NCBI GenBank assembly: GCA_020852555.1
Contig: JADZAQ010000171.1
Coordinates: 1-57,198 of the forward strand
Direction of reading: 5' to 3'
DNA from: Burkholderiales bacterium
GTDB lineage: Bacteria > Pseudomonadota > Gammaproteobacteria > Burkholderiales > Casimicrobiaceae
Length of the DNA stretch: 57,198 bases
How positions within the stretch are numbered: position 1 is the first letter of the stretch; each line of letters begins with the position of its first letter. A program made the position numbers and the translations under genes. This document shows, piece after piece, positions 1 through 57,198 of this stretch. Below the pieces are notes generated by a model. The model was not told the DNA's origin. It saw only the letters and a program-made list of their open reading frames with translations, and searched no databases.

Positions 1-1542
1 CGCGGTGGTGATCGCCGGCGCCCACAGCGTCGCCGACTCGATCGCGCGACCGTAGCCGCGTTGCCCGGCGAGCGGGCCCTCGCCGATCGCCCCGGAGGCC
101 GTCCACAACTGCACGAGCGGGGTGAGGAAGATGCTCCCGGCGCTGTGCCCCACCACGTGCAATTCGAACGGATAGCGGGCGCGGGCGAGCGCGTCCAGCA
201 CGAGCCGGGCGCCGCCACCGGCGTTCACGGTGGCGCCCACCGCGTTCTCCTTCATCTCGTCCCACAGGCGCTTGCCGCCGAGCACTCGTGCCAAGGGCTC
301 CAGCGCATCGTCGAGCCGATCGAGCATGAAGTCCTTGGATGCGTCGAGGGCGCCTTCCGAGCGGCGGCGCCCCGCGGCGTCGGCGAGGACGTCGGCCAGC
401 GTCGACCACGCGTCCGAGTGCCACACGAACGCCAGCGGGTAGCACTGCGCGGCGAGCATCGCCTTGCGATACTCGGCGACCCGGGCGAGGGCGCTCGCCT
501 CGTCGACGAGCCCGCCGTGCGCGTACAGCACGATCCGCACGCGCTCCCAGCCGGCGGTGATGCGCGGGATGTCGCGGTGGACGATCTCCTCCACGAGCGC
601 CGCCGTGGTCCCGACGTTGCCGTGGGGATCGAGCAGGCCGTCGTGACCGGTGCTGATCACGTGCGGACGGATCTCGTTGTACACGTAGGCCTTCGCCTGC
701 AGCGTGCCGCCGTACACGCGCGCCGACGTGGAGACCCGGTTGGGCAGTTCGATCGGCACCGCGAGGCGGGCGACCCAGGCATCGGTCCCGTTGGCGAGCC
801 AGTCCTCGTACGCGACGTGGCCAAAGCCACCGCGACCCCACCCCGGACCCCACGAGTTGTGCACCCAGAATCCCTTCCGGTCGTACCCCACCAGCGCGAA
901 GGCGTGGCCGCCGGTGCTGCCGTCGCGCCACGGGATGCGCCCATCCGCGGCCACGGCATCCCAGCCGGCATGCACGCTCGCGCTGACGAAGAGCGTGCCG
1001 ACCTCGGCGAGTGCCGCGTGCATCGCCACGAGGTCACGATGATTGACGCGGAAGTAGGCGCCGAGTGGGCGGCGCGCCGCATCGTTGATCCGCTCCTCGG
1101 ACAGCGTGGCGTCGGCAGTCTTGTCCCAGAGCTCGCTCGCGCAGACCCCGTGCTTGTGCCACCCCTTCATCGCGCCGCGACAGCTCGATCCTTCGTAGCG
1201 CTCACCGGCCCATTCATCGTAGCGGCGCGCCATCGCATAGAGCATCTGCGGGCTCACCGCCTGCGCATCGGGCTCGACCGCGCGCGTGCGCAGGAGGTAG
1301 TGCACGACCGCGGCGAGACCGAACCCCGTGCAGGCGCCGTCGCGGCCCTGATCGAGGATCGGCACGCGTGCCGCCTGGTAGCGCGCCAGCGGATGCTCGG
1401 GCGGGACCTCGACCAGCGTCGGCACGTACATCCGATCGCGAAAGTCGAGCGTATCCGGGCGTGCATCGAGCACGCGTGGTACCGGCGTGCCGCGCTTGCC
1501 GGTACTGGTCTGGCGAGCTTTCCTTCTGGGGGTCGGCTGCAT
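1..1542 (-). CDS. C1A papain-like peptidase fused to an alpha/beta hydrolase domain (3' end outside window)
   Basis: The reading frame is open through all 514 codons visible and leaves the window at its left edge. The N-terminal half has the papain tetrad: Gln65, Cys71 (DQGRDGACTGFG), His213 (GGHAFALVGY) and Asn229 (VHNSWGPGWG). From about residue 330 a second domain begins, with LYAHGG and a nucleophile elbow GHSAGS (Ser467), as in lipases and esterases. I see no signal peptide; the first 20 residues are basic. The start ATG is preceded by an AAGGAG ribosome-binding site. It lies 53 bases downstream of the M23 peptidase gene on the same strand, so the two may be co-transcribed. The peptidase and hydrolase folds are well supported; substrate and location are unknown. 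Confidence 0.85.
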   Translation of the reverse strand, partial: MQPTPRRKARQTSTGKRGTPVPRVLDARPDTLDFRDRMYVPTLVEVPPEHPLARYQAARVPILDQGRDGACTGFGLAAVVHYLLRTRAVEPDAQAVSPQMLYAMARRYDEWAGERYEGSSCRGAMKGWHKHGVCASELWDKTADATLSEERINDAARRPLGAYFRVNHRDLVAMHAALAEVGTLFVSASVHAGWDAVAADGRIPWRDGSTGGHAFALVGYDRKGFWVHNSWGPGWGRGGFGHVAYEDWLANGTDAWVARLAVPIELPNRVSTSARVYGGTLQAKAYVYNEIRPHVISTGHDGLLDPHGNVGTTAALVEEIVHRDIPRITAGWERVRIVLYAHGGLVDEASALARVAEYRKAMLAAQCYPLAFVWHSDAWSTLADVLADAAGRRRSEGALDASKDFMLDRLDDALEPLARVLGGKRLWDEMKENAVGATVNAGGGARLVLDALARARYPFELHVVGHSAGSIFLTPLVQLWTASGAIGEGPLAGQRGYGRAIESATLWAPAITTA

Positions 1543-1595
1543 CTCGTTGCTCCTTGGTCCACCGGCGGTTACCGCGCGTGGCGCCGCTGCCGCCG

Positions 1596-2447
1596 TTACG
1601 TTTCGAGGAACAGTGCCGGATCGACCATGGCACGGTTGAGCGCCACGCCCCAGTGCAGATGCGGCCCGGTGACGCGGCCGGTCGCGCCGACGCGACCGAG
1701 GGTATCGCCGGTGGCCAGCCGATCGTCGATGCGCACGTCGATCGCCGACAAGTGACAGTACATCGTGACGAGCCCCTGGCCGTGGTCGACGATGACGGTG
1801 CCCCCATTGAAGAAATAATCGCCGGTGGCGACGACCTTGCCCGCGAGCGGAGTGGCGATCGCGACTCCGGTGGCTGCCGCGATGTCCATCCCCGTATGCG
1901 GGGCGCGCGGTTGGCCGTTGAAGACGCGGCGCATGCCGAAGGAGCTCGAGCGCGGTCCGGGAACCGGCGGCTGCAGGCGCAGCGTCGGTGGCGCTGCTTC
2001 GCTGAACGTGGCCAGTGCCGCCTGCAGGAGCGGGCGCTCGCGCTCGACGCGCGCGAGATCGGCGCGCGACAACTCCACCATCCCAGGCGTGACGCGCAGC
2101 TTCTGCTCGACGTAGCGCTTCGCCGCGACGGTGAGTCCAACCGTCGATGGTTCCGCGTCGGCATGCTCGATGACGACCTCGACTCGCCCGGGCCGCGTGG
2201 CGAGCGGGATGCCCACGACCGCGAGCGGCCCGGCGCCGTGCCGCACGACCATCACCGGCGCGCCGCCGAACGACACCGCAGCCGGTGCCGAATTGCCGAG
2301 CGGGACGAGCGCGATGCCCCCGGGGACGAGGCTTTGCCGCGGCAGTTGCGATGCCGCCGCGGTCGCTGCGGCGAGCACCGGTCGCGCGACGTGGCCGACC
2401 ACGAGCCCCCCGAGCGCGCGGGCCCATTGGCGGCGGGCATGATTCAT
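1596..2447 (-). CDS. M23 family metallopeptidase (LytM-type murein hydrolase)
   Basis: A 283-residue protein. The C-terminal M23 domain (about 165-283) carries the zinc ligands His184 and Asp188 (HTGMD) and His265 in GPHLHWG, plus His232 in MYCHLS. This is the full set expected of an active lysostaphin/LytM endopeptidase that cuts peptide cross-links in peptidoglycan. The N-terminus (RRQWARALGGLVVGHVARPVLAAA) looks like a signal sequence, so the protein is probably periplasmic. The middle (60-150) matches the beta-rich region that precedes M23 domains in many proteobacterial homologues. I chose the ATG at the signal sequence; the longer frame upstream runs into the kinase gene on the other strand. 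Confidence 0.85.
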   Translation of the reverse strand: MNHARRQWARALGGLVVGHVARPVLAAATAAASQLPRQSLVPGGIALVPLGNSAPAAVSFGGAPVMVVRHGAGPLAVVGIPLATRPGRVEVVIEHADAEPSTVGLTVAAKRYVEQKLRVTPGMVELSRADLARVERERPLLQAALATFSEAAPPTLRLQPPVPGPRSSSFGMRRVFNGQPRAPHTGMDIAAATGVAIATPLAGKVVATGDYFFNGGTVIVDHGQGLVTMYCHLSAIDVRIDDRLATGDTLGRVGATGRVTGPHLHWGVALNRAMVDPALFLET

Positions 2448-2541
2448 GGCGAGGATGTGGACGCGGTGGCGCTCTGCGATCTTACGCCACCGGTGTCGCC
2501 GCGAAAGCGCACGACGCCGCGGGGCATGCTCTAATTGGCGG

Positions 2542-3453
2542 ATGACACCCTCGCAGAAAGCCGGCATCCTCGCCGAAGCGCTCCCGTACCTGCGCGCGTT
2601 CCACGGCAAGACGCTCGTCATCCGCTTCGGCGGCGCGGCGATGGCCGATCCCGCACTCAAGACCGGCTTCGCCCGCGACGTCGCACTGCTGCGCCTGGTC
2701 GGCATGAAGCCCGTCGTCGTCCATGGCGGCGGCTGGGGGATCGACGCGCTCCTCGCCCGCATGGGGATGGATGCCCAACGCTACCGCGGGCACCGGATCA
2801 CCGACGAGCGCACGCTCAACGTGGTGGAGATGGCGCTCTCCGAACTGAACCAGGAGCTCACCTCGCTCATCAATCGCGCCGGTGGGCGCGCGGTCGGCGT
2901 CGATGGCCACGACGGCGCGTGCATCGTGGCGCAACCGCTCCGGCTCACGGGCGACGATGCGGCTGCGCCGGACCTCGGCTTCGTCGGCGAGGTCGAACGC
3001 ATCGATCCCGCGTACCTCGAGCTCCTGCTCGCGCGCGGCTTCGTCCCCGTGGTGATCCCGATCGGCGTGGGCCCGGACGGCGCCACCTACCACCTCAACT
3101 CCGACCGGCTCGCCGGAGCGCTCGCCCGGGCGCTGGCGGCGGAGAAGCTCGTGCTGATGACCAACACCAACGGCGTCAAGGATCGTGACGGTCGCGTGGT
3201 GCCGATCCTCAAGGCAGCCGAGGCCGAAGCGCTGCTGCGGGAGGGCGTCGTCCACGGCGGTATGGTGCCGCGCGTGCACGCCGCGCTGCAGGCGATTCGT
3301 GAAGGCGTGCGCTCGGTCCACGTCATCGACGGCTCGGTGCCGAGCGCGCTGCTCCTCGAGGTGCTGACCGCCGAGGGCGTGGGCACCGCCTTGCGCAGCG
3401 AGGCCGAGGCCCCTTTCTTCACGGCGAGCCGCGCCTACCTCCTCGCCACCTGA
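2542..3453 (+). CDS. argB: Divergent acetylglutamate kinase homologue (amino acid kinase family)
   Basis: A 303-residue amino acid kinase fold with the ArgB landmarks: VIRFGG (25-30), HGGG (61-64), the substrate-binding GHRITDE (Arg85), NSDRLAGALA and the C-terminal IDGSVPSALLLEVLT. ArgB phosphorylates N-acetylglutamate in arginine synthesis. Compared with E. coli NAGK, all three catalytic positions differ: Lys8 is Arg28, Asp162 is Asn208 (LMTNTNG) and Lys217 is Arg244 (GGMVPRV). The remaining family signature is good, so this may be a specialised or non-catalytic paralogue and not the main ArgB; the symbol marks family only. The start follows the divergent M23 gene by 94 bases. Confidence 0.75.
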   Translation: MTPSQKAGILAEALPYLRAFHGKTLVIRFGGAAMADPALKTGFARDVALLRLVGMKPVVVHGGGWGIDALLARMGMDAQRYRGHRITDERTLNVVEMALSELNQELTSLINRAGGRAVGVDGHDGACIVAQPLRLTGDDAAAPDLGFVGEVERIDPAYLELLLARGFVPVVIPIGVGPDGATYHLNSDRLAGALARALAAEKLVLMTNTNGVKDRDGRVVPILKAAEAEALLREGVVHGGMVPRVHAALQAIREGVRSVHVIDGSVPSALLLEVLTAEGVGTALRSEAEAPFFTASRAYLLAT

Positions 3454-3508
3454 CCGCATCGCGCGCCGTCGCGCCCTCGCGCGTCGGCGCGTCACCACCG
3501 CCCCCGTC

Positions 3509-4984
3509 ATGTCCAATTCCGAGCGCCGCTTCCGCGGCGACACCCGCCTGTCGCGCATAGCCCATCAGGCGATGCGCGACAGGGGCCTACTCCCCACTTT
3601 TTCCGCCGACGTGATGACCGAGGTGACGGCGCTCAACGCCCCGGCCACCACCTCGTCCCTCGATCTCCACGACCTGCGCGGCCTCCTCTGGGCGTCGATC
3701 GACAACGACGACTCGCGCGATCTCGACCAGCTCTCCGTGGCCGGAATGCGCGACGGCGACACAGACACGATCTACGTGGCGGTCGCCGACGTCGATGCGC
3801 TGGTCAGGAAGGCCTCGGCGGTCGATGCCCACGCGCAAACGAACACCACGTCGGTATACACCGCCGCCGAGATCTTCCCCATGCTGCCGGAGAAGCTCTC
3901 GACCAACCTCACCTCGCTCAATCCGGACGAGGATCGCCTGGCCATCGTGGTCGAGATGGCCGTCGACCGCGGCGGCGCGATCCGCCGCTCGGCGATCTAT
4001 GCCGCGCGGGTGCGCAACCGGGCAAAGCTCGCCTACAACGGGGTCGCCGCGTGGCTCGCGGGCGGGCCCGCGCCCGCCGCGCTCGCCAGCGTACCCGGGC
4101 TCGATGACCAGTTGCGGCGCCAGGATCGCGTCGCGCATGCGCTGAAGCGCCGCCGCGCCGAGCGCGGCGCGCTCGAGCTCGATACCCTCGAGTCGCGGCC
4201 CGTCATCTTCGACGGCGTGCTCGCCGATCTGGCCCCCGACGAGTCGAACCGAGCGAAGGAGATCATCGAGGACTTCATGGTCGCCGCCAACGGCGTTGTC
4301 GCGGCGTATCTCGCCGGCAAGGGGATCGCCTCCTTGCGCCGCGTCCTGCGCACCCCCCAGCGCTGGGATCGCATCGTGGCGCTCGCCGGACAGTACGGGG
4401 CGACGCTTCCCGCGGTACCCGATGCGCTACCGCTCCTCGCCTTCCTGCGCGAGAGACGCCGCGCCGATCCCGATCGCTTCGGCGATCTCTCGCTCGCCAT
4501 CGTGAAGCTCCTCGGCGCCGGCGAATACGTCCTCGACGTCCCCGGCACGCCGGGTCCGGGCCACTTCGCGTTGGCGGTGTCCGAGTACACGCATTCGACA
4601 GCGCCCAACCGGCGCTTTCCCGATCTCGTGACGCAGCGCATCCTGAAGGCCGCCTTGCGCCACGGACCGATGCCGTATTCGCGCGCCGAGCTCGATCGCC
4701 TCGCAGCGCACTGCACGATCCAACAGCACAACGCCGAGAAGATCGAACGGCGGGTGGCGAAGTCGGCGGCGGCGTACATCCTCTCCTCGCGCATCGGCGC
4801 GACGTTCGCAGGGATCGTCACCGGCGCCGCCGACAAGGGGACGTGGGTACGCATCACGAAGCCGACCACCGAAGGCCGCGTGGTGCGCGGTGCGCATGGT
4901 CTCGACGTCGGCGATCGAGTGCTGGTGAAGCTCCTCTCGACCGATGTCGAGCGGGGCTTCATTGACTTCGCCGCGCTGAGGTAG
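3509..4984 (+). CDS. RNB-domain (RNase II/R family) exoribonuclease, short form
   Basis: A 491-residue protein that begins almost directly with the RNB catalytic domain, lacking the two N-terminal cold-shock domains of RNase II and RNase R. The acidic active-site segment SIDNDDSRDLDQL (63-75) is clear, as is the downstream YTHSTAPNRRFPDL motif. A short beta-rich C-terminus (about 430-491) fits an S1-like RNA-binding domain. Family members degrade RNA 3' to 5'. The last Asp of the usual DxDD motif is Gln74, while Asp73, equivalent to the essential Asp209 of E. coli RNase II, is kept. It sits 55 bases after the kinase gene and four bases before the next gene. Confidence 0.85.
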   Translation: MSNSERRFRGDTRLSRIAHQAMRDRGLLPTFSADVMTEVTALNAPATTSSLDLHDLRGLLWASIDNDDSRDLDQLSVAGMRDGDTDTIYVAVADVDALVRKASAVDAHAQTNTTSVYTAAEIFPMLPEKLSTNLTSLNPDEDRLAIVVEMAVDRGGAIRRSAIYAARVRNRAKLAYNGVAAWLAGGPAPAALASVPGLDDQLRRQDRVAHALKRRRAERGALELDTLESRPVIFDGVLADLAPDESNRAKEIIEDFMVAANGVVAAYLAGKGIASLRRVLRTPQRWDRIVALAGQYGATLPAVPDALPLLAFLRERRRADPDRFGDLSLAIVKLLGAGEYVLDVPGTPGPGHFALAVSEYTHSTAPNRRFPDLVTQRILKAALRHGPMPYSRAELDRLAAHCTIQQHNAEKIERRVAKSAAAYILSSRIGATFAGIVTGAADKGTWVRITKPTTEGRVVRGAHGLDVGDRVLVKLLSTDVERGFIDFAALR

Positions 4985-4988
4985 AGCC

Positions 4989-5756
4989 ATGGATTCCGAC
5001 GACGCGCCGCACATCCCGCTCGCCTACCGGAACGTGCCGTTCCTCGACAGCGACGACGCACGCCCGCTGCGCATCCTCGCCGAGTACCTGCAGCCGCTGC
5101 AGGCGTTCCGTCGCGAGCGCGTGTGCGGAACGGTGGTCTTCTTCGGCTCCGCACGGATCGCGCGCGACGGCCCGCTCGGGCGCTACTACGCCGAGGCGCG
5201 CGAACTCGCGCGCCTGGTCACGCAGTGGTCGGCACGGCTGTCGTCGGAGTTGTGCCACTGCGTCGTCTGTACCGGCGGCGGCGGCGGCATCATGGAGGCC
5301 GCCAACCGTGGCGCCGCCGACGCGGGCGGCAAGTCGATCGGGCTCAACATCGGCCTGCCGCACGAACAGCGGCCCAATCCGTACGTCACGCCGTCGCTCA
5401 CCTTCGAATTCCACTACTTCTTCATGCGCAAGCTGTGGTTCGCGCATCTCGCGCGCGCACTGGTCGTCTTTCCCGGCGGCTTCGGGACACTCGACGAGAT
5501 GACCGAGGTCTTGACGCTCATGCAGACCGGGAAGCTTGCGCGGCGCATTCCCATCGTCATGTACGGTACCTCCTACTGGAACGAGATCATCGACTTCGCG
5601 GCACTCGCGCGGCACCGCATGATCGATCCCGCCGACCTCGAACTCTTCGCGTTCGCCGACGATCCCGCCACCGCCCTCGCGGCGATGCAAAGGGGCATCG
5701 ACTCCGCCGCCGTGGATCGCGTGCCCGATCTCGCCGCCTCCCGCGTCCTCGTCTGA
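4989..5756 (+). CDS. LOG family protein (TIGR00730-like Rossmann fold)
   Basis: A 255-residue protein with the signature of the LOG/lysine-decarboxylase-like family: GGGGGIMEAANRGA (nucleotide-binding loop), MRK, and PGGFGTLDEMTEV, which fits PGGxGTxxE. Characterised members are cytokinin riboside 5'-monophosphate phosphoribohydrolases or general nucleoside-monophosphate hydrolases. In bacteria the physiological role is often unknown. The gene follows the ribonuclease by four bases and is probably co-transcribed with it, which would suit a role in nucleotide salvage; that link is inference. The N-terminal 40 residues are an extension typical of the longer bacterial type. Confidence 0.88.
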   Translation: MDSDDAPHIPLAYRNVPFLDSDDARPLRILAEYLQPLQAFRRERVCGTVVFFGSARIARDGPLGRYYAEARELARLVTQWSARLSSELCHCVVCTGGGGGIMEAANRGAADAGGKSIGLNIGLPHEQRPNPYVTPSLTFEFHYFFMRKLWFAHLARALVVFPGGFGTLDEMTEVLTLMQTGKLARRIPIVMYGTSYWNEIIDFAALARHRMIDPADLELFAFADDPATALAAMQRGIDSAAVDRVPDLAASRVLV

Positions 5757-5927
5757 GCCCACTGCGGCGACGGCGGTCGGCGGCGCGATTCCCGCACACC
5801 CCCGATCACCTGCCCCTGCCCCGGATGGCGCCGGCGGGGCACGGCGGTGGCGAACGGCCGCGCCGGCTGTCGCAACCCGGTTCGGGCGTCGCCGGGACGC
5901 GAGCGTAGTCCGGCCGCGAGTAGCTGC

Positions 5928-5954
5928 TTGCAAATTTATTGCATACGGTATACA
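5928..5954 (+). promoter_or_regulatory. AT-rich promoter/operator candidate upstream of the mutase operon
   Basis: In otherwise very G+C-rich DNA, a short AT-rich stretch holds a TTGCAA box and, 15 bases later, TATACA. The second half is a near-perfect palindrome, TGCATAC-G-GTATACA (5940-5954), of the kind bound by GntR/FadR-type repressors. It lies about 80 bases upstream of the first mutase gene. No GntR gene is present in the window. The -35/-10 spacing is shorter than ideal, so the exact promoter elements are uncertain. Confidence 0.4.
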
Positions 5955-6034
5955 GTCTTGGCCAGACGGCTCGCATCCCCTCGCGACGTCACCCCAGCCG
6001 GCACCCGCCGCACGGGAAGTTCATAGGAGGCAAC

Positions 6035-6451
6035 ATGCAAAGCAACGGCGATCGCATCCGTGTGATCATTGCCAAGGTCGGCCTCGACGGCCACGACCGC
6101 GGCGTCAAGATCGTCGCGCGCACCCTGCGCGACGCCGGCATGGACGTCATCTACACGGGCCTGCACCGCACGCCCGAAGAGGTGGTGGACGCCGCCGTCC
6201 AGGAAGACGTCGACGTGATCGGTGTGTCGATCCTGTCCGGCGCGCACATGACCGTTTTCCCGCGCATCCTCGACGCGCTGAAGGCCAAGAAGGCCGACGA
6301 CATCCTGGTGGTGGGCGGTGGCGTGATCCCCGACGACGAGTGCGACGCGCTCAGGAAGCTCGGCGTCAAAGAGGTCCTCCTCCAGGACACCCCGCCCGCC
6401 GAGATCGTCGCCATGATCAAGCGGGTGGTCGCCGAGCGCGGCGCACGTTAA
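6035..6451 (+). CDS. hcmB: B12-binding small subunit of acyl-CoA mutase (2-hydroxyisobutyryl-CoA mutase type)
   Basis: A 138-residue cobalamin-binding domain with the base-off/His-on motif DxHxxG at Asp18-Gly19-His20-Asp21-Arg22-Gly23 (KVGLDGHDRG), followed by SILSGAH and VVGGGVIPDDE. These contact the nucleotide tail of B12. It is a free-standing small subunit, as in isobutyryl-CoA and 2-hydroxyisobutyryl-CoA mutases, and would pair with the large subunit three genes downstream. A strong ATAGGAGG site stands seven bases before the chosen ATG; an in-frame upstream ATG lacks such a site. The symbol rests on the operon order and on the large subunit. Confidence 0.88.
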   Translation: MQSNGDRIRVIIAKVGLDGHDRGVKIVARTLRDAGMDVIYTGLHRTPEEVVDAAVQEDVDVIGVSILSGAHMTVFPRILDALKAKKADDILVVGGGVIPDDECDALRKLGVKEVLLQDTPPAEIVAMIKRVVAERGAR

Positions 6452-6461
6452 GGGGAGCGCC

Positions 6462-7886
6462 ATGGAGCAGTGGTCCTTTCCCCCGAAGTTCGACCCCGAC
6501 TACCGGCCACCCGCGGGTTCGCGCTACTGGTTCCCGAAGCGCGAGACGATGCCGGCGGCGGACCGCGACCACGCGATCCTCGAGCGGCTGAAGAGCGTCA
6601 CGCGTTACGCCTGGGACCATTCGCCGATGTACCGGCGCAAGTGGGAGGAAGCCGGCTTCCACCCCGACCAGCTGAAATCGCTCGAGGACTTCGAGTCGCG
6701 CGTGCCGGTGCTCACCAAGAAGGACCTGCGCGAGTCGCAAGCGAAGACACCGCCGTTCGGCGAGTACCTGTGCGTCCCCGAGAGCGAGATCCATCACATC
6801 CACGGCACCTCGGGCACGACCGGTCGCCCGACCGCCTTCGCCATCGGCCGCGAGGACTGGGATTCGATCGCCAATGCGCACGCCCGAATCATGTGGGGCA
6901 TGGGGCTGCGCCCGGGCGACACCATATTCATCTCCGCGATCTTCAGCCTGTACATGGGCTCGTGGGGTGCGTTGTCGGGCGCCGAGCGGCTGCGCGCCAA
7001 GGCCTTCCCGTTCGGTGCCGGCGCCTCGGGCATGACCGCCCGCGCGGCGATGTGGCTCGACCTCACCCGCCCGCAGGGGCTCTACGCCACGCCGTCGTTC
7101 GCGCTGCGCCTGGGCGAGGTCGCGCGCACCGAGGGCTACGACCCACGCCAGTTCGGTCTCAAGGTCATGTTCTTCTCCGGTGAGCCCGGCGCCTCGGTGC
7201 CGGCGGTGCGCGATCGCATCGCCGACATGTACGGCGCGCGCGTGATCGACTGCGGCTCGATGGCCGAGGTGACGCCGTTCATGAACATCTCGGGCACCGC
7301 CGAAACCGACGGCATGCTCCTCTGGCAGGACATCGTCTACACCGAGGTCTGCGATCCCAACACGTTCCACCGCGTCCCGTACGGGCAGCGCGGCACGCCC
7401 GTGTACACCCATCTCGAGCGCACCTCGCAGCCGATGATCCGCCTGATGTCGGGCGACCTCACGCTGTGGGAGAACGGCCCGAATCCGTGCGGGCGCACGT
7501 ACCCGCGTTTGCCGCAGGGTGTCTTCGGCCGCATCGACGACATGTTCACGATCCGCGGCGAGAACGTCTACCCGAGCGAGGTCGAGGCGGTGATCGCCAA
7601 GCTGGCCGACTACGGTGGCGAGCACCGCATCGTCATCTCGCGCGACGGCACGATGGACGAGCTCCTGGTGCGCGTCGAGGCGAGCGCCGAGTGCGTCGCC
7701 CGCGGCGAAGCTGCGCAATCGACGCTGCGCACGACGACCGGCAAGGCGCTGCAGACGCTCCTCGGACTGCGCGCCAAGGTCGAGATCGTGCCACCCAACA
7801 CCTTCCCGCGCACCGACTTCAAGGCGCGCCGCGTGATCGACGATCGCGAGGTGTTCCGCGAGATGAATGCGCGCTTGCAGGATTAG
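6462..7886 (+). CDS. AMP-forming acyl-CoA ligase, phenylacetate-CoA ligase (PaaK) type; candidate 2-hydroxyisobutyrate-CoA ligase
   Basis: A 474-residue member of the ANL superfamily in its PaaK branch. The adenylate-forming loop HGTSGTTGRPTAF is intact, RLMSGDL and GRIDDMFTIRGENVYPSEVE mark the hinge to the C-terminal lid, and the distal lysine lies in FPRTDFKARR. It would activate a carboxylic acid to its CoA thioester. Its place between the two mutase subunits, ten bases after the small-subunit gene, matches the ligase of known 2-hydroxyisobutyrate operons, so that acid is the likely substrate. Another short branched or hydroxy acid cannot be excluded from sequence alone. Confidence 0.85.
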   Translation: MEQWSFPPKFDPDYRPPAGSRYWFPKRETMPAADRDHAILERLKSVTRYAWDHSPMYRRKWEEAGFHPDQLKSLEDFESRVPVLTKKDLRESQAKTPPFGEYLCVPESEIHHIHGTSGTTGRPTAFAIGREDWDSIANAHARIMWGMGLRPGDTIFISAIFSLYMGSWGALSGAERLRAKAFPFGAGASGMTARAAMWLDLTRPQGLYATPSFALRLGEVARTEGYDPRQFGLKVMFFSGEPGASVPAVRDRIADMYGARVIDCGSMAEVTPFMNISGTAETDGMLLWQDIVYTEVCDPNTFHRVPYGQRGTPVYTHLERTSQPMIRLMSGDLTLWENGPNPCGRTYPRLPQGVFGRIDDMFTIRGENVYPSEVEAVIAKLADYGGEHRIVISRDGTMDELLVRVEASAECVARGEAAQSTLRTTTGKALQTLLGLRAKVEIVPPNTFPRTDFKARRVIDDREVFREMNARLQD

Positions 7887-7904
7887 CAGGAGGATCGAGC
7901 GGTC

Positions 7905-8867
7905 ATGGCCTACCTACCTTCCGTTGAGCTCGTGCCCAAGGCGCTCGCCGGCGACGAGCGCGCCATCGCGCGGCTTCTGACCCGCGCCGAGAACGGCACG
8001 CCCGAGGCGCGCGCCGCCTTCGATACGCTCTTCGCCCGGGCGGGACGCGCGCACATCGTCGGCATCACCGGTGTCCCCGGCTCGGGCAAGTCGACGCTGG
8101 TCTCGAAGCTCGCCAAGGCGATCCGCGCTTCCGGGCGTACCGTGGGCATCGTTGCCATCGACCCCTCCTCGCCGTTCTCGGGCGGGGCGATCCTCGGCGA
8201 TCGGATCCGCATGGGCGATCTGGGCGGTGACCCGGGAGTCTTCATGCGCAGCATGGCGACCCGCGGCGCCCTGGGCGGGCTTGCCCGGGGCACGCTGGAG
8301 TCGGTCGACATCCTCGACGCCGCCGGCTACGACATGGTGCTGATCGAGACCGTCGGCGTGGGTCAGGACGAGGTCGACATCGCCCGCGCCGCGCACACCA
8401 CGGTCGTCGTCTCCGCGCCGGGCCTCGGTGACGAGATCCAGGCGATCAAGGCCGGCGTGCTCGAGATCGCCGACATCCACGTCGTCAGCAAGAGCGACAA
8501 GCCCGACGCCAACAAGACGATCGCCGACCTGAAGAACATGCTGATGCTCGGCCTCGCCGCCGGCAAGCCCTGGTGGCGGCCGGTCGTGATCCCCACCAGC
8601 GCACCGCAGGATCAGGGCGTCGTCGAGTTGCTCGCCGAGATCGACCGGCATCGCGCCGCGCTCGACGCCTCCGGCGAGATCAATGCGCGCCGCGCGATGA
8701 TCGACGAGCGCCGCCTCATCAAGGCGAGCGAGGAGATCCTGCGCGACCGCTTCGAACAGCATCGTCACGGGCGGCTCGCGGCGCTGCTCGAGAACGTTTC
8801 CCGCCGCGAGATGAGTCCCCATTCCGCCGCTACGCGGCTCATTGCCGAACTTGGAGAATACGCGTGA
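7905..8867 (+). CDS. meaB: MeaB/ArgK-type G3E GTPase, mutase chaperone
   Basis: A 320-residue P-loop GTPase with Walker A GVPGSGKST, the switch region around DPSSPFSGGAILGDRIRM and the GTP-specificity segment VVSKSDKPDAN. MeaB-family proteins bind B12-dependent mutases, gate delivery of adenosylcobalamin and protect against inactivation. A ribosome-binding site (GCAGGAGG) lies ahead of the ATG. Its stop codon overlaps the GTG start of the mutase large subunit by four bases, implying coupled translation in keeping with a chaperone for that enzyme. Confidence 0.9.
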   Translation: MAYLPSVELVPKALAGDERAIARLLTRAENGTPEARAAFDTLFARAGRAHIVGITGVPGSGKSTLVSKLAKAIRASGRTVGIVAIDPSSPFSGGAILGDRIRMGDLGGDPGVFMRSMATRGALGGLARGTLESVDILDAAGYDMVLIETVGVGQDEVDIARAAHTTVVVSAPGLGDEIQAIKAGVLEIADIHVVSKSDKPDANKTIADLKNMLMLGLAAGKPWWRPVVIPTSAPQDQGVVELLAEIDRHRAALDASGEINARRAMIDERRLIKASEEILRDRFEQHRHGRLAALLENVSRREMSPHSAATRLIAELGEYA

Positions 8868-10585
8868 ACGATACGACCCTTGGCAAGAATCAACCGTCGG
8901 CGAGCGTTGGCGCCACGGCGGCCCAGCAGCTCGAGCGCGACGTCGCGTCCTGGGAAGGCAACGAGGTCGCGAAGTTCATCGCGAAGGCTCCCGAGCGTCA
9001 GCCGGCCTTCACGACGCAGGGCGGCTTTCCGGTGAAGCGCACCTACACCGCGCTCGACCTCGCCGACACGCCGCTCGAGGACATCGGGCTGCCCGGCCGC
9101 TTCCCGTACACCCGCGGCCCGTACCCGACGATGTATCGCGGCCGGACCTGGACGATGCGCCAGATCGCCGGCTTCGGCACCGCCCAGGACACCAACGAGC
9201 GTTTCAAGTACCTCATCGCCAACGGAATGACCGGGCTGTCCACCGACTTCGACATGCCGACCCTCATGGGTTACGACAGCGACCATCCGATGAGCGAGGG
9301 CGAGGTCGGACGCGAAGGCGTGGCGATCGACACGCTCGCCGACATGGAACGCCTCTTCGAGGGCATCGACCTCACCAAGATCTCGGTGTCGCTCACCATC
9401 AACCCCAGCGCGTGGATCATGCTCGCCATGTACGTGGCGCTGGCCAAACGCCGCGGCTACGACTTGAACGCCCTGTCGGGGACGATCCAGGCCGACATCC
9501 TGAAGGAATTCCAGGCGCAGAAGGAATGGATCTACCCGATCGCGCCGTCGGTGCGCATCGTGCGCGACTGCATCACGTATTGCGCGCAGAACATGAAGCG
9601 CTACAACCCGATCAACATCTCGGGCTACCACATCTCGGAAGCCGGCGGCTCGCCGCTCGACGAGGTGGCGTTCACCATGTGCAACCTCATCACCTACGTC
9701 GAGGAGGTGCAGAAGACCGGCATGCACGTCGACGAGTTCGCACCGCGGCTCGCCTTCTTCTACGTCTGTCAGGCCGATTTCTTCGAGGAGATCGCCAAGT
9801 TCCGCGCGGTCCGCCGCGTCTACGCGAAGATCATGCGCGACCGCTTCGGCGCCAAGAATCCCGAGTCGATGCGCCTGCGCTTCCACTGCCAGACCGCGGC
9901 AGCCTCGCTCACCAAGCCGCAGTACGAGATCAACATCGTGCGCACCGGGTTGCAGGCGCTCTCCGCCGTCCTGGGGGGCGCGCAGAGCCTGCACACCAAC
10001 GGCCGCGACGAGGCGTTCGCGATCCCCACCGAGGAGGCGATGCGCATCGCGCTGCGCACGCAGCAGATCATCGCCGACGAATCGGGCGCCGCCGACGTGG
10101 TCGATCCGCTCGGCGGCTCGTATTTCCTCGAGAGCCTGACCACGCAGTACGAGAAGGCGATCTTCAAGATCATCGACGAGGTCGACGCGCACGGCGGCAC
10201 GATCAAGCTGACCGACGAGAACTGGTTCCAGCGGCGGATCGCCGACTTCGCCTACGAAACCGCCGTCAAGAAGGCGAACGGCGAGAAGCCGGTGATCGGC
10301 GTCAACAAGTACGTGATGCCCGACGAGAAATTCGACATCGAGCTGCACCCGTACGACGAGACCACCGCCAAGCGGCAGATCGCGGCGCTCGACAAGGTGC
10401 GCAAGGAGCGCGACAGCGCGAAGGTCGCGAAGCTCCTGGACAAGCTCGTCGCGGTCGCCAAGGATCCGGCGCAGAACATCATGCCGGTGACCATCGAACT
10501 GGTCGACGCCGGCGCTTCGATGGGCGACATCGTCGAGAAGCTGAAGACGCTGTGGGGCACCTACCGCGAGAAGCCGGTGTTCTAG
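8864..10585 (+). CDS. hcmA: B12-dependent acyl-CoA mutase large subunit, 2-hydroxyisobutyryl-CoA mutase type
   Basis: A 573-residue TIM-barrel mutase subunit (methylmalonyl-CoA mutase family) with WTMRQIAGFGTAQDTNERF and STDFDMPTLMGYDSDHP. The residue that sets substrate class is Ile101, where methylmalonyl-CoA mutase has Tyr89 and isobutyryl-CoA mutase has Phe80. Asp128 stands exactly 27 residues further on. Ile90 and Asp117 with the same spacing are the described pair of 2-hydroxyisobutyryl-CoA mutase, which interconverts 2-hydroxyisobutyryl-CoA and 3-hydroxybutyryl-CoA. There is no B12 domain in this chain; the small subunit supplies it. Translation starts at GTG inside the MeaB stop region. 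Confidence 0.85.
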   Translation: MNDTTLGKNQPSASVGATAAQQLERDVASWEGNEVAKFIAKAPERQPAFTTQGGFPVKRTYTALDLADTPLEDIGLPGRFPYTRGPYPTMYRGRTWTMRQIAGFGTAQDTNERFKYLIANGMTGLSTDFDMPTLMGYDSDHPMSEGEVGREGVAIDTLADMERLFEGIDLTKISVSLTINPSAWIMLAMYVALAKRRGYDLNALSGTIQADILKEFQAQKEWIYPIAPSVRIVRDCITYCAQNMKRYNPINISGYHISEAGGSPLDEVAFTMCNLITYVEEVQKTGMHVDEFAPRLAFFYVCQADFFEEIAKFRAVRRVYAKIMRDRFGAKNPESMRLRFHCQTAAASLTKPQYEINIVRTGLQALSAVLGGAQSLHTNGRDEAFAIPTEEAMRIALRTQQIIADESGAADVVDPLGGSYFLESLTTQYEKAIFKIIDEVDAHGGTIKLTDENWFQRRIADFAYETAVKKANGEKPVIGVNKYVMPDEKFDIELHPYDETTAKRQIAALDKVRKERDSAKVAKLLDKLVAVAKDPAQNIMPVTIELVDAGASMGDIVEKLKTLWGTYREKPVF

Positions 10586-10614
10586 GCCACCCTCGCAGGC
10601 TTCACGAACCCCCC

Positions 10615-10646
10615 GCCGGCAGCCCCGACAATCCGGGCTCGCCGGC
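10615..10646 (+). terminator. Strong hairpin between mutase and TPP-enzyme genes
   Basis: GCCGGC-AGCCC pairs with GGGCT-C-GCCGGC, giving 11 base pairs with one bulged C and a nine-base loop. There is no T-tract, so it is not a classical intrinsic terminator. It may attenuate transcription or protect the upstream mRNA. It begins 30 bases after the mutase stop and ends before the AACCGGAGG site of the next gene. Confidence 0.4.
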
Positions 10647-10674
10647 GAGCGCAACCCACCCGAACCGGAGGCCC

Positions 10675-12399
10675 ATGAGCCTTTCGTCGAATTCCGCTGC
10701 TGCCGTCATCGCCCGCTCGCTCAAGGCGCGCGGCGTGGATCGCGTGTTCGCCCTGTGCGGCGGTCACATCATGCCGCTGTGGATGGCGATCGACGCCGAA
10801 GGCATCGCGATCGTCGACGTGCGCGACGAGCGCGCTGCCGTCTACATGGCGCATGCCTACGGCGAACTGCGCGGCACCACCGGTGTCGCGCTCGTCACCG
10901 CCGGGCCCGGGGTCACCAATGCGATGACCGGCATCGCCAACGCGCACGTCGCGCGGGCCAGCGTGGTCGTGCTTTCCGGCACGCCGCCGCGCGCGCAGGA
11001 CAATCGCGGCGCACTGCAGGACCTCGACCACGTCGGGATGGTGCGCGGCATCACGCGCTACGCGCGCACGGTGCGGGACGCCTCGCTCGTCCCGCAGGAG
11101 CTCGACGAGGCCTTCGCCCGGGCCTGCGGGGACGGTGGTGAGCCGGGCCCCGTCTACCTCGACTTCCCCACCGACGTGCTGCGCGCCGACGTGCCGGTCC
11201 CGCTGCAGCGCGCCGAGCACCTCGCCGGCAAGGCGCGCGTCGCGCTGCCGCCGGCCCCGCAAGCCGTGCAGGCAGCGATCGACGTCCTCTGGACGGCAAA
11301 ACGCCCGCTCGTGATCGCCGGTCGCGGCATCAAGGGCCGCGGCGCGGCGCTACGGCGCTTCCTCGATGCGTTGGGCGCGGTGTACCTCGACACCGGCGAG
11401 TGCAAGGGCCTCCTGCCCGCGTCGCACCCGTCGTTCGTCGGCGCGATGCGCGGCCAGGTGATGGGGGCGGCGGACGTCGTCGTCACCGTCGGGCGCCGAC
11501 TCGACTTTCAGTTGGCCTACGGCTCGCCCGCGGTCTTCGGCGACGCGCGCTTCGTGCGCATCGCCGACGTCACCGCCGAGTTGCGCGACAACCGCCGCGG
11601 CGACGTCGAGGTGCTCGCCGACTGCGGCCTCGCGCTCGCCGCCATCGTCGCCGCGGCACAGGGGCGTGAGCCGGCGGTCGATCGCGAGTGGGTGTCGTCG
11701 TTGCGCCAGCAGCACGAGGCGCGCGCCGGGAAACTGCGCGCGTCGATGCGCACTGCGGAATCGGCGCCGGACGGCAAGATCCACCCCAACCGCGTGCTCG
11801 CCTGCCTGCAGGATGCGCTGGACGCGCGCGGCGGCGATCCGGTCGTCGTCGCCGACGGTGGCGATTTCCTCTCCTTCGCGCGCGTGGGGCTCGACACACC
11901 CACCTATCTCGATCCGGGCCCGCTCGGTTGCATCGGCATCGGCACCCCGTTCGGCATCGGGGCCGCCCTCGCCTGCCCCGAGCGCACCGTCGTGGTCGCC
12001 ACCGGCGACGGCTCGTTCGGCTTCAATGCGATGGAGATCGACACCGCGGTACGCCATCGCGCGCCGCTGCTCATCGTCGTCGCCAACAACGGCGCCTGGC
12101 AGATCGAGGTCAACGACCAGCAGCAGAGCTGGGGTCGCGTCGTCGGCACGACGCTGCAGTTCGCCGATCACGCGGCGATGGCGCGCGCCTTCGGCATGCA
12201 CGCCGAGCGCGTGACCGACGTGGCCGAACTGCCGGCGGCGATCGAGCGGGCGCTCGCGCAGCGACCGGCGCTGCTCGACGTCGTGGTGCGCACCGACGTG
12301 GTCTCCGCCGACGGCAAGTCCGGGCTCGCCGTGGTGCCGGACCTGCAGCCGCTCGGCGCCTGGGACGAGGCGGAGCGGCGCTTCCGCGCGGGCGCGTAG
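10675..12399 (+). CDS. Thiamine-diphosphate-dependent enzyme, acetolactate synthase/2-hydroxyacyl-CoA lyase superfamily
   Basis: A 574-residue protein with the three-domain layout of the superfamily. The N-terminal Pyr domain has the catalytic glutamate Glu52 (VRDERAAVYMAHAYG), the middle domain follows at about 190-345, and the C-terminal PP domain has the ThDP/Mg motif GDGSFG (444-449) ending in ANNGAW. VTVGRRLDFQLAYG in the middle domain resembles oxalyl-CoA decarboxylase and 2-hydroxyacyl-CoA lyase relatives as much as acetolactate synthase. The gene follows the mutase by 89 bases on the same strand. I infer a lyase or synthase acting on a hydroxyacyl-CoA, but acetolactate synthase-like or 2-oxoacid decarboxylase activity remains possible. 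Confidence 0.8.
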   Translation: MSLSSNSAAAVIARSLKARGVDRVFALCGGHIMPLWMAIDAEGIAIVDVRDERAAVYMAHAYGELRGTTGVALVTAGPGVTNAMTGIANAHVARASVVVLSGTPPRAQDNRGALQDLDHVGMVRGITRYARTVRDASLVPQELDEAFARACGDGGEPGPVYLDFPTDVLRADVPVPLQRAEHLAGKARVALPPAPQAVQAAIDVLWTAKRPLVIAGRGIKGRGAALRRFLDALGAVYLDTGECKGLLPASHPSFVGAMRGQVMGAADVVVTVGRRLDFQLAYGSPAVFGDARFVRIADVTAELRDNRRGDVEVLADCGLALAAIVAAAQGREPAVDREWVSSLRQQHEARAGKLRASMRTAESAPDGKIHPNRVLACLQDALDARGGDPVVVADGGDFLSFARVGLDTPTYLDPGPLGCIGIGTPFGIGAALACPERTVVVATGDGSFGFNAMEIDTAVRHRAPLLIVVANNGAWQIEVNDQQQSWGRVVGTTLQFADHAAMARAFGMHAERVTDVAELPAAIERALAQRPALLDVVVRTDVVSADGKSGLAVVPDLQPLGAWDEAERRFRAGA

Positions 12400-12438
12400 C
12401 CCATCCGCCTGCCACCGCGTCGCGCTGACTTCGCCCGC

Positions 12439-13473
12439 ATGCTGATTCCCTACCTCGCGTACCACCCCACCGTCCCCACCGACGTCCGCTTCGGCGCGCA
12501 CGCGCTGATCACCGGACGCGCCACCGCCGGACCGGGCCTCGTGCTCGGCGACTACGCGACGGTGCGCGCCGACGGCGAATCGGTGACCATCGGCACCGGC
12601 GTCTTCCTCGGCGAGCGGGCGACGGTGCACATCGCCCACGACGTCTATTCCACGCACATCGGCGATGGCGTGAGCGTCGGCCGCTACGGGCTCGTCCACG
12701 CCTGCACGCTCGGCGACGGGGTCGTGGTCGGCGCTGCCGCAACGGTCATGGACGGTGCGGTGGTGGGCGCTCGCGCGCTCGTGATGCCAGGCGCGATGGT
12801 GCCGCCGCGCAAGACGCTGGCCGGGGGCCTCGTCTACGCCGGCAGCCCCGCGCAGCCGGTGCGCGCGCTCGAACCCGGCGAGATCGAGCGCTGGCACGCG
12901 ACCTTGCGTGAACAACGCTCACCCGCGGACAACCCGGCGACCGATCTGCCCGCCGACGCCCCGCACCTGCCGGCGGGACCAGCGCGCTTCGCGCGCAGCG
13001 CGACCGCCTACGTCGCCGCCACCGCGCGCTGCGGCGGCGCGATCGAACTCGCCGACGACGCCTCGATCTACTTCGCCTGCGTCGTCGACGCACACGATGC
13101 GCGCATCGCGCTCGGCCGCCGCAGCAACGTGCAAGACGGTTCGCTGCTCGCCGCGTCGCGCGCCGCGGGCGACCTCGTCATCGGCGACGACGTGACGGTC
13201 GGCCACAACGTGCGCATCGGCGCGGGTCGCATCGGCCACCGGGCGCTGATCGGCATGAGCGCGATCGTCGCCGACGGGGTGATCGTCGACGACGACGCCT
13301 GCATCGGCGCTGGCGCCTTCGTCGAATCCGGGACGCACGTGCCCTCCGGCTGGATCTACGCCGGGCGACCGGCCCGCCCGTTCCGCGAATTGCGCCCCGC
13401 CGAGCGCGAAGGCTTCGCCGACATCATCACCGTGTACGCGCAGTACAGCGCCGCGTACCGGACCGGCGGCTGA
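12439..13473 (+). CDS. Tandem gamma-carbonic anhydrase-like protein (two left-handed beta-helix domains)
   Basis: A 344-residue protein made of two gamma-carbonic anhydrase-like hexapeptide domains (about 10-165 and 180-344), each ending in a YAGxPAxPxR segment and a helix. The zinc histidines are divided. The first half keeps the equivalents of Arg59, Asp61, His81 and His122 of the Methanosarcina enzyme (Arg43, Asp45, His64, His87) but has Arg82 at His117. The second half keeps Gln75 and His117 (Gln232, His256) but has Ala238 and Gly261 at the other two. It lies 39 bases after the TPP enzyme gene on the same strand. Carbonic anhydrase activity, or a role in CoA metabolism like CaiE/PaaY, is unproven. 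Confidence 0.85.
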   Translation: MLIPYLAYHPTVPTDVRFGAHALITGRATAGPGLVLGDYATVRADGESVTIGTGVFLGERATVHIAHDVYSTHIGDGVSVGRYGLVHACTLGDGVVVGAAATVMDGAVVGARALVMPGAMVPPRKTLAGGLVYAGSPAQPVRALEPGEIERWHATLREQRSPADNPATDLPADAPHLPAGPARFARSATAYVAATARCGGAIELADDASIYFACVVDAHDARIALGRRSNVQDGSLLAASRAAGDLVIGDDVTVGHNVRIGAGRIGHRALIGMSAIVADGVIVDDDACIGAGAFVESGTHVPSGWIYAGRPARPFRELRPAEREGFADIITVYAQYSAAYRTGG

Positions 13474-13493
13474 TCGGGCCGCTCGATCGCCCG

Positions 13494-15401
13494 CTACCGG
13501 TAGCCCGCGGCCTGCAATTCGAAGAGTTCGGCGTAGCGCCCGCCTTGCGCGAGGAGCGCCTCGTGGGTATCGATCGCCTCGACGCTGCCGTCGACGAGGA
13601 CCGCGATCCGGTCGGCCATGCGCACCGACGAGAAGCGGTGCGAGATGAGGAGCGTCGTCTTCGCGGCCGATAGCTCCTGGAAGCGCTTGAACACCTCGTA
13701 TTCGGCTCGGGCATCGAGTGCGGCAGTGGGTTCGTCGAGGACGAGGACCGGCGCATCGCGCATGTAGGCGCGGGCGATGGCGATCTTCTGCCATTCGCCG
13801 CCGGAGAGGTCGACCCCGCTGCGAAAGCGCCGACCGAGGACCTGTCCGTAGCCGCCCGGCAGTCCCCCGATCACCTCGTCGGCGAGGCTGCGGCGGGCGG
13901 CTTCGGCGATCCGCGCGGGGTCGTCGCGCGCGTCGATGCGGCCGACGGCAATGTTGTCCGCCGCGCTCAGGTGATAGCGCACGAAGTCCTGGAAGATCAC
14001 GCCGACGTTCGCGCGCACCGCGGCGAGGTCGTAGTCGCGCAGATCGTGGCCATCGAGGAGGATGCGCCCCTCGTCCGGGTCGTAGAGCCGGGCGAGGAGC
14101 TTGACGAGCGTCGTCTTGCCGGCGCCGTTCTCGCCGACCAGCGCCAGGGTCTCGCCGGCGCGCACGGCGAGCGAGAGACCGCGCACCGCCCAGTGCTCGG
14201 TGCCGGGATAGCGGAAGCCGACGTTGTCGAACCGGTAGCCTTCGCGCAGCGGCACCGGGAACGGGCGCGGCACGCGCGGCGAGACGAGCCGCGGCCGGAC
14301 GGCGAAGAACGAGAAGAGATCGTCGAGGTAGAGCGCCTGCCCGGCCACCTGCGAGAAGCCGGTGAGCAGGCTCTCGAGGAGCGCATTGAGGCGTCGAAAC
14401 GATCCCGCGAGAAACGTGAGATCGCCGATCGAGAAGTCACCGTGGAGCGTGCGCCACACGATATAGACGTAGGCCGCGTAGTAGGCCGCCGTGCCCAGTG
14501 CCGACAGTGCGCTCCCCCACCCCGCGCGCCGCCAGGCAATGCGCGCATTGGCGGCGTAGAAGTTCTCGGCGAGACGGCGGTAGCGCTCGATCAGGAAGCC
14601 GCTCAAGCCGAAGATCTTGACCTCCTTCGCGGTCTCGGCCGACGCCGCCGTCTGGCGCAGGTAGTCGAGTTCGCGGCGCTCCGGCGTGCGCCGGTAGTTG
14701 AGCGAATAGACCTGCGCGTTGAAGTACGCCTCGCCGATGAAGGCGGGAACGAGCGCCACCGCGAGGAGCGCGATCAACCACGGCGCGTAGATCACGAGAC
14801 CCGCGCCGAAGGTGATCACGGTCAGCGCGTCCTGCGCCTGACCGAAGATCTGGCCGATGAGGCTCGTACGCCCCGATGCCTGGCGGCGCGCGCGCTCCAG
14901 GCGATCCTGGAAGTCGCTGTCCTCGAAGTCCTCGAGATCGACGGTCGCCGCGTGCGCCATGAGCGCGAGGCTCGTCTCGTTGCTGAACTTCTCCGCCAGC
15001 ATGCCCTCGGCGAACGCGATGCCGCGCCCGAGCACGTCGGAGAGCACCGCCAGCGCGAATTCGATCCCGACGAAGGCGGCCAGCCGGTCGAGGTCCCCGG
15101 AAGCAACGCGCTCGCTCAGGGCGTCGGCAATCCCCGGCACCTGCACGAGGCGCACGACCTCGTCGATGATGAGCTTGCCGACGAAGAGGGTGGCGACCGG
15201 CAGGAACGCCCGCACGATGCGCAGCGCGCCCTGCGCGAGCGTGAGCGCCGGACTCGTCCGCCACAGCAGGGCGAGAAACGGCGGCAGATTGCGCAGCGCC
15301 CCGAGCCGCTCGCGCCACGAGCGCGCCGCACCCAGGGCGGCAGCGGCGCTGTCGAGCGCCGATGCGGGCGACGAGGATCCGGAATCAGCGGGCGGCAGCA
15401 T
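13494..15401 (-). CDS. ABC exporter, fused membrane and ATPase domains
   Basis: A 635-residue half-transporter. The N-terminal exporter domain (about 40-350) has around six hydrophobic segments. The ATPase domain (about 385-630) carries Walker A GENGAGKTT, signature VDLSGGEWQK, Walker B VLVLDEPTAALD and the switch histidine ISHR. It would work as a homodimer in the inner membrane. Substrate cannot be told from sequence; relatives export lipids, peptides or drugs. It converges with the tandem gamma-carbonic anhydrase gene, 20 bases apart. No Shine-Dalgarno sequence is visible before the ATG; instead a C-rich inverted-repeat arm lies there. Confidence 0.88.
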   Translation of the reverse strand: MLPPADSGSSSPASALDSAAAALGAARSWRERLGALRNLPPFLALLWRTSPALTLAQGALRIVRAFLPVATLFVGKLIIDEVVRLVQVPGIADALSERVASGDLDRLAAFVGIEFALAVLSDVLGRGIAFAEGMLAEKFSNETSLALMAHAATVDLEDFEDSDFQDRLERARRQASGRTSLIGQIFGQAQDALTVITFGAGLVIYAPWLIALLAVALVPAFIGEAYFNAQVYSLNYRRTPERRELDYLRQTAASAETAKEVKIFGLSGFLIERYRRLAENFYAANARIAWRRAGWGSALSALGTAAYYAAYVYIVWRTLHGDFSIGDLTFLAGSFRRLNALLESLLTGFSQVAGQALYLDDLFSFFAVRPRLVSPRVPRPFPVPLREGYRFDNVGFRYPGTEHWAVRGLSLAVRAGETLALVGENGAGKTTLVKLLARLYDPDEGRILLDGHDLRDYDLAAVRANVGVIFQDFVRYHLSAADNIAVGRIDARDDPARIAEAARRSLADEVIGGLPGGYGQVLGRRFRSGVDLSGGEWQKIAIARAYMRDAPVLVLDEPTAALDARAEYEVFKRFQELSAAKTTLLISHRFSSVRMADRIAVLVDGSVEAIDTHEALLAQGGRYAELFELQAAGYR

Positions 15402-15540
15402 GATGGGGGCGGCCCGCGGGGCCGTGACCCCGCTTCCGCCACGACGTCAGCGGCGCCGGGCCGCCCCAAGCCGCTGACTGCGCCCCCCCGTGGCGGCAGC
15501 GAGCGAAGCGAGCGTGGGGGCCGTTCAACACCATACCGTA
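15402..15540. repeat. Intergenic repeat element with interlocked inverted repeats
   Basis: Between the TPR and ABC genes, GGGGCGGCCCG (15406-15416) is complementary to CGGGCCGCCCC (15457-15467), and GTCAGCGGC (15446-15454) is complementary to GCCGCTGAC (15470-15478). The pairs interlock, so the two hairpins exclude each other or form a pseudoknot. Just beyond is a direct repeat GCGAGCG-AA-GCGAGCG (about 15499-15514) flanked by C-run and G-run arms. The latter resembles multi-copy intergenic repeats I recall from Burkholderiales genomes. Only one copy is present in this window. Confidence 0.5.
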
Positions 15541-15579
15541 AGCCGCCTGCCCGAGGCGGTGCCGGGCGACGCCGGCTAC

Positions 15580-16830
15580 CTACTTCAACGCCACCGCCGC
15601 CGCATCGGCGTGCCCGCGGCACTTGCCGTCGACCGCCGATACCTGACGCAGCGCGGCATAGGCATCGCGGGTCGGTGCGATCTGCGCGAGCCCTTGACGC
15701 AGGCAGACCGTGACGGCATCACCCGGGTGCACGGCGAGCGCACGTTCGAGCGCGGCCTTGGCTTCCTGCGGCTCACTCAGACGCGTCGCGAGGAGCGCGA
15801 TGGCCTGCAGGCTCGCGACATCGCTGCCGTCGCGGGCAACGACCTCGCGGAACGCGGCCAGTGCCGCCGGCGGATCATCGAGCGCGACGTTCACTTCCCC
15901 GACATGCCGCCAGAGCGCCGGATCGCCGGGTGCGAGCTGGACCGCCTTCCGGGCGGCAGCGAGCGCGTCGTCGTACTGCCGGAGGTGGACGTATCCGTCG
16001 CGCAACTCGTCCCACGCGGCCGGATTGTTCGGCTCGCGCCGAGTCCACTCGACCGCGTGGAGAACCAGGACGTTCCAATTGCCGGCCAGGCGCAGCGCCT
16101 CGATCTTGGCGCGCAGTGCGGCAAGCGAGTTCGCGGCATCGGCGTTGGCTTGCGGCAAAGCGCCGGCGGCACCGGCTGCCGCGGCGCGGGGATTCGCTGC
16201 GTTGCCATCGGCGCGTGCGGGCGCTGCGGAGGATGCGAGCGAGGCTGGCGCGGTGGGCCGCGTGGCGTCGAGGCCCGGCGCAGCGGGCGCGCCACCCCAC
16301 ACGAGGTAGTAGACGCTCGCCGCCGCCACCGTCAACAGGGCGAGCCCCCCCAGTGCCGGGCCCCGGTAGCGGGCGAACGCGGCGCGGCGCGCGACGCGGC
16401 GCCGATCGGCGGCCGCGATCTCGGGGACCGGCGCCGGCGCGGGATGCGCGGGATGCGCGGGATGCGCCGGGTGCGATCGCCGGTCACGGTCGAGCAAGCG
16501 CAGCGCCGTACCGCGCGCCCGCACATAGATGGCAGCCGCCGCCGTCTTGTCGCCGCCCGCCTGCGTCAGCGCGCGCTCCCACAGCGGCTGGTCGACGTGA
16601 CCGCGCGCGTACTCGCGCGCCGCCTGCTGGGCGTAGCCGTCGACCTTCACCGGTGCGCTCCGGGTGATCGGCACCGGGCGCTCGATGGGCTTGATGTCGA
16701 TGGTGAAATCGCCGCCGCCCGCCATCGCCGGGGCGAGGGTGACGTCGTCGTCGCGCGCCGCATCCAGTCCCTCCGGAACCGCGGGATCCTCGATTTCGAC
16801 GAGTTCGAGGTGCATCGACTTGCTCTCCAT
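15580..16830 (-). CDS. TPR-repeat protein with one membrane segment
   Basis: A 416-residue protein I cannot name. The N-terminal 155 residues are hydrophilic and probably cytoplasmic. A short HPAHPAHPAHPA run precedes a single transmembrane segment (ALGGLALLTVAAASVYYLVW). After an Ala-rich linker come about three tetratricopeptide-like repeats (NNPAAWDELRDGYVHLRQYDDALAAARKAV and the two following units), presumably in the periplasm. Such proteins scaffold envelope assemblies. The ATG chosen begins MESKSMHLEL; the longer frame overlaps the dehydrogenase gene upstream. It follows that gene by 49 bases on the same strand. Confidence 0.7.
   Translation of the reverse strand: MESKSMHLELVEIEDPAVPEGLDAARDDDVTLAPAMAGGGDFTIDIKPIERPVPITRSAPVKVDGYAQQAAREYARGHVDQPLWERALTQAGGDKTAAAAIYVRARGTALRLLDRDRRSHPAHPAHPAHPAPAPVPEIAAADRRRVARRAAFARYRGPALGGLALLTVAAASVYYLVWGGAPAAPGLDATRPTAPASLASSAAPARADGNAANPRAAAAGAAGALPQANADAANSLAALRAKIEALRLAGNWNVLVLHAVEWTRREPNNPAAWDELRDGYVHLRQYDDALAAARKAVQLAPGDPALWRHVGEVNVALDDPPAALAAFREVVARDGSDVASLQAIALLATRLSEPQEAKAALERALAVHPGDAVTVCLRQGLAQIAPTRDAYAALRQVSAVDGKCRGHADAAAVALK
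16441..16472 (-). repeat. Nine-base tandem repeat inside the TPR gene
   Basis: Three and a half copies of GGGATGCGC (plus-strand reading) encode the HPA tripeptide repeat just before the membrane segment. The copies are almost identical, so copy number may vary by slippage without a frameshift. Confidence 0.7.
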
Positions 16831-16879
16831 GGCGAGGTCGAAGCAACTTGAATGCCAGCTGACGATTGGTGCGTGGGAA

Positions 16880-18091
16880 TTATCCGGCGCCTGTCGGCCA
16901 AGCACGGTCGACGAGCGCCGCGATGGTGTGCGCGGTACCTGGCGCGTCGGTCAGCCCGAGATGGCCGTGACCGACCGCGGCGTACAGATTCGGGCAGCCC
17001 GGCACCGGGCCCACGAACGGTACCGAATCGGGCATGCAGGGGCGATGACCCATCCAGCGCCGTGCCGGCTCACCGAGCGAGGGCAAGGCCTCCTTGGCCG
17101 CCGCGGCCAGTACCGCCGCCCGCCGCCAATCGGGCGCGGCCTCCAGGCCGCCGATCTCCACCGTGCCGCCGACGCGCACCCCGCTCTCCATCGGTGCCAG
17201 GAAAGCCTTGCGATCGGTGAGCACCACCGTGCGCGCGATCGGCGCGTCGCCGGTGAACTCCACGTGATATCCACGCTGCGTTTCGAGCGGCAAGCGCAAA
17301 CCCAGCGGATCGAGCAGCCGGCGCGACCAGGCGCCGCCGGCGACCACCACGGCATCGCAGGCGATCGATCCGACCCCGGTGACGAGCGACCATGCGGAGC
17401 CCGTCGCGACGACCCGCGTCACGGTCGCGCGCCGGACCTCGCCGCCGCGTCGGACGAAATTCGCCACGATCGCCTGCACGTAACGCAATGGATTGCGAAC
17501 CGTCGCGTGGTCCGGCAGATACATGGCCGCGGTGTAGCCGGAACCGACCGCCGGTTCGAGGGCGAGAATCCGTTCGCGATCCAGTTCCTCCGCGACGAAG
17601 CCATACTGCGCGCGAACCTTCCACGCCCACGCATCCGCGGCGAGCGCACGGTGGTCGCGATACAGATGGAGATGGCCGCGCTCGAGGATGAGTTCGGGTA
17701 CCTGCGCATCGTCGGCCAGCGCGCGGTGCAAGGCGACGGCGTCGGCGTGCAGGCGAAAGAGCGTGGCCGCGGTCCGCGCCATCGTCGCCGGATTCGCGGC
17801 GGCCGCGAAGCGTGCCAGCCAGGGCAGCGCTCGCGGCAGATAGGGCAAGCGGACCCGCAGCGGGCTCGTGGGATCGGCGAGCATGCGCGGCACGCTCGCG
17901 AGCACTCCAGGCGCAGCCAGCGGCACGACCGATCCGGGACTGATCGCTCCCGAGTTGCCGAAGCTGCAACCCTGCCCGGGCTCGTCGCGGTCGACGAGCA
18001 CCACGCGACGCCCCCGCTTGCCGAGTTCGTGCGCGAGCGCGGCGCCGACGATGCCGGCCCCGACGACGCCGATGATCCGAGCGGCCGTCAC
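16880..18091 (-). CDS. dadA: FAD-dependent D-amino-acid dehydrogenase (DadA family)
   Basis: A 403-residue flavoprotein with the N-terminal FAD Rossmann motif GVVGAGIVGAALAHEL, VLVDRDEPGQGCSFGNSG and the C-terminal GxxGCPNLYAAVGHGHLGLT typical of DadA. These enzymes oxidise D-amino acids to 2-oxoacids and ammonia, passing electrons to the respiratory chain. The Bug-type binding protein gene is upstream on the same strand, 33 bases away, and a dipeptidase homologue and an amidase are divergently encoded, so the locus probably degrades a D-amino-acid derivative. Other amine oxidases of the DAO family are possible. It is not the alanine-racemase-linked dadAX arrangement. Confidence 0.85.
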   Translation of the reverse strand: MTAARIIGVVGAGIVGAALAHELGKRGRRVVLVDRDEPGQGCSFGNSGAISPGSVVPLAAPGVLASVPRMLADPTSPLRVRLPYLPRALPWLARFAAAANPATMARTAATLFRLHADAVALHRALADDAQVPELILERGHLHLYRDHRALAADAWAWKVRAQYGFVAEELDRERILALEPAVGSGYTAAMYLPDHATVRNPLRYVQAIVANFVRRGGEVRRATVTRVVATGSAWSLVTGVGSIACDAVVVAGGAWSRRLLDPLGLRLPLETQRGYHVEFTGDAPIARTVVLTDRKAFLAPMESGVRVGGTVEIGGLEAAPDWRRAAVLAAAAKEALPSLGEPARRWMGHRPCMPDSVPFVGPVPGCPNLYAAVGHGHLGLTDAPGTAHTIAALVDRAWPTGAG

Positions 18092-18124
18092 GGGCGCTCC
18101 AGACGCATGCCGACGCCCGCTCCC

Positions 18125-19129
18125 CTATTCCGGCTTGATGCCGACCTTGGCGGCGAGGTCGCGCCATTTCGCCACCTCGCGCTGAATGAAGGCGCCGAAC
18201 TCGTCGGAGGTGTTGCCGCCGGGAATGATGTTCTTGTCCTCGAACGACTTGCGCACGTCGGGTGCCGTCAGTGCGGCGACGAGGTCGGCGTGGATCCGGT
18301 CGATGATCGGCTTCGGTGTCTTCGCGGGCGCGAGGAGACCGAACCAGGTCCCGCCGACGAATCCCGGCAACCCTTGCTCGCTCATCGTCGCCACCTCGGG
18401 CGCCGAGGCGACTCGCTCCGGGGTCGCGACCGCGATCGCCTTGAGCTTGCCCGCCTTGAGGTGCCCGCCGGTGGCGGCGTACGTGTCGAACGTGTACTGC
18501 ACCTGTCCACCCATGAGATCCGTGATCGACGGGCCGCTGCCCTTGTAGGGGATGTGCGTGGTGTCGATGCCCGCCGTCGCCTTGAAGAGCTCGCCGACCA
18601 GGTGGTTCGACGTGTTGTTGCCGTAGGAAGAGTAGTTCACCTTGCCGGGATTGGCCTTGGCATAGGCGATGAGCTCGGGCAGCGCATTGGGGGCGAAACC
18701 CGGGTAGGCGACGAGGAAGAACGGGACCGTGCCCACCAGCGTGATCGGGGTGAGATCCTTTACCGGATCGTAGGCGAGCCCCTTCATCGTCGTCGGTGCG
18801 ATGGAGACTTCGGGTGATGCCGCGAACAGCAGCGTATATCCGTCGGGCTCGGCGCGCACCACCGACAGCGCGCCGATGGTGCCGCCTGCGCCACCGCGAT
18901 TCTCCACGACGAACTGTTGTCCGGTCGTCTTGCCGAGTTTCTCGGCGACGATGCGCGCGGCGATGTCGGTGCTGCCGCCGGGGGGATAGGCCACCACGAT
19001 CTTGACCGGCTTGGTCGGCCATGCCGGAGACTGGGCGTACGAACCCGATGCGGTGAGGACGCATGCGCCGAGCACGACCAGGATGGCGCGGCGCGAGCGG
19101 GCGGAGCAGGATTGGGCTGGTGTCGACAT
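18125..19129 (-). CDS. Bug-type periplasmic binding protein of the tripartite tricarboxylate transporter family
   Basis: A 334-residue secreted protein: basic start, hydrophobic core ILVVLGACVLTASGSYA and likely cleavage before QSPAWP. The mature part shows the Bug signature: WPTKPVKIVVAYPPGGSTDIAARIVAEKL, the VENRGGAGGTIGA loop, and YSSYGNNTSNHLVGELFK. Bug proteins bind carboxylates, amino acids or amides for TctAB-type importers or sensing. No TctA or TctB membrane gene is nearby, which is usual for the many orphan Bug proteins of Burkholderiales. The ligand is probably the compound broken down by the adjacent dehydrogenase, dipeptidase homologue and amidase. Confidence 0.92.
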   Translation of the reverse strand: MSTPAQSCSARSRRAILVVLGACVLTASGSYAQSPAWPTKPVKIVVAYPPGGSTDIAARIVAEKLGKTTGQQFVVENRGGAGGTIGALSVVRAEPDGYTLLFAASPEVSIAPTTMKGLAYDPVKDLTPITLVGTVPFFLVAYPGFAPNALPELIAYAKANPGKVNYSSYGNNTSNHLVGELFKATAGIDTTHIPYKGSGPSITDLMGGQVQYTFDTYAATGGHLKAGKLKAIAVATPERVASAPEVATMSEQGLPGFVGGTWFGLLAPAKTPKPIIDRIHADLVAALTAPDVRKSFEDKNIIPGGNTSDEFGAFIQREVAKWRDLAAKVGIKPE

Positions 19130-19274
19130 GCGAGGCTCCCGGGCAGTGTGGCACGGCGGCGATGGGTAGGTGATACACGGTACGGGGCGCTGCGCGCCGC
19201 CGCTGGCCGCGCATCACCGGCGCGCTCGCCGGCGCGCTCGCCGGCTCTTGGCGAGCGGCGACTGTAAGCCGTAT

Positions 19275-19314
19275 CATATCGAGTTGCAATATGCCATATC
19301 GCATTGCAATACTC
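19275..19314 (+). promoter_or_regulatory. Two tandem 20-bp repeats, candidate operator
   Basis: CATATCGAGTTGCAATATGC is followed immediately by CATATCGCATTGCAATACTC (16 of 20 bases identical). The first copy is itself a near-palindrome, CATATCG-N5-CAATATG. It is an AT-rich island between the divergent Bug-protein and dipeptidase genes. The IclR-family gene at the end of the rightward operon is the obvious candidate ligand. Spacing of two helical turns would place two dimers on one DNA face. Confidence 0.55.
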
Positions 19315-19349
19315 AGACGAAGTATCCAGCGTGCCGCAAGAGGAGTCGC

Positions 19350-20357
19350 ATGAGCGTCAGTCCCGCGTCGCCCCCGCCCGTCATCGACGGCCTCGTATAC
19401 CTCAGCGATGGTGATCCCGCGCCGTTGCGCGACGGTGGCGTCACCGCGGCCAACATCACGGTCACCGACATGTTCTGGGACATGGAGCGCACCTTCGAGG
19501 CGCTGGGCGAATGGCAGCGCCGCGTGGCCGCGCCGGGATCGGGCTGGCGCCTCGTGCGCAGCGCGACCGACATCGTGACCGCGCAAGCCGAGGGGACCAC
19601 CGGCCTCATCATGGGCTGGCAGAGCATCGAACCCTTCGGATCGCGTCTCGAGCGGGTGGCGGCATTCCACGCGATGGGCCTGCGCATGGCGCAACTCACG
19701 TACAACGAGGCGAGTCTCGCCGGTGACGGCTGCCTCGAAGAGCGCGGCGCCGGGCTGACCCGCTTCGGACGCCGGCTCGTGGCCGAGATGAACCGCGTCG
19801 GCATCGGCATCGATTTGTCGCATTGCGGCGACCGTACCGCGTTGGAAGCCGCCCGCGCCTCGACCCGGCCGGTGTTCCTCACGCACGCGAATGCGAAGGC
19901 GGTCGATGCTCGCGTGCGCAACAAGCTCGACGAGACGATTCTCGCCGTCGCCGCGACCGGTGGCGTCATCGGGGTATCGATCCACGGCTTCATGAACTGG
20001 GACGGTACACCGGAGCACCCGCCATCGCTCGCCAACTTCGTGCGTCACGCCCGGCACGTCGCCGATCTCGTCGGAGTCGATCACCTCGGAATCGGCACCG
20101 ACTTCTCGGCGCTGCGTGATGACGCCACCGCGCAGCGCGTGCTCGACATGTCGAAGAACTCGTATCCCGAAACCGGCGGCATCTTCGCCGCCGCCTTCGG
20201 CAACGCGTCGGCGGGACGCTATCCACCCGAGACGCCCACCCCGCGCCAGTTCCCGCGAATCCTGCAGGCGTTGCGCGATGGTGGTTTCAGTGCCGACGAA
20301 GTCGGCGCGATCGGTGGCGGCAATTTCCTGCGCGCCTTTCGCGAGGTGTGGGGATGA
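19350..20357 (+). CDS. M19 (renal dipeptidase) family protein, atypical metal site
   Basis: A 335-residue TIM-barrel protein of the membrane dipeptidase family, recognised by GIGIDLSHCG (His158), VFLTHANA (His179), RNKLDETILAVAATGGVIGVS and HLGIGTDFS. The usual first metal motif HxD is absent: the N-terminus reads VIDGLVYLSDG, and the bridging glutamate position reads Gln91. This matches a subfamily I recall next to Bug and DadA-like genes in betaproteobacteria, so its substrate is likely not an ordinary dipeptide. AGAGGAG lies before the ATG chosen. It is the first gene of a rightward operon with the amidase and IclR genes. Confidence 0.82.
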   Translation: MSVSPASPPPVIDGLVYLSDGDPAPLRDGGVTAANITVTDMFWDMERTFEALGEWQRRVAAPGSGWRLVRSATDIVTAQAEGTTGLIMGWQSIEPFGSRLERVAAFHAMGLRMAQLTYNEASLAGDGCLEERGAGLTRFGRRLVAEMNRVGIGIDLSHCGDRTALEAARASTRPVFLTHANAKAVDARVRNKLDETILAVAATGGVIGVSIHGFMNWDGTPEHPPSLANFVRHARHVADLVGVDHLGIGTDFSALRDDATAQRVLDMSKNSYPETGGIFAAAFGNASAGRYPPETPTPRQFPRILQALRDGGFSADEVGAIGGGNFLRAFREVWG

Positions 20358-20379
20358 TGCGCCACGCGAGGAGGTCATC

Positions 20380-21252
20380 GTGACGACGCGTCGGCTGGTG
20401 GTCGCCGCGGCGCAGACCGGCCCGGTCGCGCAGCCCGGCGATCCCGCCATCGCCGAAGCGGCGCACGCGATGCTCGACGAGGCCGCACGCCGCGGCGTCC
20501 AGCTCCTGACCTTCAGCGAACTCTTCCTCGCACCGTTCTTCCCGAACCGCCTCGAGGAGAATTTCCGACGATTCTTCATGCGCGAGGACGACCCTGTCCT
20601 GGAGGCGCTCCGGGCGCGGGCGCGAGCGGCGGGAATCGCCCTCGTGCTGCCGTTCGCGGAGTTCACGGGTGCCGGCCACTTCAACAGCGCGCTCGTGCAG
20701 GACGCCGATGGCCGCATCGCCGGGCGCTACCGCAAGACGCATATTCCGGCCTACTTTCCCGACGACCGGGCCGGCGGGACGGGGAGCTACGAAAAGTTCT
20801 ATTTCACGCCCGGCGACGCGCTGCCGGTTTTCACGGTCGCCGGCGTCCGCGTCGGTGTGCAGATCTGCAACGATCGCCTGTACCCTGAAGGATCACGCGC
20901 GCTCGCCCTCGCCGGCGCCGAGATCATCGTCATGCCGATCTGTTATTCCACGTACAGCGACCCCGCGCACCGGGCGTCGATCTGGGAGGTGCCGCTGCGC
21001 GCGCGCGCTTTCGAGAACGGCGTGTTCGCGCTCGCCTGCAATCGGGTGGGTGTCGAAGGGCCACGCCACCATCTCGGCCGCAGCATGATCGTGGATCCGC
21101 GCGGAAGCATCGTCGCGGAGGCGGGAACGCAGGCGCCCGAACTCCTGGTGGCGACGATCGACGTCGCCGACGTCAGCGTGGCGCGCGCGAAATTTCCGTG
21201 GTGGCGCGACCGGCGTCCCGATTTGTATGGCCCGCTCGTCCACGCGGGTTGA
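20380..21252 (+). CDS. Nitrilase-superfamily carbon-nitrogen hydrolase (N-carbamoyl amidase type)
   Basis: A 290-residue protein with the complete Glu-Lys-Cys triad: Glu47 (TFSELFL), Lys119 (YRKTHIP) and Cys163 (VQICNDRLYPE). The length and the KTHIPAYFPDD segment resemble N-carbamoyl-D-amino-acid hydrolases and N-carbamoylputrescine amidases. I chose the GTG preceded by GAGGAGGT. It follows the dipeptidase gene by 22 bases. Together with the D-amino-acid dehydrogenase, release of a D-amino acid from its N-carbamoyl or amide form is a sensible but unproven role. Confidence 0.85.
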   Translation: MTTRRLVVAAAQTGPVAQPGDPAIAEAAHAMLDEAARRGVQLLTFSELFLAPFFPNRLEENFRRFFMREDDPVLEALRARARAAGIALVLPFAEFTGAGHFNSALVQDADGRIAGRYRKTHIPAYFPDDRAGGTGSYEKFYFTPGDALPVFTVAGVRVGVQICNDRLYPEGSRALALAGAEIIVMPICYSTYSDPAHRASIWEVPLRARAFENGVFALACNRVGVEGPRHHLGRSMIVDPRGSIVAEAGTQAPELLVATIDVADVSVARAKFPWWRDRRPDLYGPLVHAG

Positions 21253-21256
21253 GCCG

Positions 21257-22066
21257 ATGGTGCCCGGGCGACGCCGGGCGAGTGTGCTGCGCCCGGACGC
21301 CGGCCACCCGCTTTTCGTGGGCTCGATCGCCAAGTGCTTTACCGTTCTCGAGGCGCTCAACGCCGCCGCCCGGCCGGTCGCGCTCACCGAACTCGCCGCG
21401 CTCGCGCGGCTCGAGCGCAGTGCGGTGCAGCGCATCACGCACACGCTGTCGACGCTCGGCTACCTGCGCCAGCACGCGCACACGCGCGCGTTCTCGATCG
21501 CCGGCCGCATGCTCGACTTCGGCCATACCGTGCTCGCCACCGATCCCGTGCGCGCGGCCGCGTACGCGCACCTCGCGCAGCTCAATGCGGTGACCGGCGA
21601 AACGGTGAACCTCATGGAACTCGAGGGACACGACATCGTCTACGTCGCCCGCTTTCCGAGCGTCCACGCGGTCAGCGTCGACCTGCACGTGGGATCGCGG
21701 TTGCCGGCCTTCTGCACGGCAGCGGGTCGCGCGATCCTCGCCCGTCTGCCCGAGGCCGACGCGCGCGCACGCCTGGCTGCCGCGCCACGCAAGGCGATGA
21801 CCGCACGGACGGTGACCAACCTCGCCGGCCTCGCCGGAGTGCTGGCCGAGGTACGCAACTGCGGTTACGCGCTCAACGATCAGGAAGCATTCGTGGGCGA
21901 CATCTCGATCGCGGCGGCGCTCGTCGACCGCAGCGGTGCCGTGATGGGCGCGATCAACATCGCGGTTCCTTCGCCCCGCTGGTCGGTCGACGAGGTGCGG
22001 CGCCAGCTCGCACCGCAGGTCGTCGCCACGGCGCGAGCGATCGGCGCGGAGCTGGGCGCGCTGTAG
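21257..22066 (+). CDS. IclR family transcriptional regulator
   Basis: A 269-residue regulator. The winged helix-turn-helix occupies about residues 15-80 (IAKCFTVLEALNAAARPVALTELAALARLERSAVQRITHTLSTLGYL) and the IclR effector domain about 90-269, with VGSRLPAFCTAAGRAILA and the terminal AAALVDRSGAVMGAINIAVPSPRWS. It is four bases downstream of the amidase, so it is the last gene of that operon and probably controls it and the divergent Bug/DadA arm through the 20-bp repeats near 19.3 kb. The effector is probably a substrate or product of the pathway. Confidence 0.9.
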   Translation: MVPGRRRASVLRPDAGHPLFVGSIAKCFTVLEALNAAARPVALTELAALARLERSAVQRITHTLSTLGYLRQHAHTRAFSIAGRMLDFGHTVLATDPVRAAAYAHLAQLNAVTGETVNLMELEGHDIVYVARFPSVHAVSVDLHVGSRLPAFCTAAGRAILARLPEADARARLAAAPRKAMTARTVTNLAGLAGVLAEVRNCGYALNDQEAFVGDISIAAALVDRSGAVMGAINIAVPSPRWSVDEVRRQLAPQVVATARAIGAELGAL

Positions 22067-22095
22067 TCCGTTGCCGCACCGCCCATAGCGAAGCG

Positions 22096-22117
22096 TGCCG
22101 CTCGGGCTTCAGCGGCA
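22096..22117. terminator. Hairpin between convergent IclR and pilin genes
   Basis: TGCCGCT and AGCGGCA form a seven-pair stem with an eight-base loop, overlapping the stop codon of the leftward pilin gene and 30 bases after the IclR stop. It lacks a T-tract, so at best it is a weak bidirectional terminator. Confidence 0.3.
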
Positions 22118-22633
22118 ATTCACCGGCAGCACGGCGGGCGCCACGTTGGTGCGATCGTCGCCGCGCACGGTCATCCCACTCGGGGATGCGGCACCCGCGC
22201 ATACCCAGGCCACCGGCACCATCGGTGTGTCCTCGACGACAGCGGGCCGGAAACTCAGGATCTTGCCGGCGAGCGCGCCGCTCGCCTTGTTGCCGAACTC
22301 GACGTCGATCACACCGTCGCGCACGACGATCGAGCGCACGTAGTTGCCGACGAGCTTGTCGGGTGCGGGCAGACCCGCATCGTGATTGGTGGCGGGCATG
22401 GTGCCGCTGCCGGCCCAGTAGGCGGCGACCTTCTTGCGCGCCGTGTCGATGAGCGGACCCGATTCGACCACCTGATCGCGGACGAGGCCGTTGTACAGAC
22501 CCGGCATGGCCAGCGTCGCGAGGATCCCGACGATCGCCAGCGCAATCAGGATCTCCATGAGCGAGAAGCCGCCGTCCCGGGGTCGCCAGGATGCGGGTCC
22601 GGGCGCCCCGGAGTCCGCCGCCAGGTCGCTCAT
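22109..22633 (-). CDS. Type IV pilin-like protein with prepilin cleavage motif
   Basis: A 174-residue protein with a class III signal: a hydrophilic 22-residue leader, cleavage site DGG|FSLME with the key Glu at mature position 5, then the hydrophobic helix ILIALAIVGILATLAMPGLY. The C-terminal part (about 60-174) is not a standard major pilin and contains two cysteines (WVCAG and the final NCR) that could form the pilin disulfide loop. It may be a minor pilin or pseudopilin. Its ATG overlaps the stop of the DUF3750 gene, so the two are translationally coupled. No other pilus genes are in the window. Confidence 0.85.
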   Translation of the reverse strand: MSDLAADSGAPGPASWRPRDGGFSLMEILIALAIVGILATLAMPGLYNGLVRDQVVESGPLIDTARKKVAAYWAGSGTMPATNHDAGLPAPDKLVGNYVRSIVVRDGVIDVEFGNKASGALAGKILSFRPAVVEDTPMVPVAWVCAGAASPSGMTVRGDDRTNVAPAVLPVNCR

Positions 22634-23421
22634 CCGTCGCCGGGCACGCGGCCGATTCCCGGCAGCTTGAGCGCCGGGTGGCGAACGTCGAAGCCGGTCA
22701 CGAGACCGAGCAGGTTGATCTCGAGCCCCTCGTCCCACGCCACGGTGATGCCGACCAGGCCGTAGAGCGAGACCGCGATCCCGGTGTGACTCGGCGAAGG
22801 CCCGACCAGGTGGGCGAGCGAGACGTAATCCTTGCCGATGGCGATCGATGGCATCACGAGCCGCAATTCGGGAATGGAGCGACCGAGGTAGGCGACGAAG
22901 GTATTGCTGTTGGGACCGGGCCATACGCGGTACGTTGCGGGATACGGATACGCCGCCACCACGGCATCGAGCCGCGCGATCACCGCCTGCGCCGCTTCGC
23001 CGCGCACGTCGCGCAGGAGGCGCGGCGGCGCCCCGAACCACTCGGCGTCGGGCGCACGCTGACTCGATACCGATACCACCGAGCGCCCATCCCCACCACG
23101 CCAGCCGATGACCTCGTAGCGCGTGTAACGATCCGCGCCGGCGGGCTTGACCGCGACCCAGGTGTGATCGGCAAACGCGCCGCGCCAGGCGAAGGCGCGA
23201 CTCGCGTAGACCTGGACGATGGCCTCGGGATGCGCAGCCGGATCGGGGGCGAGCCCTGCCGAGCGGTGCGTCGCCGTGCGCCAGTCCCCGTGCAGCGACG
23301 CCTTGCCGACGGCAAGTGCCAGGAGCGGCCCGGCGAGGAGCAAGACGAGCCCGGCGACAAGCCAAAGCGTCATGCGGCCGATCCGCTGCGCTGGCGACGA
23401 GAGTACCGACATAGGGAGCAC
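22630..23421 (-). CDS. DUF3750 domain-containing membrane-anchored protein
   Basis: A 263-residue protein with one N-terminal membrane segment (MTLWLVAGLVLLLAGPLLALAV). The rest fits DUF3750: HTWVAVKPAGADRYTRYEVIGW, then YRVWPGPNSNTFVAYLGR and a C-terminal region with several short hydrophobic stretches. Function of the family is unknown; the conserved His, Asn and aromatic residues suggest a papain-like or NlpC-like fold, which is speculation. Start codons ten and seven residues ahead of the membrane segment are both possible. It is the first gene of a two-gene unit with the pilin. Confidence 0.75.
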   Translation of the reverse strand: MLPMSVLSSPAQRIGRMTLWLVAGLVLLLAGPLLALAVGKASLHGDWRTATHRSAGLAPDPAAHPEAIVQVYASRAFAWRGAFADHTWVAVKPAGADRYTRYEVIGWRGGDGRSVVSVSSQRAPDAEWFGAPPRLLRDVRGEAAQAVIARLDAVVAAYPYPATYRVWPGPNSNTFVAYLGRSIPELRLVMPSIAIGKDYVSLAHLVGPSPSHTGIAVSLYGLVGITVAWDEGLEINLLGLVTGFDVRHPALKLPGIGRVPGDG

Positions 23422-23475
23422 CGACCGCGAAGTCCAAGGAGAGTTCTGATCTGCTGGCGACTATCATAGACGGTC

Positions 23476-24801
23476 ATGGTCCATTCACCGCTTTCGCCCG
23501 GGCCCGCGGCGCCAGTCGTCGCGGCACGGCCGGTCGTCTGGCTCGTCGCCGGCGTACGCACGCCGTTCGCACGCGCCGGCGGTCCGCTGGCGCGGCTCGA
23601 TGCGATCGACCTCGCGGTGCCGGTGGTGCGGCATATGCTCGCCACGCTGACCGGCGGGGCTCCGGACTTCTTCGTCTGGGGTGCCGTCATGCCCAATCTC
23701 ACGTGGAACAACCTCGCGCGCGAGGTCCTGCTCGATGCCGGCGCACCGGCGACGATCCCAGCGTTCTCGACGACGATGGCCTGCTCGACCAGCATGATCG
23801 GCGCGCTCGAGGCCGCCGGCATGCTCGACGAGCACACGCGTACGCTGGCGCTCGTCGGCGGGAGCGAGAGTCTGTCGCAGGTTCCGATCGGACTGGTGCA
23901 ACCGCTCGCGGACTGGCTGCGCGCCCTGCGTGCGGCCCGCGGTGTCCGCGCCAAGTTGGCCCAACTCGCGCGGCTGTCACCCCGCGACGTCCGGCTCTTC
24001 ATCCCGGTGGTCGCCAACCGCACGACCGGCAAGAGCATGGGCGAGCACATGGAGATCACCGCGAAGGAGTGGCGAATCGACCGCGCGGCGCAGGATGCCG
24101 TCGCCCTTGCGAGTCACGAGCGTGCCGTGGCGGCGTGGGAGCGCGGCTTCTTCGCCGGTCTGGTGATCCCCGTCGGCGACATTGGCCGTGACACGCTGCC
24201 CCGGCGCGACACTTCGCTCGCCCGGCTCGCGGCCCTCGCGCCAGTGTTCGATCGGACGAGCGGCGCGGGGACGCTCACCGCCGGCAACTCGTCGCCGCTC
24301 ACCGATGGCGCCGCCGGCATCTGGATCGCAACGACGCCGGGGCTTGCCCGCCTGCCCGAGAGCCTGCCACGAGTGCGGCTCGTCGATTGGGAGATCGCGG
24401 CAGTCGACTTCCGCACCGAGGGACTGCTCATGGCGCCGGCGTACGCGATCCCGCGTCTGCTCGCACGCCATGGGCTCACCTATGCGGACATCGACCTGTG
24501 GGAGATCCACGAGGCGTTCGCGGCGCAGGTCGCCGCCCACGTCGCCGCGCTCACCAGCGAGGCGTTCCTGCGCGAGCGGGTGGGGGTGACGACGACATTC
24601 GGCGCCTTTCCGACCGAGCGCGTGAACCCGAACGGCGGCAGCGTCGCGCTCGGCCATCCCTTCGGCGCGACCGGCGCACGGATTCTGTCGCAGGCGGTCC
24701 AGGAACTCGCCACGCGCCCGGCGGGCACGCGCGCGATCGTCAGCATCTGCGCCGACGGTGGCTTGGGGACGGTGGCGCTGTTGGAAGCCGGGGGCACGTG
24801 A
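23476..24801 (+). CDS. Thiolase family acetyl-CoA acyltransferase
   Basis: A 441-residue thiolase. Nucleophile Cys103 lies in STTMACSTSM, the oxyanion segment is EIHEAFAAQ, and the catalytic His lies in GGSVALGHPFGATGAR. The second active-site Cys motif, usually CxGGGxG, reads SICADGGLG. An insertion and the long central region resemble FadI-type long-chain 3-ketoacyl-CoA thiolases. It would cleave 3-ketoacyl-CoA in beta-oxidation or run in the condensing direction. No partner hydratase/dehydrogenase gene is adjacent. A TATCAT hexamer only eight bases before the ATG hints at a nearly leaderless transcript. Confidence 0.88.
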   Translation: MVHSPLSPGPAAPVVAARPVVWLVAGVRTPFARAGGPLARLDAIDLAVPVVRHMLATLTGGAPDFFVWGAVMPNLTWNNLAREVLLDAGAPATIPAFSTTMACSTSMIGALEAAGMLDEHTRTLALVGGSESLSQVPIGLVQPLADWLRALRAARGVRAKLAQLARLSPRDVRLFIPVVANRTTGKSMGEHMEITAKEWRIDRAAQDAVALASHERAVAAWERGFFAGLVIPVGDIGRDTLPRRDTSLARLAALAPVFDRTSGAGTLTAGNSSPLTDGAAGIWIATTPGLARLPESLPRVRLVDWEIAAVDFRTEGLLMAPAYAIPRLLARHGLTYADIDLWEIHEAFAAQVAAHVAALTSEAFLRERVGVTTTFGAFPTERVNPNGGSVALGHPFGATGARILSQAVQELATRPAGTRAIVSICADGGLGTVALLEAGGT

Positions 24802-24802
24802 C

Positions 24803-24837
24803 GCCAACCGACCGCGCAGCGGCAGCGGTGGGTTGGC
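24803..24837 (+). terminator. Hairpin directly after the thiolase stop codon
   Basis: GCCAACC pairs with GGTTGGC, and inside it ACCGC pairs with GCGGT, giving 12 base pairs with one mismatch and a nine-base loop. It starts two bases after the stop codon. No T-tract follows, so it may act in mRNA stability more than in termination. Confidence 0.45.
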
Positions 24838-24844
24838 ACGCATA

Positions 24845-24887
24845 GCGAGAACCAACCGCCCGGCGGCGCGCGGCGAAAACCAACCGC
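24845..24887 (+). repeat. Short direct repeats in the thiolase-TonB gap
   Basis: The 15-base unit GCGAGAACCAACCGC recurs 28 bases later as GCGAAAACCAACCGC. Both share the CCAACC core of the preceding hairpin. The rest of this 269-base convergent gap (24802-25070) shows no gene or other recognisable element. Confidence 0.5.
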
Positions 24888-25070
24888 GCTGGGGCAGCGG
24901 GCCGTGACGCTCTCCGCGGGCCCATGCCCGCTTCGTGCGCCCCGCCCCGCTGGTCGACGCAGCAACGCGGATCGAAACGAAGAGCGTCCACCACGACAAT
25001 TGCGATTTGCGTTCTTCTCCACGCACCACATCACTGCATCAAGGCGACGGTGGGGGCGCACGAAGCGCGC

Positions 25071-26030
25071 TCAGCGCGGCTGCATCGAATCGGTGAAGAA
25101 CTCCTTCATCATGAACGCCTCCAGTTCGCCCGTGTCCGCGGGCCGCGCCGACAGCGTCAGGTCGCGCCCCAGCCGCTTCGAGTGCCAGCGAAACTCGCCC
25201 GGCTCATAGTCGCGGATGATCGCGATGATCTTGCGCACGATCGCGATGTTGATCGTCGGATTCGCGCCGCGATCCACGTCGATCACCTGAAACATGCGGC
25301 GGTTGATCGCCCGATTCCAGCCGTAGAAGGTGAACTGGGCGTCGGCGAAGTCCATGCGCCGGATCTGGAATGTCCCGCCTCCGTTCTGCGGCGCGTTCGC
25401 GACCGCCGACGTATTCAGCGTCGCCAGGTTCTCCGCCACGATCCGATCGCGCCGCGCCGCTTCGCTCTCCACGGCGCTCGGCAGGTCGTCCGCCTCCCCG
25501 CGCGCCGCCCGTTGCTGCCGGATGTACGACGACAGGTCGCCCGTCAGCGGTGGCGGCGCGACTGCCCGCGGCAGCGACACGACTGGCGGCGGTGAAATCG
25601 GTTCGGGCGACGGCGCCATCGCCACGGGCGGAGGCTCCGGAGCGCGCTCCGGCGCCGGTTGCGGGGTCGTGATGATCGGTGGCGGCGCGGTGCGCTTCGG
25701 TGGCGGCCGCCGCGCTGGGCGCGAGCGTGGAGCAGGCGGGGGCGTCGCACGCGGCGCCGCCTGCGGCGGCTCGCTCGGCGCGGCGGACGGTGCCGGGGGC
25801 TGCGCAGCGCGCGGCGTGGGCTGCGCGAGCCGCGCGACCAGCGCCGGCTCCGGCTTCGCCGCACCGTCGCCCGGCAGCAGCAACGGCTCCCGTGGAAACC
25901 ACTCGTAGATCGCGATGGCGTGCAGCAGCAGCGAGACGACGACCGCGATCTCGATGCGGCGCCGAACGTGATCCTTTTCGCGCGCCCGGACCAGCTCGAG
26001 CACGATCGTGGCGGTGGACATACGACTCAC
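25071..26030 (-). CDS. TonB-like proline-rich envelope-spanning protein
   Basis: A 319-residue protein with TonB architecture: a cytoplasmic N-terminus, one transmembrane segment (IEIAVVVSLLLHAIAIYEWF), a long Pro/Ala/Arg-rich linker (about 65-170) and a folded C-terminal domain (about 225-319). The C-terminal sequence does not show the classical TonB YPxxA motif, so the partner is uncertain. No ExbB, ExbD or TonB-dependent receptor gene is nearby. An energy transducer or an envelope-spanning scaffold are both possible. The linker is strongly biased in composition but in frame. Confidence 0.65.
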   Translation of the reverse strand: MSRMSTATIVLELVRAREKDHVRRRIEIAVVVSLLLHAIAIYEWFPREPLLLPGDGAAKPEPALVARLAQPTPRAAQPPAPSAAPSEPPQAAPRATPPPAPRSRPARRPPPKRTAPPPIITTPQPAPERAPEPPPVAMAPSPEPISPPPVVSLPRAVAPPPLTGDLSSYIRQQRAARGEADDLPSAVESEAARRDRIVAENLATLNTSAVANAPQNGGGTFQIRRMDFADAQFTFYGWNRAINRRMFQVIDVDRGANPTINIAIVRKIIAIIRDYEPGEFRWHSKRLGRDLTLSARPADTGELEAFMMKEFFTDSMQPR

Positions 26031-26061
26031 GGACCGGCGCGGCCCGGCGGCAGTTCCCGCG

Positions 26062-26634
26062 TCAGCGCCGGACCGGCAGCAGGCGAGCGAGTTCGGCGCC
26101 GTCGACGAGCCGGATCGAATGCCTTGCGACGAAGCTGCGCGCCTGCTCCGTCACCTCGCCCAGCGCAACGTAGACGGCATCCTGCGCATCCGCCGCATCG
26201 CGTGCCGCGACTACCTCCCGCAACGGCTCGACTCCGGTACGCGCCACCTTGAAGCGCCGACAAGCGACGACTGCCCGCCGATACCCCTTGCGTGCGGTGA
26301 AGTCGTAGCCGCTGCCCGCCGTCGCGTCGACCTCGTAGCCGTCGCTGCGAAAGCCATCGATCAGCGCACGCTTGAATTCGGCAACCGACATCGCCTGCGC
26401 GGCCATGATGCTGCGCTCGATACGAGCGGACGAAGGCCGGTTCCGTTGCCGCCACGCCGCAATGCCACCGATCACCGCAAACGGAATCCCCATCAGCCAT
26501 CCGGCAGCGGTATACGGGGCCGGCAGCAGGGCAACCGCCACCGCGGTGATCGCGGCTGCGATCGCGAAGCTCAGCCACCAGCGCGACCGGAGCAGAATCG
26601 CGAAGAGCGAGTTCTCGTTCATCGTCCACTGCAT
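26062..26634 (-). CDS. Membrane-anchored Mrr-like restriction endonuclease-fold protein
   Basis: About 190 residues. Two hydrophobic helices (WWLSFAIAAAITAVAVALL and AAGWLMGIPFAVIGGIAAW) precede a soluble domain that resembles the PD-(D/E)xK fold of Mrr-type enzymes: an Asp in GSGYDFTARKG, a strand VVACRRFKVARTGVEPLREV at the usual QxK site, and VYVALGEVTEQARSFVARHSIRLVDG, typical of the Mrr C-terminal part. The QxK site reads ACRRFK, so nuclease activity is doubtful. Two nearby ATG codons could start it. It is 31 bases upstream of the TonB-like gene on the same strand. Confidence 0.65.
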   Translation of the reverse strand: MQWTMNENSLFAILLRSRWWLSFAIAAAITAVAVALLPAPYTAAGWLMGIPFAVIGGIAAWRQRNRPSSARIERSIMAAQAMSVAEFKRALIDGFRSDGYEVDATAGSGYDFTARKGYRRAVVACRRFKVARTGVEPLREVVAARDAADAQDAVYVALGEVTEQARSFVARHSIRLVDGAELARLLPVRR

Positions 26635-26850
26635 CTGCCGCCGCCTTCCGTCACTCGAACCTGCCGAACCTGAAAGTATAGGGGATCGCGGTGTCGTGGC
26701 CGGGGCAGCGGCGCGCGAGGAGAACCCTCCTCGCAGGTGCGGCGGCACCTCACGCGAGGCGACCGCGCCGGCACCCCCGGCCCCCGTCGTTCCCGACGGG
26801 TCGACCGGCGATGCTATCGTCGGTCTTCCGCTGGTCCTGCCCCGACGCGC

Positions 26851-27171
26851 ATGCTCGAACTCGCCGCGATCGCACTCGTCGCCGCCATTGCCTGGTTCGT
26901 CTGGGACAGCCTCAAGGCGCGCGAGGCCGCCAACGCGGCCATTCGTCCCGCCTGCCGCGCCGCCGGCCTCCTCTTCCTCGACGACACCGTCGCGCTCGAA
27001 CGCGCCCGTTTCGAGCGCGACGACGACGGCCAGCTGCGCGTGGCGCGCGTCTACCGGTTCGACTACAGCGACACCGGCGACAATCGCCGGCGCGGGCGGG
27101 TGGCGCTGCTCGGCGCGCGCGTGCTGCGCGTCGATCTCGGCACCGGGGTGCCGGCCACTCCGCCGAGCTGA
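26851..27171 (+). CDS. DUF3301 domain-containing protein
   Basis: A 106-residue protein with one N-terminal membrane helix (ELAAIALVAAIAWFVWDSL) and the DUF3301 core: KAREAANAAIRPACRAAGLLFLDDTVAL and RVYRFDYSDTGDNRRRGRVALLG. The family is common in beta- and gammaproteobacteria and uncharacterised. It stands alone: divergent from the Mrr-like gene and convergent with the lytic transglycosylase gene. Confidence 0.85.
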   Translation: MLELAAIALVAAIAWFVWDSLKAREAANAAIRPACRAAGLLFLDDTVALERARFERDDDGQLRVARVYRFDYSDTGDNRRRGRVALLGARVLRVDLGTGVPATPPS

Positions 27172-27202
27172 GGCGTCCGGTAGCCGGGGCGCGTTTGCGC
27201 GA

Positions 27203-27907
27203 TCAGGCGCGGTTGCGGTTGCCCGGCAGCGCTCGCTCGATGCGCTTCTGCTCGTCGAGCACGCGATTGGCGTAAGCGCGCGTGCCGTCGTCGACCGCGC
27301 CGTTGTAGAGCTGCAAGCCGGCGGCGACGTCGGTCCCGCCGCGGCGGAGCGCGTCCTTCAGGATACGGACCCCGACGGCGATGTTCGATTCGGGCCGCAA
27401 GAGCGCCGCCACGCCCAGCGAGGCGAGCTTGTCCATGTGGAAGCGCGGCACGACCTGCATGAGGCCCAACGCACCCTGCTCGCTGGCTGCCACCGGGTTG
27501 AAGTGCGACTCCACCGCAATGACCGCCAGCACCAGGACGGGATCGACATCGTGCGCGCGCGTTTCCTTCAACACCGCGCCGACCATCTCTCCCGCGGCGC
27601 CATCGGCCACCCGATAGCGACGAGCGACGAGCCGCGCGAGGTCGCGTGCGTGCACCGACCCGTCGATGGTGCCGGCCTGCGTCGTTTCGATGCGAATCGG
27701 CGGCGGCGCGGTGGCCGTACCGGATTCTGCGGTAAGGGCTTCGGTCGATACCTTGGCCCGCTGCATCCAGGGGTGGGATGCGACCGTGACAGCGAGGGTC
27801 ACGGCGAAAAAACCCGCCAGGGATAGGTGATAGGCGGGGCCAGACTCGGATCGCCGACGGCATCGATGGCGCGACGCCGGCGGGCTGTTAGGTCGAATCA
27901 ACATCAT
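27203..27907 (-). CDS. Lytic transglycosylase, SLT domain
   Basis: A 234-residue protein with an N-terminal membrane or signal segment (LSLAGFFAVTLAVTVAS) and a C-terminal SLT/lysozyme-like domain (about 115-225). The catalytic Glu133 lies in LAVIAVESHFNPVAASEQGALGLMQVVP, followed by the usual NIAVGVRIL and LQLYNGAV. Such enzymes cleave the glycan strand of peptidoglycan to 1,6-anhydro products. In this position it may clear the wall for an envelope machine, but no secretion system is adjacent. Either of the first two Met codons may start it. Confidence 0.88.
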   Translation of the reverse strand: MMLIRPNSPPASRHRCRRRSESGPAYHLSLAGFFAVTLAVTVASHPWMQRAKVSTEALTAESGTATAPPPIRIETTQAGTIDGSVHARDLARLVARRYRVADGAAGEMVGAVLKETRAHDVDPVLVLAVIAVESHFNPVAASEQGALGLMQVVPRFHMDKLASLGVAALLRPESNIAVGVRILKDALRRGGTDVAAGLQLYNGAVDDGTRAYANRVLDEQKRIERALPGNRNRA

Positions 27908-28256
27908 GGGGAGTGCTCCTTCGAGGCGGCCTCCCGGGCACGGTCACGCCGTGACGCGGAAAGTGCTCGTTTTCTGGCGGGCCGGCATCGACTGCCACCG
28001 GCCGGTGACGACTCCTTGCGTACGCCTCCTTGGCCCGCGGGCCATGTTACGCGGTGATAATCCCGACCCCGCGCAAACGCCGAGGCCGTCTTGACAAGCC
28101 TGCTAGTCTAGCACAGCCGGGACGCTCCCCCCGGCAAGCCACCCGCCGCGGCGTCCCACCCGCCGGCGGCTGCACCGACGGCCCCCCTACCGACCCCAGC
28201 GCTGGGCCAGCGGCGCGCTCGGCACCGTCGCGAGGCCGCGGCGACCTGGGCGAGGG
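27908..28256. other. 349-base intergenic region without a recognisable gene
   Basis: This stretch separates two leftward genes (bactofilin upstream, transglycosylase downstream). It contains the 5' leader of the transglycosylase gene. I see no convincing sigma-70 promoter, tRNA or hairpin with a T-tract; a TTGACA hexamer near 28.09 kb on the plus strand has no matching -10 box. Confidence 0.5.
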
Positions 28257-28853
28257 TCAAATCGAGGAGCGTACCGCGCCTCCGGTGGCCGCACCCTCTC
28301 CCGGACCGGCATCGAGTCGCTTCACGTCCCCCGTCAGTTCTCCCCCTTCTTCAACGATCAGCTTCCCGTACCGGATGGTGCCCGAGACCCGCCCGGTACC
28401 GTGAACGACGAGTCGGCTGCGCGCAGTCAACTCGCCGACGAATTCACCATGAACCTCGGCGACGTCGATCTCCGCATGACCTTTGAGCGTTCCGGGCCCG
28501 GCGATCTCCATCGCCTTGCTGTGCACGGTCGCCTCCACTTCGCCTTCGATCACCAGCGCGTCGCAGTCGGTGATTTCGACACCTTTGAGCTTGATGTTGA
28601 CGCCGACGAAGAGCTTGCTCTCGGGGGCATCCGCAGACGCCTTCGTCGAAGTCGCGGAGGTCGTCGCCGACAGCGCACCCGGGACCGGTGCGGTCGCACG
28701 CGAGTTACCGACGTCGATGGGCGCTCCCGGGCGCGCCGTCGTCCCCAGGGCGGGCGACGCGGCGAGCGGAGATTCGTAGACGGCGGGCTTCAACCCCGGC
28801 TTCACGGTATCGGCGGGATCCGCGACGCGGTCGCGGCGATTGAGATTGAGCAT
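28257..28853 (-). CDS. Bactofilin family cytoskeletal protein
   Basis: A 198-residue protein with a disordered N-terminus (1-78), a bactofilin (DUF583) beta-helix core at about 79-180 (LFVGVNIKLKGVEITDCDALVIEGEVEATVHSKAMEI, then GEFVGELTARSRLVVHGTGRVSGTIRYGKLIVEEGGELTGDV) and a short tail. Bactofilins polymerise without nucleotide and position wall enzymes or organelles. A lytic transglycosylase follows downstream on the same strand, which fits the frequent partnership with peptidoglycan hydrolases, although 349 bases separate them. Confidence 0.9.
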   Translation of the reverse strand: MLNLNRRDRVADPADTVKPGLKPAVYESPLAASPALGTTARPGAPIDVGNSRATAPVPGALSATTSATSTKASADAPESKLFVGVNIKLKGVEITDCDALVIEGEVEATVHSKAMEIAGPGTLKGHAEIDVAEVHGEFVGELTARSRLVVHGTGRVSGTIRYGKLIVEEGGELTGDVKRLDAGPGEGAATGGAVRSSI

Positions 28854-28893
28854 GGGAGTCTCCTTCGCGCCTGCTGCGCTTCTATGACATCGT

Positions 28894-28928
28894 CATTATT
28901 GCGGCAACCGCCGGCACGCGCAACAATG
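28894..28928. promoter_or_regulatory. Inverted repeat between divergent bactofilin and trxC genes
   Basis: CATTATTGCG and CGCAACAATG are complementary at nine of ten positions around a 15-base centre. On the minus strand the same DNA offers TTGCGC, 17 bases, AATAAT as a possible promoter for the bactofilin gene. On the plus strand TACAAT follows at 28936-28941. The repeat could be a shared operator; no regulator gene is adjacent. Confidence 0.35.
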
Positions 28929-29035
28929 CGTGCCCTACAATCGAAACGCGTACGACGCCGTCGCGCGGTGATCGGTTCCCCACGGCGACCGATCGGTCGG
29001 CTCGACGCGCGCAACGCATCACCTCGAAGGTCACC

Positions 29036-29473
29036 ATGCAAATCGCCTGTCCCCACTGTCTTGCCCGCAACCGCGTTCCCGACGACCGGCTGGGCGATGC
29101 GCCCAACTGCGGGCAGTGCCACCGGCCGCTCCTCCCCGGCGCGCCGGTCGCGGTATCGGGCAACGACGTCCACCGGCTCGTCGCCGGCACGGCGCTGCCG
29201 GTGGTCGCCGATTTCTGGGCCGAGTGGTGCGGGCCGTGCAAGATGATGGCGCCGCAGTTCGCGACGGCGGCGACGCTGCGACCGCGCATCCAGTTCATCA
29301 AGGTCGATACCGAGGAGGCCGCGCACGCATCGGCGCAGTTCGGCATCCGGAGCATCCCGACGGTGGTGCTCTTCCGCGACGGCGCCGAGATCGCACGCCT
29401 CTCCGGCGCGATGTCCGCAGCGCAGCTCACCGCGTGGCTCGACGCCGAACTCGCGCGCGGTCGGCCATCCTGA
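29036..29473 (+). CDS. trxC: Thioredoxin 2 (zinc-binding TrxC)
   Basis: A 145-residue thioredoxin with the N-terminal zinc domain of TrxC: Cys5-Pro-His-Cys8 and Cys25-Gly-Gln-Cys28. The thioredoxin fold carries the redox site Trp-Cys65-Gly-Pro-Cys68 (FWAEWCGPCKMM), the cis-proline segment IRSIPTVVLF and a C-terminal helix. It reduces disulfides in the cytoplasm, and in E. coli its zinc domain is redox-responsive and the gene is OxyR-controlled. I see no clear OxyR site here. Confidence 0.93.
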   Translation: MQIACPHCLARNRVPDDRLGDAPNCGQCHRPLLPGAPVAVSGNDVHRLVAGTALPVVADFWAEWCGPCKMMAPQFATAATLRPRIQFIKVDTEEAAHASAQFGIRSIPTVVLFRDGAEIARLSGAMSAAQLTAWLDAELARGRPS

Positions 29474-29477
29474 GCCG

Positions 29478-29503
29478 CTGGCGCAACGTTCCGCTCGCGC
29501 CAG
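29478..29503. terminator. Hairpin between convergent trxC and DUF4397 genes
   Basis: CTGGCGC and GCGCCAG form a perfect seven-pair stem with a 12-base loop, four bases after the trxC stop and 27 bases from the end of the facing gene. There is no T-tract on either side. Confidence 0.35.
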
Positions 29504-29530
29504 GGCATCGCGCCTCGGGCAGACGACAGG

Positions 29531-30832
29531 TCAGTAATCCTGGACGACGACGACCGCGAGTGCTCCCACGGCGCCGATGAGGTACACGGAGAGCGTTTGG
29601 AACGCCGTGAGCACCACGTTCGCCTGGGTGGCGAGCACCGCGCCCGTTACCGCATCGGTGAACACGATGGTGCCCGTCGTCGCCCCGAACGAGGCGTAGC
29701 CCGACGCCGTTCCGTAGGCGACGTTGGCGGCGAGTTGCGTGCCGTTGATCGCGGCATTCACCGGATTCGAATTCCACGACGCATTGACGAAGCGAATGCG
29801 ATCGGCACCGGCCGCCGGTGCGACGTTGAGATCGTGGAGAACGAACGCCTGCTGGTTGCCGGCGGGGCCGGCGATGAACGCCGACCGGTCGGTGGCCGGC
29901 GTCATGGTTGCCGGTAGCCCCGCCAGTGGCGCGCCGGGTACCGCGCTCGACTCGAAGCTCACCGTGGTCACGCCCTGCGGAATCTGCGTATACGCCGAGG
30001 CGCTCGCGAAGTTCACGTTGCCGTTGACCAGCAACTGCCCGATGAACTGGTTCACCTGCGCGACGTCGGGGGTTGCATTGAATGCCTTGACGCGTGCGAA
30101 GATCGTATCGAGCGGCGTCACCGGTCCGTTCGCCTGCAGCACCTGCGCATTGACGAGCGTACCGCTGCCTCGCGAATAAGCCATGAACGACAGCGCCACA
30201 TTGGGCGTGAGCGCGCTCCCGCCCGAGTCGTAGATGACCGTCTTGTTGCCCTGGTTCGTCACGCGTACCTGGTAGGCGCCGGGACTCAACTGCAGGGCGG
30301 TCGTCGTGCCGCCGTAGGCCACGCCCGCGAAGCTCGGCGCGATGTTGCTGATGTCGGTGCCGGGCGGATTCGCGTAAACGTCGATGCCACCGGCATTGAT
30401 CGCCGCGTGGAACACGGTGACCTGGATGTTCCCGTTGTTCGGCGCCGTGCCGATCTCGGCGACCATCGTCAATTGCGGCGCCGACAGCGCACCGTAGACG
30501 ACGACCGTATAGGGCTGGTCGCCGGCCAACGGGAAGCTGAAGCTGGTGAGCGTCGTGGTGCTCCCCGAAAGCATCACGGCGAACGACGTGGTTCGATTCT
30601 CGTATTCCTGGTAGGCGCTGACGTTCTCGAACGCGATGTTCGTGAAGGCGGCGGTGCCGTTGATCGCCAGATCAATCGCCGGCGCGTCGGGCATCAGGTT
30701 CATCACGCGCACCTTGGCCGGGTGCGACGGGAACGAGTTGATCGTGTTGATCTTGCAGCCGCTGGCGATGGCCGCGGTGCCGAGCGCGGCAGTCGCGAGC
30801 AGTCGGCGGCGGGTACGAAGACGAGAAGTCAC
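29531..30832 (-). CDS. DUF4397 domain-containing lipoprotein
   Basis: A 433-residue exported protein. The N-terminus has a basic start, a hydrophobic stretch and the lipobox IASGC, so Cys26 is probably lipidated; the arginine run RTRRRLLA could direct Tat export. The mature part is rich in small and beta-forming residues. It contains two DUF4397 units, each beginning with a VRVMNLMPDAPAIDLAING or VKAFNATPDVAQVNQFIG type motif, with IDVYANPPGT between them. The family is surface-exposed and uncharacterised. Asn, Thr and Ala use is much higher than in neighbouring proteins, as in many cell-surface beta-sandwich proteins. Confidence 0.85.
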   Translation of the reverse strand: MTSRLRTRRRLLATAALGTAAIASGCKINTINSFPSHPAKVRVMNLMPDAPAIDLAINGTAAFTNIAFENVSAYQEYENRTTSFAVMLSGSTTTLTSFSFPLAGDQPYTVVVYGALSAPQLTMVAEIGTAPNNGNIQVTVFHAAINAGGIDVYANPPGTDISNIAPSFAGVAYGGTTTALQLSPGAYQVRVTNQGNKTVIYDSGGSALTPNVALSFMAYSRGSGTLVNAQVLQANGPVTPLDTIFARVKAFNATPDVAQVNQFIGQLLVNGNVNFASASAYTQIPQGVTTVSFESSAVPGAPLAGLPATMTPATDRSAFIAGPAGNQQAFVLHDLNVAPAAGADRIRFVNASWNSNPVNAAINGTQLAANVAYGTASGYASFGATTGTIVFTDAVTGAVLATQANVVLTAFQTLSVYLIGAVGALAVVVVQDY

Positions 30833-31000
30833 GGGTCAGGAGGCCGGTACGCGGCGCGACGGACCGCGCCTGGAGCGCCGCATTATGCCATGCGAGGCAC
30901 GCGGGCCGACGGCCCGGCGCGCCGACCGAACCATGGTTCCGCTACCGCTTGCGCCGTCGCCCGCCCGCAGCGCACCCGCGGGTGCGCTGCGCAGCGCCGA

Positions 31001-31426
31001 TCAGAACGGAGCGTCTTCCTGTTGCTCGAGGGCCATCCGCAGATCGGCGAGATCGTCGTCGAGCGCATCGCGCACCGAGACGAGACCCAGAGGACGATCG
31101 AATTCGACCACCGGCAGGTGCCGGAAGCGTCCGCGGTGCATCGTACGCAGTGCCTCGATGAACGGTGCATCGGGGTGGATCGTCGAGGGTTGCGTGGTCA
31201 TCACCTCACCCAGCGGCGTCGCGCGCGGATCGCGACCCTCGGCGAGGACCCGGAACAGCGCATCGCGCTCGGTGAAGATGCCGACGAGACGCGTCCCGTC
31301 GACGACCATGAGCGCGCCGATGTTGTGCGCCTTCATCATGCGCGCCGCGTCGAGGACGGTCAGCGACTTGCGAGCGGTGATCGGTGCCTGATCGGCGACG
31401 ATGCTGCGCAGGGAACGAATGGGCAT
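31001..31426 (-). CDS. Tandem CBS-domain protein
   Basis: A 141-residue protein made of two CBS motifs: TVLDAARMMKAHNIGALMVVDGTRLVGIFTERDALFRVL and STIHPDAPFIEALRTMHRGRFRHLPVVEFDRPLGLVSVRDALDD. Free-standing CBS pairs bind adenosine nucleotides and regulate partner proteins. There is no attached enzyme domain. The ATG chosen has a GGGAGA sequence ahead of it; a longer in-frame start exists but adds a cysteine-rich stretch with no family resemblance. Confidence 0.9.
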   Translation of the reverse strand: MPIRSLRSIVADQAPITARKSLTVLDAARMMKAHNIGALMVVDGTRLVGIFTERDALFRVLAEGRDPRATPLGEVMTTQPSTIHPDAPFIEALRTMHRGRFRHLPVVEFDRPLGLVSVRDALDDDLADLRMALEQQEDAPF

Positions 31427-31515
31427 GGGCAGTCTCCCGTCAAGCGAACATGGTATTGGGCACCGGCCGCCACGGCGCGTCAAGCGTGCCGACCGCGCGG
31501 CGCAACCGAGACGGA

Positions 31516-32352
31516 CTACAGCCGGAACCGGTCACCCCGACCGGCGACCTCGCGGGCGATGGGCAAGAGGTCGAGGCCCAGCGCCCGCTTGCAGCTACGC
31601 GCGCGCGCCAGGAGTTCGCGCGCACCGACGTCGACCGGCGCTCCGGCCGCCGCCAGCAAGACCACGTTGCCGCTCGCGCACGCCGGCAAGGCGACGGCGC
31701 GCCCGGCGAACGCCGCAGCCAGCCGCTCGAGCGAGCCGCGATAGCCGTGGTGACGCGTCAGCAGGTTTGCCGCCAGGATGCCGCCGTCGGCGAGCCGCGC
31801 CCGGGCCGCACAGTAGAACGGCAGCGTGTCGAGGGATCCCGTCCGCCCTTTACTGTCGTAGCCGTCGACCAGGATCCAATCGAACTCCCGATCGCTGGCA
31901 ATGACGTGCTCGTACCCATCGGCGATGAAGATGCGCAGGCGTCGCCCCTCGGCGGGAAGGCGAAAATGATGCTGGGCCGCGGCGATCACCGCCGGTTCGA
32001 TCTCGACGACCGTCTGCATCGCGCGCGGCCGGTGTCGATGCAGGAAGCGGGTGAACGACGCGGCGCCCAACCCGATCACCAGCACGCGGCGCGGCCAGGT
32101 ATCACGGTGCAGAAGCAGCGGAAACATCATGTGCCGGGTGTACTCGAGCTCGAGCGCGTCCGGGTGCGCGAGGCGCATGGCGCCTTGGATCCAGTGGGAG
32201 CCGAAATGGAGGTAGCGCACGCCTCCCTCCTCCGACACCTCGACGGACGTGATCACGGCTCCGTCGTGCGCGGGCGATCGTGCCCGCGGGCCACGCGATT
32301 CCGGCGAGCCGGCGTCACGGGGCGCGACCGGTGCTGGTCGTGGAAGTCGCAT
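31516..32352 (-). CDS. Spermidine synthase-like methyltransferase-fold protein
   Basis: A 278-residue protein of the spermidine/spermine synthase-like family: RYLHFGSHWIQGAMRLAHPDALELEYTRHMM, the nucleotide-binding loop VLVIGLGAASFTRFL, VVEIEPAVIAAAQHHF and FDWILVDGYDSKG. True spermidine synthases have a GGGxG loop and a DxYD pair; here the loop is GLGAAS, so polyamine synthesis is doubtful. Many betaproteobacteria carry such a homologue of unknown function. Translation may start at either of two in-frame ATGs; I chose the second. Confidence 0.8.
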   Translation of the reverse strand: MRLPRPAPVAPRDAGSPESRGPRARSPAHDGAVITSVEVSEEGGVRYLHFGSHWIQGAMRLAHPDALELEYTRHMMFPLLLHRDTWPRRVLVIGLGAASFTRFLHRHRPRAMQTVVEIEPAVIAAAQHHFRLPAEGRRLRIFIADGYEHVIASDREFDWILVDGYDSKGRTGSLDTLPFYCAARARLADGGILAANLLTRHHGYRGSLERLAAAFAGRAVALPACASGNVVLLAAAGAPVDVGARELLARARSCKRALGLDLLPIAREVAGRGDRFRL

Positions 32353-32500
32353 CGATGCGACGGTTGGCGGCTGCTCGCATCCCGCCATCGTAGCCGGTTC
32401 ACGGTTGGCAATGTTATGCTGATGTCATAGTTCGCGCCGCTTTCGGTGCGGTACGGGTGGTGGGCGCTTCCGCCTACCGCCTCACTGTCGAGGCCTTTTC
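32353..32500. promoter_or_regulatory. Divergent intergenic region with one promoter-like element
   Basis: An AT-richer patch around 32405-32440 has TTGGCA, 17 bases, then TAGTTC on the plus strand, in a suitable place for the rightward gene. The -10 match is weak. Nothing else is recognisable. Confidence 0.25.
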
Positions 32501-33142
32501 GTGAACCAGCGCACGCTCGTCGCCGACCGCCTGTACTACGGACTCCAACCCGTGCACCTGCGGGCCGCGATGGCTCGCGCACTCACCCGCGTCGTGGGCC
32601 TGCCACCCGAGCGGGCGCGAGTGAGTGGCAACCACCTGTGCCAGGATTTCGCGATGGATACGGCGCAAGGTACCGCGCTGGTCGACAAACTCGTCGCCCA
32701 CGGCGTGCTGACGCCGCCGGGCGCCGGACAGGCCGGCTACGCGCTGACCGCCGAGTTCGTGGCGATCGCGCAGGCGCGCATCGTGGAACCGCTGCCGCGC
32801 ACGCGCGCGCGCCAACTCGTCGACGCCGCGCGGGCGCTCGCCGCGCGGATCAACGAGGACGATGCGCACAACCCGCTCGCCATCACGGCACTCGCGGTGT
32901 ACGGCGACTTCATGAGCCGGCAGCTGCGTCTTGCCGAGCTCTCCTTCGGCATCGTCGTCGACCGGCGCGCGCCGACCTGGCGAACGCGCTTGGGCCGCAT
33001 GCAGCACAAGGCCGAGGGGGCACAGTCGTTGCGCACGGCATTTCGTGCGCTCTCGTCGTTCGTGCGGGTCCGCGTGGTGACCGAGTTGCCGGCGCTGCCC
33101 CGACCGTTCAGCGTCGTCTACGAAACGGACCGCGCGCGGTAG
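32501..33142 (+). CDS. Uncharacterised protein, winged-helix-like N-terminus and nucleotidyltransferase-like C-terminal half
   Basis: A 213-residue cytoplasmic protein starting at GTG. Residues 20-95 look like a winged helix-turn-helix (helix-rich, then LVDKLVAHGVLTPPGAGQAGYALTAEFVAIA). Residues 125-213 (ITALAVYGDFMSRQLRLAELSFGIVVDRR) recall the strand-GS-helix-DxD layout of nucleotidyltransferases, but GS reads GD and the acidic pair reads ELSF, so an active enzyme is unlikely. I do not recognise a named family. It is divergent from the spermidine synthase-like gene. Confidence 0.6.
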   Translation: MNQRTLVADRLYYGLQPVHLRAAMARALTRVVGLPPERARVSGNHLCQDFAMDTAQGTALVDKLVAHGVLTPPGAGQAGYALTAEFVAIAQARIVEPLPRTRARQLVDAARALAARINEDDAHNPLAITALAVYGDFMSRQLRLAELSFGIVVDRRAPTWRTRLGRMQHKAEGAQSLRTAFRALSSFVRVRVVTELPALPRPFSVVYETDRAR

Positions 33143-33290
33143 TCGAGCGCCGCACAAGCGCCGGCCGCGGCGTCGCGGCCGGGCGGCATCGGCGCCGCAT
33201 CGCGGTTGCCGGTGCGCCGCGTCGTACCGGCGCCCGGTGCGCTTTGTATGATGACGCCGTCCGCCGGCCACCCCTGCCACGTGCCATCGC

Positions 33291-34637
33291 ATGCGCATCG
33301 CCTCGCTCGCGCCTCGTCATCTCCTCACCCGCGTGGCGGTCGCCACCCTTGCCCTGGGGGTTCACGTCGCATGGGCACAATCGTTCGCGGTCGCCAGCTG
33401 GAACGTCGGCTGGCTCATGGATGCCGCGACGCATGCACGCTGGGCGGATGCCTGCCGTCGTCACGACTGGCCGACCAACCCGGCGACGCTGTCCGCATCG
33501 GCGCGCACCGATCTCGCCGGCCTGCCCTACTGCGACGTGCATAACGGAATGACCTTCCCGCGCGAGCGATGCGCGAGCGAGACCGAAGGGTGGCCGCGTG
33601 CCGCGCGCTACTCCGCTTCGCATCCGTGCCGCGACTCCGCCGATCTCGCCGATCCGACCGCCTACGCGCGCAAGATCGATACGCTGCGCGCGATGTTCGC
33701 GCGGCTGGATGCCGCAGGGGTGCGCGTCGTTGCCTTGCAGGAGGTGTTCGACGCGGCGGCCGCGCGCGCCATCCTGCCACCGCACTGGTCGGTGGCCACC
33801 ACGCGCGAGCTCGCCGGCACGCCGGCGATCGCGCAGCACGTCGGCATCGCGTGGCGCGAACCGGCCGTCGTGCGCGACCTGCGCGCCGTCACCACGCTCG
33901 CCGCGAGCGGCTTCCCCGACCGACCGCTGCGCCCCGGCCTCGCCTTCACGGTGAAGGTGGGCGGGAAGCCGGTTCGCGTGCTGGTCGTGCACCTGAAGGC
34001 CGGCTGCCGCAGCCGCGATCTCGATACGCCGCTCGGCGCGCGCGATGCGGGACTGACCGCGGTGCGACGCGACGCCGTGGTGACCGACTGCGCGATCCTG
34101 CGCTACCAGCTCCCCGCCCTCGAGGCTTGGGTCGACGCCAACGCGAGCCGCGATTTCGCGCTCCTCGGCGACTTCAATCGTGCGCTGCTGCGCGAGCCGG
34201 TCGCCGATTCCGCGACGCAGCGCATCCGGGCTGACGGCAGCGCCACATCGACGCCGCTTGGCACCTGCTCGATCGCCCGCGAGGGCGGTCGCGCGACCGT
34301 CCACTGTACGACGCGTACCCGCGCGATGTTTCCCGAACTCAACGACGGCGAGCCGCAAGGCGCCATCCTGTGGCGGGCGCGGCCGATGCGAGTGAACGGA
34401 AAAGCGGTTCGCTGCACGCTCGCCGGGACGCGCGGCAATCTCGCCCAGAACGACATCGATCACATCCTCATCGGCGCCTCGCTCAAGGCGCGGTTGACCC
34501 CGGCGGCACTCGCTCTCGACATCGTCAATTACGGCGACGCGGGCACCCCGTTGTCGATCGACCCGGCGACCGCGCTGCCTTCCGACCATTGTCCGCACGT
34601 CGTCACCTGGACCCCACGCCAAGAGCCAAGACCATGA
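33291..34637 (+). CDS. Exported endonuclease/exonuclease/phosphatase family protein
   Basis: A 448-residue protein with a signal peptide (LLTRVAVATLALGVHVAWAQS) and the full EEP active-site set: ASWNVGW, ALQEVF, VVHLKAGC, LLGDFNRAL, NDIDHILIG and SDHCPHVV. The family includes DNase I-like nucleases, sphingomyelinases and inositol phosphatases; export suggests action on extracellular nucleic acid or phospholipid. Several cysteines in the region 54-110 may form disulfides. Its stop overlaps the ATG of the aminotransferase gene by four bases, an odd coupling for an exported hydrolase. Confidence 0.88.
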   Translation: MRIASLAPRHLLTRVAVATLALGVHVAWAQSFAVASWNVGWLMDAATHARWADACRRHDWPTNPATLSASARTDLAGLPYCDVHNGMTFPRERCASETEGWPRAARYSASHPCRDSADLADPTAYARKIDTLRAMFARLDAAGVRVVALQEVFDAAAARAILPPHWSVATTRELAGTPAIAQHVGIAWREPAVVRDLRAVTTLAASGFPDRPLRPGLAFTVKVGGKPVRVLVVHLKAGCRSRDLDTPLGARDAGLTAVRRDAVVTDCAILRYQLPALEAWVDANASRDFALLGDFNRALLREPVADSATQRIRADGSATSTPLGTCSIAREGGRATVHCTTRTRAMFPELNDGEPQGAILWRARPMRVNGKAVRCTLAGTRGNLAQNDIDHILIGASLKARLTPAALALDIVNYGDAGTPLSIDPATALPSDHCPHVVTWTPRQEPRP

Positions 34638-35950
34638 ATGCAGCGACTCCAGCCCAACGACAGGCCGCTCTCCTGAGCACCGCCGGCGAGGTGCTCGCCG
34701 GTGGCGGGCTCGGCCTCTTCGTATTGCCGCCCGACCTGAACCTCGTCGTCGCCCGCGGTGAGGGCAGCCACGTGTGGGATGTCGCCGGTCGCGAGTACAT
34801 CGACTATCACCTGGGGTCCGGGCCGGCGCTCCTGGGGCACGGGCACCCGGCGATCACCCGCGCGATCGCCGAGCAGCTGCCCAAGGGTACGACGTACTAC
34901 TTCCTCAACGAAGCCGAGATCGAGCTCGCACGCCGCCTCGTCGATGCGGTGCCCTGCGCCGACGCCGTTCACTACACGGGTTCGGGCACCGAGGCGACGT
35001 TCTACGCGCTGCGCATGGCGCGCGCCTTCACCGGTCGCGAGAAGATCCTGAAGTTCGAGGGCGCCTGGCACGGCATGCACGACTACGGCCTGTGGGGTAC
35101 GGTGCCGGCGACGGCGTCACCGTATCCGCGCGCGGCGCCCGACTCGATCGGCGTGCCGGCCGCAACCGGCGAGACCGTCCTGGTGGCGCCGTTCAACGAC
35201 GCCGAGCGCGCCGTCGACCTGATCGAGCGGCACGCGCCCGAACTCGCCGCGGTGATCGTCGAGCCGCTGCAGCGCGTCCTGCTGCCCGAGCCCGGCTTCC
35301 TCGAGGCGCTGCGGGCGGTCACCGCGCGTCACGGAATCGTGCTGGTGTTCGACGAGATCGTCACCGGTTTTCGCATCGCCTGGGGCGGTGCGCAGGAGAA
35401 GTATGGCGTGGTGCCCGACGTCGCCACCTACGGCAAGGCGGTCAGCGGCGGCCTGCCGCTCGCCGCGATCGCCGGGCGTGCCGAGCTGATGGCCACGCTC
35501 GACGCTCGCCGCCAGCCGCGCGAGCGCGTGGTGTGGGCCACGCACACGCTGAACGGCAATCCGATCTGCGCCGCCGCCGGCTGCGCCGCGCTCGACGTGC
35601 TCGGTGCGCCGGGGGTCTACGCGCGGCTGGCCGCCACCGGCCGCCGGCTGCGCGCGGGGATCGTTAGCGCGGGGACGCGCCACGGCTTCACTGTCCAGGC
35701 ACCGGGCGAAGATGCGGTATTCGGCGTGCGCTTCACGGCGCGGCAACCGCTGCGCAACTGGGTCGATCTCACGACGGCGGACAAGGATCTCGGCCTGCGT
35801 TGGTCGCTCGAGCTCCTGCGCCGCGGCCTCCTCGTCAATCCGAACGAGAAATTCTACGTCTCGATCGCGCACAGCGATGCCGATATCGACCGCACGCTCG
35901 GCATCGTCGACGAGGCGTTTGCGGTGCTGCGCCGGGAAGTCGGCCGGTGA
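34634..35950 (+). CDS. Class III PLP aminotransferase, glutamate-1-semialdehyde aminomutase-like
   Basis: A 438-residue fold-type I enzyme. The PLP lysine is Lys268 (TYGKAVSGGLPLAAIAG), the cofactor aspartate Asp240 (VFDEIVTGFR), and YTGSGTEATFYALRMARAFTGREKILKFEGAWHG is typical of the HemL branch. It differs from housekeeping HemL in several loops, so a catabolic or secondary-metabolic aminotransferase or aminomutase is more likely. It overlaps both neighbours by four bases, in an operon of nuclease, aminotransferase and methyltransferase. Confidence 0.85.
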   Translation: MNAATPAQRQAALLSTAGEVLAGGGLGLFVLPPDLNLVVARGEGSHVWDVAGREYIDYHLGSGPALLGHGHPAITRAIAEQLPKGTTYYFLNEAEIELARRLVDAVPCADAVHYTGSGTEATFYALRMARAFTGREKILKFEGAWHGMHDYGLWGTVPATASPYPRAAPDSIGVPAATGETVLVAPFNDAERAVDLIERHAPELAAVIVEPLQRVLLPEPGFLEALRAVTARHGIVLVFDEIVTGFRIAWGGAQEKYGVVPDVATYGKAVSGGLPLAAIAGRAELMATLDARRQPRERVVWATHTLNGNPICAAAGCAALDVLGAPGVYARLAATGRRLRAGIVSAGTRHGFTVQAPGEDAVFGVRFTARQPLRNWVDLTTADKDLGLRWSLELLRRGLLVNPNEKFYVSIAHSDADIDRTLGIVDEAFAVLRREVGR

Positions 35951-36795
35951 ACCGGCGCCGCGCGCTGCGCATGCTGGCCGGCGGCGGCGTCCTGCTCGTG
36001 CGGGCGGCCGGCAGCCAGGATTTCCCCACGTACGGCGACGAGATCTACGCGCCGCGCTTGCGGCAGGCCGGCAAGGACGTGATGTGGCTGCCCACCCCCG
36101 AGGCCATGGTCACGCGGATGCTCGAGATGGCGAAGGCGGGCCACGACGACGTCGTCTACGACCTCGGCGCCGGCGAGGGCCGCATTCCGATTGCCGCCGC
36201 GCAGCGCTTCGGTGCGACAGCGGTCGGCATCGAATACGATCCGCAGCTCGCTGCCCTCGCCCGCCGCAATGCGCAGCGGGCCGGCGTGGCCGACCGGGTG
36301 ACCATCGTCACCGGCGATATCTTCAAGGAGGACTTCACGCGCGCCTCGGTGGTGACGCTCTACCTCCTGCCCGAACTCAACCAGCAGTTGCGCCCGCAAC
36401 TCCTCGGCCTGCGCCCCGGCACGCGCGTCGTATCGTACCGGTGGGACATGGGCGAATGGGAGCCCGACCAAGTGGCGAGCGTGCAAGGCGACGAGGCGTT
36501 CCTGTGGATCGTCCCCGCGCGCGCGGCGGGACGCTGGCAGCTCGCCGACGATCGTTTCTTCAGCGGCGAGGTCGAGTTCGTGCAGCTCTTCCAGCGCCTC
36601 GGGGGGACGATCACGATTCGCGGCAAGGCGCGCGCCATTGTCGGCGCGTACGTGAATGGTGCGGTGCTCGGCTTCACTTTCGAGGACGTCGACGGCGCGG
36701 TCCGTACCGTGCGGGCCCGCGTCGACGGCGATCGCCTGGCCGGTGAGCTTCGCTTTCCCGGCAACGTGCGGCCACTGACCGGCCGCCGCCGCTGA
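35947..36795 (+). CDS. Class I SAM-dependent methyltransferase with N-terminal export or anchor signal
   Basis: A 282-residue protein starting at GTG within the aminotransferase stop. Residues 69-80 (VVYDLGAGEGRI) are a standard SAM-binding motif I, with GIEYDPQLAALARRNAQRAG as motif II. The N-terminus MNRRRALRMLAGGGVLLVRAAG resembles a Tat or Sec signal, which is odd because S-adenosylmethionine is cytoplasmic; it may be a membrane anchor. The catalytic part resembles the short methyltransferases often found with cytochrome or lipid genes. The C-terminal 90 residues form a beta-rich domain with no family I recognise. Confidence 0.8.
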   Translation: MNRRRALRMLAGGGVLLVRAAGSQDFPTYGDEIYAPRLRQAGKDVMWLPTPEAMVTRMLEMAKAGHDDVVYDLGAGEGRIPIAAAQRFGATAVGIEYDPQLAALARRNAQRAGVADRVTIVTGDIFKEDFTRASVVTLYLLPELNQQLRPQLLGLRPGTRVVSYRWDMGEWEPDQVASVQGDEAFLWIVPARAAGRWQLADDRFFSGEVEFVQLFQRLGGTITIRGKARAIVGAYVNGAVLGFTFEDVDGAVRTVRARVDGDRLAGELRFPGNVRPLTGRRR

Positions 36796-36960
36796 ACGAC
36801 GGCGCGGCGTCGCGATGGTCGAGGTTTCGCGTCTTGCGCCGATCGGTCGCGCCGGAGCGCCCCTCGCGCGCCCGGCGGGCAGGGTTGGCACCCGGTGCCG
36901 ACCTGGCATACGATGCGACCCATTGCGTACACCGCTCGCGTGCCGCCCGGAGTCCCGATC

Positions 36961-37386
36961 ATGCGCCTCGCTCTGCCCACCGCCCTCCTCCTCGCGGCCA
37001 GTGCCGCCCCCGTGCTCGCCGCGCCGTGCTACGTCATCTACGACCGCAACGACGCGGTGATCTACCGGGACTACCAGCCGCCCTTCGACCAGAGCGAGGT
37101 GAATTCGCCCGAGCGGGCGCAACTGCGCAGCCGTGGGCAGCAGCTCGTCGTCGCCGAATTCGACAACTGCAATCCGGTGGGTTACATCTCGGCGACGACG
37201 GGTGGCACCGCCGCCACCGTCGACGAGATCGTCATGCAGTTGAAGCCCGCGATCGGCACCGCGGTCACCGCGACGACGATGGCGCCGCTGCAAACGAGCC
37301 CGGGCCGCCGGCCAGCCGAGGCACCGCGCGTCAATCCGGCGGCGATCACGGTGACCACCGGCGGCGGCGGGGTCAGCGCGCGCTGA
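36961..37386 (+). CDS. Small exported protein of unknown function
   Basis: A 141-residue protein. Signal peptide MRLALPTALLLAASAAPVLA is followed by mature APCYVIYDRNDAVIYRDYQPPFDQSE, a motif I recall in short uncharacterised betaproteobacterial proteins. Two cysteines (mature residue 3 and FDNCNP) could bond. The C-terminal 50 residues are low-complexity Thr/Ala/Pro/Gly. I chose the ATG that begins the signal peptide. No functional inference is possible. Confidence 0.75.
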   Translation: MRLALPTALLLAASAAPVLAAPCYVIYDRNDAVIYRDYQPPFDQSEVNSPERAQLRSRGQQLVVAEFDNCNPVGYISATTGGTAATVDEIVMQLKPAIGTAVTATTMAPLQTSPGRRPAEAPRVNPAAITVTTGGGGVSAR

Positions 37387-37517
37387 CGGCGCCCTCGGTG
37401 GGGGCACCGAGCTTGGGGGGCCATCCTGGACGCCAAGCGCCGATCACAGGAGGTGCAGCGGGACCGGGAAAGAGTGTCTTTTCTCCGCGCCTCGGCGTCT
37501 CTTTGTGAAGCGTTTCG

Positions 37518-39047
37518 TCAGCGGCGCCGAGCTGCGTCGGGATCGTCTTCCGCCCAGTCGAGCCGCGGTACCGTCGTCGCGAGGAGTGCGCCGGTCGCGG
37601 CGATGCACGCGAGCACCACGAACGCGATGCGATAGGCGGCGTTCACGCCATCGACGAGCGTCGCCCGGTCGGCGGCGCTCAAGCTGGCGACGAACGCCGT
37701 GCCACCGGCGAGCGCCTGGTGCAGCAAGGTTGCGGCGGCATCCTGCGTGCGGTCGACGAGCGCGAAGAGCACCGCACCGACGAGGGCCACGCCGAGCGCG
37801 CCACCCATCGCGCGGGCCAGCGAGATCGATCCGGTGGCGACCCCGAGAGCGCCACGACCGGCCACCGTCTGCACCTGCACCTGGGTGGGTGGCATCACCA
37901 TCCCGAGCCCCACGCCGACCAGCATCGTCAGGCCCAGGATCACCGGCGTGGGCGCCCGCGCCACGGCGATCGCGAGTGCCACGAACGTCGCCGTGACGAG
38001 CGAGAGGCCGGCGATCGGAAAGCGCCGCACCTCGCCGGTCACCGTCACCAGGCGCCCGGTCACCGCGGCCGACGTCGCCTGCGACAAGGTGATCGGCAGC
38101 AGCAGCAGACCCGAAGCGCCGATCCCCAGGCCGCGTCCGAGTTGCAGGAAGATGGGCAGGTAGACGATGGTGGAGAACAGCGCCGCACCGAAGCACAGCA
38201 CCACGGCATCCGAGCGCACGATCGCCGGCACGCGCAGGAAGTGGATCGGGATGACCGGGTCGTGGTGGTTGCGCTCCCACCAGGCGAGGACGACGCCAGC
38301 GAGCGCGGCACCGCCGATGAGCCCCGCCATCGGCCACGAGAACCACGGAAAGCGGTGCCCGCCCGAAGAAATCGCGAAAAGGAACGATGCCGTCGCGACA
38401 CAGAAGAGAACGGCGCCGACGACATCGGGCCGAAAGCGCCCACCGTGACGCCGCGGCGCCACGTGCGGCAAGCGTAGCGCGAGCAGCGCCGCCACGATCC
38501 CCAGCGGCAGGTTGATCACGAAGATCGCGCGCCACGAGACGAACTCGGTGAGGTACGCGCCGAGCACCGGCCCCAACGTGCTCGCGGTGGCGAACATGGT
38601 CGCGAAGTACCCCGCGTAACGGCCGCGCTCGCGCGGCTCGACGTGCTCGCCGATCAGCGCCTGCGACAGCGTCATGAGGCCGCCGCCGCCCAGCCCCTGC
38701 AACGCGCGCATCACCACCAGCGCGCCGAAGCCGGGCGCCAGCGCACAGGCGACCGACGCCCCCGTGAATACCGCGAGCGCGAAGAGCAGCGCCCGGCGGC
38801 GGCCGATGCGGTCGCCGATGTAGCCGTACAACGGCGCCGCGACGGTCGCCGCGAGCAGGTAGGCCACGACGACCCAGGACAGGTCGGTGACCGCGCCCAG
38901 CGCATTGGCGATGCTGGGCAGCGCGCTCGCCAGGATCGTCTGGTCGATCGCCGCCAGGAACATGGCGACGACCACGCCCGGAAAGACACGGCGGAAGCCG
39001 TGCGCGCTGGCGGCGCGGTCGCGAACGCCGCGGGGACTTGGGCTCAA
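37518..39047 (-). CDS. DHA2-family (EmrB/QacA) MFS drug-type exporter
   Basis: About 509 residues with roughly 14 membrane segments and the DHA2 motifs: [15 protein letters not shown] (motif D1), [30 protein letters not shown] (motif A) and [25 protein letters not shown] (motif C). It is a proton-driven exporter of hydrophobic or organic compounds in the inner membrane. No membrane-fusion (EmrA) gene is adjacent. The start is uncertain: an ATG at 39215 gives 565 residues with an unlikely Arg-rich leader, so I favour the TTG at 39047, although it has no clear ribosome-binding site. Confidence 0.88.
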
Positions 39048-39268
39048 GGGATGAGGGCGGAGCGCGCGCGGCCCGGTGGCGCCGGCCGCGCGACGGCGCC
39101 CGCCGCGGGCAATTCTCCATTCTACGCGACGCGGCCCGATCGGGTCGCTACAATCTCCGGCAAAGGATCGACAGCGGCCCGCCACGCAGCGCACGGCGAG
39201 CGCGTCGTCGGGCACCCGTCCGCCTGGCGCACCGACCGTCGCATCCCCAGCGAGGAGGAAGGAACGAG

Positions 39269-40015
39269 ATGAAGACCGCCATCGTCACCGGCGCCGGCAG
39301 CGGCATCGGTCGAGCCGCCGCCACCGCGCTGCTGCGCAACGGCTACCGGGTCGCGCTCGCGGGCCGTCGCCGCGAACCCCTCGCCCAGGCGATCGCCGCC
39401 GCCGGGGTCGGCGCCGACCTCGCCATCGCGGTACCCACCGACGTCACGAGCCCCGAGTCGGTCGCGGCGCTCTTCGCCGAAGTCGCGGCGCGCTTCGGGC
39501 GCCTCGACGTCCTCTTCAACAACGCCGGGGTCAGCGCTCCCGCCGTCGACCTGGAGGACGTGAGCTTCGAGCAATGGAAGGCGGTCGTCGATGTCAACTT
39601 GACCGGGGTCTTTCTCTGCACGCAGCAGGCGATCAAGCTCATGAAAGCGCAGTCGCCGCGCGGCGGGCGCATCATCAACAACGGCTCGATCTCGGCGCAC
39701 GCGCCGCGCCCCTTCTCGGCACCGTACACGGCGACCAAGCACGCGATCAGCGGACTCACCAAGTCGACCTCGCTCGACGGTCGCAAGCACGACATCGCGT
39801 GCAGCCAGATCGACATCGGCAATGCAGCGACCGAGATGGCCGCGAAAATGGCCAAGGGCGTGCCGCAGGCCAACGGCGAGATCGCCATCGAACCGCTGAT
39901 GGACGTCGCGCACGTGGCGAGCGCGATCGTCTACATGGCGGGGCTGCCGCTCGACGCCAACGTGCAGTTCATGACGATCATGGCGACCAAGATGCCGTTC
40001 GTGGGGCGCGGCTGA
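39269..40015 (+). CDS. SDR family NAD(P)-dependent oxidoreductase
   Basis: A 248-residue classical short-chain dehydrogenase. Cofactor motif [10 protein letters not shown] (8-17), NNAGVS, catalytic Ser in [16 protein letters not shown], and [10 protein letters not shown] carrying Tyr and Lys. A GAGGAGGAAGG site marks the start. The C-terminal part ([14 protein letters not shown], then [28 protein letters not shown]) places it among SDRs often annotated as sorbitol- or 3-oxoacyl-reductase-like. Substrate unknown. It is divergent from the exporter and convergent with the terC gene, three bases apart. Confidence 0.88.
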
Positions 40016-40018
40016 CGA

Positions 40019-40753
40019 TCACCCCCGCTGCGGATCGCGCGAACGGGCGGCGCGCCGGCGCACGCGCAGGTTGAGCATCTCCACCGCCACCGAGAACGCC
40101 ATCGCGAAATAGATGTACCCCTTGGGCACCGCGGTGTCGAAGCCCTCGGCGATGAGCGCGACGCCCACCACGACGAGGAACGAGAGCGCGAGCATCTTGA
40201 TCGTCGGGTGCCCCGATACGAAGCGGCCGATCGCGCCGGCGAATGCCATCATGAGCGCCACCGAGGCGATGACCGCGGCCACCATCACCGGGAGCTCGTT
40301 GACCATCCCCACCGCGGTGATGATCGAATCGAGCGAAAAGACGAGGTCGATGACGATCACCTGCAGGATCACCGTCATGAACGTCGCCTTGACCTTGCTC
40401 GACGCATGCCCTGCGTCGCCTTCCATGAGGTGATGGATCTCCATCGTGCTCTTCCACAACAGGAAGACGCCGCCGGCGATGAGGATCAGGTCGCGCCCCG
40501 AGATCTCCTGTCCAAGCGCGGTGAACAGCGGTGCGGTGAGCCCGATCAGCCACGACAGCAGGAACAGCAGCCCGACCCGCATGAACATCGCGAGGAAGAG
40601 CCCGAGCCGTCGCGCGACGTCCCGCCGCTCCGGTGGCAGCTTGTCGACCAGGATCGCGATGAAGATGACGTTGTCGATGCCGAGGACGAGCTCGAGCGCG
40701 GTCAGCATGCCGAAGGCGATCCACGCCTCCGGGCTGGTCAGGAGTTCGATCAT
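40019..40753 (-). CDS. TerC family integral membrane protein
   Basis: A 244-residue protein with about seven membrane segments and the TerC signature: ELVLGIDNVIFIAILVDKLPPERRDVARRLGL near the N-terminus and IDLVFSLDSIITAVGM in the middle. The acidic residues in the membrane (GIDN, SLDS) bind metal; relatives such as Alx/MntP-like proteins export manganese or help load metal in exported proteins. It is 24 bases after the lpxO gene on the same strand, so it may be the last gene of the fatty-acid operon, though no functional link is obvious. Confidence 0.9.
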   Translation of the reverse strand: MIELLTSPEAWIAFGMLTALELVLGIDNVIFIAILVDKLPPERRDVARRLGLFLAMFMRVGLLFLLSWLIGLTAPLFTALGQEISGRDLILIAGGVFLLWKSTMEIHHLMEGDAGHASSKVKATFMTVILQVIVIDLVFSLDSIITAVGMVNELPVMVAAVIASVALMMAFAGAIGRFVSGHPTIKMLALSFLVVVGVALIAEGFDTAVPKGYIYFAMAFSVAVEMLNLRVRRRAARSRDPQRG

Positions 40754-40777
40754 GACGCGGCCCTCGTCGCTCGTGGG

Positions 40778-41725
40778 TCAGCGGACGAAGAAGACGAAGA
40801 CCACGAAGGCGATCAACAGCGCGAACTTGGCCGCGTAGTAGACGTACTTGTTCCAGCGCTTCACCGCCTTGGCCGGCAGGCGCACGTAGTAGATCCAGGA
40901 GAAGATGCGGTTCAGCACGCCGACCTTGTCGCCGGGCACGTTCTCGGCCTGCGTCGCGCGCACCACGGTGCGCTCGATCCAGTGATTGAAGCGCGCGAGC
41001 AGGCGGCTGCGCAGCGGCCGCTCGACGTCGCAGAAGAGGATGAGGCGGTCGGTGTCGGTGCGGTTCTCCGCCCAGTGGATGAAGGTCTCGTCGAAGAGCA
41101 CGCCCTCGCCGTCACGGTACCAGTACGGCAGCCCATCGACGATGATGCGGCAGCGCTCGCTGTTGGGGGTGGCGAGTCCCAGGTGGTAGCGCAGCGATCC
41201 GGCGAAGGGATCGCGGTGCCGGCCGAGATCGCCCCCGGCCGGCAGCATGGCGAACATCGCACCGTTGACGTTGGGAATCGACTGCACGAGGGCGACGGTC
41301 TTGGGGCACAGCGCGCGCGCCGATTCGAGCGGCGTGTCGTACCACTTCAAGTAGAAGCGCTTCCAGCCGCGGCGGAAGAACGAATTGAAGCCAAGGTCGG
41401 TGTAGCCCGTGGCGGCGCGGATGTGGCCCTCGTCGAAGAGCCTCAGCGCCTCGTCGCGAATCGTCTGCCAGTTCTGCTGCAGCGGCGCGATTTCCGGGAA
41501 TTGGGCGAGGTCCAGGAAGGGCTTGTTGGGAACCGCGGAGAATCCGTACATGAGCGCGTTGTACGGCGCCACGATCGTCGAGTGATCGGTGAGCTGCTTG
41601 ACGAAGCGGTGCCGCTCGCGGCCTCGCCAATGGATGAAGAGCGCCCACAGGACGTAACCGTAGACGATGCTCGCCTTCCACGACAGGAGCGAAGCGGCGA
41701 CGGTGGTGGTGATCGACGGGTCCAT
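40778..41725 (-). CDS. lpxO: Lipid A 2-hydroxylase LpxO (aspartyl/asparaginyl beta-hydroxylase family)
   Basis: A 315-residue Fe(II)/2-oxoglutarate dioxygenase. Hydrophobic segments at both ends anchor it to the membrane. The core has PNKPFLDLAQFPEIAPLQQNWQTIRDEA, GFNSFFRRGWKRFYLKWY, the first iron ligands in GRHRDPFAGSLRYHLGL and the second His in DETFIHWAENRTD, all characteristic of LpxO. LpxO adds a 2-hydroxyl group to a secondary acyl chain of lipid A. It starts 11 bases after the AcpS-LpxL fusion gene, which ties hydroxylation to the acyl chain added by that fusion. This operon context is the main clue to the pathway's product. Confidence 0.9.
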   Translation of the reverse strand: MDPSITTTVAASLLSWKASIVYGYVLWALFIHWRGRERHRFVKQLTDHSTIVAPYNALMYGFSAVPNKPFLDLAQFPEIAPLQQNWQTIRDEALRLFDEGHIRAATGYTDLGFNSFFRRGWKRFYLKWYDTPLESARALCPKTVALVQSIPNVNGAMFAMLPAGGDLGRHRDPFAGSLRYHLGLATPNSERCRIIVDGLPYWYRDGEGVLFDETFIHWAENRTDTDRLILFCDVERPLRSRLLARFNHWIERTVVRATQAENVPGDKVGVLNRIFSWIYYVRLPAKAVKRWNKYVYYAAKFALLIAFVVFVFFVR

Positions 41726-41736
41726 GCGGTCTCGGG

Positions 41737-43032
41737 TCAGGCGGTCGTGGTGGGCGAGGCGCGCCCGCGCGTCCGTGGCGCGACGTGCTTCCAGCGGCGA
41801 TGTACCCAGTACCATTGCTCGGGTCGGCGCAGCACGAAACGCTCGAGGGCGGCGTTGTAGGCGCGCGTGGTGAGCCGGATCGCCTCGCCCGTCTTCGCGT
41901 GCTCCACGACCGGGATCGGCGGCTCGAAGCGCAGCACGTGCGTGCCGTCGGGCTCGCGCCAGCTCGTCGCCGGCACCACCGGCGCCCCGGTGGCGAGCGC
42001 GATGATGGCGAGGCTCTTGAAGGTCCACGCCGGAGCGCCGAAGAACTCGACGGCGATGCCGTCGGGGGGACTCGCGTGCTGGTCGAAGGCGAAGACGATG
42101 GCGTCGCCGTTGGCGAGCGCGGCGAGCATGGCGTCGAGCGAGCCGCGCTTCTTGAACACGCCGAAGCCCGCCCGCCGGAAGCGGCGGGTGACGAGGCGAT
42201 CGAACCAGTCGGGCTTCACCGCCCGGCGCACGAAGTGGAAGCGCCCGCGCATGTGCGGAAAGCTGCCGATGCCGGCCACGGTGGCCACCTCCCAGTTGCC
42301 GAAGTGCCCGGTGAGGAGGAGCACGCCCTTCCCCTGGTGATAGGCGGCGGCGAAGGCATCGACGTTCTCGACGCGCACGAGGGCGAGTTTCTGCGCCGCG
42401 CTGAGCCAGCGAAAGCGCAGGAACTCGCTGGCGAGCCGCCACAGGTGTCCGTAGTGCGCCTGGGCGAGGCGCTCGATCGCTGCCGCGTCGAGCGTCGCGC
42501 CGTAGACGCGGCGCAGGTTGTCGAGGATCACTCGCCGGCGCAACGGAACGAGACGATAGAGCAGGCGCCCGGCGAGCGGGACGTCGAGCACCGCGGGTTG
42601 CGCCACCGCCACCGCCTGCGCACCCTCGCGGTCGTGCGTCATCGACAATGCGATGGGCCCCAGCCGATACCGGCCGACGAGCGCCTCGGCGCGTGGACCC
42701 GGCACCACCAGCGGCGCGCCGAAGTTGTCCCGCCGCACCGAGAAATCGGCGGGCTCGATCTGCGCGAGCGCCGCCTCGCGGGGAAAGAGCTTGACGCAGG
42801 CCTCCTTGGCCGCGAAGCGGGCGGCGAGGCTCGCGGCACGCCCGGGACCGTCGCCGGCGTCGGCGAGCTCCTGATCGGTGAAGAAGCGCAGCAAACCGGC
42901 GTGATCGTTCTCGCGCAGCAGGCGCTCGATGCGCGCGATCCGTACCGAGTCGATCCCGCAGCGGCGCGCAGGATCGGGGAGGTGCGCCGCCGCGCCGGCG
43001 ACGGAATCGAGGGCGGCAACCGGCTCGCCCAT
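41737..43032 (-). CDS. Fusion: 4'-phosphopantetheinyl transferase (AcpS) plus LpxL-type lysophospholipid/lipid A acyltransferase
   Basis: A 431-residue two-domain protein. Residues 25-145 are AcpS: CGIDSVRIARIERLL, ARFAAKEACVKLF and LSMTHDREGAQAVAV, which contain the Mg and CoA ligands. Residues 150-418 are an LpxL/HtrB-type acyltransferase with the HxxxxE site His243-Glu248 (TGHFGNWEVA), FAFDQHASP and PVVPATSWREPDG. One chain would both activate the operon's acyl carrier protein and transfer the finished acyl group to a membrane lipid. The linker is continuous in frame, with no sign of assembly error. Genes before and after are seven and 11 bases away. Confidence 0.9.
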   Translation of the reverse strand: MGEPVAALDSVAGAAAHLPDPARRCGIDSVRIARIERLLRENDHAGLLRFFTDQELADAGDGPGRAASLAARFAAKEACVKLFPREAALAQIEPADFSVRRDNFGAPLVVPGPRAEALVGRYRLGPIALSMTHDREGAQAVAVAQPAVLDVPLAGRLLYRLVPLRRRVILDNLRRVYGATLDAAAIERLAQAHYGHLWRLASEFLRFRWLSAAQKLALVRVENVDAFAAAYHQGKGVLLLTGHFGNWEVATVAGIGSFPHMRGRFHFVRRAVKPDWFDRLVTRRFRRAGFGVFKKRGSLDAMLAALANGDAIVFAFDQHASPPDGIAVEFFGAPAWTFKSLAIIALATGAPVVPATSWREPDGTHVLRFEPPIPVVEHAKTGEAIRLTTRAYNAALERFVLRRPEQWYWVHRRWKHVAPRTRGRASPTTTA

Positions 43033-43039
43033 CGTGAAC

Positions 43040-44308
43040 TCACCTGCCTCGCACGAGGAGCGCCGCGTTGGTGCTCGCAAAGCCGCGGCAGAGCACGAGC
43101 GCCACGTTGCTGCGCGGTACCTGCGGCGACGCCGATACCGCGAGGCCGGCACACGCGGGATCGAGCGTGCGCAGCGTCGCGATCCCCGGCACCACCTGCG
43201 CGCGCAGCGCGGCGAGCGCGACCACCGTCTCGACGATGCCGGCGGCGGCGATCAGATGCCCAAAGGCCCATTTGAACCCGGTGACGGGGGGCATGTCGGC
43301 ACCGAAGATGCGGCGCAGTGCGGCGGCTTCCGAGGCGTCGGAGGCCGGGGTGCCGTTGCCGTGCGCGACGATCATCCCGACGTCGCGGGGCGCGAGACCG
43401 GCATCGGCGAGCGCCTCGTCGATGGCGCGCGCCGAACCGTCGCCGTCCTCGCGAATCGCGAGCAGTCCCTGCGCCTCGGTCGCATGGCCGCCGCCCAGCA
43501 CCTCACCCAGCACCGCCGCGCCGCGCTCCCGCGCCGATGCCTCGGTTTCAAGCACGAGCGCGCCGGCACCTTCCCCGAATACGCTGCCGTCGCGATCGGC
43601 GTCGAACGGCCGCAGCGCGTCGGATGCGAGTAGGCCCACGTCGTGGTAGTAGAGCACCATCTGCGGCTCGATCGGCGTCTCGTGCCCCACCGCCACCATG
43701 CGCAGGGCCTCGCCATCGCGCAGGGCGGCGAGCGACTCGATGACGGCGAGCAGTCCACCCACGCTGTGGCTCGTGATGCACGCATTGGTGCCCTTGAGGC
43801 CGTACTTGATCCCGATGTGCCCGAGCACGTTGTTGGGCAGCGTGCGCAGGAGCCACATCGGATTGACGACATCGGCGAGGTCGCGCCCGAAGGCCCGCAA
43901 GTCGCCGCCAGCCTGCGTCATCAGCGGAAAATAGTCGTACTGGTTCTCGAAGTTGCCGCCGCCGGAGCCGACGATCACCCCGCTTCGATCGCTGTAGTCG
44001 GCCGCCGCTGCCGGCGGCAACGCGTCGCGATGGGCGACGAGCCCCGACTGCGCGAGCGCGCGCCCCGCGGCGTACAGACCGACGAGATCGGTGCGGCGGA
44101 TGAGCTTGTGGAGCTTGCGGTCGTCGACCATCGTCCGCGCATTGAATTCGGGGATCTCGCCGGCGATTTGCGTCGGCCAGTGCGTGGGATCCCATTGCGT
44201 GATCCGCCGCAGCGACGAGGCGCCCGAGCGCACCGCCGCGAGAATGTCCGCGGGCTCGAGCCCCGCCGCACAGACGGCACCGCTGCCGGTGATCACCACG
44301 CGCGTCAT
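43040..44308 (-). CDS. Beta-ketoacyl-ACP synthase, FabF type (first of two)
   Basis: A 422-residue thiolase-fold condensing enzyme with an intact Cys-His-His set: Cys177 (GTNACITSHS), His316 (VAHGNGTPASD) and His351 (FKWAFGHLIAAAG), plus Lys346. The nucleophile loop is one residue shorter than in FabF and the sequence is divergent, as in the KS partners of AcpXL, aryl polyene and similar clusters. Its ATG overlaps the stop of the second synthase by four bases, so the two are likely made in equal amounts and may form a heterodimer. Substrate chain length is not readable. Confidence 0.88.
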   Translation of the reverse strand: MTRVVITGSGAVCAAGLEPADILAAVRSGASSLRRITQWDPTHWPTQIAGEIPEFNARTMVDDRKLHKLIRRTDLVGLYAAGRALAQSGLVAHRDALPPAAAADYSDRSGVIVGSGGGNFENQYDYFPLMTQAGGDLRAFGRDLADVVNPMWLLRTLPNNVLGHIGIKYGLKGTNACITSHSVGGLLAVIESLAALRDGEALRMVAVGHETPIEPQMVLYYHDVGLLASDALRPFDADRDGSVFGEGAGALVLETEASARERGAAVLGEVLGGGHATEAQGLLAIREDGDGSARAIDEALADAGLAPRDVGMIVAHGNGTPASDASEAAALRRIFGADMPPVTGFKWAFGHLIAAAGIVETVVALAALRAQVVPGIATLRTLDPACAGLAVSASPQVPRSNVALVLCRGFASTNAALLVRGR

Positions 44309-45633
44309 GGCGTCGTGTCCCCGCCGCGGCCGCCCGGGCGGCCGTCGACTTCCTCGGGGTGGCGCAGCACGAGGCAACTGTTGGAGCCCCCGAAACCAAA
44401 CGAATTCGACAGCGCCGCGCGAATCCGGGCGCGGCGTGGCGCGGTGACGAGCGCGAGGTCGCAGTCGGCGTCGCGCTCGGCCAGGTTCGCGTTGACCGGC
44501 AGTTCACCGCGCGCGATGGCGAGCGCACATACCGCAGCTTCGACCGCGCCGGCCGCGGCGATGAGGTGGCCCATCGTGCTCTTCGTCGAGCTCACCGGGA
44601 CGCTGCGTCCGCGTGCGCCGAAGACGGCGTGCAGCGCCGCCGTCTCGCTGCGATCGTTCATGAGCGTCGACGTGCCGTGCGCATTGACGTAATCGATGTC
44701 GTCGGTCGTCGCGCCGGCATCGGCGAGCGCCGCACGCATCGCCTGGATCGGGCCGTCGCCGTCGGGCGGCGAGTCGGTGATGCGATACGACGACAGCGAA
44801 TTGCCGTCACCGGCGAGCTCGGCGTAGATGCGCGCGCCCCGAGCGCGCGCCGCTTCCCACTCCTCGAGCACGACGAAGCCCGCCCCTTCGCCGAGGAGGA
44901 AGCCGTTGCGCGTCGCATCGAACGGACGGCTCGCGCGCTCCGGCGTGTCGTTGTCGGTGGACAGCGCCGAGAGCAGGCAAAAACCGCTGATGCCGACGGG
45001 GCTGATCATCGAATCGAAGCCGCCGGCGAGCACCCGGTCGGCGCGGCCGCGGCGGATCAGCTTGAGCGCGGTGCCCAGCGCCTGGCCGCCGGAGGCGCAG
45101 GCAGTGTGCACCGAGGTGGCGTAGCCCTCGATGCCGTGGCGGCGGGTGAGGAGCGCGAGACCCTGCGCGGCCTGGCCGCGGCAGAAGACGAGCGGATCGT
45201 TGGCGGCAGCGTCGGTGAGGAGGCGGTCGGCATCGAGCGCGCCGGCCGCCGCCGCGTGCGCATGCGTGCTCTCGAGATCGACGAAATCGGCGGTCATCAT
45301 GCCGGCGCCGACCGCGCAGCCCCAGCGCGGCGCGTCGCCCGGCGTGGGCCGGATGCCCGCATCGATGAACGCCTGCTCGGCGGCCTCCAGCGCGAAGCGA
45401 TGTGAACGGTTGGTGAGCTTCAGCAGCCGGCGCTCGGTGATGAGCGTGTTGCGAAAATCCTTGACCTCGGCGGCGATGCGCGTGGCAAACCCCGACGCGT
45501 CGAAGAGCGTGATCGGCGCGCCGCCGCTCGCCCCGGCGAGGAGCGCGCGCCAGGTCGTGGCGGCGTCGTTGCCGACCGGCGTGACGAGGCCGATGCCGGT
45601 GATCGCGGCCCGGCGGCGTGCCAGCCGCGTCAC
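44305..45633 (-). CDS. Beta-ketoacyl-ACP synthase, FabF type (second)
   Basis: A 442-residue condensing enzyme closer to canonical FabF: Cys179 (HTACASGGQALG), His319 (VNAHGTSTLMND), Lys351 and His356 (SSTKSTMGHLIAAAGAVEA), and the terminal NSFGFGGSNSCLVL. All residues needed for decarboxylative condensation are present, so it is a working synthase and not a chain-length factor. It overlaps the hotdog gene and the first synthase by four bases each. The pair parallels FabF1XL and FabF2XL of rhizobial lipid A very-long-chain clusters. Confidence 0.9.
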   Translation of the reverse strand: MTRLARRRAAITGIGLVTPVGNDAATTWRALLAGASGGAPITLFDASGFATRIAAEVKDFRNTLITERRLLKLTNRSHRFALEAAEQAFIDAGIRPTPGDAPRWGCAVGAGMMTADFVDLESTHAHAAAAGALDADRLLTDAAANDPLVFCRGQAAQGLALLTRRHGIEGYATSVHTACASGGQALGTALKLIRRGRADRVLAGGFDSMISPVGISGFCLLSALSTDNDTPERASRPFDATRNGFLLGEGAGFVVLEEWEAARARGARIYAELAGDGNSLSSYRITDSPPDGDGPIQAMRAALADAGATTDDIDYVNAHGTSTLMNDRSETAALHAVFGARGRSVPVSSTKSTMGHLIAAAGAVEAAVCALAIARGELPVNANLAERDADCDLALVTAPRRARIRAALSNSFGFGGSNSCLVLRHPEEVDGRPGGRGGDTTP

Positions 45634-46487
45634 GGCGCGCGCCCCTGCCCCGGCAGCGCCGGACCGACGACGACGCGGGCGGTGGCCACGGCGCGTCCCA
45701 AGGCTTCGGCCGTCAGCATGAACGTGGCCTCGTCGCCCGCCACGTCACGCAACTGCGCCGACAGCTGCAGCGTGCTGCCGGGCGGCGTGAAGGCGCGTAC
45801 CTTGACGTGCGTCATCCGTCGTGGCGCGAGCGCGACCGCGGCGCCCCACGGTCCGGACGCCCGCGCGAGACGCAACGCGACTGCGAGCAGCGCGTCGAGC
45901 AGCAGCGTTGCCGGGAACACCGGCCGGCGCGGAAAGTGATCCTCGAAGAACGCTGCCGCCCGCGGGACCGCGAGCAGCGCGCAGGCGACGCCGGGAGCGG
46001 TTGCCGGGACCGCGACCGGCGCCGCGACGTCGATGCCCCGGAAGCGCCCCGAAGGGGCACCGCTGCCGGTGAGCGTCGCCAACCAGGCGCGCAGCGCCAC
46101 CGGGTCGTCGAACTCGGCAAGCGGCAGCATCGGCCCCAGGCAATCGATGAGCTCGATCGCCCGCTCGCCGGCGATGTCGGCGTGCCCGTGATAGGCGACC
46201 GCCTCGTCGTCGCAGCTCTCGATCTCGACCGCGAGCGTCAGCGTATCGCCGGGGGCTGCGCCGCGCCGGAAGCGCGTCTGACTGGCGAGTGCGGCCACCG
46301 GGCGGCCCCGAAAGTCGATCGCGGCCATCGCCACCCACGCCGCGAGCTGGCCGACCGCCTCGGCGATGAGGCACGACGGGAAGGCGGCGACCTGCGCCGG
46401 AATCGCGAACGTCGCCCGGGCCCGCGTGGCGGGCTCGAAAACGTCGATGCGGTCGACGAACGAGAAGGCGGCGAAGTGGTGTGACAT
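45630..46487 (-). CDS. Double-hotdog 3-hydroxyacyl-ACP dehydratase-like protein
   Basis: A 285-residue protein of two FabZ-like hotdog domains (about 1-125 and 160-280). FabZ uses His and Glu 14 residues apart in HFPGxPVxPGxxxxE, contributed by different subunits. The second half has the histidine (His184 in DHFPRRPVFPATLLLDAL) with Asp198 at the Glu position. The first half has Ile29 at the His position but keeps Glu43 (FPSCLIAEAVGQLAAW). One composite active site of His184 with Glu43 is therefore likely. It would dehydrate the 3-hydroxyacyl intermediate of the operon's elongation cycle. Confidence 0.8.
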   Translation of the reverse strand: MSHHFAAFSFVDRIDVFEPATRARATFAIPAQVAAFPSCLIAEAVGQLAAWVAMAAIDFRGRPVAALASQTRFRRGAAPGDTLTLAVEIESCDDEAVAYHGHADIAGERAIELIDCLGPMLPLAEFDDPVALRAWLATLTGSGAPSGRFRGIDVAAPVAVPATAPGVACALLAVPRAAAFFEDHFPRRPVFPATLLLDALLAVALRLARASGPWGAAVALAPRRMTHVKVRAFTPPGSTLQLSAQLRDVAGDEATFMLTAEALGRAVATARVVVGPALPGQGRAP

Positions 46488-46532
46488 CCGGAACGCAGCC
46501 CGTGACGATGCCGCGGAACGAGGATGGTCCGA

Positions 46533-46958
46533 TCAGCTCGCCGCGGCTGCTTCGCGCTGCGCCTGCACGACGAGCTTGCAGAACGTCTCGGGGGTAAAGA
46601 GCCGCGGAATGTCGGCGACCTTGAGCGGCATCTTGAAACGCTCGGCGGGCACTTCCGCGAGATACGCCTTCAATTGCGTCATGCCGACGTCGGTGACGAT
46701 GCCCTTCTGCTCGAACTCCGCCTCGGAGAGCGCGCCGCGCGCATTCTCGACGATCTTGCCGCGCGGGATCTTCACCTTGAAGGCACGCTCGAGACGAAAC
46801 ACCATGTCGAGGAAGTCGATCGACTCGGCGTTGAGGTCGGCGATCAGCGAAGCGCTGGGTTTCACCTCCTCGATGTCGACGCCGAGCGCGTCGGCGATGG
46901 TCTCCGCCACGGTGGGGTACACCGCGTCGATGTCAGCCTGCGTGATGGGTGTAGCCAT
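46533..46958 (-). CDS. Acyl carrier protein, AcpXL-like, with extended C-terminus
   Basis: A 141-residue carrier protein. The phosphopantetheine site is Ser46 in DLNAESIDFLDMVFRLERAF, followed by KVKIPRGKIVENARGALSEAEFEQKG. That order closely follows rhizobial AcpXL (DSLDFLDIVF, IKIP, then an inserted loop), which carries the very-long acyl chain for lipid A; aryl-polyene carrier proteins are also similar. AcpXL is about 90-95 residues, so the last 40 residues here (FKMPLKVADIPRLFTPETFCKLV) are an extra segment. It sits nine bases after fabG and 45 before the dehydratase. Confidence 0.88.
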   Translation of the reverse strand: MATPITQADIDAVYPTVAETIADALGVDIEEVKPSASLIADLNAESIDFLDMVFRLERAFKVKIPRGKIVENARGALSEAEFEQKGIVTDVGMTQLKAYLAEVPAERFKMPLKVADIPRLFTPETFCKLVVQAQREAAAAS

Positions 46959-46967
46959 GCTTCCCTC

Positions 46968-47738
46968 TCATTCCATTTTGAATCCGCCATCGACGGTGAG
47001 GACCTGCCCCGTGATGTAGCTCGAAAGATCGGAGGCGAGGAACCACACCGCGTTGGCGACCTCGGCGGCGGTGCCGAAGCGCCTCATCAGGATCCGCGCC
47101 TTGACTTCGTCGCCGGCGAGCTCGCGCACCGCCTGCGACATCTCGGTGTCGATGACGCCCGGCGCCACCGCGTTCACCGCGATCTTGCGCGGCGCGAGTT
47201 CCACGGCGAGCGCACGGGTGAACGCGTTGACCGCGCCCTTGCTCGCCGCATAGTTCGTCTGTCCGCGCCCGCCCTTCTCGGCGGACACCGACGAGATGTT
47301 GACGATGCGTCCGCGTCGCCGCGAGATCATGTACGGCACCACCGCGCGCGTCACGTTGAAGACGCCGGTCACGTTGGTGGCGAGCACCTCGGCGACGTCC
47401 TCGTCGGAGAAGCCGGCAAGCGGATTGTCGCGGATGAGGCCCGCGTTGTTCACCAGCACGTCGATGCGCTCGGTGCGCTCGACGAGCTGCTCCACCGCCT
47501 GCGCACACGCCGCCATGTCGCGCACGTCGACCTGGACGGCCGCCACCGCGTGCCCCTTGGCCGCCTCGGCGGCGACCAGCGCCTGCGCCGCCTCGTGCTG
47601 GCCGCGATAGAAGAAAGTGACCTGCGCACCGTCGGCGGCAAGGACCTCGACGATCGCCCGCCCGATGCCGCGGCTGCCGCCGGTGACCAGCGCGACCTTG
47701 CCCTCGAGCCCCGAAGCGATCGCCGTTGCCACGCTCAC
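46968..47738 (-). CDS. fabG: 3-oxoacyl-ACP reductase, FabG type
   Basis: A 256-residue SDR with VTGGSRGIGRA (cofactor), NNAGLIRDNPLAG, Ser in NISSVSAEKGGRGQ, catalytic YAASKGAV, NAVAPGVIDTEM and the C-terminal GQVLTVDGGF, all standard for FabG. It reduces the 3-ketoacyl-ACP made by the paired synthases. I chose the GTG start, which overlaps the stop of the enoyl-reductase-like gene by four bases. It is a second, cluster-specific copy, presumably separate from housekeeping fabG. Confidence 0.92.
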   Translation of the reverse strand: MSVATAIASGLEGKVALVTGGSRGIGRAIVEVLAADGAQVTFFYRGQHEAAQALVAAEAAKGHAVAAVQVDVRDMAACAQAVEQLVERTERIDVLVNNAGLIRDNPLAGFSDEDVAEVLATNVTGVFNVTRAVVPYMISRRRGRIVNISSVSAEKGGRGQTNYAASKGAVNAFTRALAVELAPRKIAVNAVAPGVIDTEMSQAVRELAGDEVKARILMRRFGTAAEVANAVWFLASDLSSYITGQVLTVDGGFKME

Positions 47739-48508
47739 CCCGAGATCGCGAACCCGCCGTCGACGACAAGCGTGTGACCGTTGATCATCGAAGCCTCGGG
47801 CAGGCACAGCAGGTACACCGCGCCGGCGACGTCGTCCGGCGTCAGCACCGGCCCCGCCGGCGCGCGCGCGGCGAAGTTGGCGAGCAATTCATCGCGATTG
47901 GGGAAATACGTCAGCGCATCGGTATCGACCACGCCCGCGCTCACCACGTTGACGCGAACCCCGCGCGGCCCCAGCTCCTGCGCGAGGCTGCGGGCGAGCG
48001 CCTCGAGCGCTGCCTTCGACGCACCTACGAAACCGTACCCCGGCAGCGCCCGCTGCGCACCGAGGCTCGACAGCGCGACGATCCGGCCGCCGTCGCGCAT
48101 CCGCGGCACCGCGCGCTGCGCGAGGAGATTGAGCGCCAGCGCATTGGTCTCCATGCACCATCGCCAGTGCTTGAGCGTCATCTCCATCGCGGGCTTCAGG
48201 ACGCCGCTCGCCGCGTTGGATACGACGAGATCGACGTGGTCGAACTCGCGGTCGATCGCCGTGAACAGCTCGTCGACGCTGTCGGGTACGCCGACACTCG
48301 CCTGCACGGCGATCGCGCGCCGGCCAAGGCCGCGGATCTCGGCGCACAGCGCCGCCGCCGGCTCGGCGCTGTTGTAATAGTTGACGACGACATCGCAACC
48401 GGCCGCCGCGAGCTTGCGCGCCACCGCACGACCGATGCCACGCGCCGCGCCGGTGACGAGCGCGACCTTGCCGGCCAGTGCCAACGGGTCCGCCCCTGCT
48501 CGCGTCAT
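47735..48508 (-). CDS. SDR of the FabL type, probable enoyl-ACP reductase
   Basis: A 257-residue SDR closely resembling Bacillus FabL: SNAASGVLKPAMEMTLKHWRWCMETNALAL, SSLGAQRALPGYGFVGASKAALEAL and SAGVVDTDALTYFPNRDELL correspond segment by segment with FabL (NNAASGVLRPVMEL, SSLG, VGVSKAALEAL, IDTDALKHFPNRE). FabL is an NADPH enoyl-ACP reductase. If so, the operon makes saturated chains, unlike aryl polyene clusters, which lack this step. Carbonyl reductase activity is the alternative. The coupled start with fabG supports a shared pathway. Confidence 0.82.
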   Translation of the reverse strand: MTRAGADPLALAGKVALVTGAARGIGRAVARKLAAAGCDVVVNYYNSAEPAAALCAEIRGLGRRAIAVQASVGVPDSVDELFTAIDREFDHVDLVVSNAASGVLKPAMEMTLKHWRWCMETNALALNLLAQRAVPRMRDGGRIVALSSLGAQRALPGYGFVGASKAALEALARSLAQELGPRGVRVNVVSAGVVDTDALTYFPNRDELLANFAARAPAGPVLTPDDVAGAVYLLCLPEASMINGHTLVVDGGFAISG

Positions 48509-48618
48509 CGTTCCTGCTCGCTCCAACTCGAACACCCCCACACTGCGCGCCCCGCGGGCCGCGGCGCGAACCACGGCCGCGGAACGCCATCGCCGGCCCG
48601 GGCCGCGACGAAAAGCCG

Positions 48619-49743
48619 CTATTCTAGCGTGCCGATCCGCGGCGCTCCGCCGGCACGCGGTGCATGGAGCTGGCGCTGCGCCTCGATCACCCAGAATTTC
48701 TTCACGGCGTACCAGACGTCGGCCAGCCACAGCAGGTTCGGCCCGGCGTCGGGTGGAGGCGGAGTCGCGGTCCCCGGAGCGTAGGCGTCGATCCACCCCC
48801 GCTCGGCCGCGCGGCCGGGGATCTCGGCGGCGAGCGGCAGGAAGATGTGGTTGTTGGCCGCGGACAGCGTGACGTTGCGCACGTGCGCGCGGCCGGTGGC
48901 GGCGAAATCGCGGTCACGCTCGTTTCCCGGGAACGTCCAGGCGACGAGGTCGATGGCGATCCAGTATCCGGTGAACTCCTCGACGGTATCCGGAATGTCG
49001 CGGAGCTTGCCGAGCAAGCTCCACTGGTTCGGCAAGAAGAACCCCGCCCCGCCGGCGCTCAGCGCCGACGCATAGCCGATGCGCAAGCCCACGACCGGCT
49101 GTGCCTCGCCCGTCCGCGAATCGACGATCGCCACCCGATCCTCGGGACGATCGGTCAGCGGATTCCACACCGGCACCTCGGCGCCGTACTCGCCGGCGAG
49201 GACGTGCAGGATCTTCACCACCTGCATGCCGCCCTGGCTGTGCCCGATGAGCAGCGGCGCCATCGCGTCCTTCTCGACGTACCAGGCAACCATCCCCGCG
49301 AGACGGCTCGCATCCTCGTAGGGACTGTACGACCACGCGCCGTCACCGGGCTGGCGGATGCGCGCTTCCGGATAGCCCATGCCGACCAGAAATTCGCCGA
49401 ACGACTGCATCACGAGATGGACGGGATAGACGCCGCCGTGCAGCAGCATGATGCGCGGCGCGGGTCCTTGCGCCAGCAGTCGGACGTCGGCGGGCGTGAC
49501 GCGCCGGGGGTCGAGGGCGAGGATCCGCTCGGCGAGCGCCGGCGCCGCCACGCGGCGCTCCACGGCGGCGCCTTCGCCGGGCTGCCGCCACGGAGCGGCG
49601 CAGGCGACCAGCGCGAGGCACAGTGCCACGACCGCGGCGCCAGGCCGGCGTTCCCGCGTTTCGGCCGGTGGCCCAGGCTCGCGCGCCGGCGGCGCGACGC
49701 CCCCCGACGGGCGCTGGGCTCCGAACCGGTTGCCCGGATTCAT
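48619..49743 (-). CDS. Alpha/beta hydrolase lipoprotein
   Basis: A 374-residue protein. The signal GAAVVALCLALVAC ends in a lipobox-like LVAC, so it is probably lipidated after export, though the N-terminal leader before it is long and hydrophilic. The hydrolase core has MLLHGG and the nucleophile elbow LIGHSQGGMQVVK. A lipase or thioesterase on envelope lipids would fit the operon. It overlaps the condensing acyltransferase-like gene upstream by four bases and is 110 bases ahead of the FabL-type gene. I do not recognise a named subfamily. Confidence 0.78.
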   Translation of the reverse strand: MNPGNRFGAQRPSGGVAPPAREPGPPAETRERRPGAAVVALCLALVACAAPWRQPGEGAAVERRVAAPALAERILALDPRRVTPADVRLLAQGPAPRIMLLHGGVYPVHLVMQSFGEFLVGMGYPEARIRQPGDGAWSYSPYEDASRLAGMVAWYVEKDAMAPLLIGHSQGGMQVVKILHVLAGEYGAEVPVWNPLTDRPEDRVAIVDSRTGEAQPVVGLRIGYASALSAGGAGFFLPNQWSLLGKLRDIPDTVEEFTGYWIAIDLVAWTFPGNERDRDFAATGRAHVRNVTLSAANNHIFLPLAAEIPGRAAERGWIDAYAPGTATPPPPDAGPNLLWLADVWYAVKKFWVIEAQRQLHAPRAGGAPRIGTLE

Positions 49744-51044
49744 GCCACGACGAGCGCGCGAGCGCTGGCCTGCATCGCCCCCGTGATGCGAGCGACGTCG
49801 TGGTGCGTGAAGGCGCTCGGCCGCCACGACACGCCGATGTGCAAGCACTCCCCCACCGATGCCGGCGCCAGCACCAGCGGCGAGAACGGGCCCGTGGAGA
49901 TACCACGCAGGTAATGCAGGACCGGCGCCGCGCCGACGCCGGCTCGCCACATCGCCTCGACGTTGAGGGCCGAGATGCCGCCCCATACGGGATAGGCCTT
50001 GGCGTACACCCGCTCGCGCTGCGCCAGCGTCATGAAGCGCCAGGCGAGCCCGACGCCGCCCAGGAGGCAGAGCGTCTGCAGATAGAGCTTGCGCCGCTTC
50101 ATCCGCTGCGTCTGCGCGTGGACGTCGCGTGCCAGCGCCTCCAACGTGACCCCCGGGGGGGCGAGATGCGATACGAAGAACGAACTCAGGAACTGGCCGA
50201 ATACCTCATGGGGCCCGCCTTCGAGTTCGCCGCGCAGGTTGACGACCGAGGCGATGCCGATCTCGCGACGGCGCGGCGCCGCCAGCCGGCCCGGAGCCTC
50301 GGCGGCGAGCGCGCCGATGAGCATCGCGAGCAGGAGATCGTTGAGCGTCACCCCCCACCGCCGGGCGGCGTGGCGTACCGCGGCGTACGTCTCGGCCGCG
50401 AACTCGATCGAGGTGAAGGCGTTGTGCTTGCCTTCGCCATGCGGATAGCGCGGGCGCACCAGGCGCCGCGAGCGCAGCAGCATCGACGGCAGGAAGTACA
50501 GGCCGACGTAGAACGCGAGCGGGTGACGAAGGAACAGCCGCGCATAGGCGCGCGGGTAGAGCGCGGGGGCCGGCCCGTCGCGGGGGAAAGTGCCGTCGTA
50601 GCGGGCCGCGATCGCTTGCAGCAGCGCCACCATCGAATCGCCACCGGCGATGACATGATCGTAGGCGATGCCGAGGTGGAACGAGTCACCGTTGCGCACC
50701 GCGAAGAAGCGCAAGGGCTCGAAGGTCGACTCCCCCACCGCTGCCGCGAACGGCTCGTTGAGTTGGCGCTCGATCTCGCGGACGAGCAGCCCCGGCGCGT
50801 CGCCCTGCGCTTCGTGGATCGGCAACGCGACGCGCATCGCCCCGCCCGCGTATTCGTAGCGCCGGCGCCGGGCATCGAGCGCGAGGCGCGTGATGCCCGC
50901 CGCGGCGAGGTGCGTCTCGATCGCTGCCTCGAGCCGCGGGACATCGAGGGCGCCCGGGAGTTCGGCCACGTGCACCGCGTTGTATGGATACAGGCCCCGC
51001 CAACGCAGCATGGCCGCCTGGAAGAGGTTGAACCGGCCCTTCAT
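49740..51044 (-). CDS. Condensation/WS-DGAT-like CoA- or ACP-dependent acyltransferase
   Basis: A 434-residue protein of the BAHD/condensation-domain superfamily: FNLFQAAMLRWRGLYPYNAVHVAEL at the N-terminus, the active-site segment AYDHVIAGGDSMVALLQAI (HxxxxGD, a variant of HHxxxDG), TLNDLLLAMLIGAL, and NLRGELEGGPHEVFGQFLSSFFV, as in wax-ester synthase/diacylglycerol acyltransferase relatives. It would join an acyl group to an alcohol or amine. The pairing with a hydrolase by a four-base overlap suggests transfer and trimming of one lipid product. Substrates are unknown. Confidence 0.75.
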   Translation of the reverse strand: MKGRFNLFQAAMLRWRGLYPYNAVHVAELPGALDVPRLEAAIETHLAAAGITRLALDARRRRYEYAGGAMRVALPIHEAQGDAPGLLVREIERQLNEPFAAAVGESTFEPLRFFAVRNGDSFHLGIAYDHVIAGGDSMVALLQAIAARYDGTFPRDGPAPALYPRAYARLFLRHPLAFYVGLYFLPSMLLRSRRLVRPRYPHGEGKHNAFTSIEFAAETYAAVRHAARRWGVTLNDLLLAMLIGALAAEAPGRLAAPRRREIGIASVVNLRGELEGGPHEVFGQFLSSFFVSHLAPPGVTLEALARDVHAQTQRMKRRKLYLQTLCLLGGVGLAWRFMTLAQRERVYAKAYPVWGGISALNVEAMWRAGVGAAPVLHYLRGISTGPFSPLVLAPASVGECLHIGVSWRPSAFTHHDVARITGAMQASARALVVA

Positions 51045-51172
51045 CGCATACCTGTCTTCACCCGCGACGAGCGGACGACAACGGGCACGCAGGCGAAACG
51101 GAACGGATGCGACACGACGGCGGCAACGGAAAGCGGCGCGACTCTCGCGATGGAGAGCGTGGATTATCGCAG

Positions 51173-51829
51173 CTACCCGGAGCGGCCGTCGGCGTCGCGC
51201 GAACGGGGCAGGAAGCGGCCGGTGCGGCGCACGTAGGCCGCGTAGCTCGTACCGTGCTTGACGAGCAGGTGGCGCTCCTCGTTGTGCGCCTTGATCACCA
51301 TCAGGACGATGTGCGCCGCGCCGACGGCGACCATGGGACCGGTGGGTACCACGACCATGGTAGCGACCATGAGCAGGATCGACAGCGCGTAGATGGGGTG
51401 CCGGACGCGCGCGAACATGCCGTCGGTAATGAGCGCCTGCTCGTCGTCGGTCACCGCCATGCGCCAGTGCGGGCCCATGCGCGCCCAGGACTTGACCGTC
51501 AGCACGAGACAGGCGATGGCGACGACCGTCGCCGCGTAGCGCAGCGCCGCGTACGCGGGGACGAGAGTGAACGCCGGCAACCCGAACGGTGGCCCCGTCC
51601 GCGACAGCGCGAGCCAGGGCAACGTCACCCAGGCCGCGACCAGCGGCACCCACACGAGCCCCAGCACCCGCTCGAGCGGTTGGCGTGGCAGCACGTCGGC
51701 CGCGCGCGCCGTGTGCTTGCGCGATTGTCGGCGGACCCGAACGATCATCGCGCCGACCCCGAACCAATAGGCGGCAACGGTGACCGCGACGAGAATTCCC
51801 GGGATGTCCATGATGTGGCGAGTCGCCAT
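51173..51829 (-). CDS. Isoprenylcysteine carboxyl methyltransferase (ICMT/PEMT-like) family membrane protein
   Basis: A 218-residue protein with about five membrane segments and the family signature GMFARVRHPIYALSILLM followed by KAHNEERHLLVKHGTSYAAYVRRTGRFLP. Bacterial members methylate unknown small molecules or lipids with S-adenosylmethionine. It is the first gene before the acyltransferase-like gene (128-base gap), so it may open the fatty-acid operon or be a separate unit. Start could be either the first or the seventh codon. It is divergent from the DUF1631 gene. Confidence 0.8.
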   Translation of the reverse strand: MATRHIMDIPGILVAVTVAAYWFGVGAMIVRVRRQSRKHTARAADVLPRQPLERVLGLVWVPLVAAWVTLPWLALSRTGPPFGLPAFTLVPAYAALRYAATVVAIACLVLTVKSWARMGPHWRMAVTDDEQALITDGMFARVRHPIYALSILLMVATMVVVPTGPMVAVGAAHIVLMVIKAHNEERHLLVKHGTSYAAYVRRTGRFLPRSRDADGRSG

Positions 51830-51984
51830 TGTACGAGTTGGCTCGCCGCAGATTCGATCACCTTGCGCGCCGCGCCAGGCTGGCCGAGGCGACCTCGGCC
51901 GTCCTCCCGTCGCCGACCGGCGGCGGACCTCGAGCCGACCGCCGTTGGGTCGGCATCCGGCTCGACGAAGTAGAATCCTCTCCC

Positions 51985-54366
51985 ATGTCCGGGCCTACCT
52001 ACGGCGTACGCGCGTCCGCAGCGGATGCTCCCCAAGCGCTCTCCCCCGCCGCCCTCGAAGAAGGGCGTGCGCTGCTGCGCGCGTGTTTCGCCCAGTACCG
52101 GCTGCGTCTGCTCGAGGTCATCCGCGGCTCGCTCGCCGAGATGGACGATCTGTTCGAGAGCGGCAGCCACATTCCGGACGGCGAGGTCGAGCTCTTTCGC
52201 AAGCAGCAGCCGGCCTGGCTCGACCAGTTCGACCGCACGCTGTGCGAACTCTTCGAGCGGCGCGTCGTCGACGGAGCGCGACGCAGGGGCCGCCGACCCG
52301 ACGCCGACGCGTCGCTCGCGACGCTGCGCGTCCTCACCGCCTTCGATCACGACCGGCAGGCCGCACTCAAGGACGCGACCCGCTTCCTCGATCGGTTCAC
52401 GCAACGGGAAATCGCGGCGCTCGACCTGCGCGTCGAGACGCTCCTGGGCGAGCGCGTAAGGGACGCGGACAACCCGTTCGCCGTATCGTACGTTCTCGAC
52501 GCGGTCGGCGCGTCGGCGCGCAAGATCTATCCCAATCCGCGGGTGTGGCGGCCGTTCATGGAGCGCGTCCTCGGCGACCTCACCCCGGAGATCAACAAGC
52601 TCTACGTCACGCTCAATCGCTTCCTCGCGGATCGCGGCGTGTTGCCGGAGATCAAGGCCGCGCTGCGCGCGCGCAGCCAGTGGCGGCCGCACGACGATGG
52701 CGAGCTCCTGTCGACGTTCGGCAAGATGATCGAGGGCGCCACCCCCGGCCTGCCCCAGGACGTCGTGGTCCCGGAACTCGCGAATCCGCACGCGGCACCG
52801 GCATTCGTGTTCGCCGACAAGGCGCCACCGGTGCGCAGCATCGCGCCGATCACCATCGATTCGGCGCAGGAGATGTCGGCGACGCGGATCCTCGCCGGAT
52901 TGGCGACGCTCGCCAAGGCGATGCCCACGGTGGCGGGCACGCGTGCGGCAGCGGCCAACGGGTCCGCCGCCGAGTCGCCAACGGGCCCCGAAACCGCGGG
53001 TGCTGCGACGGTCGCGGCGGAGCCCGCGGCGGCGCACGCCGAGGGCGCGTTCCCGTCGCTCGATCCGCTGCTCGCGCTGGGCGCGGCCACCCCGCTGTTC
53101 ACCGCTCTCGCCCGCTGGCAGCAACTCGACCTGCCTGCCGCCCTCGCCCGCCTGGCGCCACCCACGGCGCCCGGCGCGACCGAAGGGGTGGTGGTGCCGA
53201 TCAATCTCATCCCGCACCTCCGGGCGGCGATCGGCGATCAGATCGAGTCCGAAACGGACCGCATCACGATGGACGTGATCGCGCTCCTTTTCGACTACAT
53301 CTTCCGCGACCCCTCGATTCCCGACGCGCAGCGCAGCCTCTTCGGGCGGCTGCAGGTGCCGATCGTCAAGGCGGCGCTCCTCGACCGGCAGTTCTTCTCC
53401 GACAAGGCGCATCCCGCGCGCGCGCTCCTCGACAATCTCGCCGAGGGCGCCGTCGGCGCCACCGCCGACGATGCCTACCAGCGCGCCTTCGGAGAACTGG
53501 CGAGCTCGATCGTCGGCGAGATCTGCCAGACCTTCGACATCGACATCGATGTCTTTCGCGCGGCCAACGCGCGACTTGCCGCGTTCATCGATAGCGAGCG
53601 CCAGAAGATCACGCAGGCATCGTCGGTCGACGTCGAGGCCGCGCTGCACGCCGAGGCGAGCGAGGCCGATCGCTCGCAGGTGCGCGCGTTCCTGCGCGAT
53701 CGCCTCGCCGGCACCGAGCTGCCGTTCGAGGTACGCGGCTTCGTCGAAACGGCCTGGGCCGATTACCTCACGCAATTGCGCCGCGATCACGGTCCCGAAG
53801 GCGAGGCAAGTGTGGCGGCGGTAAAGACGCTCGACGACCTCTTGTGGAGCATCGTCGCCAAGGAACGCTCGGCGCAGAAGGCCCGCCTCACCAAGATGAT
53901 TCCGTCGCTCATCGGCGCGCTGCGCAAAGGCGCCGCGGCGGTGGGGACGCCACCCGAGCGCAGCCGCGCCTTCCTGGAGGCGCTCTACGAGCTGCACATC
54001 GCGGCGATCAAGACGGTCAAGGATGCGCCGACCGCCGGTACGCCGTCGACGGCGGCGCCGCTGCCCAAGGTGAGCATGCACGATTACGTGAACGAGATGG
54101 CGGTCGGCACCTGGCTCGCCTTCACCAAGGAGGGACAAGCGGTGAGCGCCCGCCTGACGTGGGTGAGCCCGTTGCGCACCAAGTACCTCTTCACGAGCCG
54201 ATCGCGCGCGCGGGCATTCGTCTACTCGCCCGAGGAACTCGCCTACGAGATCGGCGCCGGACTCGTCGCGCTGGTCGTCGAGCCGGTGCCGCTGTTCGAT
54301 CGCGCGGTCAGCGCGGCGCTCGACTCGCTCGGTATCCGCCAGCCAGCGGCCGGCGCTCCCGCGTAG
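51985..54366 (+). CDS. DUF1631 family protein
   Basis: A 793-residue, mostly helical cytoplasmic protein without membrane segments. Recognisable blocks of DUF1631 include AVSYVLDAVGASARKIYPNPRVWRPFMERVLGDLTPEINKLYVTLNRFLADRGVLPEI and IFRDPSIPDAQRSLFGRLQVPIVKAALLDRQFFSDKAHPARALLDNLAEGAVG. A variable Ala-rich linker lies between them (about 310-365). The C-terminus (GTWLAFTKEGQAVSARLTWVSPLRTKYLFTSRSRARAFVYSPEELA) resembles a PilZ-like beta-barrel, which hints at cyclic di-GMP response. Function unknown. The ATG chosen begins MSGPTYGV; a longer frame overlaps the divergent gene. Confidence 0.85.
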   Translation: MSGPTYGVRASAADAPQALSPAALEEGRALLRACFAQYRLRLLEVIRGSLAEMDDLFESGSHIPDGEVELFRKQQPAWLDQFDRTLCELFERRVVDGARRRGRRPDADASLATLRVLTAFDHDRQAALKDATRFLDRFTQREIAALDLRVETLLGERVRDADNPFAVSYVLDAVGASARKIYPNPRVWRPFMERVLGDLTPEINKLYVTLNRFLADRGVLPEIKAALRARSQWRPHDDGELLSTFGKMIEGATPGLPQDVVVPELANPHAAPAFVFADKAPPVRSIAPITIDSAQEMSATRILAGLATLAKAMPTVAGTRAAAANGSAAESPTGPETAGAATVAAEPAAAHAEGAFPSLDPLLALGAATPLFTALARWQQLDLPAALARLAPPTAPGATEGVVVPINLIPHLRAAIGDQIESETDRITMDVIALLFDYIFRDPSIPDAQRSLFGRLQVPIVKAALLDRQFFSDKAHPARALLDNLAEGAVGATADDAYQRAFGELASSIVGEICQTFDIDIDVFRAANARLAAFIDSERQKITQASSVDVEAALHAEASEADRSQVRAFLRDRLAGTELPFEVRGFVETAWADYLTQLRRDHGPEGEASVAAVKTLDDLLWSIVAKERSAQKARLTKMIPSLIGALRKGAAAVGTPPERSRAFLEALYELHIAAIKTVKDAPTAGTPSTAAPLPKVSMHDYVNEMAVGTWLAFTKEGQAVSARLTWVSPLRTKYLFTSRSRARAFVYSPEELAYEIGAGLVALVVEPVPLFDRAVSAALDSLGIRQPAAGAPA

Positions 54367-54373
54367 TCGGCCC

Positions 54374-56224
54374 GTGACGGCACGCGCACCGTGCGGGCGG
54401 CGAGCAGCTCGGCGTGCCGTCGTGCGCACCCTCGGCCTCGGCGTTCTCGCCACCGCCGCGCCGCGCACCGTGGCCCAACTGGGCGGCCCGCCGCCACCCG
54501 ATCCGCGGGCCGTGCTGACGCAGGCGAAGATCGCGAGCGGCGGCCCGGCGTGGGACGCGTTGCGCACGCAGCACAGCGAGGTGAGCATCACGGCGGGGCC
54601 TCTGGCCGGCCGCGCCGAGCGCTGGAGCGACCTCGTCTCCGGATACTCCACGGTGGTGTACGCGATGGGTCCCGTCACCGGGGCCGCCGGCTACGACGCG
54701 CACGGTCCCTGGGTGCAGGACGCGACGGGCGAGACCCAGGACGAGCCGGATGCCACCGCCCGCGAACTCCAGGTGAACGCTGCCTACCGCGATCGGCTCG
54801 CCTTCTGGTACGCCGAGCGTGCCCGTGGGCGCATCGCCTACAAGGATCGCGCCGAGGTCGACGGTGCGGTGTTCGACGTCGTTCGCATCACCCCCGAGGG
54901 GGGACGACCGTTCGAGTTGTGGATCAATACCGAGACGCATCTTATCGAGCGCCTGGTCGAGCGGGAAGCGATCGCGGTCCGGACCGAGCAGTACATGGAC
55001 CTGCGCGAGGTGAACGGGGTGTTGGTGCCCTTCCGCATGCGCGCATCGCGCGATGGCGGCCAGCGCGACGAGCTCGTCACCGTCGAGTGGATGGCGTTCA
55101 ACGAAGCGCTGCCGCCCGAGCGACTGACGCGGCCGCCGCCGCCGACGCCGGACTTCAGCTTTCCGGTCGGGCGCGATGCCGTCGAGGTGCCGTTCGCGTT
55201 CGCCGACGGCCATCTGTTCGTCGAGGCGCTGCTCGACGGCCGCCGCGTGCGCCTGCTCGTCGACAGCGGCGGCAGCAACGTGCTGCTGCCCACCGTCGCG
55301 GCGTCGGTCGGAGCGGCGAGCGCAGGTGACGCCGCGCTGGTCCGGGTAGGACGCGTGAACCTCGGTGGTGTCGTCTTCGAGCGGCAGACGTTCGCGACGC
55401 TCGACCTCGCCGCCTTCCTGCGCCGGGTGGAAGGCGTCGACGACATCGGCGGCGTCCTCGGCGCCGAGATCTTCCGCCGCGTGGTCGTGAAGCTCGACTA
55501 CACGCGGCTGCGCGCGACGCTGCACGACCCTGGTCGCTACCGGTACGGCGGCCGCGGCACCACGCTGCCGCTGGTCGCGCCGTACAAGACGCCACGCATC
55601 GAGGGTCGCATCGACGGCGTCGCGGGAACGTTCCGGGTCGATACCGGCAACCGCGGCTCGCTCACCCTGGCGCAATCGTTCGCTGCCGCGCACGGACTCG
55701 CCGATCGACTGCACGGGATCACCGCGGTGACCGGCGCCAGTGCCGCCGGTCGCGTGCACGCCACGGTCGCGCGCGCGGGCATGCTCACGCTGGGCGATGT
55801 CGACGTCGCCGGACCGGTCACCGCGGTCGTGATTGACGGCACCATGTTCGCCGAACCGGCGGTCGCCGGCAGCATCGGCAACGGCATCCTGCGCCGCTTC
55901 GACGTCGTCTTCGACCTGCCACGCCGGGCGTTGCACCTCGATCGCAATGCTGCCTTCGCGGCTCCCGACGCGTACGATCGCGCCGGCATGTGGATCGAGC
56001 GCGGCGAGCGCGGCATCGAGGTCGTCGACGTGGTGCCGGGCGGGCCCGCCGCGGCCGCGGGACTCGCACCTGGCGACGTCATCGTGGCGGTCGACGGCGC
56101 GCGCGCCGCCGCCGTCCCGCTCGCCACCCTGCGCCAGCGGTTGCGCGGCGCACCGGGGCTGACGATCCGCTTCACGCTCGACACCGGCACGAGCAAGTCG
56201 CTCACGCTGCGCGACCTCGTCTGA
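54374..56224 (+). CDS. Exported double retropepsin-like aspartyl protease with PDZ domain
   Basis: A 616-residue protein starting at GTG, with an N-terminal signal-like segment (VVRTLGLGVLATAAPRTVAQ). Residues 45-250 resemble the LolA/outer-membrane-lipoprotein-like region that precedes such proteases. Two retropepsin-like units follow, with Asp297 in LLVDSGGSN and Asp423 in FRVDTGNRG, so one chain may form the two-Asp active site. A PDZ domain ends the protein (IEVVDVVPGGPAAAAGLAPGDVIVAVDG). The first Asp motif is DSG instead of DTG. It follows the DUF1631 gene by seven bases. Proteolytic activity is not demonstrated for most bacterial relatives. Confidence 0.85.
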   Translation: MTARAPCGRRAARRAVVRTLGLGVLATAAPRTVAQLGGPPPPDPRAVLTQAKIASGGPAWDALRTQHSEVSITAGPLAGRAERWSDLVSGYSTVVYAMGPVTGAAGYDAHGPWVQDATGETQDEPDATARELQVNAAYRDRLAFWYAERARGRIAYKDRAEVDGAVFDVVRITPEGGRPFELWINTETHLIERLVEREAIAVRTEQYMDLREVNGVLVPFRMRASRDGGQRDELVTVEWMAFNEALPPERLTRPPPPTPDFSFPVGRDAVEVPFAFADGHLFVEALLDGRRVRLLVDSGGSNVLLPTVAASVGAASAGDAALVRVGRVNLGGVVFERQTFATLDLAAFLRRVEGVDDIGGVLGAEIFRRVVVKLDYTRLRATLHDPGRYRYGGRGTTLPLVAPYKTPRIEGRIDGVAGTFRVDTGNRGSLTLAQSFAAAHGLADRLHGITAVTGASAAGRVHATVARAGMLTLGDVDVAGPVTAVVIDGTMFAEPAVAGSIGNGILRRFDVVFDLPRRALHLDRNAAFAAPDAYDRAGMWIERGERGIEVVDVVPGGPAAAAGLAPGDVIVAVDGARAAAVPLATLRQRLRGAPGLTIRFTLDTGTSKSLTLRDLV

Positions 56225-56247
56225 CGCCGCGCCGCCAGGTCCGCACC

Positions 56248-57198
56248 ATGTCGGTCGACACTCTGCGCGCGTTCGGCGGCATCGCGGCGCTCACCGCGCC
56301 GCTCTTCCTGCTGGTCGCGATCGGCTACGCGCTGTCGCGCTTCGGCCACTGGCCGAAGGTGATATCCGACGCGCTCACGCGCTTCGTGTTCGCGGTGGCG
56401 GTACCGGCGCTCCTCTTCCGCCTGATGAGCGACGTCTCGCACCTGCCGCTGGTCGACCATCGGTTGCTCATCGCGTATTTCGGCGGTTGCGCCATCACCT
56501 ACGTCGCGGCACGCCGCTTCGCCGCCCACGCCTTCGCGATGGACGGCGTCGGCCAGTCGGTGTTCGGAATGGGCACGATCTTCAGCAACAACGTCCTGCT
56601 GGGGATCCCGATCGCCAAGGTCGCGCTCGGCGAGACCTCGCTGCCGATGGTCTCGCTGATCCTGGTCTTCAACTCGTTCCTGCTGTGGACCGTGGTAACG
56701 GTGTCGATCGAGTGGGCACGCAACCGGGACCTGTCGGTGCGCGGCATCACGCGCACCGCGCGCGACGTCGTGACCAATCCGATCGTGGCGGCGATCCTCC
56801 TCGGCACCGGCTTCGGCTTCACCGGTTGGCCGCTGCCGGCGATCGCCGACGATACGCTTGCGCTCATCGCGCAAGCCGCGGTGCCGATGTCGCTCATCGT
56901 GCTCGGCATGGGCCTCGCCGAGTTCGGGGTGCGCCAGGCCTGGCGGCAAAGTGTCGCCATCGCGATCCTCAAGATGACGCTCTTTCCGCTAGCGGTGCTG
57001 GGCGTCGCCTGGAGCCTCGGCCTGCCGACGCGCGAAACGCAGGTGGTCGTCACCATGGCGGCGATGCCGGTGGGCGCCAACGTCTATCTCATGGCGCGGC
57101 AGTTCGATGCCCTCGAAGGGCCGGTGGCGGCAAGCCTCGTGCTGAGCACCGTCGTCGCGGCGGTCACGACACCGCTGGTGATCGCGCTCCTCGCCTAG
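56248..57198 (+). CDS. AEC (auxin efflux carrier) family transporter
   Basis: A 316-residue inner-membrane carrier with about ten hydrophobic segments. The two inverted halves characteristic of AEC/BASS-type carriers are visible: FVFAVAVPALLFRLMSD with SNNVLLGIPIAKVALGE, and AAVPMSLIVLGMGLAEFG with TMAAMPVGANVYLMARQF. Bacterial members move malonate, malate or other carboxylates. It follows the protease gene by 23 bases. The stop codon is the last three bases of the window. Confidence 0.88.
   Translation: MSVDTLRAFGGIAALTAPLFLLVAIGYALSRFGHWPKVISDALTRFVFAVAVPALLFRLMSDVSHLPLVDHRLLIAYFGGCAITYVAARRFAAHAFAMDGVGQSVFGMGTIFSNNVLLGIPIAKVALGETSLPMVSLILVFNSFLLWTVVTVSIEWARNRDLSVRGITRTARDVVTNPIVAAILLGTGFGFTGWPLPAIADDTLALIAQAAVPMSLIVLGMGLAEFGVRQAWRQSVAIAILKMTLFPLAVLGVAWSLGLPTRETQVVVTMAAMPVGANVYLMARQFDALEGPVAASLVLSTVVAAVTTPLVIALLA

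Follow-up and report, generated by a model that had tools for sequence, protein, structure and literature searches.

What chain is built by a set of fatty acid synthesis genes that shares an operon with a lipid A-type acyltransferase, and which lipid receives it? The question is raised by positions 40019-51829 of a 57,198-nucleotide stretch of DNA, hereafter the window (Burkholderiales bacterium, Casimicrobiaceae; GCA_020852555.1, contig JADZAQ010000171.1, 1-57,198, forward strand), where ORF coordinates and profile matches place an operon on the minus strand. The ACP, KR, ER, DH, two KS, PPTase, acyltransferase (AT) and LpxO-like genes that a first-pass annotation had listed are all found there, with two amendments: the PPTase and the LpxL-type acyltransferase are a single ORF (41737-43032), and the second KS lacks the catalytic Cys.

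Organization of the operon

The genes, in order of transcription, are as follows.

51173..51829, minus strand: ICMT/PEMT-family methyltransferase, 218 aa, accessory and lineage-limited (Pfam ICMT, 29.5 bits, cut-off 24)
49740..51044, minus strand: Condensation/PapA-like protein, 434 aa, accessory (Pfam Condensation 30.1, cut-off 30.6, and PapA_C 23.3, cut-off 30, both sub-threshold)
48619..49743, minus strand: alpha/beta-hydrolase-like protein, 374 aa, accessory (GHSQGG motif)
47735..48508, minus strand: core enoyl-ACP reductase (ER), FabL type, Y-x6-K, 257 aa (NF005975 FabL, 344.8 bits, above cut-off 328; best PDB sequence match 3oic)
46968..47732, minus strand: core ketoreductase (KR), FabG type, Y-x3-K, GTG start at 47732 or 47738 (PRK12826.1-2 FabG subfamily, 245.7 bits, above cut-off 222; TIGR01830, 267.1 bits, below cut-off 297.75)
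46533..46958, minus strand: core ACP, 141 aa, PP-binding at residues 16-71 and a long C-terminal part (Pfam PP-binding, 36.1 bits)
45630..46487, minus strand: core dehydratase (DH), double hotdog, Glu in the N-terminal half and His in the C-terminal half (Pfam FabA-like, two stretches)
44305..45633, minus strand: core ketosynthase (KS) with Cys, His, Lys and His (PRK07314, 404.2 bits, above cut-off 387; TIGR03150 FabF, 422.8 bits, below cut-off 493.75)
43040..44308, minus strand: core second ketosynthase (KS2), a CLF- or decarboxylase-like protein with Ser in place of the catalytic Cys (residue alignment)
41737..43032, minus strand: core PPTase::AT fusion, 431 aa, AcpS-type PPTase at about 24-146 and LpxL/PatA-type acyltransferase at about 152-418 (Pfam ACPS and Lip_A_acyltrans, above cut-off)
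40778..41725, minus strand: LpxO-like dioxygenase, accessory (NF033391, a match covering almost the full model at 430.5 bits, below cut-off 500)
40019..40753, minus strand: TerC-family membrane protein, neighbor at the operon end (Pfam TerC, 157.2 bits)

The tight spacing already remarked for the core is borne out by the computed junctions, which are 4-base overlaps or short gaps of up to 45 bases. ER and KR overlap by 4 bases (GTG start at 47738) or lie 2 bases apart (GTG start at 47732); gaps of 9 and 45 bases separate KR from ACP and ACP from DH; DH/KS and KS/KS2 each overlap by 4 bases; and no adh gene lies between KS2 and the acyltransferase, the fusion beginning 7 bases after KS2. Outside the core, LpxO follows the fusion after 11 bases and TerC follows LpxO after 24, the condensation and hydrolase genes overlap by 4, and gaps of 110 and 128 bases separate hydrolase from ER and ICMT from condensation.

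Conservation of the core and its neighbors

The seven-gene core (ER-KR-ACP-DH-KS-KS2-PPTase::AT) is a conserved unit with loci in two phyla. It is complete, colinear and on a single strand in 26 of 32 loci, namely 18 of 22 outside the Verrucomicrobia, mostly Burkholderiales, and 8 of 10 verrucomicrobial ones, so its gene order is beyond chance. Five of the six incomplete loci (L021, L023, L029, L030 and L038) are cut at a contig start or end; in the sixth, L151, no ACP match occurs in the 635 bases remaining up to the contig end, where its relative L143 would have the ACP. Residues are kept as well: Y-x6-K of ER and Y-x3-K of KR in all 26 complete loci, the ACP phosphopantetheine serine in 28/28 loci covered, the DH Glu and His each in 30/30 loci covered, and the KS Cys, His, Lys and His in 31/31 rows. 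Site sharing is known from FabZ.

Five neighboring genes were tried and rejected as core genes because they are present near or beside it in only 3-12 of the 26 complete loci (LpxO in 5, TerC in 3, ICMT in 10, hydrolase in 12, condensation in 11); ICMT lies upstream in 9/18 non-verrucomicrobial and 1/8 verrucomicrobial complete loci. LpxO, which the first-pass annotation had made part of the system, is thus not integral to it, though 18 of the family's 26 fusion-bearing genomes have one as against 1 of 11 fusion-less genomes (kinship uncorrected), which favors the lipid A reading; some members of the family have an LpxO-like gene following the fusion. Its absence from the compared stretch of 21/26 complete loci counts against a lipid A reading. 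Further, nine relatives had 20 of their flanking ORFs typed, and no recognized lipid A gene was among them; one of the 20, in L032, is a hexapeptide-repeat protein.

The upstream hydrolase, PapA-like and ICMT genes suggest a different lipid in the window's family. On this account, which we regard as possible but the less probable one, the same synthase would supply a chain to some other lipid of the envelope, whether a phospholipid, an ornithine lipid, a glycolipid or a wax-like ester, and later steps would fall to the PapA-like protein, hydrolases and ICMT. The Condensation/PapA_C and ICMT matches speak for it, as does the position of these three genes upstream of the core in the loci that have them; however, each of the three went unseen in the remaining 14-16 complete loci, though upstream sequence is short in some of these. 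The hydrolase-like protein has no Pfam or NCBIfam match, and its model (pLDDT 69.4) has no Foldseek match at E 0.001, the best being a lipase at E 0.009.

The PPTase-acyltransferase fusion

PPTase and acyltransferase are also joined in a single protein among relatives, with the PPTase Asp kept in 31/31 and Glu in 32/32, and the acyltransferase His and Glu in 31/31, where covered. The predicted structure of the fusion (pLDDT 85.3, pTM 0.81) has two folded halves. The PPTase half has the conserved Asp and Glu and the AcpS fold of an AcpS-type PPTase, and the AT half combines an HX4(D/E) motif with the LpxL/LpxM superfamily fold (Pfam, Foldseek and residue alignment). In Foldseek, the PPTase half resembles AcpS and the AT half resembles PatA (TMt 0.80-0.86) and LpxM (0.67-0.69). 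PatA, the nearest fold, acylates a mannoside lipid; this counts against lipid A and favors another acceptor. We recognized no published PPTase-acyltransferase fusion in literature searches. Two loci on viral contigs gave PPTase-only matches.

Kinship of the AT half points the other way. Its nearest sampled relatives in the AT tree are a tandem acyltransferase pair in Legionella sp. (L037) that adjoins LpxA-, LpxD- and LpxB-family genes, and this argues against a non-lipid A acceptor. That locus (lpxA-lpxD-lpxB) differs from the core in having no PPTase fusion and, within 21.6 kb, SDR genes only, with no KS, ACP or DH match. The cited part of PMC7867332 gives acyl groups of 27-30 carbons for Legionella lipid A. 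In the AT trees L133 and L146 have no AT row, and the APE-region row L132, a long branch, is in one tree and left out of the other.

Two ketosynthases

The KS2 nucleophile Cys is replaced by S, T or G in 22/22 non-verrucomicrobial rows, the window included, and kept in 10/10 verrucomicrobial rows; KS2 His, Lys and His are kept in 32/32 rows. KS and KS2 form their own clades, apart from a small sample of acpXL and PRK09116-type sequences. We built an 89-row KS tree by a quick method only and finished a 49-row tree, in which the core KS clade (support 100/100) is apart from two acpXL KS rows. For the smaller tree, the core was cut down to 12 loci, two KS of genome G000 were included, and three long rows were left out (L147's other acpXL KS, one from Myxococcota and one from Nitrospinota). 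In it, the FabF-like KS of L134 was reassigned to the FabF group after first being counted with APE, and L146 has one KS row only.

Comparison with known systems

The first-pass annotation had equated the order of the operon's genes with that of the rhizobial acpXL cluster, given as six genes (acpXL-fabZXL-fabF2XL-fabF1XL-adh-lpxXL) for A. fabrum in the cited part of PMC11901934. The likeness in domain order holds: in both, an ACP of the cluster's own is followed by a dehydratase, two KS and finally an LpxL-family acyltransferase. It is a likeness of order: the six published genes include no KR, ER or PPTase, adh is missing here, and the KS and AT rows sampled do not group with the core. Membership in the acpXL family was rejected, with the ACP scoring 42.8 bits against a cut-off of 83 for NF005079 (PRK06508), which we take to be the AcpXL marker, and with the core KS grouping apart from two acpXL KS rows and the AT apart from a single LpxXL row. 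AcpXL matches above cut-off number 0/13 in the order and 2/58 in the class of genome G074, those two being the acpXL comparison loci. A betaproteobacterial acpXL-lpxXL copy for very-long-chain lipid A is therefore very improbable.

Still less probable is an aryl-polyene-like pigment cluster. As described in the cited part of PMC8253772, the E. coli cluster (apeA-R), which serves an outer-membrane product, resembles the core in having KS pairs, ACP, DH, KR and a lysophospholipid acyltransferase; unlike the core, its gene list there has no enoyl reductase and no PPTase of its own, and includes two ACPs and RND export and Lol-like genes. We rejected membership: the FabL-type ER is in 26/26 complete loci, the core KS is separate from PRK09116-bearing loci (four rows, two genomes), and PRK09116, presumably the APE marker, gave no match in G000 at 1e-100. 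Of the protein-by-protein comparison with acpXL and aryl polyene clusters for which the first-pass annotation had called, the KS and AT trees place the core KS outside the sampled rows of both and the AT apart from the LpxXL row.

Unfused larger FAS clusters (L058, L064, L068, L074 and L077, titled Syntrophobacteraceae, Nitrospinota and Deltaproteobacteria) overlap with the core in content, L074 and L077 having ER, a long ACP, KS, a KS-like gene, KR, AcpS, hotdog genes and an LpxL-type AT. They differ in extra KS genes, in PPTase and AT lying apart, in hotdogs as separate genes and in identities of 26-54% (tblastn); literature searches turned up no published name for them. Fungal type I FAS with a PPT domain (2wat and others, Foldseek) likewise has its own AcpS-like domain but is a multidomain type I synthase whose PPTase is unlinked to a lipid acyltransferase. 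Comparison with ladderane clusters was of little help: the cited part of PMC2649909 describes radical SAM genes there, and none was seen here.

Proposed function

We consider it somewhat better than an even bet that the seven core genes encode a fully reducing type II fatty acid synthase dedicated to one saturated chain of an envelope lipid, with lipid A the likeliest acceptor. This reading builds on observed gene content, order, fusion, conserved residues and separate clades, and the self-contained synthase proposed at first pass is supported, with a PPTase, ER and KR of its own and a lipid A-type acyltransferase. A spare general synthase supplying ordinary lipids, as the FabF-, FabG- and FabL-like parts might imply, is quite improbable given that the PPTase is always fused to an HX4E acyltransferase and that KS2 is distinct; the core is additional to a FabF above cut-off, two more LpxL-type genes and three more PPTase-family matches in G000.

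The acceptor, chain length, each catalytic step and the KS-KS2 pairing we infer as follows. The PPTase half would load phosphopantetheine onto the operon's long ACP, and malonyl groups would come from housekeeping enzymes, because FabD and FabH are both missing from the core. Chain extension would fall to the Cys-bearing KS, paired with KS2. KSQ and CLF chemistry is the basis for the roles of a Cys-less KS2, which may act as a chain-length factor and/or a malonyl-ACP decarboxylase producing the starter; the verrucomicrobial KS2 retains its Cys, so a single KS2 mechanism may not apply to all. KR, the double-hotdog DH and the FabL-type ER would fully reduce every unit, and the AT half would move the chain from ACP onto an inner-membrane lipid, most likely at an acyl-oxyacyl position of lipid A. 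In loci with LpxO behind the core, the chain may also be 2-hydroxylated. Lipid A is a plausible acceptor, judged from AT kinship and from LpxB in 38/39 fusion genomes, a weak test since most such bacteria make lipopolysaccharide.

As a bolder and rather doubtful proposal, the core could be a compact, transferable plug-in, exchanged between betaproteobacteria and Verrucomicrobia, in which a private synthase adds a new, probably very long saturated chain to lipid A, with activation and transfer in one protein and a KS2 that is Cys-bearing or Cys-less by lineage.

Significance

To our knowledge, dedicated outer-membrane chain-building systems come from few lineages. The core places one candidate in uncultured Burkholderiales-type bacteria and Verrucomicrobia, with the activation and transfer enzymes as one protein, and the lineage-bound loss of the KS2 Cys offers a natural experiment on chain-length factors. 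Because the core is compact and can be moved whole into another strain, its product is directly testable. If lipid A is indeed modified, these bacteria would probably carry an undescribed kind of lipopolysaccharide.

A conserved fatty acid synthase with a PPTase–acyltransferase fusion

The minus-strand operon at 40019–51829 is a real, conserved and dedicated fatty acid synthase with a fused PPTase and acyltransferase. The window is the whole of contig C171 of its genome (G000; 3.83 Mb in 282 contigs), and every gene that the first-pass annotation named is present on the minus strand where that annotation placed it. The PPTase and acyltransferase, listed there as separate genes, are both present but form one ORF of 431 aa (41737–43032) that matches Pfam ACPS and Lip_A_acyltrans. 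Structure prediction gives this fusion two confident halves (pLDDT 85.3, pTM 0.81); Foldseek matches the first to AcpS and the fungal FAS PPT domain and the second to PatA (TMt 0.80–0.86) and LpxM (0.67, 0.69). Judged by aligned length, no single match among the 50 listed covers the two halves together. Both annotated ketosynthases are likewise found, but the second (KS2) lacks the nucleophile cysteine, which had been overlooked.

Two genes outside the core are recorded here. A hydrolase-like family member with a GHSQGG motif (48619–49743) has no Pfam or NCBIfam match, and several relatives carry a second copy beyond the condensation gene. A DUF1631 protein (51829–54366, 362.6 bits) is divergent from the operon and adjoins it in G009, a genome of the same family, too.

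At E 1e-100 or better, 26 of 37 Casimicrobiaceae genomes (G000–G036, the window's own family) carry the fusion, with imperfect copies split over contigs (G008, G020), partial (G034, G035) or bearing one internal stop (G007). The fusion was also found in 1 of 24 other genomes of the order (G046) and in 24 of 189 genomes of the order of the verrucomicrobial genome G064, several with internal stops. Phylum-level scans, scoring at most four candidates per genome, recovered only the window itself (1 of 398) and G064 itself (1 of 387); outside the window's family and the order of G064, the fusion is rare. Titles of fusion-bearing records include Burkholderiales, Verrucomicrobia, Limisphaerales and one Candidatus Methylomirabilis; MAG titles can mislead, and we took Bordetella parapertussis titles as wrong.

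The comparison covered 32 loci, made up of the window, 17 from a genome contig scan and 14 further genome stretches. Ten form a verrucomicrobial group, four assigned by record title and six by sharing an order with one of those four. The self-contained synthase of the first-pass annotation is supported: ER-KR-ACP-DH-KS-KS2-fusion is complete, colinear and on one strand in 26 loci (18/22 non-verrucomicrobial, 8/10 verrucomicrobial). Among the six incomplete loci, L021, L023, L029, L030 and L038 are cut by a contig start or end; for L029, the KS query landed on KS2, which caused the locus to be scored as not colinear. L151 has DH to fusion present, but the 635 bases remaining ahead of its contig end (12736–13371) gave no ACP match; in its relative L143 the ACP match lies 202 bases past DH.

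LpxO does belong to the operon in the window but is not a core member, lying downstream in only 5 of the 26 complete loci. TerC is downstream in 3, and ICMT (10), condensation (11) and hydrolase (12) genes lie upstream; these accessory counts are lower bounds because some loci include little flank. The 20 flanking ORFs typed are mostly unrelated between genomes, ranging over aldehyde dehydrogenase, sulfatase, chloride channel, QueC, Hcp and other products. Three of the 20, including a hydrolase-like homologue, were without a match. In a Limisphaerales MAG (L026, 2890–4337), two Hcp-family (type VI secretion) genes stand directly upstream of the core.

Catalytic residues

Counting rows where the site is covered, the PPTase half keeps Asp (31/31) and Glu (32/32), the acyltransferase half His and Glu (31/31), ACP its Ser (28/28), ER Y-x6-K and KR Y-x3-K (26/26 each), and KS its Cys, His, Lys and His (31/31). 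DH retains the Glu of the N-hotdog and the His of the C-hotdog (30/30 each). Because the Glu position of the C-hotdog is replaced in 29 of 30 rows (D 18, N 9, Q 1, Y 1), DH probably has one composite active site; FabZ dimers share active sites in such a manner. KS2 keeps His, Lys and His in 32/32, and its Cys position holds S (15), T (6) or G (1) in all 22 non-verrucomicrobial rows and C in all ten verrucomicrobial rows. A ketosynthase with Cys alone replaced is expected to be a malonyl-ACP decarboxylase or chain-length factor.

Ketosynthase phylogeny and related systems

In a finished 49-row tree, core KS (12 rows; 100/100) and core KS2 (12 rows; 100/99) each form a clade, as do all 31 KS and all 32 KS2 rows in an 89-row quick tree (100 each). 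The likeness to the rhizobial acpXL cluster drawn in the first-pass annotation does not extend to ketosynthase kinship: the two acpXL ketosynthases sampled join three from larger, unfused FAS clusters (96/94) rather than the core. Aryl polyene kinship fares no better, as four ketosynthases from loci bearing PRK09116, our proxy for such clusters, are placed away from core KS in the 49-row tree, and FabF also falls elsewhere. Seven Cys-less ketosynthases of unfused clusters share one side of the tree with core KS2 (99/98; root arbitrary). Verrucomicrobial KS nest within betaproteobacterial KS (98/81, 99/95), which hints at transfer between phyla; the same nesting was not seen for KS2 in this tree (89/93 versus 88/92, unstarred).

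L074 and L077 (titled Syntrophobacteraceae and Nitrospinota) carry separate ORFs for ER, ACP, KS, KS-like, KS, KR, AcpS, hotdogs, KS and an LpxL-type acyltransferase, identified partly by tblastn and partly by Pfam. L058, L064 and L068 hold parts of a larger unfused cluster (several KS genes, AcpS, LpxL-type acyltransferase). One KS class of unfused clusters has Ser for Cys (5/5). These clusters may have a compacted relative in the window's core, with hotdogs and PPTase–acyltransferase fused.

Published systems were compared from partial texts: acpXL (PMC11901934), ladderanes (PMC2649909) and aryl polyenes (PMC8253772). The sections consulted of the last describe ApeD as a lysophospholipid acyltransferase and the cluster as lacking a PPTase, and consider lipid A or a derivative as a possible anchor. 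A literature search largely without subscription journals listed no paper recognizable as describing this operon or fusion.

Genome context and the acyl acceptor

Elsewhere, G000 has one FabF over the cut-off, two more LpxL-type genes on C199 and three further PPTase-family matches; at least one other PPTase-family match occurs in 21/21 fusion genomes examined. On C199 (L145), a PPTase-family ORF (8802–9104) sits between LpxL-type acyltransferases (7790–8614, 9593–10417), an arrangement that coordinates also indicate in G006 C38 and G009 C68, with a PPTase adjoining an acyltransferase in G005 C22 and G014 C1. On C159 (4494–13644), very long ORFs of 2297 and 1465 aa (L158, L159) match KS and the PPTase family and resemble a type I PUFA or polyketide synthase.

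LpxB is present in 38 of 39 fusion genomes (exception G264). Within the family, LpxO (E 1e-100 or better) occurs in 18/26 fusion-bearing versus 1/11 fusion-less genomes, uncorrected for kinship; 12 of the 18 genomes having both place the two genes no more than 1.2 kb apart.

In a 38-row acyltransferase tree, the 11 core rows group as a clade (95/97) whose sister (100/100) is a tandem pair of acyltransferases from Legionella sp. PATHC038; a 61-row quick tree retains the union (100; core alone 90). Sampling is biased because most non-core rows derive from the core-seeded scan. This tandem pair, the nearest sampled kin (L037, 6804–12768), adjoins LpxA-, LpxD- and LpxB-family genes. Legionella lipid A, according to the portion of PMC7867332 consulted, contains long acids of 27–30 carbons, 27-oxo-octacosanoic acid among them; no enzyme attaching them was found in the literature consulted.

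The first-pass annotation proposed that the product is a secondary chain of lipid A or a related lipid. The chain is probably destined for the envelope, with lipid A as the leading, though unproven, candidate acceptor.
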